Source of the DNA: an uncultured Bacilli bacterium
GTDB taxonomy: Bacteria > Bacillota_I > Bacilli_A > RF39 > UBA660
Direction of reading: 5' to 3'
Assembly (NCBI GenBank): GCA_944371305.1
Contig: CALVXM010000002.1
Span: forward strand, 1 to 34,660
DNA length: 34,660 nucleotides
The notes below the pieces were generated by a model. That model ran no database searches and was not told the origin of the DNA. It was given only the letters and a program-made list of their open reading frames with translations. Every line of letters begins with the position of its first letter. The first letter of the stretch is position 1. Below are positions 1-34,660 of the stretch, piece by piece. The translations under genes were made by a program, and so were the position numbers.

Positions 1-5
1 GTTCT

Positions 6-197
6 TTAGGTTATCTTACTCCTATGCAGTATAAATTTCTCCACATTTAATTTGTACAATAAACTGTTGACAATCCAATATTTTTCTATTACTCTTAAGA
101 AATGATTTTGAGGTATCATATCTTCTAGATTTACTATTTCACTTACATATTGTCTTTGAGGTCTCTTTGTTAACATACTATCACTTACTTTCTTCAT
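6..197 (-). pseudogene. IS1182-like transposase, N-terminal remnant
   Basis: The first ~40 residues (MLTKRPQRQYVSEIVNLEDM, then IPQNHFLRVIEKY) look like the conserved start of IS1182/DUF772-type transposases. After IEKY the expected continuation (IDW.FIY...GRPS-like) is lost and the frame stops after 63 codons; a full transposase has roughly 450-550 residues. The other two minus frames of bases 1-80 also hit stops, so the gene is decayed rather than merely cut by the window edge. An AGGA box three bases before the ATG and a TATAAT near 210-220 suggest the original start region survives. Family assignment is from memory of the N-terminal motif and is moderately sure. Confidence 0.55.
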
Positions 198-315
198 TAT
201 TCCTAATATAATTATATCAAAAATACATAAAAAAAGTAAGGTTTAGTAAGCTTTTAATTTGGAATAATAAAGCAACCTTACATTTATATTATAATACATT
301 TTTTTCAAAATTAAT

Positions 316-354
316 AGACTGTTGATAATATTCTTTCGACTTTGTCAACAGTCT
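316..354. repeat. 10-bp inverted repeat, possible IS-end remnant
   Basis: AGACTGTTGA (316-325) and TCAACAGTCT (345-354) are perfect inverted repeats around a 19-base loop. There is no clean U-tract on either side, so it is a poor terminator. Sequence of the type GACTTTGTCAACAGTC resembles what I recall near ends of IS1182-type elements, and a transposase remnant lies next to it; this link is an inference. It directly abuts a second palindrome at 355-378. Confidence 0.5.
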
Positions 355-378
355 GAAATAATTCAATTGAATTATTTC
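355..378. repeat. Perfect 24-bp palindrome over the NUDIX stop codon
   Basis: Bases 355-378 equal their own reverse complement (arms GAAATAATTCAA and TTGAATTATTTC, no spacer). The palindrome covers the stop codon and last codon of the NUDIX gene, and ends one base before the inverted repeat at 316-354. As RNA it could fold into a 10-bp stem with an AAUU loop. No T-run follows on either strand. It could protect a 3' end or bind a dimeric protein. Confidence 0.6.
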
Positions 379-860
379 TCTAAAAATTCTAAACAATATC
401 TATAAAACTCTTCATGACTTTTTGAAAATTTATCTTCTTCTATCAATTGTTCTATTTCTTCTCTTGTAGCCCATTTTGCATCTTCTACTTCTTCTTCTTG
501 AAGTACAACATCATTTATATCAATATCTTTATTCATATAATATAAATCAACAAAATCATCTTCTGTCATTATAGATTTAAATAATGTTAATTCATTTTGA
601 TTAACACTTTGTCCTAATTCTTCTTTAATTTCTGTAACAATACCTTCTAAACTACTTTCACCTGATACTGGATGACCTCCTGTTGTAGCCCATCTGCCAT
701 CTTTTCTCAACACTCTTTTTTGTAATAAAAACTCTCCATTGCTATTTTCTATAAATACAACTACAGTAATATAATATCTTCCTGATGGTACGTCTTGTCC
801 TTTTTCTATTACTTCACCAGTCAATATTCTTTTTGAATTATATAAATCTCTTAATTCCAT
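372..860 (-). CDS. NUDIX hydrolase
   Basis: A 162-residue NUDIX-fold pyrophosphohydrolase; the family cleaves nucleoside diphosphates linked to another moiety using Mg2+. The NUDIX box spans about residues 62-84: G62, E68, then T76-E77-I-K-E80-E81-L-G83, matching GX5EX7REUXEEXGU except that the usual Arg is Thr. The GRW.TTGGH stretch before it is typical of the family. I chose the ATG at 860 because GGAGG lies eight bases before it; the in-frame ATG at 884 falls inside the promoter's -10 box. It is the last gene on the minus strand after the glycosyltransferases but has its own promoter. The substrate cannot be read from the sequence. Confidence 0.88.
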   Translation of the reverse strand: MELRDLYNSKRILTGEVIEKGQDVPSGRYYITVVVFIENSNGEFLLQKRVLRKDGRWATTGGHPVSGESSLEGIVTEIKEELGQSVNQNELTLFKSIMTEDDFVDLYYMNKDIDINDVVLQEEEVEDAKWATREEIEQLIEEDKFSKSHEEFYRYCLEFLEK

Positions 861-884
861 TTTCATATCCTCCATTCTTTGCAT

Positions 885-913
885 ATTATAACATTATTAT
901 TTAAAACTGTAAA
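885..913 (-). promoter_or_regulatory. Sigma-A-type promoter of the NUDIX gene
   Basis: On the minus strand TTTACA (913-908), a 17-base spacer and TATAAT (890-885), with TGT directly before the -10 (extended -10). The predicted transcript starts near 878, about 18 bases before the ATG at 860. Confidence 0.7.
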
Positions 914-920
914 TATACAA

Positions 921-2054
921 CTATTTTATTAAATTTAAATATTTGCGACCAAATAATTCTAATTTATATTGATTAATCCAATCTTCATTTTGTAAAATTC
1001 TACTTAAATCACTCTTAAATATTATATTTAAAACACTAAATAAGGATTCCTCTGTTTTATTAAAAATGTAGCTGTTTTTTGAATTTTTTGCAATTTCTTT
1101 ATATGTGGGAATATCATTTAAAACCGTTGGGATTCCTAATGATAATGATTCTAATGCTGAATATCCAAAACTCTCTGATTGGCTCGGCAACACTACAATT
1201 GATGCTACCTTATATGCATCTGACATATCTTCAAATCTTGTAATTATAATATCAATATTATTTTCCTTACAAAAATTTTCTATATTTTCTTTGTATTGTA
1301 TATACTGTTTATCAGCACCAGTACATACAACTTGGTATTCTTTTTTTATATTATTATCTATTTTAGAAAAAGCTTTCATAAATAACATAGGTTGCTTTTG
1401 GATTGGCTCTAACCTACTAGGTAATAAAATTATCCTTTTTTTGATATCCAAATGTAAACTTTCACAAATAAAAGCATTTTCTTTATTTGATTTTAATCTA
1501 TCAACATCAATCGCATGGGGAATATACTTTACTTCTATATTGGAAAGTTTAGAATACTCATTCGAATAAAATATTGATGGAGCAACAAATATAGTTTTAT
1601 TATTGCATTCCTCATTCATAATATTAATCATAGTATCAAATGCTTCTTTTCCCCAATCTAATTCATATTCAAAGGGATTTGTATGTATTGTGAAAATTCT
1701 CTTTTTATCTTTAAAACAATTTAAAAATAATTGAGAATTCAGTTGAATTAAATCATAATCATTCAAATTAATTAAAGATTCAATCTTATCTGCTAATTGC
1801 TGATATGATTCTTTTAATGAAAAATTATTAAATATATTTCTTAAAAAAAATTCATCTACTATTGTATTAGTTCCAAATAAATTAATACTCTTATAATTGA
1901 CACCATTTGCCTTATATTCAATACCAGATAACATATAAACGTCTACAAGATTTCCAAGTTTTGATAATGAATTAGCTAGATCCATCACAAATCTCTCTGT
2001 CCCACCAACAGCAGTAGGGCTTATTGACCACGGTGTTAATATTGCTATTTTCAC
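921..2054 (-). CDS. GT4-family glycosyltransferase
   Basis: A 377-residue GT-B glycosyltransferase of the GT4 type, expected to move a sugar from a nucleotide donor onto a glycan or lipid acceptor at the cytoplasmic face. The N-terminus KIAILTPW...AVGGTERFVMDLA is the classic acceptor-domain start. The C-terminal half has SRLEPIQKQP and the donor-site E-x7-E motif in SESFGYSALESLSLGIPTV. No membrane span is evident. The start is a GTG that overlaps the upstream glycosyltransferase stop by four bases (GTGA), with GAGGTG five bases ahead, so the two are probably translationally coupled. Donor and acceptor are unknown; the neighbouring ManC-like gene makes GDP-mannose a candidate donor, which is inference only. 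Confidence 0.88.
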   Translation of the reverse strand: MKIAILTPWSISPTAVGGTERFVMDLANSLSKLGNLVDVYMLSGIEYKANGVNYKSINLFGTNTIVDEFFLRNIFNNFSLKESYQQLADKIESLINLNDYDLIQLNSQLFLNCFKDKKRIFTIHTNPFEYELDWGKEAFDTMINIMNEECNNKTIFVAPSIFYSNEYSKLSNIEVKYIPHAIDVDRLKSNKENAFICESLHLDIKKRIILLPSRLEPIQKQPMLFMKAFSKIDNNIKKEYQVVCTGADKQYIQYKENIENFCKENNIDIIITRFEDMSDAYKVASIVVLPSQSESFGYSALESLSLGIPTVLNDIPTYKEIAKNSKNSYIFNKTEESLFSVLNIIFKSDLSRILQNEDWINQYKLELFGRKYLNLIK

Positions 2055-3106
2055 TTAATCACCTCTTTCTCTATATTAAATTTTGTACTTTTATAGCCAT
2101 ATTTGATTTTATTAACATAATTATTATTAGTATGTATTTTTGAATAATTAAAAGCATTTTCTGATAACTTTTTATACTCTTCCTCATTTAAATTTAAATT
2201 CAAATTCCCATTATTTTCGTGAACAACAAAACCAATTTTATTTTTTTCCACAACATTACTAAAATCTAAAACATTGGAGATGATAACCGGTTTACCTTTA
2301 CATAAACCATCAATTAAGGAATTAGGAACATCCTTTACAATTCTTTTTTGTGCTGGGAATGATACATAATCAGCATCTTTAAATATTTGTTCTAATTCTA
2401 AATCATCAAAAACATCGAGTAGTTTAACACGATTATTCAAACCATATTCATTTATCATTTCTTCAAACTGTAATGTATTATTGTCTCTTAATACTACAGA
2501 CAAAGATAAATTTAAATTATTTTTTAGAAGTTCTAATAAATATACTAACCCCCTGTCATATAATGGTTTCCCCTCTGCCATATTCCAACTTGCAAATAAA
2601 ATATTAATTTCACTTGGAATATATTTTTTATTATTACTTTCTCTACTAAATTTAGATGGTGTTGGTGTTATAAAAATTGTACTTTTATCAAAGCCATTAT
2701 TTATTAGAATTTCTTTATGTTGTTGGAGCTCCACAAAAATTCCTTTCAAATATTTATACTTTTTTAAATGTTTACATTCGTCAATAGTTGGTCTTCTATA
2801 AAGTGATATATATAATGGTCTTTTAGTTAAATTTAATAAAATTTTTTTAAATAATGATGGTTCCTCTTGAAATAAATGAATCATCCCTTTTGTACTAATT
2901 AAATTTTTGATTACAGCAAATGGGTAAATGGCTGGATGATATACAAATATATTATCTTTCAATTCATCATCCTGCATAGATTTCTGATTCATAAATCTAG
3001 TTGCAGTAATTATTTTACTATTATTTTCTGACGATTTTAATATTAATTCCATTTGATTGGATACAGCTTCTTTTCTTCTAGTAAAAAAATCATTAATTAT
3101 TAACAT
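2051..3106 (-). CDS. GT-B glycosyltransferase, divergent
   Basis: A 351-residue protein with a GT4-like C-terminal domain: NILFASWNMAEGKPLYDRG, then VKLLDVFDDLELEQIFKDAD, then the region PNSLIDGLCKGKPVIISNV, which occupies the place of the E-x7-E donor motif but with the acidic residues largely replaced (D and G). The N-terminal half (NDFFTRRKEAVSNQMELI) is typical of polysaccharide-cluster GT-B enzymes that start by binding the acceptor. GGAGG lies seven bases before the ATG. It sits 20 bases after the glycerol-1-phosphate dehydrogenase gene and overlaps the next glycosyltransferase by four bases, so all three likely share a transcript. Specificity is unknown. Confidence 0.75.
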   Translation of the reverse strand: MLIINDFFTRRKEAVSNQMELILKSSENNSKIITATRFMNQKSMQDDELKDNIFVYHPAIYPFAVIKNLISTKGMIHLFQEEPSLFKKILLNLTKRPLYISLYRRPTIDECKHLKKYKYLKGIFVELQQHKEILINNGFDKSTIFITPTPSKFSRESNNKKYIPSEINILFASWNMAEGKPLYDRGLVYLLELLKNNLNLSLSVVLRDNNTLQFEEMINEYGLNNRVKLLDVFDDLELEQIFKDADYVSFPAQKRIVKDVPNSLIDGLCKGKPVIISNVLDFSNVVEKNKIGFVVHENNGNLNLNLNEEEYKKLSENAFNYSKIHTNNNYVNKIKYGYKSTKFNIEKEVIK

Positions 3107-3126
3107 AATTTATCCTCCATTCACTA

Positions 3127-4134
3127 TTACAATTTAAACTTTTCTTTATATGTCAGTAAAATTTGCTGTATTTTTAAATTATCACTATAAATTAAATTAA
3201 TCACAGTAAATCTATCTTCTCTGGGTTTTAAATTCATTAAAACAGAAGTCAAAAGATTATAATCTATCTCATATTTTTTATTTAAATCATAAATTTTTAA
3301 TTTTGTTAATGCATTATAAATATCCATAATATTATCAACTTGCATAAAAAGTTGTTGTGCTATAGACATAATTATTATTCCATTAGCTACTGCAATGGCG
3401 TGTGGAACGTTAACTATATGTTCTAATTCTTTTGCAAAAATATGTTCTGATCCACTTTCAGGTTTACCACTACCATATTGATTAGTTATTTCACCAGCTT
3501 CACCAACTAAATCATATATCATTTTACAATTATTTATCAATGAAAAGAATTCTTCTCTTTCAACATATTCTAATGTTAAATTTAATAACTTTTGAGCATC
3601 ATAGAACTCCGAAGTTAATGATTCATTATTATATTTAACAGCCAACTTCCAATCATTCAATGCAGTAAATATAGAAAAAATATCAGCCATACCATAAACA
3701 TTAAACTCTTTTGAATTATTTAACATTTTTTCATCAAATAATATCTTTGTAGGTAAAGATGAATCTAATGTTGTCTTTTTATCATTAACAATCAACGCTA
3801 CTTTATTTGTAGCATACGCATTAGTTGATAACATCGTAGGAATACATATCAATTCTTTATTATGACGATGGGCAATATATTTTCCAATATCAATTGCTGT
3901 TCCACCACCTATAGCAATTATTTTTGAGTATTTATTTAAATTAGAAAAACACTTATCAATTTTATTTTTTTGTTTTGTTACTGTTTTTGTACTATATATA
4001 TCAAATTTAGTTTTATTTAAAAATATATTATTTTTAATAATAGAAGTTTCAGAATAAATTATCAAACTTTTTTCTTCAACCGTTTGCAAATAATCTTGAA
4101 CTCGATTTTTAAAAGTTATTTTCCTAAAATTCAA
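3127..4134 (-). CDS. sn-Glycerol-1-phosphate dehydrogenase (EgsA/AraM-like)
   Basis: A 335-residue member of the iron-containing alcohol dehydrogenase/dehydroquinate synthase fold, closest by motif to G1P dehydrogenases, which reduce dihydroxyacetone phosphate to sn-glycerol-1-phosphate with NAD(P)H. Visible: GGGTAIDIGK (76-85) for the nucleotide phosphates, IPTMLSTNAYAT (98-109), the G1PDH hallmark MAD...ALNDWKLA with D151 as metal ligand, and metal histidines H231 (SGSEH) and H245 (PHAIAVANG). The start is probably TTG at 4134, eight bases after AAGGAG; the upstream GTG at 4143 overlaps that Shine-Dalgarno. G1P makes archaeal lipids and, in Bacillus, heptaprenylglyceryl phosphate; here it lies among glycosyltransferases. 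A related polyol-phosphate substrate is possible. Confidence 0.82.
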   Translation of the reverse strand: MNFRKITFKNRVQDYLQTVEEKSLIIYSETSIIKNNIFLNKTKFDIYSTKTVTKQKNKIDKCFSNLNKYSKIIAIGGGTAIDIGKYIAHRHNKELICIPTMLSTNAYATNKVALIVNDKKTTLDSSLPTKILFDEKMLNNSKEFNVYGMADIFSIFTALNDWKLAVKYNNESLTSEFYDAQKLLNLTLEYVEREEFFSLINNCKMIYDLVGEAGEITNQYGSGKPESGSEHIFAKELEHIVNVPHAIAVANGIIIMSIAQQLFMQVDNIMDIYNALTKLKIYDLNKKYEIDYNLLTSVLMNLKPREDRFTVINLIYSDNLKIQQILLTYKEKFKL

Positions 4135-4155
4135 CTTAACCACTCCTTTATTTAT

Positions 4156-4185
4156 TTTACAAATATGATATAATCATGATATAAT
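4156..4185 (+). promoter_or_regulatory. Promoter of the HAD gene with tandem -10 repeats
   Basis: TTTACA (4156-4161), an 18-base spacer and TATAAT (4180-4185) preceded by TGA (extended -10). A second TGATATAAT lies just upstream: TGATATAATCA occurs twice in tandem (4166-4176, 4177-4187). Each copy is itself a small inverted repeat (TGAT-ATA-ATCA), so the pair could also be an operator. Confidence 0.6.
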
Positions 4186-4202
4186 CATCTTGAGGGATGT
4201 TT

Positions 4203-4835
4203 ATGAAAAATATTAAAAATATAATATTCGATCTAGATGGTACATTATGGGATTCAAGGCAACAAATCGCAAATGCTTGGAATGAGATATTATTGCCTAA
4301 ACTTAATATTACTATGAACATAGATATGATTACTAAATTGATGGGAAAAACAAATGATGAAATAAAGAATCTAGCATTTAAAAACATTCCTATCAATGAA
4401 TCCGACAATTTAATAAAACAGTGTGAACAACAAGAAATAAAATATATATCTAGAAATGGAGCAAACATTTATAAAAATACAATAAACACACTCATAGAAT
4501 TATCAAAAAATCATAATGTTTATATTGTTAGTAATTGCCAATGTGGTTACATTGAGGCATTTTTGAAATATTATAATATGAATAATCTTATTGTTGATTA
4601 TGAATGTAATGGGAATACAAAACTTTCTAAAACGCAAAATATAAAATTAATTATCGATAGAAATCACCTTTCTAGAAAATCTTGTTGCTATATTGGTGAT
4701 ACATTTAGTGATTATGAAGCTGCACAAAATAATAATATAAATTTTATATATGCAAAATATGGTTTTGGTAATTTATCAAACCAACATAATCAAATTAATG
4801 ATATATCAGAACTAATAAATTATTTTAATAAGTAA
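4203..4835 (+). CDS. HAD-superfamily phosphatase (phosphoglycolate phosphatase-like)
   Basis: A 210-residue subclass IA HAD hydrolase. Motif I is IIFDLDGTLWDS with the nucleophilic Asp; motif II is the VYIVSN Ser; motif III is the Lys region near KLSKTQNIK; motif IV is YIGDTFSDYEAA. The helical cap lies between motifs I and II. The likely reaction is removal of a phosphate from a small metabolite. Start choice: GAGGG sits seven bases before the ATG at 4203, but only one base before the in-frame ATG at 4197. It is the only plus-strand gene inside the minus-strand cluster, with its own promoter and a hairpin terminator at its stop. Its position between the NDK-like and G1PDH genes suggests a shared pathway. 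Confidence 0.87.
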   Translation: MKNIKNIIFDLDGTLWDSRQQIANAWNEILLPKLNITMNIDMITKLMGKTNDEIKNLAFKNIPINESDNLIKQCEQQEIKYISRNGANIYKNTINTLIELSKNHNVYIVSNCQCGYIEAFLKYYNMNNLIVDYECNGNTKLSKTQNIKLIIDRNHLSRKSCCYIGDTFSDYEAAQNNNINFIYAKYGFGNLSNQHNQINDISELINYFNK

Positions 4836-4859
4836 ACAACTACTTATTTTTTATTTTTT
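4827..4859 (+). terminator. Terminator of the HAD gene
   Basis: AATAAGTA / TACTTATT form an 8-bp stem around a 6-base loop, followed on the plus strand by TTTTATTTTTT. The stem spans the HAD stop codon and the 3' end of the convergent NDK-like gene. On the minus strand the stem is followed by AAAATAATT, not a U-run, so it should terminate only the HAD transcript. Confidence 0.75.
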
Positions 4860-5709
4860 GCTTAATTTTTTTTGCATCATTTTCATCACATAATACGCTT
4901 ATGTCATCTAAAATTTCACTATAATCAGGAACATGAACTGTTTGTCCTACATAAAATAACAATTTTAAGTCAGCAATTTCGTGCGAATTATCTGACTCAA
5001 TTTTACCTCGTGATAATAATCTACACATTCCGGTTGGATCAAATAATAAATTATTTAACTTTTCATTAAAATATATACCATCAGAAGTTACAATGTTTTT
5101 TAATCCATTATAACCAATTTCACCTCTTAAGGTTCCTGTTTGAAATTTTCCTTGTTTTCCCTTTATACTATTCAAATAATCAGGTAATGGTTGAACAATA
5201 TCCTTAATAGTTCTAACCACTAATAAACAACATAATTTGTTAGCATAATTCAAAGTTCTTGTTGGAAAATCGCATACAGCATCTTCACATATTAATCCAT
5301 GATGATATAATAACCAATATTGTTCAAAATTGATTTTAATATATTTTTTGTAAATTATATCCAAATCCAAAGAATTTAAAAATTTTTCATACTTACTAAC
5401 TAATCCTATGTTTTCTGGTCTAACCAAAATTAAACCCGTATTGTTAAAGTTAATATCAGAAAAAAAATCTTTTCTAAATTCATTTTTTTTCTTTAAATCT
5501 TTATACATTGAATTAATAGCGGATATTTCGCCATTTCTTAATAAATCTGCAATTTGTACACCATAAACATATTTAGCCAATTGTTCATTTGCTTCCATAC
5601 AATAGTCGGCACACAATTCATCATTTATAGAATCATTTATAAAACTTTCACTATAAATTTTTTTAACTATGCCCAGATTTTCTTCTAGTGGATAATAAAT
5701 TTTTTCCAT
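4840..5709 (-). CDS. NDK-fold protein lacking the catalytic histidine
   Basis: A 289-residue protein whose residues ~91-210 follow the order of a nucleoside diphosphate kinase: GLILVRPEN (93-100, NDK has LIKPDG), a helix KYEKFLNSLDLDIIYKKYIK, YHH (135-137), F...CCLLVV, and GTLRGEIG (192-199, NDK GTIRGDFG). N205 falls at the conserved Asn before the catalytic His, but the His position is T208 (NIVT for NIIH). A later stretch, ESDNSHEIADLKLLF (238-252), resembles the NDK segment GSDSxExAxxEIxxFF and may reflect an insertion; it too lacks the His. A ~90-residue N-terminal part is unrecognised. The start is an ATG that shares one base with the upstream TAA stop, with GGGGGTG ahead. Phosphotransfer by the usual mechanism is unlikely; a binding or regulatory role is inference. 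Confidence 0.6.
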   Translation of the reverse strand: MEKIYYPLEENLGIVKKIYSESFINDSINDELCADYCMEANEQLAKYVYGVQIADLLRNGEISAINSMYKDLKKKNEFRKDFFSDINFNNTGLILVRPENIGLVSKYEKFLNSLDLDIIYKKYIKINFEQYWLLYHHGLICEDAVCDFPTRTLNYANKLCCLLVVRTIKDIVQPLPDYLNSIKGKQGKFQTGTLRGEIGYNGLKNIVTSDGIYFNEKLNNLLFDPTGMCRLLSRGKIESDNSHEIADLKLLFYVGQTVHVPDYSEILDDISVLCDENDAKKIKQKIKNK

Positions 5710-6953
5710 TATTTCACCCCCACAATTAATTCCCATTTTTTTTCTAATCTAACAATGTCAGACTCAACCGTTTTTATCCCTCTTTGAATTTCTATTATTT
5801 CTAAATCAAATAAAGATTTTACAGAATGTTTCTGTTCTTTTCCAATCTTTATAATATCCCCAATTTTTATTTCTTGTTGCTTTCCATCTATTACAATAAT
5901 CCCACTTCCTGAAGTAACATACCATACTTCTTCTCTAAATTTGTGATATTGATAGCTTATATTTTTGTTGGCAAATATTTTTAAATATTTTACTTTAACA
6001 TTATTTCCATTTGTTTTATAAGTATCAATAATTTTATAATATCCCCAATGCCTATAAAATATATTGTGTTTATTTTTTTCAAAAAGTGCAATACCATTTG
6101 AAGTGTTTACTATAATCGAATCAGTAACACCATTATTAACAATTTTTTTATTTTCAGTGTTTATAATATTTGTATTATAAATATCGGCATTAGAAACCTT
6201 ACTATACAAATTCTGCCAAGTTCCCAAATCCATCCATTTATTTTTTGTTTTAACAACGTATATTTTTTTTGACTTTTCCAATACTTCTCTATCAAAACTA
6301 TTTTTAGGTAGTTCTTTATAATTTTTATAAAATGTCTTATAGCTATTAACATTTAAATATTTATTTGATATATTACACATAGTCTCTAATTTAAAAGCTA
6401 CTATACCACTATTCCAATACGCCCCATTATTAATTAAATTGATAGCTTTGTGTTCATTCGGTTTTTCAACAAATTTTTGAACTATATTTTTTTGTTCAAT
6501 AATATATCCATATTCTTTTGTAGGATATGTTGGCTCAATACCTATTAATCCAAAATCTATTTCATCATTTAAGTGATAAGCCATTTCATTTAAAACATCA
6601 TAAAAGTTTTGATCTACATCGTGATCTATTGGTATTGTAATTATTGTTTCATCTAAATTAATTTTTTCAACATATTTAAAATAATTTGCTATATTTAACA
6701 TTGCACCAAAAGTGCCATGTGCCTCCGGTTCTTTTATTATTCTAATATTATTTCCCAATTGTTTTTTGACAAATTTACTCTGTTTTTTATTTGTTGCAAC
6801 ATATATTGAAAATCCCTGACTTTTTAATTTTTTATAAGTTGAAACTAACATTGTTTCTTCATTAAAAAATTTCACATATTGTTTAGGAACTTTTTTAGTA
6901 GATACAGGCCATAATCTTGTCCCTAGACCACCAGCTAATAAAACCACTTTCAT
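5709..6953 (-). CDS. manC: Mannose-1-phosphate guanylyltransferase-like protein with C-terminal cupin
   Basis: A 414-residue protein with the ManC/AlgA arrangement: a nucleotidyltransferase domain (LAGGLGTRLWP 6-16, K24, FVEKP 161-165, WNSGI 180-184, WMDLGTW 240-246) and a cupin of the type II phosphomannose isomerase kind (300-404, SYQYHKFREEVW at 333-344, QKHSV at 375). The family makes GDP-mannose from mannose-1-phosphate and GTP. It is shorter than usual (~450-480). In the cupin the usual QxHxHRxE zinc site reads Q-Y-H-K-F-R-E-E, so one ligand His is Phe and isomerase activity is doubtful. It heads the minus-strand cluster behind a sigma-A-type promoter and a ~130-base leader. Another NDP-sugar product cannot be excluded. 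Confidence 0.8.
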   Translation of the reverse strand: MKVVLLAGGLGTRLWPVSTKKVPKQYVKFFNEETMLVSTYKKLKSQGFSIYVATNKKQSKFVKKQLGNNIRIIKEPEAHGTFGAMLNIANYFKYVEKINLDETIITIPIDHDVDQNFYDVLNEMAYHLNDEIDFGLIGIEPTYPTKEYGYIIEQKNIVQKFVEKPNEHKAINLINNGAYWNSGIVAFKLETMCNISNKYLNVNSYKTFYKNYKELPKNSFDREVLEKSKKIYVVKTKNKWMDLGTWQNLYSKVSNADIYNTNIINTENKKIVNNGVTDSIIVNTSNGIALFEKNKHNIFYRHWGYYKIIDTYKTNGNNVKVKYLKIFANKNISYQYHKFREEVWYVTSGSGIIVIDGKQQEIKIGDIIKIGKEQKHSVKSLFDLEIIEIQRGIKTVESDIVRLEKKWELIVGVK

Positions 6954-6987
6954 TCTTACTATTTCCCCCTCTATTTATATGAAAAAT

Positions 6988-7017
6988 GGGACATTAAACC
7001 CAAAGATTCAATATCCC
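6988..7017 (-). terminator. Leader hairpin (possible attenuator) before manC
   Basis: On the minus strand GGGATATTGAA, an 8-base loop and TTTAATGTCCC pair over 11 bp (two G-U), followed by ATTTTTC. It lies between the promoter at 7117-7090 and the start at 6953. It may end transcripts of the kinase gene upstream, act as an attenuator of the cluster, or both. The U-run is short. Confidence 0.45.
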
Positions 7018-7089
7018 CTCATAAAATCCACTAATTATATTTGAAAAAGTCATAAATTTCATACAATATACCACCAATTCATAGCAATT

Positions 7090-7117
7090 ATTATATACAA
7101 TTTTTACCAAAAGTCAA
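7090..7117 (-). promoter_or_regulatory. Promoter of the manC-led cluster
   Basis: On the minus strand TTGACT (7117-7112), a 16-base spacer and TATAAT (7095-7090). It begins six bases after the stop of the histidine kinase gene and gives a leader of about 130 bases before the manC start. Confidence 0.65.
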
Positions 7118-7122
7118 CAATT

Positions 7123-9198
7123 TTATTGGCAATCTTCTCTTTTTCCATCTTTTATTACATATTCTTCTTGTGTTTCAGAGTCAAAGACATAAGTCGCTTC
7201 ATTAGAATTCTGCATTATATTTTGTAAAACATCAATATTGTTTTTTGTTTCATTAAGCTCGATAGTTTCAATTTTGGATTCCTCTACCTTAACTTGTTCA
7301 ACTGACTTTTTTTGTTTAAATACTAAATCTAATTTTTCTTTTATTTGTTCTCTGTTAAATGGTTTTGAAATATAATCAACAAAACCTTGTGCTATATATC
7401 TTTCTCTAGCGCCAGCAACAGCATCAGCTGTAAGTGCAATCACTGGTATATTAAAATCAGTTTTTTCTTTTAGTTTAGCTAAGGCTGATTCACCACTCAT
7501 ATTAGGCATCATTATATCCATTAAAATTAAATCATAATTATTATTTTGGTTTACTTTCTCTAAACATTGTAATCCATCATAACATTCCTCAATTTCAAAA
7601 TCAAAATCAGATAAAGCTCTAGTTGCTACTTTAATATTTAATTTGTTATCATCTACTATTAGAACTCTTTTATGTCCATAATCGGTTGTTTGTTGTACTT
7701 TAGAAGCTTCAATAGTTTCATTTTTTGTAAAAAACATTTGATTAGACATCATTGTTGATTGATTTGGATCAACTAATTTACTAATTTTTTGTGGTAATTG
7801 AACCATAAACATTGATCCTTGCCCAAATTGAGATTGAACATTTATTTTTCCACCCATCATTTCAACCAATGATTTTGTAATAGCAAGACCTAAACCAGTC
7901 CCCTCTGTTGTAGAATTTTTTTCAACATCCAGTCTTTCAAATTTTGTAAATAACTTATTTATTAATTCTGCTTTAATACCTCTACCAGTGTCTTGTACCG
8001 AAATAATCAAAGTGCATAAATCCCCTTGATTAATACATCTTACATTAACTGTAACATTTCCTTGTTCAGTGTATTTTATTGCATTTGATAATAAGTTATT
8101 AACAACTTGCTTAATATGTGTCTTGTCCCCGATTAATTCATAAGGTACATCTTCAGCTATATCAAGCTTAAATTCTATTGGTTTATCACCAATTCTAGTT
8201 GTAGTAACCTTACACAATTTTGTAATTTCTTCCCTAAAATTATAAGGATTAGTTACTATTTCTAGTTTTTCTGATTCTATTTTATTTATATCTAAAATAT
8301 TACCAACTATTTCTAATAATGTTTGGCTAGCATTTTGTATATCTTTAGTATCTTCAACAACTTCTGGTGGCACTTGATCCTTATAAGTTGCAATATCCTC
8401 TGATAATCCAACTATAGCATTTAAAGGTGTTCTAATTTCATGTGACATACTTGATAAGAAATCCGATTTTGCTCTGTTGGCTTTTTCTGCGTGTTCCTTG
8501 GCTAAATTCAAATTTTGAATTAACTTTAAATCCGGATTTTCAATAAAGAAATACATAATTACAAGAATCACAGTATGTAAAGAAGTTAATATCAAAATTC
8601 TTTTGTCAACAAATTGAGTTAAACTACCTAATGCTCCAAATAATAGCACAGCTATTAAAATAGCATATTGTTGTTTATTTTTATTCTTAACTTTCCATAT
8701 TGAAACGATACTTCTAACTAGCCATATTGCAATTTGTAATCCAGACACAATAAATAATAAATCTACTGTTGTCCCGTATGTATAATATCCACCATCCTTA
8801 AAAACGTTTAAAGGAAAATAATAAGTGACAAATATCATCGCAAAATACGGAACTAAGGAAAGTAACAAATCTCTTTTAAATGTTTTTACTATATCAAAAT
8901 CATTTTTACCATAATTTTTATTTGTTAATAACATCAAATAAATATTTAAAGCAAAGTTGAATGTAACAATATATGCTACATAAGATTTTAGAATAAACAT
9001 TTCAAAAAATGTGTTAGCATTCGTCAATATTACTACATAATAACATCCTAATTCCAAAATTAATCCAACTAAATTTAATATCATTATTCCTAATAATAAA
9101 CTATTTTCAAATATCTTAATTCTTTTCTTTGAAAAATGTACTATCAAAAAAATCACAATATAAAATAGTGCAGATATTGGAAATCCTATAAAAGTCAT
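7123..9198 (-). CDS. Hybrid sensor histidine kinase with multi-pass membrane input domain
   Basis: A 691-residue membrane kinase. Residues 1-220 hold about seven hydrophobic segments (e.g. 8-21, 35-58, 72-92, 112-130, 146-165, 180-197, 203-219), a 7TM-like input domain with no obvious extracellular sensor fold. Then HisKA (H253 in [10 protein letters not shown]), HATPase_c (N-box N368/N372, DTGRG 403-407, GTGLGL 433-438) and a receiver (D516-D517, phospho-acceptor D561 in [12 protein letters not shown]612 in SKPF). The last ~70 residues are acidic and unrecognised; there is no Hpt or DNA-binding domain. GGAGG lies six bases before the ATG. No response regulator gene adjoins, so phosphate must go to a partner elsewhere. 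The ligand is unknown. Confidence 0.92.
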
Positions 9199-9242
9199 TT
9201 CTTTCCTCCTCTACCCTTATAAAAACATTGTATCATTTAACC

Positions 9243-9272
9243 AAAAAAAAGACAATACATTGATTGTCTTTT
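9243..9272 (-). terminator. Terminator of the AMP-ligase gene
   Basis: AAAAGACAAT / ATTGTCTTTT form a 10-bp stem with a 6-base loop; on the minus strand eight T's follow. A further copy of TTGATTGTCT lies directly beside it (9271-9280), a short direct repeat. It separates the AMP-ligase gene from the kinase gene. Confidence 0.85.
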
Positions 9273-9288
9273 GATTGTCTTTAAAGAC

Positions 9289-11049
9289 CTATATACTCAT
9301 TTTAAGTTTTTTAACTTGTTCGATTTCATTGCCTTTTTTGCTTTCTTCTCTTTCAATAGAAATAGCATTTATTCTATCTCCAGTAATTTGTAAGTAATCT
9401 TCAGTTTCATATTTTAACGTTTCATAATCTCTTTTTCCACTTATTGGACTTGTTGGAAACTTGTCTCTTAATTTATATGCATAAGGGATTGCTTCCGGAT
9501 TTGTAAATTCTTCTGCCAATTCTGCATTAATTACTGAAAGTACATCTATAGGTAAGCATCTTGCTGATTCTTCTAAAACTATATGTGCAACTGGAACTAC
9601 TTTTCCGTCTACTGTTAACGGAACTAATTCACATTCTTTAACATATTTATTACTTGCAATTTTGTTTTCAATTTCAAATAAGTATACTATATTACCTTTT
9701 GAATCAATGAATGAATCGGTACTTCTACCTATTACTCTATAGATACCTTTTTCATCTACGGTAGCTATGTCACCAGTATTTCCCCAAAGTGTACCATTTT
9801 TGTCAACTTCAAAAAATTTTTCAGTAGCCTCAGGATTTTTTAAATAACCTTTCATCATACAAGGCGTTGATATTTTGATAATTCCTTTTTCACCTATACC
9901 TACAGGTTCATTTGTAATTGGATTTACTATTTTAGCCTCTACAAATGGCATCAATAGGCCAGATTCATTTGTTCTATCTTCAATATCCATATTAAACATT
10001 GCCATAGTACCAAATTCACTCATACCATAACCAATAATTAAATCTTTTTTTACCCCAGCTTTATTCATTTTTTCATTTATTTGTATTGCCAACTTTGTTG
10101 GAACTGGTTCGCCACCTGTGAATGGCATATCCAAAAATGATAAGCTACCATCCTTTATATCTTTATTTAATAAACTAATATAATGTCCTAATGAACCAAC
10201 TACTATATTTGGTTCATATTTTTTTAAATCTGCTAGAAATGTTTGTGGATTATAAACTGGTTGCATAACATTAGTACAACCAAATGCTAATGGAGTATTA
10301 ATACAATGACATAAACTTGTACCATACATTGGTGGAATTAAAACTAAATTTCTATCACCAACTTTTGAACCAAATCCATCTTTTGCATCATATATTGAAA
10401 TCATATTATTCATAGAATCGTTAGTTAAAACTACACCTTTTGGATTTCCTGTCGAACCGCTTGTATATACAATAGCAGTTTCTTTTTGTTCTACAAATTC
10501 AGGTGAAACTATTTCTTTTCTAGAATTAGAACCTAATCTATTAAATTCAGGATATGTAATATAATCAACACCTGATATTAATTGTTCTTTTTTTAAATTT
10601 TTTCTTCTAACTAATGTTTTATATAAGAAAGATGCTTGTTCTGTAATAGACGAAACCATAACTTTTTCTACATTAGTGTTGGCAATAGCATCTTGTAACA
10701 TTGGATAAAATCTATCTAATACAATTAATAATTTTGATCCTGTTTCATTAATATATTTTTTACTATTTACTTTAAAATAATTTGGATTAACTAATTGAGT
10801 AACAGCTCCAATTCTATTTAATGCATAAAAATGTGCCATACTATCAACCGTACCTGTCATACACATTGTTACGATGTCACCATTTTTAACACCTAACTCA
10901 ATAAAACCTTTTGTTAAAGTATCAACTAATTCAAAAAATTCTTTATAAGTCAATTTACTTCCAAAACTTTCAAAAGCTACTTCATTTAAATTATTTTGAT
11001 TTCTTTTTACAATATTCTCAATAACTGTACTTTCTGTTTTTTTTATCAC
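9289..11049 (-). CDS. Acyl-CoA synthetase/AMP-ligase family protein
   Basis: A 586-residue ANL-superfamily adenylate-forming enzyme, expected to activate a carboxylic acid with ATP. Motifs: TSGSTGNPKGVVLT (about residues 196-209), IGYGMSEFGTMA (A5), GNTGDIATVDEKG (A7, the ATP ribose Asp), GRSTDSFIDSKGN (A8 hinge) and the A10 catalytic Lys in SPISGKRDYETLK. The C-terminal ~35 residues are charged and beyond the usual end. The start is GTG at 11049 with GGGGG eight bases ahead; in-frame codons upstream to 11133 run through the promoter and are not coding. It is transcribed alone between a promoter and a terminator. The substrate is unknown: medium-chain fatty acid, aryl acid or a carrier-protein-bound product are all possible. 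Confidence 0.88.
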   Translation of the reverse strand: MIKKTESTVIENIVKRNQNNLNEVAFESFGSKLTYKEFFELVDTLTKGFIELGVKNGDIVTMCMTGTVDSMAHFYALNRIGAVTQLVNPNYFKVNSKKYINETGSKLLIVLDRFYPMLQDAIANTNVEKVMVSSITEQASFLYKTLVRRKNLKKEQLISGVDYITYPEFNRLGSNSRKEIVSPEFVEQKETAIVYTSGSTGNPKGVVLTNDSMNNMISIYDAKDGFGSKVGDRNLVLIPPMYGTSLCHCINTPLAFGCTNVMQPVYNPQTFLADLKKYEPNIVVGSLGHYISLLNKDIKDGSLSFLDMPFTGGEPVPTKLAIQINEKMNKAGVKKDLIIGYGMSEFGTMAMFNMDIEDRTNESGLLMPFVEAKIVNPITNEPVGIGEKGIIKISTPCMMKGYLKNPEATEKFFEVDKNGTLWGNTGDIATVDEKGIYRVIGRSTDSFIDSKGNIVYLFEIENKIASNKYVKECELVPLTVDGKVVPVAHIVLEESARCLPIDVLSVINAELAEEFTNPEAIPYAYKLRDKFPTSPISGKRDYETLKYETEDYLQITGDRINAISIEREESKKGNEIEQVKKLKMSI

Positions 11050-11076
11050 AAACAATTCCCCCTTTATTTGATTGGT

Positions 11077-11105
11077 ATAATAGCATATTTTTGTTTGTTT
11101 GTCAA
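11077..11105 (-). promoter_or_regulatory. Sigma-A-type promoter of the AMP-ligase gene
   Basis: On the minus strand a perfect TTGACA (11105-11100), a 17-base spacer and TATTAT (11082-11077) preceded by TGC. The transcript should start near 11070, about 20 bases before the GTG, which settles the start codon. Confidence 0.8.
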
Positions 11106-11121
11106 ATTTTAACCTAGTCAC

Positions 11122-11144
11122 AAAAAAGAACATTTCTGCTCTTC
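11122..11144 (-). terminator. Terminator of the 78-aa gene
   Basis: On the minus strand AGAGCA-GAAA-TGTTCT forms a short stem capped by a GAAA tetraloop (extendable to nine pairs with G-U), followed by a run of T's. Confidence 0.75.
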
Positions 11145-11147
11145 TCT

Positions 11148-11384
11148 TTATATTTTTATATTATAAATTTCTTTTAACATTTTCTTTGATTCATTAAATA
11201 TTTTGTTTTTTTCATTTTGTGTGAATTCTTCATTATCTAATGTTGTATTATAAACATTTTGAATCTGTTCATTATAAATTCCAAAAAAATCAAAATATAA
11301 AGCCATCTCAAATGTTGTTCTTCTAATTTGTTGTTCTATTCTAAAAAGTCGTACTTGTTGTAGATATTTATCTATCTTTTTCAT
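11148..11384 (-). CDS. Small hypothetical protein, 78 aa
   Basis: A 78-residue, charged, probably helical cytoplasmic protein (MKKIDKYLQQVRLFRIEQQI start; aromatic YFDFFGIYNEQ centre; lysine-rich end). I do not recognise a family. It has a strong AAGGAGG four bases before the ATG and its own terminator right after the stop, so it is likely a real gene. It begins ten bases after the end of the broken ATPase reading frame, whose internal terminator would block readthrough, so an unseen promoter in 11385-11440 is needed; I see no clear one. Confidence 0.55.
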   Translation of the reverse strand: MKKIDKYLQQVRLFRIEQQIRRTTFEMALYFDFFGIYNEQIQNVYNTTLDNEEFTQNEKNKIFNESKKMLKEIYNIKI

Positions 11385-11393
11385 AGTTCCTCC

Positions 11394-12362
11394 TTAACCT
11401 CGTGTCAATGTTAACTCTGTTTCAATAACTATGCAAGTAGAAAAAACAAAAAAACAGTAAATTACTGTTTTTTGCAATGATAACTTATTATCTCTTATTT
11501 TTTCTCGTAATCCTTTTCGCCTACAATCATCTGGTACCGCTACTACTATTACTGTGACACATAAAGTTAAAGCATATAAAATATGACCGCTTATAATAGG
11601 CAAATTAGTAACAGTATCCTTGATCAAATTAATATCAAAATTATTTTTTATAAAAATAATTGAAAATAAATAAGAAACAAATACTAAAAAGGCTCCAATA
11701 TAACCAATCTTACTAATTACCTGCGCCAATTTTCTTAATCTTAATTTAAGTGGACTTTCTGGTTGTTCTTGTTGTAATTCTCGAGATATAGCGCCATAAA
11801 AAGTATTATCGCCAACTTTAGTAACAATCATTATAGCTTGTTTCGAATAGACAATTGTACCACGATAGACAATCTTATTTTCAATATTTTTATAAATTTC
11901 TTTAGTTTCTCCAGTCAAACTAGATTCATCAACAGTAATTTCTCCTTCAATAATCTCACCATCAGCAGGTATTCTATCACCTGATTCTAATAAAACAATA
12001 TCTCCAACAACTACTTCTTCAATATCAATTTCTTCTATCTTGTTATTTCTTTTAACTCGACATTTTATTTTTGAAGATTCTTCTTGTAATTTTTTGAAAG
12101 CTTTTTCACTTCCATATTCACTAACTGTTGAAATAAAAGAAGCTAGAAATATCGCAATAACGATTCCAACAGTTTCATACCAATCAAAACTTTGAATTAA
12201 AAAAACCGTTTTAATTCCTAAAGCAATCAATAAGATTCTAATAATTGGATCGCCTAAAGTCGCAATATATTGTTTTATAAAACTGTTTTTTTTGCTAGCA
12301 TTTATTACATTGGCTCCAAATTTTTTTCTTGATTCAATTACTTCATTATCAGTTAGTCCCAT
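11394..12362 (-). pseudogene. P-type cation ATPase, truncated 5' fragment
   Basis: Residues 1-277 match the start of a P2-type (Ca2+-type) ATPase: N-terminal domain (GLTDNEVIESRKKFGAN), M1-M2, the actuator domain with DGEIIEGEITVDESSLTGETKE, and M3-M4 up to ALTLCVTVIVVAVP. Intact enzymes have about 850-900 residues; the phosphorylation motif DKTGTLT, the nucleotide domain and M5-M10 are absent. After AVP the expected EGLP is replaced by unrelated residues, and the frame reads through a strong terminator (11441-11473). The last residues, IETELTLTRG, look like a shrunken IETxxxx...DKTGTLTRG, as if an internal deletion had occurred. It still has a good ribosome site (AGGTG). It cannot be an active pump. 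A full-length-type relative lies at 32773. Confidence 0.85.
11441..11473. terminator. Strong bidirectional terminator inside the ATPase fragment
   Basis: AAAAAACAGTAA and TTACTGTTTTTT are perfect 12-base arms around one base (hairpin of about 11 bp). The minus strand continues TTTTTTTG and then TTTTTTC; the plus strand has six T's. It lies inside the reading frame of the broken ATPase, so the final ~25 codons are unlikely to be expressed. Confidence 0.85.
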
Positions 12363-12439
12363 AAATAATCACCTAATAAAAAATATTAAAAATATTATTT
12401 GTTATTATCAAATTCATTCGACAAAATTATTTTATTTCA

Positions 12440-12468
12440 TAATAATTTATTGCTTTTTGACCATAATA
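12440..12468 (+). promoter_or_regulatory. Possible sigma-G-type promoter of the gerK operon
   Basis: CATAATA at 12462-12468 fits the sigma-G -10 pattern CATnnTA, with TAATA 17 bases upstream (12440-12444) close to GAATA. Another CATAATA lies at 12438-12444. In Bacillus gerA-type operons are sigma-G dependent, which fits. The match is by eye in AT-rich DNA, and the implied leader is short (~14 bases). Confidence 0.4.
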
Positions 12469-12488
12469 ATTAAAAAGTAGGTGAATTT

Positions 12489-13946
12489 ATGGATCAAGAA
12501 TTAGATAAAATAATTAATCATATTAAAACAATAAATGGTAATAGTACTGATATCAATGTTCGATATTTCAACATTCATAATCAAAAAGTAGCTTTTATGT
12601 TTTTAGAAAGCGTCGCTAACGATGACAAAATTAGTAATTTTTTAGGTAAAAGCTTAAGTATTAGTGTAAGAAGTAAAAAAAATTTATTTGAAGATTTATT
12701 TAATCATATTAATAATACTATTCCCAATAGTAAAGTAAAAATAATAAATAATTATGATGATATTTTTTATCATTTAGCAAGTGGTTTTACTTGTGTATTT
12801 ATCGATGGTTACAATAAAGCAATCACTTTAGAAACTAAAGCTTTATTAGATCGAAGTATCACTGAAGCGACTAGTGAACCAGTCCTAAAAGGACCTAAAG
12901 ATTGTTTTATCGAAAATATATTAGCTAATATGGGTTTAATTAGAAAAAGAATTAAAGATCCTAATCTTTATTTTGAAGAGACTAAAGTTGGCAGAAGAAC
13001 CAAAACTAAAGTTGTAATTGGTTATATTAAAGATATTGCTGATGAAGAAAAAGTAAATTTATTAAAACAAAAACTAGAAAAAATTAATATTGATGGCATA
13101 ATTGATTCTAATTATATAAAAGAATTGCTATGCAATAATCAAAAATCTTTTTTACCACGAGTTATATCTACAGAAAGACCAGATTTAACCGCCATGGGAT
13201 TATTAGACGGTAAAATAGCAATCATCGTTGAAAACACTCCCTACGTTTTATTACTTCCTACCGTATTTGTTGATTTTTTCAAATCACCTGAAGACTATTA
13301 TACAAAACCATTTAATGCCTCTTTTACAAGAATTTTAAGATATATTGCATTCTTTATTGCTATTTTAGTGCCAGCTTTTTATATTGCCGTAACAACATTT
13401 AATATGGAAATTGTTCCTAGTTCTTTATTAATATCATTTTCAATTCAAAGGGAAAGTGTTCCCTTTCCCACCATAATAGAAGTTCTAATACTAGTAATTT
13501 CTTATGAGATATTAAGAGAAGCCGATACAAGAAAACCACAAATCATGGGCGCATCCATCAGCATTGTCGGTGCTTTAATTTTAGGTGAAGCAGCTGTTTC
13601 TGCCGGCATTATATCACCAATTGTTGTTATTGTTATTTCTATTTCAGCCGTTTCAGGAATGGGTTTCAATGATCCAGACATAACAAATGCAATTAGAACA
13701 TGGAGAATATTATTTATGTTGGCAGCATGTTTATTCGGTATTGTTGGTATAGTTATTTTATTCATTATCTTTATAACTAAATTGAACAGTATTGAAGTAT
13801 TAGGTACACCTTATTTAGCGCCTTTATCTCCTTTTAGTTTAAAAGATTTTAAAAATTCTTTGACAAGATTTCCTCAGCAAAAAATCAAGACAAGACCGAC
13901 TTATTTTAATAAAAAAAATATTAATAGAATAGGAAGTGACAAATGA
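12489..13946 (+). CDS. gerKA: Spore germination protein GerKA/GerAA family
   Basis: A 485-residue A subunit of a GerA-type germinant receptor, which sits in the inner spore membrane and senses small nutrients. The N-terminal ~270 residues are the soluble domain, with the family stretches DGYNKAITLETK, RSITEATSEPVLKGPKDCF, and LLDGKIAIIVENTPYVLLLP. The C-terminal half has four to five membrane spans (about 290-440), with READTRKP and NDPDITNAIRTWR typical of the family. The operon runs A-C-B: its ATGA overlap with gerKC indicates translational coupling. AGGTG lies five bases before the ATG. Specificity (amino acid or sugar) cannot be told. Confidence 0.95.
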   Translation: MDQELDKIINHIKTINGNSTDINVRYFNIHNQKVAFMFLESVANDDKISNFLGKSLSISVRSKKNLFEDLFNHINNTIPNSKVKIINNYDDIFYHLASGFTCVFIDGYNKAITLETKALLDRSITEATSEPVLKGPKDCFIENILANMGLIRKRIKDPNLYFEETKVGRRTKTKVVIGYIKDIADEEKVNLLKQKLEKINIDGIIDSNYIKELLCNNQKSFLPRVISTERPDLTAMGLLDGKIAIIVENTPYVLLLPTVFVDFFKSPEDYYTKPFNASFTRILRYIAFFIAILVPAFYIAVTTFNMEIVPSSLLISFSIQRESVPFPTIIEVLILVISYEILREADTRKPQIMGASISIVGALILGEAAVSAGIISPIVVIVISISAVSGMGFNDPDITNAIRTWRILFMLAACLFGIVGIVILFIIFITKLNSIEVLGTPYLAPLSPFSLKDFKNSLTRFPQQKIKTRPTYFNKKNINRIGSDK

Positions 13947-15103
13947 AAAAACTGTTAATCATTCCATTAATATTCCTATTAACTGGGTGTTGGAATTATC
14001 GCGAACTTAATCAATTAGCTATAACAACTGGGATAGCAGTAGATAAAGAAAATGATAATTATAAAATAACTATTATGATAGCTAATTCTAAAAAAAGCAG
14101 TAGTTCAGATGGTAGTATAACGCCATCAGCAGCTGTTTATGATGGAACAGGTCAGACAATTTATGAAGCCTTTAAAGACACTTCTTTAAGTGTATCTAAA
14201 CAAATTTATCTAAGCCATATTGATGTATTAGTACTATCTGAAGAAATTGCGAAAAATAATTTAACTGATGTAATTGATTTCCTATTTCGTTATCCTCAAA
14301 CAAGAAATAATTTTTATTTAGTTTTAGCAAAAGATAAAAAAGCTAGCGACATCTTAAAAGTAACTACGCCAATAGAGACATTTCCCTCTCAAAATCTAGC
14401 TAAAAATCTTGAAATAACTGATAAATTACAAGGATTTACTTATACAGTCGATTTTACTGATTTCACAAAATCACTTGTATCAGAAGGGATAAATCCTATT
14501 CTTCCATCAGTAACAATCATCGGAAATAGTGAAGAAGGAAATAAAGAAGAAAACGTACAACAAAATGAACCATCTACTTATTTAAAATTAGACATGTTAG
14601 GATTATTTAAAAAAGATAAATTTGTTGCATGGTCTAATCCTAATCAAAGCAAAGGAATCAATATAATCAATAATAAAATATACATATTAGGAGTTATCAT
14701 TAATTACCAAAATGAAAAAATAGTAACAGAAATAACCGAAATGAAAACTGATTTTAAAGTTGAAAATAACAAAGTGAAAATAACTATTGATACAACAGGA
14801 GCAATTCAAGAGGTAAATGCTAATGTTGATCTATATAATCTTAAAACTATTGAAGAAATTCAAAATTCAGATGTTGAAAAAATTAAAGAATATGTTAATG
14901 ATGCTATTAATTTAGCCAAAGATAATAAAACGGATATTTTTGGTTTTGGAAACTATGTTTATAAGAATAATCCTAAAAAATGGAATGAAATAAAGGATAA
15001 ATGGGACGATGAAATATTCCCTAGTTTAGAAGTAGAAATAGAAGTCAATCTAAAACTTCAGGCCAAAGGTTCAATAAATAATATCGTCGAGGTGAGAGAA
15101 TGA
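13943..15103 (+). CDS. gerKC: Spore germination lipoprotein GerKC/GerAC family
   Basis: A 386-residue C subunit of the germinant receptor. It has a lipoprotein signal (MKKLLIIPLIFLLTGCW, lipobox LTGC with C16 lipidated) followed by the family start NYRELNQLAITTGIAVDK. Further family stretches are SLSVSKQIYLSHIDVLVLSE, FLFRYPQTRNNFYLVLAK and the C-terminal INLAKDNKTDIFGFGNYVYK. It is anchored to the outer face of the spore inner membrane. It overlaps gerKA and gerKB by four bases on each side. Length is normal for the family. Confidence 0.95.
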   Translation: MKKLLIIPLIFLLTGCWNYRELNQLAITTGIAVDKENDNYKITIMIANSKKSSSSDGSITPSAAVYDGTGQTIYEAFKDTSLSVSKQIYLSHIDVLVLSEEIAKNNLTDVIDFLFRYPQTRNNFYLVLAKDKKASDILKVTTPIETFPSQNLAKNLEITDKLQGFTYTVDFTDFTKSLVSEGINPILPSVTIIGNSEEGNKEENVQQNEPSTYLKLDMLGLFKKDKFVAWSNPNQSKGINIINNKIYILGVIINYQNEKIVTEITEMKTDFKVENNKVKITIDTTGAIQEVNANVDLYNLKTIEEIQNSDVEKIKEYVNDAINLAKDNKTDIFGFGNYVYKNNPKKWNEIKDKWDDEIFPSLEVEIEVNLKLQAKGSINNIVEVRE

Positions 15104-16173
15104 AAGTAACTAATTCAGAATATGCTTGTTTATCATCTTTTTTAATAAGATCATTATTTTTTGGACCAGCTATTTATAGTATCTTACATTTTGCTTTACA
15201 AGATGGCTGGATAAGTATCATCGTTTCATTTATTTTAAGCTTTATTCCTTTAATTATTTATTATAAGCTACTAAATTGTAATCCTAATGATAATATTGTT
15301 AGCTTAAATAACAAATTAGGATTAATAGGAAAAATAATTAATACAATTCTAACTGCTTTTGTTATTTTTCACGCCAGTCTAATTCTATGGAATTTAACTA
15401 ACTTCATATATTCACAATTTCTATTCCAAACACCATTAATTGTTATTGCTATTGTTATTTCCTTTGGCATATTTTATATCAGTATTAAAAACCTAACAAC
15501 TATTGCTAGAACTGGAACTGTTTTCTTTATTATTAGCACTATACTATATTTTATAGCAGCTTTATCTTTAATTAGTAAATGCGATTTAAATGGTCTTAAA
15601 CCCATTTTCAACTCAGGTATTATGCCAATTCTAAAGGGAAGCTTTTCTTCTTTAGGACTTAATATATTTCCTTTATTTATAATTTTAATAATACCGAAAA
15701 ATAACATCAAAAATAATAACAAAATTATATCATCTTTCTTTAAAGTTTATATTTTCAGATATTTGTGCATGCTATCAGTATTAGTAATTTGTGTAGCTAT
15801 TTTGGGAATAGAATTAACTAACCTTTATCAATATCCGGAATATCACATTTTAAAAACTATTAATATTGCTAACTTTTTTCAAAGAGTCGAATCAGTTTTA
15901 TCAGTTCAGTGGATATTTGATGCTGTCATGTCAATAGCATTATGCCTTTATTATGTTAAAGAAAGTATAACCAAAACATTTAATTTAAAAAACAAATTTA
16001 ATTTAATAAATATTATTTGCATTATTAGTATTTTAATTATCGCAAATTATATCTTTACTAGTAATACGGTAGCAGAAACATTTTATAAAAATATTTATCC
16101 TTTTCTAACTTCAATCTTTTTTTTAATTATTCCTTTGATAATATTAATAATAGTTAAAGTTAAGAAAACTTAA
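15100..16173 (+). CDS. gerKB: Spore germination permease-like protein GerKB/GerAB family
   Basis: A 357-residue B subunit of the receptor, of the APC-type transporter fold, with about ten membrane segments. In known receptors this subunit binds the germinant. Visible family signatures are the hydrophobic N-terminus, GIMPILKGSF...FPLF and LYQYPEYHILKTINI followed by NFFQRVESVLSVQWIFDA. It starts within the gerKC stop (ATGA). Its own stop abuts the stop of the convergent DUF368 gene with no bases between, and the terminator lies inside that gene. Confidence 0.93.
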   Translation: MKVTNSEYACLSSFLIRSLFFGPAIYSILHFALQDGWISIIVSFILSFIPLIIYYKLLNCNPNDNIVSLNNKLGLIGKIINTILTAFVIFHASLILWNLTNFIYSQFLFQTPLIVIAIVISFGIFYISIKNLTTIARTGTVFFIISTILYFIAALSLISKCDLNGLKPIFNSGIMPILKGSFSSLGLNIFPLFIILIIPKNNIKNNNKIISSFFKVYIFRYLCMLSVLVICVAILGIELTNLYQYPEYHILKTINIANFFQRVESVLSVQWIFDAVMSIALCLYYVKESITKTFNLKNKFNLINIICIISILIIANYIFTSNTVAETFYKNIYPFLTSIFFLIIPLIILIIVKVKKT

Positions 16174-17001
16174 TTATTCTAATTTTCTCGCTATATTATA
16201 TCCAACAACTAGCAATACAAGGGCAACTATAGTTTCTAAAATGCTATAGTTGTTTTTAAATGTTTCAAAAAATAAACTCAACACCGAACTTAAAGTAAAT
16301 CCAAGAATTCCACAGTACATATACTCCTTTTTTTTATCAAATAAATATGTCATCACTTTAGATAATATAATAACACATAAAACAATACCTAATAAATAAG
16401 GGATAACTTTAAAAATATTAGTAAAAATAGCTGCCACACTAGTTAGAGAACTTAAAAAATTTAATAACAAATTATAACAACCTAAAATCATCATCACTGC
16501 TGTTCCACTAATACCAGGAATTATCATAGTTAAAGCATCAATAAAACCAATAATAAAAAATAATAAAAAATTAATTAATTCATTGGATGTCTCAACAAAA
16601 AAATGTTGACCATTCACTAAAAAAATCAAAAAAACTGTGGAAAAACTTAAAGTTAAAATCAAAATATGCATAAATTTCACTTTTTTAATATTAATATTAT
16701 CGATCAAAGAAGGAATTCCTCCCATTATTAAACCGATAAATAAAAGAATAGTTGGAAAATAATAATTATTAATAAAATAAAGGATCAAACCACTAGTTAA
16801 AGAAATAGATAGTAATACTCCTAATCCGATAGGAAATAAAAATAAAAAATTATTAATTGGATTTTCAAAAAAATTACTAATTGCTTTAATAGCCTTTTCG
16901 TAAATTCCAAAACTAATTGCAATTAAAGCTCCACTAACACCAGGAATTATTTTGGCTATTCCTATTATAAATCCTTTTAATAACAAAGTTAAAAAATTCA
17001 T
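16174..17001 (-). CDS. DUF368 family polyprenyl-phosphate transporter (PopT-like)
   Basis: A 275-residue integral membrane protein with about eight hydrophobic segments and the two DUF368 repeats: IIPGVSGALIAISFGIYEKAI (residues ~18-38) and the second copy MIIPGISGTAVMMILGCYN. DUF368 proteins have been shown in other bacteria to help recycle undecaprenyl phosphate across the membrane (PopT). GAGGTG precedes the ATG. It follows the trpS terminator at 17012-17037 on the same strand; I see no clear promoter of its own. Its 3' end carries the gerK terminator on the other strand. The recycled carrier would serve the envelope-glycan genes elsewhere in the window. Confidence 0.85.
   Translation of the reverse strand: MNFLTLLLKGFIIGIAKIIPGVSGALIAISFGIYEKAIKAISNFFENPINNFLFLFPIGLGVLLSISLTSGLILYFINNYYFPTILLFIGLIMGGIPSLIDNINIKKVKFMHILILTLSFSTVFLIFLVNGQHFFVETSNELINFLLFFIIGFIDALTMIIPGISGTAVMMILGCYNLLLNFLSSLTSVAAIFTNIFKVIPYLLGIVLCVIILSKVMTYLFDKKKEYMYCGILGFTLSSVLSLFFETFKNNYSILETIVALVLLVVGYNIARKLE
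16224..16257 (+). terminator. gerK operon terminator inside the DUF368 gene
   Basis: CAACTATAG / CTATAGTTG form a perfect 9-bp stem with an 11-base loop and TTTTT after it on the plus strand. It starts 50 bases beyond the gerKB stop, within the 3' coding end of the opposite DUF368 gene. Confidence 0.75.
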
Positions 17002-17011
17002 AAATCACCTC

Positions 17012-17037
17012 AAAAAAAGATGTTGTTATAACATCTT
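17012..17037 (-). terminator. trpS terminator
   Basis: AAGATGTT / AACATCTT pair over 8 bp around a 5-base loop; seven T's follow on the minus strand. The stem overlaps the trpS stop codon and ends just upstream of the DUF368 ribosome site. Confidence 0.82.
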
Positions 17038-18040
17038 ATTCAAAGTAATCTATTTTCATGTTTTCTCTAACAAGTTTCATTTTATTTTTCGCATACTTTT
17101 GTGCTTTTAAAGTTCCCTCTTTTAAAATATTGTCAACTACATCAATATTTTCTTCATAATATTTTCTTTTCTCTTGAATTGGTTTTAAAAATTCCATCAT
17201 CTTATTAATAAGTTCTTTTTTACAAGCTACACAACCACGACTGCCATTTTTACATTCTTGACATACAGTTTCTAAATTATCTTGATTAACTAACTTATGA
17301 TAATAATAAACCATACAAACATCGGGATTAGCCTTATCATCTTTCCTTATTTTATTAGGATCAGTTACAGCTGACATAATTTTTTTAGAAATAGTTTCAT
17401 AATCATCAATTAAATAAATAGCATTACCTAAACTTTTTCCCATTTTCTCATTACCATCTAAACCTTTAATTCGCATATTTTCCGTTAGCAATTGTTCTGG
17501 TTCAACAAAAGTTTCACCATAAATAGTATTAAATTTTCTAACAATTTCACGGCATTGCTCTAAAAGCGGTAATTGATCTTCTCCGACAGGAACTAAAGCT
17601 CCATCAAATATTGTAATATCAGCAGCTTGACTAACCGGATAACCTAAAAAACCATAAGTAACACTTTCGCCACTATTACCAAACAATTCCTTTTTTTGAC
17701 TTATTTCTGTTTTAATAGTCGGATTGCGATAAAGTCGAGCAATCGTTACCAAATTAGAAAAATAAACGGTCATCTCGGCAATTTCCGGTATCATTGATTG
17801 AACAAAAATAGTTAATTTATTAGGATCAATACCACATGATAATAAATCGATTGTCAATTCTCTTACATTTTTTCTAACCTTATCAGGGTTATTAAAATTA
17901 TCGGTCAAAGCTTGAACATCAGCTATTTCGATAAATGAATTATAACTATCTTGTAATTTAACCCAATTAGAAACAGCCCCAAAATAATGACCTAAATGTA
18001 AATTACCAGTTGGTCTAATACCTGTTAAAATATTTTTCAT
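17036..18040 (-). CDS. trpS: Tryptophan-tRNA ligase
   Basis: A 334-residue class Ic aminoacyl-tRNA synthetase that charges tRNA-Trp. The HIGH motif is HLGH (15-18) in GIRPTGNLHLGHYFGA; the KMSKS motif is KMGKS in GNEKMGKSLGNAI; QAADI and VGEDQLP line the active site, and GCVACKKEL is usual near the C-terminus. The ATG at 18040 has GAGGTG six bases ahead. The in-frame GTG at 18049 lies within that Shine-Dalgarno and is less likely. It begins five bases after the patatin stop, so both probably share a transcript and no T-box leader fits. Confidence 0.96.
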   Translation of the reverse strand: MKNILTGIRPTGNLHLGHYFGAVSNWVKLQDSYNSFIEIADVQALTDNFNNPDKVRKNVRELTIDLLSCGIDPNKLTIFVQSMIPEIAEMTVYFSNLVTIARLYRNPTIKTEISQKKELFGNSGESVTYGFLGYPVSQAADITIFDGALVPVGEDQLPLLEQCREIVRKFNTIYGETFVEPEQLLTENMRIKGLDGNEKMGKSLGNAIYLIDDYETISKKIMSAVTDPNKIRKDDKANPDVCMVYYYHKLVNQDNLETVCQECKNGSRGCVACKKELINKMMEFLKPIQEKRKYYEENIDVVDNILKEGTLKAQKYAKNKMKLVRENMKIDYFE

Positions 18041-18045
18041 AATGT

Positions 18046-19188
18046 TCACCTCACTGCATTTAAATAAATAGCTAAAGCTACCTCTTTAGAAAAAAAGCTA
18101 AATATTTTATTTATTTTATCACATTTTTTAATTTTTAAATAGATATATTTAGTAATAATTGTATCATCGAAAATTTTTTTTATTTCATTAATATCAAATT
18201 TATCAAATTCAATTTCGTCAACATCTTCCATTTTTTCTAACAAAATTTTATTAACTAATTTTAAATCATAAATTTTTTCAATATCACAATTAAACATCTC
18301 TAATCCATATTCAATCGTTTTTATAATTAAATCATCATCAAAATCATTATCATAACCAACAATATTTTTAATATTGTTTATCTTATTTTTATATCGAAAA
18401 TTAAATTTCATAATAGTTCCTTTTTTAAAAGTATAAATTTTGCCTTCATATTTATTGAATTTTTTTAAAGTATCATTATATCCAAGTTTAATCATATGAT
18501 TAATAGCTTTTTCATCAAACTTAAAAACCGAATCAAGTTGATTATTTGGTTCTATTTTAATAATGTTAACATTATTATTTTTAATTTTTTGATTGATTCC
18601 GATTGCCCTTAAATCAATAGCGATTATTTCATTTGCGCCCATATCGATAGCTAAATTAATTGGCAAATTATCAGTATAACCACCATCAATTAAAATATCT
18701 TTATTAATTTTAGTTGGTTTAAAAAAAGGAAACATAGTAGCTGAAGCTAAAATGTATTGTTTTAATTCATCTTTACCTATTTTATCTTTTGTTGCGTATA
18801 TCGCTTTATGTTCAACTAAATTATAAGCAACTACACCATAATTAATCTTTGATTTATATAATTTTTGAGGATTATAATTGTCATCAATAATTTTAGCTAT
18901 CTTAGAAGTATCTATTCCACCATCTATCAACTTAGAAAAATAAGTTAAATACATTTCCTGATCATTATTAATTTGATCAAATCCATCATATAATGTATTG
19001 TAGTTAACTTTTTTCCAAAATTTAATACACTTATAAAAATCATTCTGGACCATCATAAATCCATTAATCGCACCAATTGATGTCCCAGTAACTATCTGAT
19101 ATTTAATTTTCAATTTTCTTAAAGCCTTCCATACGCCTACCTCATAAGCGCCTCTAGCTCCACCTCCAGATAAAACAACGGCTAACAT
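18046..19188 (-). CDS. Patatin-like phospholipase
   Basis: A 380-residue patatin-family serine lipase with the Ser-Asp dyad: oxyanion hole GGGARG (8-13), nucleophile S37 in GTSIGA, and D168 in DGG (168-170). The family hydrolyses acyl esters of phospholipids; there is no signal peptide, so it should act in the cytoplasm or on the inner membrane leaflet. The last ~170 residues are a lysine- and isoleucine-rich tail that I do not recognise. AGGTG precedes the ATG. It lies 10 bases after the membrane-anchored unknown and just before trpS, an apparent three-gene transcript. Confidence 0.9.
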   Translation of the reverse strand: MLAVVLSGGGARGAYEVGVWKALRKLKIKYQIVTGTSIGAINGFMMVQNDFYKCIKFWKKVNYNTLYDGFDQINNDQEMYLTYFSKLIDGGIDTSKIAKIIDDNYNPQKLYKSKINYGVVAYNLVEHKAIYATKDKIGKDELKQYILASATMFPFFKPTKINKDILIDGGYTDNLPINLAIDMGANEIIAIDLRAIGINQKIKNNNVNIIKIEPNNQLDSVFKFDEKAINHMIKLGYNDTLKKFNKYEGKIYTFKKGTIMKFNFRYKNKINNIKNIVGYDNDFDDDLIIKTIEYGLEMFNCDIEKIYDLKLVNKILLEKMEDVDEIEFDKFDINEIKKIFDDTIITKYIYLKIKKCDKINKIFSFFSKEVALAIYLNAVR

Positions 19189-19198
19189 ATAAAATCAC

Positions 19199-20446
19199 CT
19201 ACTTGGCAAAAACATAGAAATTAATATTTTTATTAAATTGCAATTCTTTATAATCAACTAATGTTCTAACACCAAATTCATCATTATAAATTTGAATTTT
19301 ATTACCATTGATAAAATAAACATAATTATCAATATAATTTATCGAATCAATTGTTTTTGTATTAAAAAGATAAATTAATCCATCTTTTCCTTGTATACTC
19401 ATTCTATAAACATCATAATTTCCACCATTTTGTTTATATAAATAATAATATCCACAGTCATTGCCAATTTTATCAATTCTAACATATTGTTTATCTTCAT
19501 AATCAATAGAACTATTTACAAATTTTAATTCTTTATTAGCGTCAGCTACACTCATTGTCGTCCATCCATTATTATAATATCTAATTGTATTACTACTAAA
19601 TACCACCACTGATTTATTAGATGGATCTATTTCATATTGTACTTTATGATCTTTATCATACAAATATACTTTATTATCTACTACACCTTGAATGTAACTG
19701 TCCAATGATATTGCGCTATCAGATTTTATCGTAAAAGTATCTAAACTAACTAAATCAACGACATTAATTTCATTGAATTCGTGATTTTCATTATAATCAG
19801 CTACTACATAATAACAATCAACAAAAGCGCTTAATTTTTGACTATAAACATCTTTATCAAATAAACTAATATTATAAACTGTTGAGTTAAATTCTTTACT
19901 TATATCATATAAACCTTTATAATTGTTAATTCCAAGATAGTGTGCATCAAGTAAATTCTCCTTATATACACTTAATTGTTCAATAGTAGTAGCACTAGCA
20001 GTATCAGTAAATTGTTTAACATCATATTCTTCAATGCTAGCAACAAAACTATCTAAATCTTTATTTTTACCTTTCAAATTAAAATAATAATTATAATTGC
20101 CATTATTTAAACAAATCATATCCATCAGTATCAAATTACCTTTAAAAATAGGCAAAATACATTCATAATTGTCATCTTTATAATATCTTATATCATTAAG
20201 AACTTTAGCAGCTTTAGTGTAATCATGAAAAATTTGGAATGAAAAACTAACATCATCAATTGTTACCTTGTAATTATAATTATCAACACTTTGATTAAAA
20301 TTTGAATTTTCATTTACTTCAAAAGTAAATTTATCACTTGATATTGAATAGGTATTATCCTGTCCACCACTAAACCAATAAAATAAAAATTGAATTCCTA
20401 AATAAAGAATAAATAAAACAATTAACATCAAAAATAATTTTTTCAT
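19199..20446 (-). CDS. Membrane-anchored protein of unknown function
   Basis: A 415-residue protein with one N-terminal hydrophobic segment (about 4-26, MKKLFLMLIVLFILYLGIQF) and no lipobox, so probably an uncleaved anchor with a large extracellular part. The remainder is rich in Tyr, Asn and Asp and shows short repeating strand-like units (NKVYLYDKDHKVQYEID, NYVYFINGNKIQIYND) that suggest a beta-propeller or similar all-beta fold. I recognise no family. It appears to head a transcript with the patatin and trpS genes. It is divergent from the spore coat gene, which alone does not establish a spore role. Confidence 0.7.
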   Translation of the reverse strand: MKKLFLMLIVLFILYLGIQFLFYWFSGGQDNTYSISSDKFTFEVNENSNFNQSVDNYNYKVTIDDVSFSFQIFHDYTKAAKVLNDIRYYKDDNYECILPIFKGNLILMDMICLNNGNYNYYFNLKGKNKDLDSFVASIEEYDVKQFTDTASATTIEQLSVYKENLLDAHYLGINNYKGLYDISKEFNSTVYNISLFDKDVYSQKLSAFVDCYYVVADYNENHEFNEINVVDLVSLDTFTIKSDSAISLDSYIQGVVDNKVYLYDKDHKVQYEIDPSNKSVVVFSSNTIRYYNNGWTTMSVADANKELKFVNSSIDYEDKQYVRIDKIGNDCGYYYLYKQNGGNYDVYRMSIQGKDGLIYLFNTKTIDSINYIDNYVYFINGNKIQIYNDEFGVRTLVDYKELQFNKNINFYVFAK

Positions 20447-20462
20447 ACTTTCACCTATTTTT

Positions 20463-20491
20463 ATTATATATTATTTTTTAATAATTATCAA
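20463..20491 (-). promoter_or_regulatory. Promoter of the membrane-anchored protein gene
   Basis: On the minus strand TTGATA (20491-20486), a 17-base spacer and TATAAT (20468-20463). The start would be near 20456, only about ten bases before the ATG, so the ribosome site (AGGTGA) would lie at the very 5' end. Confidence 0.5.
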
Positions 20492-20532
20492 TACAATAAA
20501 ATACATAGTTTGACAAAATTAGGTGTTTAATT

Positions 20533-20562
20533 CACACCCTTTTTAACTAGTGGAATATGCTA
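20533..20562 (+). promoter_or_regulatory. Possible sigma-K-type promoter of the coat gene
   Basis: CACA (20533-20536), a 17-base spacer and AATATGCTA (20554-20562), one mismatch from the sigma-K -10 CATAnnnTA. CotY/CotZ genes in Bacillus are sigma-K controlled, which fits. An extended TGC-TATATT in the same place could instead serve sigma-A. Confidence 0.4.
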
Positions 20563-20592
20563 TATTAGAAAATAAATGAAGGGGTGGATTAT

Positions 20593-21039
20593 ATGTGTAA
20601 TAATGTAGAAAATGACTCTTGCAAATGCATTGCTGAAATACTAACCGTTATTAATATCCTACAACAAAACGCAAGTTGCTGTGGCGACTGTTGTCTAGAT
20701 ACTTGTGATCGTGGATTTTTAGGATGTGGAACAACTACTGTTGGCTGTAATACAAGACCTGTAACGTTATATACTTGTAACGGTAATGGAACACCTTGGA
20801 CCATGCCAACTACCAAAGACAATGTCGATTGTTCAACAACACCAGGATCTTGTTCTAGTGTATTCCGTGTTGAAAAAATTGATGGTTGTTGTGCTACTTT
20901 TAGAGTTTTAGCTGCTAACCCAGATCCAACAGAAGCACTTACGATACCATACGTATCAACAAATTCTTTTTTTACGATGAATCTAAACTGTGTATGTAGT
21001 CTAAAATGTTTACAAGATACTTTTGTAGCAGGTGTTTAA
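20593..21039 (+). CDS. CotY/CotZ/ExsY-family spore coat protein
   Basis: A 148-residue cysteine-rich protein (18 Cys) matching the spore coat/exosporium CotY-CotZ-ExsY family: NVENDSCKCIAEIL at the start, SCCGDCCLDTC, then FRVEKIDGCCATFRVL and the C-terminal FFTMNLNCVCSLKCL. In Bacillus these proteins self-assemble into disulfide-linked sheets of the outer coat or exosporium. I chose the ATG at 20593, five bases after GGGGTGG; the in-frame GTG at 20584 is inside that Shine-Dalgarno. It is a single-gene transcript ended by a shared terminator with the convergent gene. Confidence 0.9.
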   Translation: MCNNVENDSCKCIAEILTVINILQQNASCCGDCCLDTCDRGFLGCGTTTVGCNTRPVTLYTCNGNGTPWTMPTTKDNVDCSTTPGSCSSVFRVEKIDGCCATFRVLAANPDPTEALTIPYVSTNSFFTMNLNCVCSLKCLQDTFVAGV

Positions 21040-21043
21040 AATT

Positions 21044-21072
21044 AAAAACAACGAATCAATCGTTGTTTTTTT
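21044..21072. terminator. Bidirectional terminator between coat gene and 112-aa gene
   Basis: AAAAACAACGA / TCGTTGTTTTT pair over 11 bp around a 5-base loop, with T-runs on both strands. It overlaps the stop region of the convergent 112-aa gene. Confidence 0.85.
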
Positions 21073-21394
21073 GAAATTCAATATCCATAATTTCACTAAT
21101 TGGGATAACTTCATTATCCATCGTAATTAATTCATTGCGATTTCTGCCGATAATTTTCTTGTTTAAATTTCCATCTTTAGTCGTTATTATTACATCAGCT
21201 TTATAAACATAACGTGATGAACCAAAAATTTGATTAATCTTTTGATTAATCGTTAACCTAGAACTAAACTGATTAGATTTTTCTTCTTTTTGTTCAACTT
21301 TTTTTTCTTCACTTCGATCATAGAAAACAGTTTCATTATTTTTTAATGGTTTTTCAATTTTATTAGCGAACACTTTAGGTAATTTTTTTTCCAT
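21056..21394 (-). CDS. Conserved-looking unknown protein downstream of polC, 112 aa
   Basis: A 112-residue soluble protein: a short basic start (MEKKLPKVFANKIEKPLKNN), a charged linker (about 28-40), and a C-terminal ~65-residue part with predicted strands (YVYKADVIITTKDGNLNKKI, then ELITMDNEVIPISEIMDIEF), like a small beta-rich domain. I recognise no named family. GAGGTG precedes the ATG. It lies 55 bases after polC, separated by the polC terminator. Confidence 0.7.
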   Translation of the reverse strand: MEKKLPKVFANKIEKPLKNNETVFYDRSEEKKVEQKEEKSNQFSSRLTINQKINQIFGSSRYVYKADVIITTKDGNLNKKIIGRNRNELITMDNEVIPISEIMDIEFQKNND

Positions 21395-21437
21395 ACAACA
21401 CCTCTTAATAAATTATATTACACATTCATTAAAATAT

Positions 21438-21470
21438 GAAAAAAGTCAATTAAAACAAACTTAATTGACT
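21438..21470 (-). terminator. polC terminator overlapping the clamp-motif codons
   Basis: AGTCAATTAA / TTAATTGACT form a perfect 10-bp stem with a 7-base loop, followed by six T's on the minus strand. The stem and loop include the codons for the C-terminal SQLSLF and the stop. Confidence 0.88.
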
Positions 21471-24400
21471 AGATTCGTCTAAACCTTCTAAAATGTTCAT
21501 ATTTCGCATTTTTTCGATGATTGTACCAGATACTTTGCCACGTTTTTGTAAATCCTCAACGCTTAAAAAAGAACCTTTATTTCTTTCTTCGACAATTGTT
21601 TTAGCAACAGTATCACCCAAACCATCAATCGTAGTAAATGGTGGTATTAAATTATTATCATCATCTAAACAAAAAGTAGTAGCTTGACTTTTATTTAAAT
21701 CAATATTTTTAAATTTAATACCTCTTGCTGTCATTTCCAAAGCAAGTTTTAAACATTCTAAAATACCAGTTTCTTTATTACTAGCATCAAAACCCTTATT
21801 AGTAATTTCTAATATTCTTGCTTTAATGGCATCATATCCTTTAATCATTGATTCAATATCAAAATCAGTAGCTTTTGTAGAAAACCAAGAAGCATAAAAA
21901 TAACTTGGATAATGTACTTTATAATAAGCTATTCTAAAAGCACTAATAACATAAGCCGTAGCATGAGCTTTAGGGAACATATATTTTATTTTACGACAAG
22001 ATTCGATATACCAATCTTCAATCCCTGCTTCTTTCATTTCCTTCTCAAACATAGCCCAACCTTCTGGATCTTTGCTAGCTTTACCTTTTCTAACAAATTC
22101 CATTATTTTAAATGCCTTAAGTGGTTTCATACCTTTTTGCATTAAATAGACCATGATATCATCACGACATCCGATAACTTCTTTAAAGGGAACAATATTA
22201 TTTTTAATTAATTCTTGAGCATTTCCTAGCCAAACATCTGTTCCGTGCGATAAACCAGAAATTTTTATAAGTTCCGCAAAAGTTGTCGGTTTAGTTTCAG
22301 CAACCAATCCTACCGTAAAATTTGTTCCAAACTCTGGAATTCCTAATGTGCCAGTTTTATTCAAAATTTGTTCTTCTGTGACACCAAGCGGTTTTGGTGA
22401 GAGAAAAATACCCATTGTTTCTTTATCATCCAAAGGAACTTTAGTAACATCTTGACCCGATAAATCTTGAATCATTCTAAGTTGTGTTGGATCAGAATGA
22501 CCTAAAATGTCGAGTTTCAAGACATCTTGGTCGATAGCATGGTAATCAAAATGTGTCGTGCGCCATGCACTAGTTGGATCATCAGCAGGATATTGAAATG
22601 GAGTAAAATCAAACACATCCATATATCCAGGTATAACAACTATTCCTCCAGGATGTTGACCAGTTGTTCGTTTAACACCTGTACACCCTAAAGCTAATCG
22701 TTCAATTTCAGCAGTTTTTTTAGTTATACCCTTATCTTCACAATACCCTTTAACAAAACCATAAGCAGTTTTATCAGCAACTGTACCTATCGTTCCAGCT
22801 CGATAAACATTGTCTTCACCAAACAAAACCTTTGTATATTCATGAGCTGCAGCTTGATTTAAATCTGAAAAATTTAAATCAATATCAGGAACTTTATCAG
22901 CATTAAACCCTAAAAATGTAGCAAAAGGCATATCGTTACCGTCTTTTAACATTTTTGTACCACATTTAGGACAATTTAAATCAGGTAAATCAAAGCCTGA
23001 AGAATAAGTGTTGGCTAAAGCAATGCCATTTTCATCAAAAATACTATGTTTACAATTTGGGCAACGATAATGAGCAGGTAGTGGATTCACTTCAGTAATT
23101 CCCATCATTGTCGCAACAAAACTAGAACCAACAGAACCACGGGAACCAACTAAATAACCATCATCATTAGATTTTTTAACTAATTTTTGTGCAATTAAAT
23201 AAATAACATCAAATCCTCCACCAATGATACCACCCAAAGTCTTCGTTAATTTCTTTTCAACTTCACCTAAAGACAAATCTGGTTCAGAAAACTTAATTTC
23301 TTGTCTTATTTTATTTTTTACTTCATCAAATCCTTTTAATATCGTCTCGTGCAAAATTTGGAAAGATTCTTCTTCAATATTTTGACTGCTATTTCTTTCT
23401 AATTCTGACTTAATACTATTAAAAATACCATCTCCATACAATTCTTTAGCTATTCTCTCTTCAATATTATAAGGTAATGGATCTCCATACCAATCTTTAG
23501 CTTTATCGTAAACTAATTGCGTAACAGTCTCAACTGATTTATCAATTTTAGGAGAAAAAGGAACACCACCAGTTTCGATAATTACTTCAATAATATCAAT
23601 CATATCAGCTATTTTATTTGGATTAGTTATAACAATTTCTTTTCTTGTTTCTTCATCCAAAAAATCAAAATCTTCAAGCATTTCCTTAGTAGTTCTAAAA
23701 TGTTGACTAGGTATTTCTGTAATGCTACTTTTAGCAAGCGGATGTCGTCCACCGCCAGGTACCTTTTGATTAACGATAATTTCTCGATATATTTTATCTT
23801 CTTTAAACAAATGATGCACATCACCAGTAGCTACTATTAGTTTACCAGATTCTTTTGTTACTCTAATAACCTTTCTAATATGTTCAATCAATTCTGCTAA
23901 CGAACCAAAATCATTAGTTTGCAACAAATGATTATAAACATCTAAAGGTTGAACTTCAACATAATCGTAAAAATTGATAATATTGGATAATTCTTCATCA
24001 CTTTTACTTTTAGCTTCAACAAAAACTTCACTTTCATAACAACCGCTACCAATCAATAATCCTTCACGTAATTCATTTAAAACACTTCTTAAAATACGAG
24101 GAGTTTTATATAAATACTTAGTATTAGCTAAAGAGACAATTTTAAACAAATTTTTTAAACCGATTTTATTTTTAGCTAAAATATTAATGTGATAACTTCT
24201 ACCATACTTATGGATTTCATCTTTATCGATCATCTTATTTAACTGCGACATTAACTCTATATTTTGACCAGATAATTTAACTAACATTTTATGAAGAACC
24301 AAAGCAGTACCTTCTGCATCATAATCAGCTCGATGATGTGCATTTTCATCCCAAGGAACATCATATCGTTTAACTAAAGCCGTCAAATTATGTCGAGCAT

Positions 24401-25970
24401 AATTACTATCTAACACTCTTGATAATTCTAAAGTATCAATAACTGTATTTTTAAAACTTCCTAAGTTATATTTTTTATAACACATCTCTAAAAATGAAAC
24501 ATCAAATTTAGCATTATGCGCTACCATCGGTAAATCATCATACCAAGCAATAAATCTTTTAATAGCATTTTCTTCATTATCTTTATCTACTAACATATCA
24601 TCCGTTATATTAGTAACTTCCGTAATTTTAGGCGGTAACTTACGTCCAGGATTAATAAGTTCATTATATTTATCAATTATTTGACCATTTTTGATTTTAA
24701 CGGCTCCTATTTCGATAATAGTATCGCCACCACCAGCATTAAAACCTGTTGTCTCAAAGTCGAAAACAACATAAGTATTATCAAGTAAAACTGAATCATC
24801 TTCTCTTAAAACAATGTTAACGCCATCATCAATTAAAGTTAATTCAGTACCATAAATTGCTTTAAACTTTTCACTTTCTTCTTTTCCTTTATTTAAATCA
24901 CAGACAGTATGGTATACATCAGGAAAAGCTTGAACCCCATTATGATCAGTAATGGCAATAGCTTTATGTCCCCATTTATAAGCTTGCTTTACTAATGTTT
25001 TAGCATCAACTAAACCATCCATCTGACTCATCATTGTATGAGTATGTAATTCTACTCTTTTCTCTTCTTCTTCGTCTTTAGGAGTTTCAATTATTTTATC
25101 ACTCTTATTAATATCTCTTAAGTTTAAAACCACTTCATTTGAATATTTATCAAATTTAGTATAACCTCTAAATTTATACCAAGAATTATTCTTAATATGT
25201 TTTTTATAAAAATCAAAATCACTTTGCTCTTTTACAAATAATTTAGCATACATACTATCATTAAAATCAGTAATTTTTAAAGTGAATATTTTGAAATTCG
25301 ATTTATTTGATTCAAATATATCGATACCAAAAACATATGCTTCAACACTAACATTATCTTCTTCAGCTATAATATCGCTTATATTATGTGTAATTTTAGG
25401 TATAAAGCTTCCCATTATTTCAATAATTTCCTTTTTTACAACTGGAATTTCTTCGGTTTTAGCTTGCTCAATTTCCTTTCTTATTTCTTCACTTTTACTT
25501 TCATTAACAATTACTGCAATTTTTAAATCTTTATAGCCTACATTATTAAGTAATTTTTCTAATTGTAAGGAAATTGATTCTAATTTCATCTGTTCAGCTT
25601 TATTGGCCACTTCAATAATTAGTCTATCATCATTTATATTAATTTCATTATCTATAAACATTTCTAACAAAGGATATTCATCTAAGTTTTTATTAATCAA
25701 ATATTTATAATAATCATCTATAAAATCAAAATTAACATTTTTAACTTGAAAAGAAACATTTATTTTATAATCTTTAAAAGCTTTTTTTAAACTATCCATA
25801 AAACTTGTATAAACATCTATAGGTAATGTTTGATCTATACTAATATAAAAATTATATTTTGTTTTATTTTTATTTCCAACGATTTTATCTAATTTTCCAT
25901 TACTAAAAAAAACAGATAATGAACTGTCTAAACTGATTTGTTCCAATAAAATTCTAAGTTTATCCTGCAT
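21450..25970 (-). CDS. polC: DNA polymerase III alpha subunit, Gram-positive PolC type
   Basis: A 1506-residue replicative polymerase with proofreading. In order: N-terminal domain, OB-fold region (IDIFESNKSNFKIFTLKITD), PHP domain (VELHTHTMMSQMDG...AITDHNG) interrupted by the DEDD exonuclease (VVFDFETTGFNAGGGDTIIE), PHP remainder (ATGDVHHLF), polymerase core with GSRGSVGSSFVATMMG, a four-Cys zinc finger (CPNC...CPKC) and catalytic DKVPDIDLNFS, and helix-hairpin-helix near the end. The last residues QLSLF are the beta-clamp binding motif. The ATG at 25970 has GGTGG five bases ahead; the ATG at 26018 lies among promoter-like sequence. Length is a little above Bacillus PolC (~1440). Confidence 0.97.
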   Translation of the reverse strand: MQDKLRILLEQISLDSSLSVFFSNGKLDKIVGNKNKTKYNFYISIDQTLPIDVYTSFMDSLKKAFKDYKINVSFQVKNVNFDFIDDYYKYLINKNLDEYPLLEMFIDNEININDDRLIIEVANKAEQMKLESISLQLEKLLNNVGYKDLKIAVIVNESKSEEIRKEIEQAKTEEIPVVKKEIIEIMGSFIPKITHNISDIIAEEDNVSVEAYVFGIDIFESNKSNFKIFTLKITDFNDSMYAKLFVKEQSDFDFYKKHIKNNSWYKFRGYTKFDKYSNEVVLNLRDINKSDKIIETPKDEEEEKRVELHTHTMMSQMDGLVDAKTLVKQAYKWGHKAIAITDHNGVQAFPDVYHTVCDLNKGKEESEKFKAIYGTELTLIDDGVNIVLREDDSVLLDNTYVVFDFETTGFNAGGGDTIIEIGAVKIKNGQIIDKYNELINPGRKLPPKITEVTNITDDMLVDKDNEENAIKRFIAWYDDLPMVAHNAKFDVSFLEMCYKKYNLGSFKNTVIDTLELSRVLDSNYARHNLTALVKRYDVPWDENAHHRADYDAEGTALVLHKMLVKLSGQNIELMSQLNKMIDKDEIHKYGRSYHINILAKNKIGLKNLFKIVSLANTKYLYKTPRILRSVLNELREGLLIGSGCYESEVFVEAKSKSDEELSNIINFYDYVEVQPLDVYNHLLQTNDFGSLAELIEHIRKVIRVTKESGKLIVATGDVHHLFKEDKIYREIIVNQKVPGGGRHPLAKSSITEIPSQHFRTTKEMLEDFDFLDEETRKEIVITNPNKIADMIDIIEVIIETGGVPFSPKIDKSVETVTQLVYDKAKDWYGDPLPYNIEERIAKELYGDGIFNSIKSELERNSSQNIEEESFQILHETILKGFDEVKNKIRQEIKFSEPDLSLGEVEKKLTKTLGGIIGGGFDVIYLIAQKLVKKSNDDGYLVGSRGSVGSSFVATMMGITEVNPLPAHYRCPNCKHSIFDENGIALANTYSSGFDLPDLNCPKCGTKMLKDGNDMPFATFLGFNADKVPDIDLNFSDLNQAAAHEYTKVLFGEDNVYRAGTIGTVADKTAYGFVKGYCEDKGITKKTAEIERLALGCTGVKRTTGQHPGGIVVIPGYMDVFDFTPFQYPADDPTSAWRTTHFDYHAIDQDVLKLDILGHSDPTQLRMIQDLSGQDVTKVPLDDKETMGIFLSPKPLGVTEEQILNKTGTLGIPEFGTNFTVGLVAETKPTTFAELIKISGLSHGTDVWLGNAQELIKNNIVPFKEVIGCRDDIMVYLMQKGMKPLKAFKIMEFVRKGKASKDPEGWAMFEKEMKEAGIEDWYIESCRKIKYMFPKAHATAYVISAFRIAYYKVHYPSYFYASWFSTKATDFDIESMIKGYDAIKARILEITNKGFDASNKETGILECLKLALEMTARGIKFKNIDLNKSQATTFCLDDDNNLIPPFTTIDGLGDTVAKTIVEERNKGSFLSVEDLQKRGKVSGTIIEKMRNMNILEGLDESSQLSLF

Positions 25971-25986
25971 TACTACCACCATATTA

Positions 25987-26015
25987 ATTATACCAAATTT
26001 AAACTCTTTTTTGAA
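25987..26015 (-). promoter_or_regulatory. Possible polC promoter
   Basis: On the minus strand TTCAAA (26015-26010), a 17-base spacer and TATAAT (25992-25987). A second TATAAT at 26024-26019 has only a weak -35 (TTCTGA). The first gives a very short leader, so the second may be the real one. Confidence 0.4.
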
Positions 26016-26048
26016 CATATTATAACCTAAAAAAACTTCAATTCAGAA

Positions 26049-26909
26049 TTAAAATTTTTTCATATAAGGAACAATTAATTTTTTTAATTCAACATTGTCT
26101 TCTTGATAATAATGAATTGTATTTTTTTGTAATGATATATCAAAATTGTTATCAACTATTATTTCTCCATCAATATTACAAATAATCGGATTCAAAGAAT
26201 TAATTTTTAAATTCTTAATAAATTGGTGCTGAACCTTTGGACTTTCTACATGTTTACCTTTTAATAGTTTAGAAAATAAATGTAACATTTCTAATTTACT
26301 AGTCTTTTCAACTAAATACAAATCTAATAGATTATCATTTATAATGGCAGCAGGAGCAATAGGAATACCATTACCGTAATAAGAGCCATTACATATTGAT
26401 AAAATAGTTATTTGTTTCTCAATTCCATCTAAATTAATATTTTCAGGTTTGTACTTAGGAAATACTGTAGCAATACTTCTTGGATAAGGAATTTTTGATC
26501 TGCCATACTTATTTAATTCATTTACTTTATTAGCAACTTCAGCATCAATTCCAAAAGAAATGACATTAATAAAATACCGATTATTTACAAGTCCTAAATT
26601 AATTTCATTAGTATCTGAAGAAATATTTCTAATAAAATCATTACCACTTCCGCATGGTATTATTCCTAAATAAGCATTACCACCAGCAAGACCATTTATA
26701 ATGTCATTCAATGTTCCATCACCACCGACACTATAAACAACCACATTATCAAATTTAAAATTTTTAGCAATTTGAATTGTTTGTTGCTTACTAGATGAAT
26801 TTATTATAAAAGTATCCGAATCATTTCTAAATAAATCATAAATAAATTTACTTACTTCTTTACTTTTACCATGACCAGCTTTATCATTTACTATAAAAAC
26901 TTTTATCAT
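26049..26909 (-). CDS. Diacylglycerol/lipid kinase of the YegS/BmrU/DgkB family
   Basis: A 286-residue soluble lipid kinase of the DAGK catalytic-domain family, which phosphorylates diacylglycerol or related lipids at the membrane with ATP. Motifs: FIVNDKAGHGKS at the start, SVGGDGTLNDIINGL (GGDGT nucleotide site), IIPCGSGNDFIRNI, and IDGEIIVDN near the end. AGGGGG precedes the ATG. It follows prmC by 17 bases, so it probably belongs to a prfA-prmC transcript. The exact lipid cannot be told; it is distinct from the small membrane kinase at 30134. Confidence 0.9.
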   Translation of the reverse strand: MIKVFIVNDKAGHGKSKEVSKFIYDLFRNDSDTFIINSSSKQQTIQIAKNFKFDNVVVYSVGGDGTLNDIINGLAGGNAYLGIIPCGSGNDFIRNISSDTNEINLGLVNNRYFINVISFGIDAEVANKVNELNKYGRSKIPYPRSIATVFPKYKPENINLDGIEKQITILSICNGSYYGNGIPIAPAAIINDNLLDLYLVEKTSKLEMLHLFSKLLKGKHVESPKVQHQFIKNLKINSLNPIICNIDGEIIVDNNFDISLQKNTIHYYQEDNVELKKLIVPYMKKF

Positions 26910-26926
26910 AAAATCCCCCTAAAATT

Positions 26927-27634
26927 TTAATCGATTAATTCAACAAATACAAATCGATCTCTTCCTTGTAAATCTTTTTCCACAGTCACCTTACAATTTA
27001 GATAAGTATGAGCTAAATTAGTAATAGCTAAAGCTTGATGTTCTCCGATTTCTAAGGCAATTAAACCTTTATCTTTCAAATATTTTTTACAATTAGCTAG
27101 TATTTTCTCGTAAAAATATAAACCATTATTAGCAGCATATAAAGCCAAATGTGGCTCGTTATTTTTAACTAAATCCATAATTTCTTCGTCGTAAGATATA
27201 TATGGTGGATTACTAATAATTAAATCATACTTACGCGATAATGGCTCTAACATATCACCCAAATAAAAATTGATATTTACATTATTATTTTTAGCATTTA
27301 TCTTAGCTAATTCTAATGCCTTTGAAGATATATCAACAGCATCAACTAAGCAATTTAATTCTTTAGCTAAAGTTATAGCAATACAACCACTTCCAGTTCC
27401 TAAGTCAACTATGTCAAAATAACCTTTATTTTTAACTTTTTTAATTGTTTTCTCTACTAACTCTTCAGTTTCGAAACGTGGAATCAAGACACTATCATTC
27501 ACTTCAATAATATTGCCATAAAAATTAACATTACCAACTATATATTGTAAAGGAATACCTAAATTATATTTTTCTATACCATCATCAAGTTTATCAGCTG
27601 GCAAATACTTTTTCAAATAATCAATATCTGTCAA
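26927..27634 (-). CDS. prmC: Peptide chain release factor N5-glutamine methyltransferase
   Basis: A 235-residue SAM-dependent methyltransferase that modifies the Gln of the GGQ motif in release factors. Motifs: IPRFETEELVE, the SAM loop VDLGTGSGCIAITLA, and catalytic NPPYIS in LIISNPPYISYDEE. It is shorter at the N-terminus than the ~280-residue family norm. The start is TTG at 27634 with GAGGGG six bases ahead, a Shine-Dalgarno made by the last codons of prfA. It lies one base after prfA, its substrate gene, the usual bacterial arrangement. Confidence 0.95.
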   Translation of the reverse strand: MTDIDYLKKYLPADKLDDGIEKYNLGIPLQYIVGNVNFYGNIIEVNDSVLIPRFETEELVEKTIKKVKNKGYFDIVDLGTGSGCIAITLAKELNCLVDAVDISSKALELAKINAKNNNVNINFYLGDMLEPLSRKYDLIISNPPYISYDEEIMDLVKNNEPHLALYAANNGLYFYEKILANCKKYLKDKGLIALEIGEHQALAITNLAHTYLNCKVTVEKDLQGRDRFVFVELID

Positions 27635-27635
27635 G

Positions 27636-28691
27636 TTATTCCCCTCTTAATTTGCGGTTTTGATCTTCAGTTATTAAAGCATCGATAACTTTATCAATAT
27701 CACCCTGCATGACGCGATCTAAAGTATTTAAAGTAAAGCCTATACGATGATCAGTAACTCTATTTTGTGGATAATTATATGTCCTTATTTTTTCGGAACG
27801 GTCACCAGTACCAATTTTACTTCTTCTTTCAATTCCCATCTCTTTTTCTCTTTCTTGTGTCCTTAAATCATAAAGTCTTGTTTGTAAAATCTTAAAAGCT
27901 TTTTCTTTATTTTTAATTTGACTTCTTTCCGTTTGCGAGTAAACAACTATACCAGTCGGAATATGAGTAAGTCTTACTGCTGAATCAGTCGTATTAACAC
28001 CTTGGCCACCACAGCCACTACTTCTTGTGATATCAATTCTTACATCGTTCATATCAATTTCACAATCTAATTCTTCTGCTTCTGGCATAACCAAAACTGT
28101 GGCTGTTGAAGTATGAACTCTACCTTGCGTCTCAGTAACAGGTACTCTTTGAACACGATGAGCACCAGATTCATATTTTAATTTTGAATAAACATTTTCC
28201 CCTTTAACCATAAAACTAATTAAAGTATAACCACCAGCTTCTGATTTTTCTTCCTCGACAATTTCAATTTTCCACCCTTCTTTTTCAGCTAATTTTTTAT
28301 ACATATCAAACAAATCGCCAGCGAAAATATTACCTTCGTCACCACCAGCAGCACCTCTTATTTCAACGATAACATTCTTACCATCATTAGGATCTTTAGG
28401 TAATAATAAAATTTCAATATCTTTCGTTAACTGTTCTAATTTAGTTTGATTTTCTTCTAATTCCTCTTTAGCAAATTCTCCTAACTCTGGATCTTTAGTT
28501 AACTCTTTAGCTTCTTTAATATTTTCATTTAATTTTTTATATTCTTGATATGCATCATAAGCTTCTTTTAGGCCAGCTTGTTCTTTTGACAAACTGGTAG
28601 CCTTTTTAATATCTGAAATAACTTCTGGTTGCATTAATTCATTTGTAATTTCATTATATCTTTCCTCGATTGTCTGCAATCTTTCAATCAT
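27636..28691 (-). CDS. prfA: Peptide chain release factor 1
   Basis: A 351-residue class I release factor recognising UAA and UAG. The hydrolysis motif is [20 protein letters not shown] (GGQ), and the anticodon-like tripeptide is in the [14 protein letters not shown] segment region typical of RF1; the C-terminus [20 protein letters not shown] also fits. I chose the ATG at 28691 with GGGTGA four bases ahead; the ATG at 28703 lies in the Shine-Dalgarno. It leads a transcript with prmC and probably the lipid kinase. Confidence 0.96.
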
Positions 28692-28716
28692 AATTTCACC
28701 CATTTCTCAATATAAA

Positions 28717-28745
28717 ATTATACTATATAATATGTTTTTAAGCAA
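28717..28745 (-). promoter_or_regulatory. Promoter of the prfA operon
   Basis: On the minus strand TTGCTT (28745-28740), a 17-base spacer and TATAAT (28722-28717); predicted start near 28710, about 20 bases before the ATG. Confidence 0.6.
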
Positions 28746-28747
28746 AT

Positions 28748-28773
28748 GAAAACTTATTCATTTTGAATAAGTT
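28748..28773 (-). terminator. Terminator of the phosphomannomutase gene
   Basis: AACTTATTCA / TGAATAAGTT form a perfect 10-bp stem with a 3-base loop (28751-28773); the minus strand continues TTTTCATTT. It overlaps the stop codon and directly precedes the prfA promoter. Confidence 0.75.
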
Positions 28774-30124
28774 ATAACATTTTATTAATCAATCGCATAA
28801 ATTCATCAGTAATTTCTTGTAGTCTTTCCTCAGAATTAGCTTCAAATCTAGCACTTATAACCGGCCCGGTATTGGAATATCTAACTAAAGCCCAACCATC
28901 ATTAAATTCTACTCTAATTCCATCAATATCGTTATATTTATAATTTTTAGCAATAGCGTATTTTTTTACTTCTTCAACTATTTTATATTTATTTTCCTCA
29001 GTAGTATCCAGCTTTAATTCATCAGTTGAATAATAAGTGTTGATATCATCATATAATTCAGACATTTTTTTAGTAGTATTAGATAGTACTTCAAGCATTC
29101 TAAGACCAGCATATAATCCATCATCAAAACTATAGAAACGATCACCAAACCACATGTGGCCAGAATATTCTCCCGCAAATTCCAAATTTTCTTCGTGCAT
29201 TTTACGATACATGTAAGAATTACCTGTGCGGTACATAATTTGTTGTAAACCTAATTTATCTAATTCATCTACTAAAGATTTAGAACATTTAACATCATAT
29301 AAAGCTTTACGTATTTTTAAATCATCATTTAAATAACGATACATAATAATCATAAAAATATCAGAATTAATAATATTACCTTTTTCATCGATTATTCTAA
29401 CTCGATCTCCATCAGCATCTAAGGCAATACCAATATCATATCCCAACTCCACTACTCTTTTTTGAATAGCTACTAAATTCTCACTAACTGAAGGATCAGG
29501 GTGATGATTTGGAAAAGTTGGATCACTATCACAATATAATAAATCGTAAGTTATATTTAATTTATCTAATATATCCTTTATGACAATTGAAACTGTTCCA
29601 TTTCCGCAATCAAATACTGCTTTAATATTTTTATTTATTTTTAAATTGTTAACAACCAAATTAATATATTCTTCTTTAATATCATAAGTGCTTAATTTAC
29701 CACTTCCTTTAGAAAATTGCCCTTTATTCGTAAAATCTCTAAAAGCTATTATTTCTTCACCAGCAGCATTACCATTTTCATCAAATGATATTTTAAAACC
29801 ATTATGATTACTTGGATTATGAGAAGCTGTAATCATAATAGCCGCCCATTTATTTAGATGCTGCCTTGCATAATAATACATTGGCGTAGTAACAAGTCCT
29901 AAATTTGTTACATCAATCCCTGATTCCAATAAGCCTTTTATCAAATTTTCAGCTAAAATTGGTGAAGATAGGCGATTATCATAACCAACTAAAACTTCTT
30001 TTTTACCTCTTAATTTTACATAAGTTCCAAAACTCTTACCTAAAACATAAGCTGTTTCATCAGTTATTTGTTCTTTATAAATACCTCTTATATCATAAGC
30101 TCTAAAAATTGTTTGATCAATCAT
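28772..30124 (-). CDS. Phosphomannomutase/phosphoglucomutase
   Basis: A 450-residue alpha-D-phosphohexomutase of the PMM/PGM (AlgC/ManB) type that moves phosphate between C6 and C1 of mannose or glucose. Four domains: phosphoserine loop TASHNP (S101), metal loop DADGDR (236-241), sugar loop GEYSGH (~328), and a C-terminal phosphate loop RYSNTGP, a variant of the common RxSNTxP. It could supply mannose-1-phosphate to the ManC-like enzyme at 5709. GGAG precedes the ATG; it follows the small lipid kinase by nine bases and probably shares its transcript. Confidence 0.93.
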   Translation of the reverse strand: MIDQTIFRAYDIRGIYKEQITDETAYVLGKSFGTYVKLRGKKEVLVGYDNRLSSPILAENLIKGLLESGIDVTNLGLVTTPMYYYARQHLNKWAAIMITASHNPSNHNGFKISFDENGNAAGEEIIAFRDFTNKGQFSKGSGKLSTYDIKEEYINLVVNNLKINKNIKAVFDCGNGTVSIVIKDILDKLNITYDLLYCDSDPTFPNHHPDPSVSENLVAIQKRVVELGYDIGIALDADGDRVRIIDEKGNIINSDIFMIIMYRYLNDDLKIRKALYDVKCSKSLVDELDKLGLQQIMYRTGNSYMYRKMHEENLEFAGEYSGHMWFGDRFYSFDDGLYAGLRMLEVLSNTTKKMSELYDDINTYYSTDELKLDTTEENKYKIVEEVKKYAIAKNYKYNDIDGIRVEFNDGWALVRYSNTGPVISARFEANSEERLQEITDEFMRLINKML

Positions 30125-30133
30125 AAAATTCTC

Positions 30134-30520
30134 CTATCCAAAATAAAGTATTATTTTAGGAACAAAAATAATTATTCCAATAATTACAGATACTATTGCC
30201 ACTACTAAAACTGCCCCTGCGGATGTATCTTTCGCTAATTTAGCTTTAGGATTAATTTCAGGCATACATATATCAATAGCTGTTTCAATAGCTGTATTCA
30301 TAAGTTCTAAAGTAATAACAAAACCGAATAATAAAACACATATCAACCATTCAGTAACGCTAATCTTAAAAATAAAACCTAAAATTATAACCAATAACAT
30401 TACTGAAAAATGAATAGCTAAATTCCGTTCAGTTAGAATGTTAACCTTAATTCCTTGAAAAGCATAATAAAAACTATTTAATAAAGAAGGTTTGCTTTTC
30501 TTATATTTTTTCTTAAACAT
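30134..30520 (-). CDS. dgkA: Diacylglycerol/undecaprenol kinase, DgkA family
   Basis: A 128-residue membrane kinase with three hydrophobic segments (about 38-54, 60-76, 100-123). Family residues: ERNLAIHF, the catalytic region ELMNTAIETAIDI and AKDTSAGAVLV. In Gram-positive bacteria this family (DgkA/YqfG group) phosphorylates undecaprenol, so it feeds the C55-P carrier pool for wall and glycan synthesis. AGGAAGTG precedes the ATG. It heads a transcript with the phosphohexomutase gene, which makes an envelope-precursor role likely. Confidence 0.92.
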   Translation of the reverse strand: MFKKKYKKSKPSLLNSFYYAFQGIKVNILTERNLAIHFSVMLLVIILGFIFKISVTEWLICVLLFGFVITLELMNTAIETAIDICMPEINPKAKLAKDTSAGAVLVVAIVSVIIGIIIFVPKIILYFG

Positions 30521-30548
30521 GTTTCACTTCCTAATACATTATATAAAA

Positions 30549-30557
30549 ATTATACCA
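30549..30557 (-). promoter_or_regulatory. Extended -10 promoter before dgkA
   Basis: TGG-TATAAT on the minus strand (30557-30549); the -35 region is AT-rich with no clear hexamer. Confidence 0.45.
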
Positions 30558-30591
30558 CAAATTTCATAATAAAAATCATAATTACAATTTA

Positions 30592-31221
30592 TTATAATTT
30601 TTTAACATCTTTATTTTCTATTTCTTCTGTTAAAACTAATGCCTTCGCAAATTCCATTTCTAATAATGTTTTACTAAAAGAAGCATACTGAATACCTTGT
30701 TCCAAATTATCCTTATCCATCAACGTAAAATCTAATTTAAATCCAGGCATATTAACTGAAACATATTCCCTTATAAATTCTCGAATCGTCCTACCATTAC
30801 CTTCCCTAAATGGATGAATAACTAATAAATCATAATAATATTCAGCTAAAAAATAAGTGAACTCACGAAAATATTTGCATTTTAAAAATTCTGATTTCAT
30901 TTCTTTTAAGACAATATCTAACTCACTATCAATATTTTTTTCACTAGTGAAATAGGATCTGTTTTTCTGCATATAAACGGTACGATATTTACCTGCAAAA
31001 GGATATATACTATCAAAAATATATTTATGAATCGCACATAAATGATATTTATCAAAGTTTCCCTTTATTGGATTATTATATAATTCAACTAGTCGTTCAA
31101 AACTAATATCGGTTTCCTTTTGCTTTAAAAGATTATAATCAGTTATTCCCAACTTATTTTTTAATACGTTAGTTCCATCGATAAAATATTCATTCCATTT
31201 TCGTTCATATTCTTCGGTCAT
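30592..31221 (-). CDS. Fic-family AMP-transferase toxin
   Basis: A 209-residue single-domain Fic protein. The catalytic motif HPFREGNGRTIR (136-147) is complete: His base, acidic metal ligand, GNGR phosphate loop and final Arg. IHKYIFDSIYPFAGKYRTV (64-82) is the usual helix and turn before the flap, and NRSYF fits the flap. Such FicT/VbhT toxins AMPylate targets such as GyrB and ParE. I chose the ATG at 31221 although the upstream GTG at 31233 is in frame; the Shine-Dalgarno is weak (GTGAG), which suggests coupling to the overlapping antitoxin gene. No inhibitory helix is present in the protein itself, as expected for a class I Fic protein. The target is unknown. Confidence 0.92.
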   Translation of the reverse strand: MTEEYERKWNEYFIDGTNVLKNKLGITDYNLLKQKETDISFERLVELYNNPIKGNFDKYHLCAIHKYIFDSIYPFAGKYRTVYMQKNRSYFTSEKNIDSELDIVLKEMKSEFLKCKYFREFTYFLAEYYYDLLVIHPFREGNGRTIREFIREYVSVNMPGFKLDFTLMDKDNLEQGIQYASFSKTLLEMEFAKALVLTEEIENKDVKKL

Positions 31222-31369
31222 TATTTTTCTCACTTTCTATTAAAATTATCGTTTTAACCTTCGATACATCATCTTTTTTTGTTATTTCATCAATAAAAGT
31301 TTGACTAACTTTTAACCCATCCAATTTTACACTTGCCAACGCTTGAATTACTGCTTCATTATTTAACAT
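31205..31369 (-). CDS. VbhA/FicA-like Fic antitoxin, 54 aa
   Basis: A 54-residue protein: MLNNEAVIQALASVKLDGLK, then VSQTFIDEITKKDDVSKVKT, then a basic tail. The order A-xx-S-VKL-D-G-L-x-(V/P)S...F matches VbhA-type antitoxins (ASxxLEGL.xS..). The class I inhibitory motif SxxxE(G/N) reads S13-VKL-D17-G18, with Asp in place of the Glu that blocks ATP gamma-phosphate. GGTGG lies four bases before the ATG. Its stop lies 17 bases inside the fic gene, in another frame, as in toxin-antitoxin pairs. It is too short for usual gene calls. Confidence 0.75.
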   Translation of the reverse strand: MLNNEAVIQALASVKLDGLKVSQTFIDEITKKDDVSKVKTIILIESEKNNDRRI

Positions 31370-31382
31370 AATACCACCAACC

Positions 31383-31396
31383 AATATACTTTATTA
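31383..31396. repeat. Direct repeat copy 1 over the fic -10 box
   Basis: AATATACTTTATTA, identical to the copy at 31436-31449. This copy covers four bases of the -10 box of the toxin-antitoxin promoter, so a protein bound here could block transcription. Confidence 0.6.
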
Positions 31397-31421
31397 TATA
31401 AAAATTTAATTTGTTTGATAA
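31393..31421 (-). promoter_or_regulatory. Promoter of the fic toxin-antitoxin operon
   Basis: On the minus strand TTATCA (31421-31416), a 17-base spacer and TATAAT (31398-31393); predicted start about 17 bases before the antitoxin ATG. Confidence 0.6.
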
Positions 31422-31435
31422 CTAAATTAAACTAT

Positions 31436-31449
31436 AATATACTTTATTA
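31436..31449. repeat. Direct repeat copy 2 upstream of the fic -35 box
   Basis: AATATACTTTATTA, second copy, 15 bases upstream of the -35 and just after the stop of the YjdF-like gene. With copy 1 it brackets the promoter. Confidence 0.6.
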
Positions 31450-31451
31450 AA

Positions 31452-32243
31452 TTATTTACGCATCACGGGAATAAACTTCTCGACAATCGTATATTTATCA
31501 CGATTTTTAATATATAAATACCCTATTACAGAAAATACGACCGCGCCAAGAAAATTTACTAATAAATCTTTCATCGTGTCAATTATACCGATATCTAAAT
31601 AACCAGAAATTGTAGTTTCTTTAATCTCATTATTTTCTCTATAATAAATTGTTGTATGATCAATATTTTCAATGACGACCGGTACATTTTTTCCTTCTTC
31701 ATTTAAATAAACTGAAGAAACACTATCGACAATTCGATCTTTTTGCATATCCATATTTAATAAGTAATCGCCACTAAACTCGAAAAATTCCCATAAAACC
31801 CCAATCGTCATTGAAAAACAAAAACCAACAAAAGCAACAAAAATAGGCGTTAAAGTAATATGTAATTTTTCATTTCTATTTAATATATCGATCATCGAAA
31901 AACCAATAGCTCCACATAAAAAGCCATTAATGGTGTGTAACATTGTATCCCAATATGGAATTTGGCCATAAAAGTTTTGAATTTCGCCTAATATTTCAGC
32001 CGAAAATATAAAAAGTAAAATAATTATTTCTAAAGGTGTGGGTAAATCTATTTTTAATTTTCGATCGATAACAAACGGAATAATAAATAAAATTAAAGTT
32101 AAAAAACATAAGAAAACATCTTGCCAATTATGATGAAATATTTGAACAATCATTACCAAAATTACAAAAAATCTTAAAATGAAATAAACAGCTAATGTTT
32201 TTTTATCACTACCTTTAATTAATTCCTTTACTTTTTTATTCAT
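31452..32243 (-). CDS. YjdF/DUF2238-like integral membrane protein
   Basis: A 263-residue membrane protein with about six hydrophobic segments and the conserved core PYWDTMLHTINGFLCGAIGFS (about 105-125), IDILNR, and SMTIGVLWEFFEFSGD, where the Asp-Thr-His and Trp-Glu-Phe residues recall YjdF/DUF2238 proteins. A ~60-residue loop (DRIVDSVSSVY...TTISGYLDIG) lies between the last segments. GAGGTG precedes the ATG at 32243. Function is unknown; the conserved polar residues in the membrane suggest an enzyme or transporter. Confidence 0.75.
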   Translation of the reverse strand: MNKKVKELIKGSDKKTLAVYFILRFFVILVMIVQIFHHNWQDVFLCFLTLILFIIPFVIDRKLKIDLPTPLEIIILLFIFSAEILGEIQNFYGQIPYWDTMLHTINGFLCGAIGFSMIDILNRNEKLHITLTPIFVAFVGFCFSMTIGVLWEFFEFSGDYLLNMDMQKDRIVDSVSSVYLNEEGKNVPVVIENIDHTTIYYRENNEIKETTISGYLDIGIIDTMKDLLVNFLGAVVFSVIGYLYIKNRDKYTIVEKFIPVMRK

Positions 32244-32288
32244 ACTACACCTCATAATTATTATATAATATTATAATTATTATTTCAA

Positions 32289-32636
32289 TTACATATTTTT
32301 ATTTATCCACAGCATAATTAAATCAACTATATAATCTACTTCTTCTTTAGTTAAATTTCGATTAGGATGAATTTTGTGCCATTTATATAAACATTTACGG
32401 CAACAAGTCGCTGTTGCATGCTCGGCTATAAAAACAGGATGTCCTCTCATTGGCGTTTGCTTGCCATCGTTTAAAGTAGGATAAGGCGTCAATCTTTGAT
32501 TAATAAAATCATACGCATGTTCTTTTATTTTTTCTAATCCTTTTTCTTTTATATATAGTTTTTCTTTATCTTTTAATTTAAAACTACTTCTAAATTTTGA
32601 TTTATTTAACTTTAATAACATATTTTCTAACATCAT
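32289..32636 (-). CDS. DUF4186 family protein
   Basis: A 115-residue soluble protein with the DUF4186 signature RLTPYPTLNDGKQTPMRGHP and VFIAEHATATCCRKCLYKWH, i.e. conserved His, Cys-Cys and Cys that could bind metal. The biochemical role of the family is unknown. GGTGA lies three bases before the first ATG and six before the next, so either Met may start it. It has an extended -10 promoter upstream and is probably cotranscribed with the YjdF-like gene. Confidence 0.85.
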   Translation of the reverse strand: MMLENMLLKLNKSKFRSSFKLKDKEKLYIKEKGLEKIKEHAYDFINQRLTPYPTLNDGKQTPMRGHPVFIAEHATATCCRKCLYKWHKIHPNRNLTKEEVDYIVDLIMLWINKNM

Positions 32637-32662
32637 TCGTCACCATTTTAATTTCCAACAAA

Positions 32663-32671
32663 ATTATAGCA
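32663..32671 (-). promoter_or_regulatory. Extended -10 promoter before the DUF4186 gene
   Basis: TGC-TATAAT on the minus strand (32671-32663), directly after the ATPase terminator; no clear -35. Confidence 0.45.
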
Positions 32672-32681
32672 TAGAATATTT

Positions 32682-32730
32682 AAAAAAAATACTTATATAT
32701 GAAAGGTATTTAACTTTTCATATATAAGTA
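32682..32730 (-). terminator. Terminator of the P-type ATPase gene
   Basis: A perfect 15-bp stem (TACTTATATATGAAA / TTTCATATATAAGTA, 32690-32704 and 32716-32730) with an 11-base loop, followed on the minus strand by eight T's. It starts 42 bases after the ATPase stop. Confidence 0.9.
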
Positions 32731-32772
32731 GTCGTGCTTCACTTAACTTTTTAATTAAAAATTAACAAAGTT

Positions 32773-34660
32773 TTATTCATCTTTAAATAATTTAACAATA
32801 ATAGGTTTTAACAATTCAATTATAATGAACGATAATATATTAACTATAACAACAAATATTAATTGCGAAATAGTAATGATTTCTAAACCAAATAATTTAC
32901 CAATTGGTGTAAAGAATACTAATAATTGAATAGCAAATAAACATAATATACCTAAGTTTAAATATTTATTACTAAATAATCCTCTTTTATAAATTTGTTC
33001 TTTTAATGATCTACAATTATAAGCAAAGACAAATTCATTAATTACAATACTAAACAATGCTAAAGTTTGGGCAATGCCTTGTCCTAAATCAATAAAGTGG
33101 TAATAAACATATAAACTAATCAAAGTTTCTAATATAACTGAAATAATTAAAAAAGCACTAAAAAATCTTGTAAATATTCTTTTATCTAATCCATTGGGCT
33201 TTCTTTTCATAACTCCTAAAGACGCACCTTCAAAAGCTAAAGTTATAGAAGGAACCGTGTCAGCTACTAAATCTATATATAAAACATGAATAGCTGAAAT
33301 AATTGTATTACCTGTTAACATACCAAATATAATAATAGCTATTTCAGTAAAATTACTTGATAGATTATATAAAATATTAGTAATTACATTATCATATATT
33401 CTTCTACCTTCTTTAATAGCAATCGTAATTGTATTAAAACTATCGTCTAATAAAATAATATCTGAAGTATCTTTAGTAACATCTGTCCCAGATGCTCCCA
33501 TACCGATGCCAACATTAGCTAATTTAATAGCTGGTGCATCGTTTACTCCATCACCTGTCATAGCAACTACTTTGCCCATTTTTTGAAAAGCCTTAACTAT
33601 TTGTAATTTATTTTCTGGACTTACTCTAGCAAATACAGAATATTTTTTGATATATTTAACTAAATCTTTTTCATCTAAATCATTTAAACTAGAAGCATTA
33701 ATACATTCGTCTTCATTTTTACAAATACCAACTTCTTTAGCAATAGTATAAGCTGTAATTAAATTATCACCAGTCAACATTATTGGTCTAATACCAGCTT
33801 CCTTACATTCTAAAATAGAGTCTTTAATATTATCTCTGACTGGATCTTTTAGTCCAATTAGACCGACTAATATTAATTCATCTTCACTATAATCTTTACT
33901 TGCAACCTCTTTATAAGCAAAGGCTAAAACTTTTAAACCTTCTTTAGCCATATTACTTTCCAATTCAATATATGAGTCTTTTATCTTTTTATCTAATTTA
34001 ACAACTTTGTCATCAATTAACACTTCTATACATCTATTTAATATTGATTCAAAACTACCTTTTGTATATAACATCACTTTATCATCAACATCATAAACAA
34101 CGCTCATCATCTTACGATTAGAATCGAAGGGTATCTCTGATATTTTTTTACCTTTTATATCTTCTTTTAAATAATTTTTTAAAGCAACATCAACAGAATC
34201 ACCAATATAATTACCATCTTCATTTAAGACTGCTGTATTACAAAAATAAACTATATTTTTAAAAGTATCGTCTATTTTATCAACTTCTTTTAATGAACTA
34301 TAAACTTTAACAACTTCCATTTTATTTTTGGTTAAAGTACCAGTTTTATCAGTACATATAACTTCGGTAGCACCTAGTGTTTCAATAGCAGCCAAATTAC
34401 GAACTATCGACTTCTTCTTAGCCATTTGGCTGACACCAATTGATAAAGTGGCTGTAATGGCAATTGGCAAACATTCTGGTACACTTGCTACAATCATAGA
34501 AATACAAAGCATAGCTATTGTTAAAAAGCTATAATTATTAATAACACTATAAATCAAAACAAAGGAAATTAAAATACAAGCAACAAATAAAATAAATTTA
34601 CTAACTCTAGCCACTTTCATTTGTAATGGTGTTAAAGGTTCGACATCACTATCAACTATA
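32773..34660 (-). CDS. P2-type cation-transporting ATPase, 3' part (5' end beyond the window)
   Basis: Open to the window edge: the frame continues upstream of the Met at 34620 through VEPLTPLQ, a conserved pre-M3 stretch, so the N-terminal ~250 residues lie outside. Visible: M3-M4 with VASVPECLPIA, phosphorylation loop CTDKTGTLTKNKM, ATP-site KGSFESIL, MLTGDN, the hinge TGDGVNDAPAIK, M5 LSSNFTEI, M6 YIDLVADTVPSITLAFEG and M7-M10. It is a cation pump of the plasma membrane. The M6 pattern IDLxxDxVP resembles Na+/K+-type pumps more than SERCA (NLVTD), and M4 has PECLP in place of PEGLP, so the ion is not certain. It is intact where visible, unlike the fragment at 11394. Confidence 0.92.
   Translation of the reverse strand, partial: IVDSDVEPLTPLQMKVARVSKFILFVACILISFVLIYSVINNYSFLTIAMLCISMIVASVPECLPIAITATLSIGVSQMAKKKSIVRNLAAIETLGATEVICTDKTGTLTKNKMEVVKVYSSLKEVDKIDDTFKNIVYFCNTAVLNEDGNYIGDSVDVALKNYLKEDIKGKKISEIPFDSNRKMMSVVYDVDDKVMLYTKGSFESILNRCIEVLIDDKVVKLDKKIKDSYIELESNMAKEGLKVLAFAYKEVASKDYSEDELILVGLIGLKDPVRDNIKDSILECKEAGIRPIMLTGDNLITAYTIAKEVGICKNEDECINASSLNDLDEKDLVKYIKKYSVFARVSPENKLQIVKAFQKMGKVVAMTGDGVNDAPAIKLANVGIGMGASGTDVTKDTSDIILLDDSFNTITIAIKEGRRIYDNVITNILYNLSSNFTEIAIIIFGMLTGNTIISAIHVLYIDLVADTVPSITLAFEGASLGVMKRKPNGLDKRIFTRFFSAFLIISVILETLISLYVYYHFIDLGQGIAQTLALFSIVINEFVFAYNCRSLKEQIYKRGLFSNKYLNLGILCLFAIQLLVFFTPIGKLFGLEIITISQLIFVVIVNILSFIIIELLKPIIVKLFKDE

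Follow-up and report, generated by a model that had tools for sequence, protein, structure and literature searches.

The window analysed here is a stretch of 34,660 nucleotides on contig G000:C2, from the 1.14 Mb genome (G000) of a small gut-type uncultured member of the Bacilli. It carries a set of six genes, the first of which (5709..6953, minus strand) encodes a ManC-like nucleotidyltransferase of 414 aa fused to a type II phosphomannose-isomerase (PMI) cupin (PF00483, E=6.5e-32; PF01050, E=9e-15). This gene is preceded by a vegetative-type promoter-like site (TTGACT-16-TATAAT), and an Rfam search for a riboswitch in its leader gave no match. Also on the minus strand are encoded a nucleoside diphosphate kinase (NDK)-like protein without a Pfam family of its own (4840..5736; a 298-aa open reading frame whose likely start near 5709 overlaps the ManC stop), an NAD(P)-dependent dehydrogenase of the glycerol-1-phosphate dehydrogenase (G1PDH) family with an altered substrate motif (3127..4143; PF13685, E=3e-16; likely TTG start at 4134), and two GT4-type glycosyltransferases, the divergent GT A (2051..3106; PF00534, E=2.5e-9) and GT B (921..2054; PF00534, E=3.9e-20), whose genes overlap by 4 bases. 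The HAD_2-type phosphatase (4197..4835; PF13419, E=6e-22) is encoded on the plus strand, divergent to the dehydrogenase and convergent to the NDK-like gene, with its own promoter-like site (4156-4185); the six genes therefore do not form one operon. A NUDIX hydrolase gene (372..884, minus strand; PF00293, E=8.5e-15) with its own promoter-like site (913-885) adjoins the cluster, and a phosphomannomutase/phosphoglucomutase is encoded on the same contig (28772..30124, minus strand; PF02878/02879/02880/00408, all above cut-off). All genes named in a sequence-only reading of the window were found where it had placed them, and no clear membrane protein is predicted among the six products. A defence-system reading was rejected because PADLOC recognised none of the ManC-like, NDK-like and dehydrogenase proteins. 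A 56-aa open reading frame at the left end had been taken by eye for the start of a transposase; it has no Pfam match and only partial DNA matches in the genome, so that no left-end element is claimed.

A second genus of the family (genome G273) has the six genes, including the same two glycosyltransferases, and the flanking NUDIX gene in unchanged order and orientation at 49–72% protein identity, and the upstream flanks differ between the two genera. Because of this conservation in another genus, the gene set is a true conserved unit beyond chance. The sequence-only reading had named freely varying neighbours as the outcome that would speak against it; the gene types instead recur together in G273, and on this point it stands. 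In the homologous locus L006 the NDK-like protein is conserved and identities amount to 56% for the HAD phosphatase, whose orientation is kept, 63–64% for GT A, 59.5% for GT B and 72% for the NUDIX hydrolase. A comparison of two congeners gives 97–100% DNA identity for the six genes versus 86–95% for most flanks, and this identity step at the edges of the six genes marks the block as a recently swapped, horizontally exchanged cassette. The dS values are 0.015–0.107 for the six genes versus 0.41 for the NUDIX gene, which therefore lies outside the exchanged block; it is linked to the cluster in both genera but was rejected as a full member. A dN/dS of 0.07–0.38 shows that the six genes are under purifying selection. 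The cluster is very rare: the NDK-like gene occurs in 3 of 291 family genomes, the cluster is missing from nearly all sampled relatives, and a scan of genome contigs returned the near-identical L005 as the sole match. The NDK-like protein had no match in phages, plasmids and viral contigs and the dehydrogenase none in viral contigs; phages and plasmids hold only distant relatives of the latter. It is quite unlikely that the genes serve spore-coat decoration, in which a soluble pathway in the mother cell would glycosylate coat proteins with no need of a flippase. Genes for GerA-type receptors (12489-16173) and a CotZ-like protein (20584-21039) are present on the same contig and the six proteins include no membrane components, but these spore genes are at least 5 kb away, none was seen near the G273 cluster, and both the vegetative-type site upstream of ManC and the rarity among relatives argue against it. 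Sporulation-specific control was rejected, the presence of spore genes being its sole support.

The dehydrogenase had been read as a G1PDH, and structurally it is indeed nearest to G1PDH. Its AlphaFold model (pLDDT 90.8) has the G1PDH structures 4rgq/4rfl (M. jannaschii) as nearest PDB folds (TM 0.75–0.78, about 0.76), and the best structural match is a G1PDH with NADPH and DHAP. The Fe-ADH_2 domain, the NAD motif (GGGTAID) and the D/H/H metal site are all present, as are the DWKLA and SGSEH motifs noted before. The metal residues previously given as D151/H231/H245 are real; in the longest open reading frame they are D154/H234/H248, which align with D171/H254/H271 of GldA, and the earlier numbering corresponds to the TTG start three codons downstream, a position consistent with a Shine-Dalgarno sequence (AAAGGAG) and with the homologue's start. 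The enzyme shares the fold (TM 0.73–0.78), GGGxxxD, the metal ligands, DWKLA and SGSEH with the EgsA/AraM G1PDH (PDB 4rgq, 5fb3, 9h4x), but it is only 15–24% identical to these, sits on a very long separate branch, has HA instead of HG at the third ligand and has lost the S-x-D-G substrate motif (D to N, G to A). This motif is common to archaeal and bacterial G1PDH members, and its D-G is intact in L008, L023, L024, L025, L036, L048 and the aligned PDB chains. In the window and L006 dehydrogenases it reads S-T-N-A, the substrate-site Asp of the relatives being Asn108 in the window enzyme and likewise Asn in L006; the Asp aligns with Asp121 of GldA, a glycerol-binding residue (PMC4731958). With the NCBIfam G1PDH model NF002022 (cut-off 413 bits) the window enzyme scores 103.8 and L006 96 bits, the cluster dehydrogenase being the weakest among the relatives tested; bacterial relatives with the intact motif reach 167–250 bits, likewise below the cut-off. 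Activity with G1P/DHAP is absent from a G1PDH homologue at similar distance, which is a glycolaldehyde reductase (PMC9700705). With the substrate-site residue lost, the archaeal-type glycerol phosphate reading is therefore unproven, and the low score, the motif and the reductase precedent leave G1P unsupported as the product.

The heptaprenylglyceryl-phosphate pathway requires PcrB (PF01884), for which the G000 assembly (92% complete) gave no match and a B. subtilis control was positive. The lack of a visible PcrB noted earlier was thus borne out by a search of the whole assembly, and any G1P would therefore go elsewhere. The first proposal, in which the cluster makes true G1P and activates it or attaches it to a glycan or lipid that contains mannose, is nevertheless unlikely: the NADPH- and DHAP-bound structural match, the retained motifs and metal ligands and the lack of PcrB favour it, but they stand against the motif change in both lineages, the weak NF002022 score and a cluster without glycerol-phosphate cytidylyltransferase or glycerophosphotransferase.

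The NDK-like protein appears to represent an undescribed family. The window copy has no Pfam match and the other-genus copy stays below the PF00334 cut-off (E=0.013, 15.8 of 27 bits), but the hhalign profile-profile score versus NDK (27.4) lies above 200/200 column shuffles; the homology is weak but real-looking, and the NDK fold assigned before holds in this qualified form. Its motifs VRPE, GTLRGE and QTVHVPD parallel IKPD, GTIRGD and NxxHGSD of NDK, with which it shares the beta-alpha pattern, GT[IL]RG[DE] and a conserved His in xxVH[VI]PD. In contrast to NDK, the active-site Lys is replaced by Arg106 and Asn by Gln, and there are an insertion of about 50 residues before the His and a 95-residue N-terminal extension. 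H268 is invariant in four copies, and a profile from which the insertion has been removed is needed to align it with the NDK His. An AlphaFold model from four sequences reached pLDDT 44 and was not used for a fold search. A canonical NDK was not found in G000 and 20 relatives. The L007 copy, 36% identical, is a paralogue that adjoins GTP cyclohydrolases, again beside GTP users. In both genera ManC and the NDK-like gene overlap or are directly adjacent.

The label ManC-like holds, with a TIGR01479 (GMP_PMI) match of 178 bits that is below the cut-off of 373. With the capsule-type bifunctional ManC (mannose-1-phosphate guanylyltransferase/mannose-6-phosphate isomerase) the enzyme shares the order of NTP_transferase and PMI cupin, 34–37% full-length identity and the cupin metal residues Q335, H337, E342 and H376, which are invariant among homologues. 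Its TFPA-type loop is TFGA, however: the RDTFPAI-type motif reads HGTFGAM or IGTFGAI in the cluster copies, which lack the RNTAP-type loop (RNTAPC in a congener's plain ManC versus HGTFGA). Since this nucleotide/sugar motif is altered, GDP-mannose is not certain. The altered motif and the overlapping or adjacent genes would fit a ManC-like enzyme whose substrate for activation is a polyol phosphate instead of mannose-1-phosphate, the NDK-like protein acting on the product or its precursor to yield a nucleotide-activated polyol; this is highly improbable, as a cupin that keeps its four metal residues speaks for mannose-6-phosphate, and we know of no enzyme of this kind. Distinctly improbable is also that the dehydrogenase makes a non-G3P polyol phosphate which the ManC-like and NDK-like proteins activate, so that a new nucleotide-activated or glycosylated polyol results in the form of a mannosyl-polyol lipid head group or solute without known bacterial counterpart; the NDK-like protein would then stand for a histidine phosphotransferase family not described so far, with an insertion ahead of the active site.

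Putative pneumococcal glycerol-phosphate capsule genes gtp1/gtp2/gtp3/wchX are annotated (PMC3493582, PMC6332807), and a polyol-phosphate glycan locus of this known type is present in G303, a genome of the same family. It is therefore not new for a G1PDH-like enzyme to feed into a glycan, and the novelty once claimed for attaching a polyol phosphate to a glycan falls. The pneumococcal genes (by description) and G303 share with the window a G1PDH-like dehydrogenase, nucleotidyltransferase, phosphatase and glycosyltransferases. However, G303 has a short LicC/MobA-like nucleotidyltransferase, a NagD-type HAD, a CDP-glycerol glycerophosphotransferase (PF04464) and a flippase, whereas the window has ManC/PMI and the NDK-like protein instead; glycerophosphotransferase and flippase are absent from the L006 locus as well. 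A surface or cell-wall glycan locus, whose mannose/polyol saccharide would be lipid-linked and exported by genes elsewhere, with cassette exchange as antigenic variation, is possible but somewhat doubtful. Exchange as cassettes is also typical of surface-glycan loci, this cassette was exchanged at one locus, capsule-type loci of Bacteroidales and of Bacillus plasmids contain fused-cupin ManC relatives, and G303 has a related dehydrogenase in a glycan locus; yet neither genus has a flippase, initiating transferase, polymerase or glycerophosphotransferase within the cluster or beside it, and the six proteins look soluble.

Two-step glycoside pathways such as those for sucrose, mannosylfructose, glucosylglycerol and mannosylglycerate combine a sugar nucleotide, a soluble glycosyltransferase and a HAD phosphatase. 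The window holds a sugar-nucleotide enzyme and both other enzyme types in one conserved cluster, and adds a putative polyol-phosphate dehydrogenase, the NDK-like protein and a second GT4. The GT4 enzymes have no good resemblance to any characterised glycosyl-polyol-phosphate synthase: GT B, with an intact EX7E motif (ESFGYSALE), reaches only E=0.015 with a sucrose-phosphate synthase model, and GT A, with a degenerate one (KDVPNSLID), had no match in a PDB search. No papers were found that link NDK, GDP-mannose and G1P in one cluster.

The gene set probably makes a mannose-containing small molecule, and we tentatively propose, at less than even confidence, a cytoplasmic mannosyl-polyol glycoside pathway, in which all substrates and the sequence of the reactions are inferred. 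The cupin domain would convert fructose-6-phosphate to mannose-6-phosphate, the mutase at 28772-30124 could supply mannose-1-phosphate, and the nucleotidyltransferase domain would form GDP-mannose, with the NDK-like protein recharging GDP to GTP. The dehydrogenase would reduce DHAP or a related small keto-phosphate, giving a polyol phosphate that may be G1P or, through the D-to-N change, a shifted product; one or both GT4s would place mannose on this acceptor, and the HAD phosphatase would strip the phosphate, as in the four pathways named above. For this pathway speak the gene families, their order and orientation kept beside different upstream flanks, the identity step and dN/dS, the retained cupin ligands, the contig mutase, the fold nearest to G1PDH with DHAP, the lack of a clear membrane protein in contrast to flippase-equipped loci such as G303, the missing canonical NDK together with the L007 paralogue beside GTP cyclohydrolases, and, by analogy, the two-step logic. 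Against it speak the altered ManC motif, the degenerate donor motif of GT A, the poor GT4 matches to characterised synthases, the weak NDK homology with its low-confidence model, and the fact that surface-glycan loci, too, are typically exchanged as cassettes and may have their export genes at another genomic site.

If G1P is what the dehydrogenase makes, bacteria would be using the archaeal stereoisomer of glycerol for something besides heptaprenylglyceryl phosphate. Otherwise the enzyme would represent a clean natural substrate change within the G1PDH family, the Asp-to-Asn swap having become fixed in both lineages. In both cases the pathway, a compact and self-contained set of six exchanged genes from a genome of 1.1 Mb, would be easy to express and test.

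The window, contig C2 of a 1.14-Mb genome that is 92% complete, holds all six genes that the sequence-only reading had listed. On the minus strand lie a ManC/PMI-like gene (5709-6953), an NDK-like gene (4840-5736), a G1PDH-family dehydrogenase gene (3127-4143) and two GT4 glycosyltransferase genes (GT A, 2051-3106; GT B, 921-2054); the NDK-like gene is separated from the dehydrogenase gene by a HAD_2 phosphatase gene (4197-4835) of plus-strand orientation. GT B is followed by a NUDIX gene (372-884). A terminator-like hairpin (7017-6988) has ManC on one side and a strong promoter-like site on the other; it matched no Rfam family and is a possible attenuator. The cluster is a unit: the same seven genes recur, identically arranged and with HAD again inverted, in G273 (locus L006), a family member from another genus, which brings the independent lineages that carry it to only two. 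Identities between both loci are 49% for ManC, 54% for the NDK-like protein, 56% for HAD, 53% for the dehydrogenase, 63% and 60% for the glycosyltransferases and 72% for NUDIX; the G273 locus has spacers near zero, and its upstream flanks differ. Freely varying neighbours, named earlier as a refutation of the glycerol-1-phosphate cluster reading, were thus not what G273 revealed.

The cluster is rare. In overlapping samples, the NDK-like protein was found in 3/291 family and 2/395 class genomes, GT A in 1/174 family genomes and ManC in 3/18 congeners (in one case a different, plain ManC), and no further carriers of the dehydrogenase clade were found among the genomes sampled. Compared with its closest relative, the congener G756 (locus L005), the six genes are 96-100% identical in 300-base steps from ~7150 to 1150, nearly all steps reaching at least 97%, whereas the flanks show mostly 86-95% on the kinase side and 86-91% on the NUDIX side. 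Synonymous divergence is 0.015-0.107 within the six genes and 0.41 in NUDIX, and dN/dS of the six genes is 0.07-0.38; therefore, the block was probably swapped recently as a cassette, and it is under purifying selection.

The dehydrogenase had been read as a G1P dehydrogenase, of which the family and the nearest fold stand but not the product. AlphaFold gave a good model (pLDDT 90.8), which in the PDB comes closest to M. jannaschii G1PDH with NADPH and DHAP (TM 0.75-0.78, 22-23% identity), glycerol dehydrogenases ranking behind. A tree of 33 homologues joins it to the L006 protein with full support; the stem of this pair measures 2.67 changes per column, and the pair lies on the G1PDH-like side, where its exact position is poorly supported (82/66). 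Every G1PDH-like relative has S-x-D-G or A-N-D-G, and both cluster members have S-T-N-A; the Asp of S-x-D-G aligns with Asp121 of E. coli GldA, described as a glycerol-binding site of glycerol dehydrogenase (PMC4731958). NCBIfam G1PDH scores are 167-250 bits for the relatives and 104 and 96 for the cluster members, and a Halobacterium G1PDH homologue of similar distance is a glycolaldehyde reductase devoid of G1P or DHAP activity (PMC9700705). We therefore call the protein a G1PDH-family enzyme of unproven substrate. A true G1P pathway is unlikely. The PcrB-type prenyltransferase, earlier reported as not visible in the window, was not found in the whole genome either. The glycerol-dehydrogenase-like homologue L051 likewise has Asn at the motif position, so the enzyme may still act on a small polyol; a nucleotide-activated polyol as the cluster's product is very improbable.

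The ManC-like protein shares 34-37% identity over its full length with cupin-fused ManC of capsule-type loci (Bacteroidales, Bacillus plasmids), and its four cupin metal residues are invariant; its loop reads HGTFGAM, compared with RDTFPAI in the capsule-type proteins and RNTAPC in the congener's plain ManC. The proposed NDK fold of its neighbour is weakly supported: compared with six true NDKs by profile, the NDK-like protein scores 27.4 (highest of 200 column shuffles, 23.1), and the invariant histidine of its VHVPD motif aligns with the catalytic one of NDK when the insertion is left out of the profile, but the window copy has no Pfam match (E=0.013 against NDK for the copy from G273). With its active-site Lys replaced by Arg and Asn by Gln, it should not be classed as an NDK. 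No canonical NDK turned up in this genome or in 20 relatives. A paralogue (36-37% identity) lies in a separate cluster of G013 (L007 3240-9828, G013:C4) with queuosine salvage (PF10343), FolE2 GTP cyclohydrolase, GTP cyclohydrolase II-like, CYTH and S-AdoMet-synthetase-like genes, the last with a SAM riboswitch upstream; this cluster resembles a pathway for modified purines or pterins, and we infer GTP use as a theme common to both contexts.

Attachment of a G1P-type phosphate to a glycan had been presented as new, but a G1PDH-like enzyme that feeds a glycan is, as a general concept, not new. Putative glycerol-phosphate capsule genes gtp1/gtp2/gtp3/wchX are annotated in pneumococci (PMC3493582, PMC6332807), their likeness to the window cluster being one of annotation rather than of direct sequence comparison. 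In G303, of the same family, a canonical-motif dehydrogenase stands beside a short nucleotidyltransferase and a NagD-type HAD (L076 4971-12120, G303:C11), adjoined by a CDP-glycerol glycerophosphotransferase (PF04464), a flippase-type protein and a WecA/TagO-type transferase, judged by its genes a polyol-phosphate glycan locus. The window cluster is a different thing, because these markers are absent from it. A surface glycan locus, to which the capsule-type ManC relatives would fit, is a somewhat less likely reading of the cluster than the soluble pathway proposed below: by hydropathy none of its six proteins has the look of a membrane protein (same-contig controls, 7-9 segments), the one dehydrogenase stretch of up to 1.78 lying within a soluble-fold helix.

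Elsewhere on the contig, GerA-type germination receptor genes (12489-16173) and a CotZ-like spore-coat gene (20584-21039) are present in a genome of just 1.1 Mb; that the cluster glycosylates the spore coat is improbable. Both assemblies break shortly past NUDIX; at positions 1-371 a short ORF start together with an inverted repeat (GACTGTTGA...TCAACAGTC) hints at a repeated element, but nothing matched in Pfam. A P-type cation ATPase ORF (11394-12362, 322 aa) is apparently shortened, a longer one lying at 32773-34620, and a Fic-domain protein is encoded at 30592-31233.

The best-supported proposal, advanced tentatively and with its steps deduced from protein families, is a soluble two-step glycoside pathway, in which ManC/PMI together with a mutase of the same contig (28772-30124) would supply GDP-mannose, the NDK-like protein would recharge GTP, the dehydrogenase would supply the acceptor, the GT4 enzymes would transfer the glycosyl groups and HAD would dephosphorylate.
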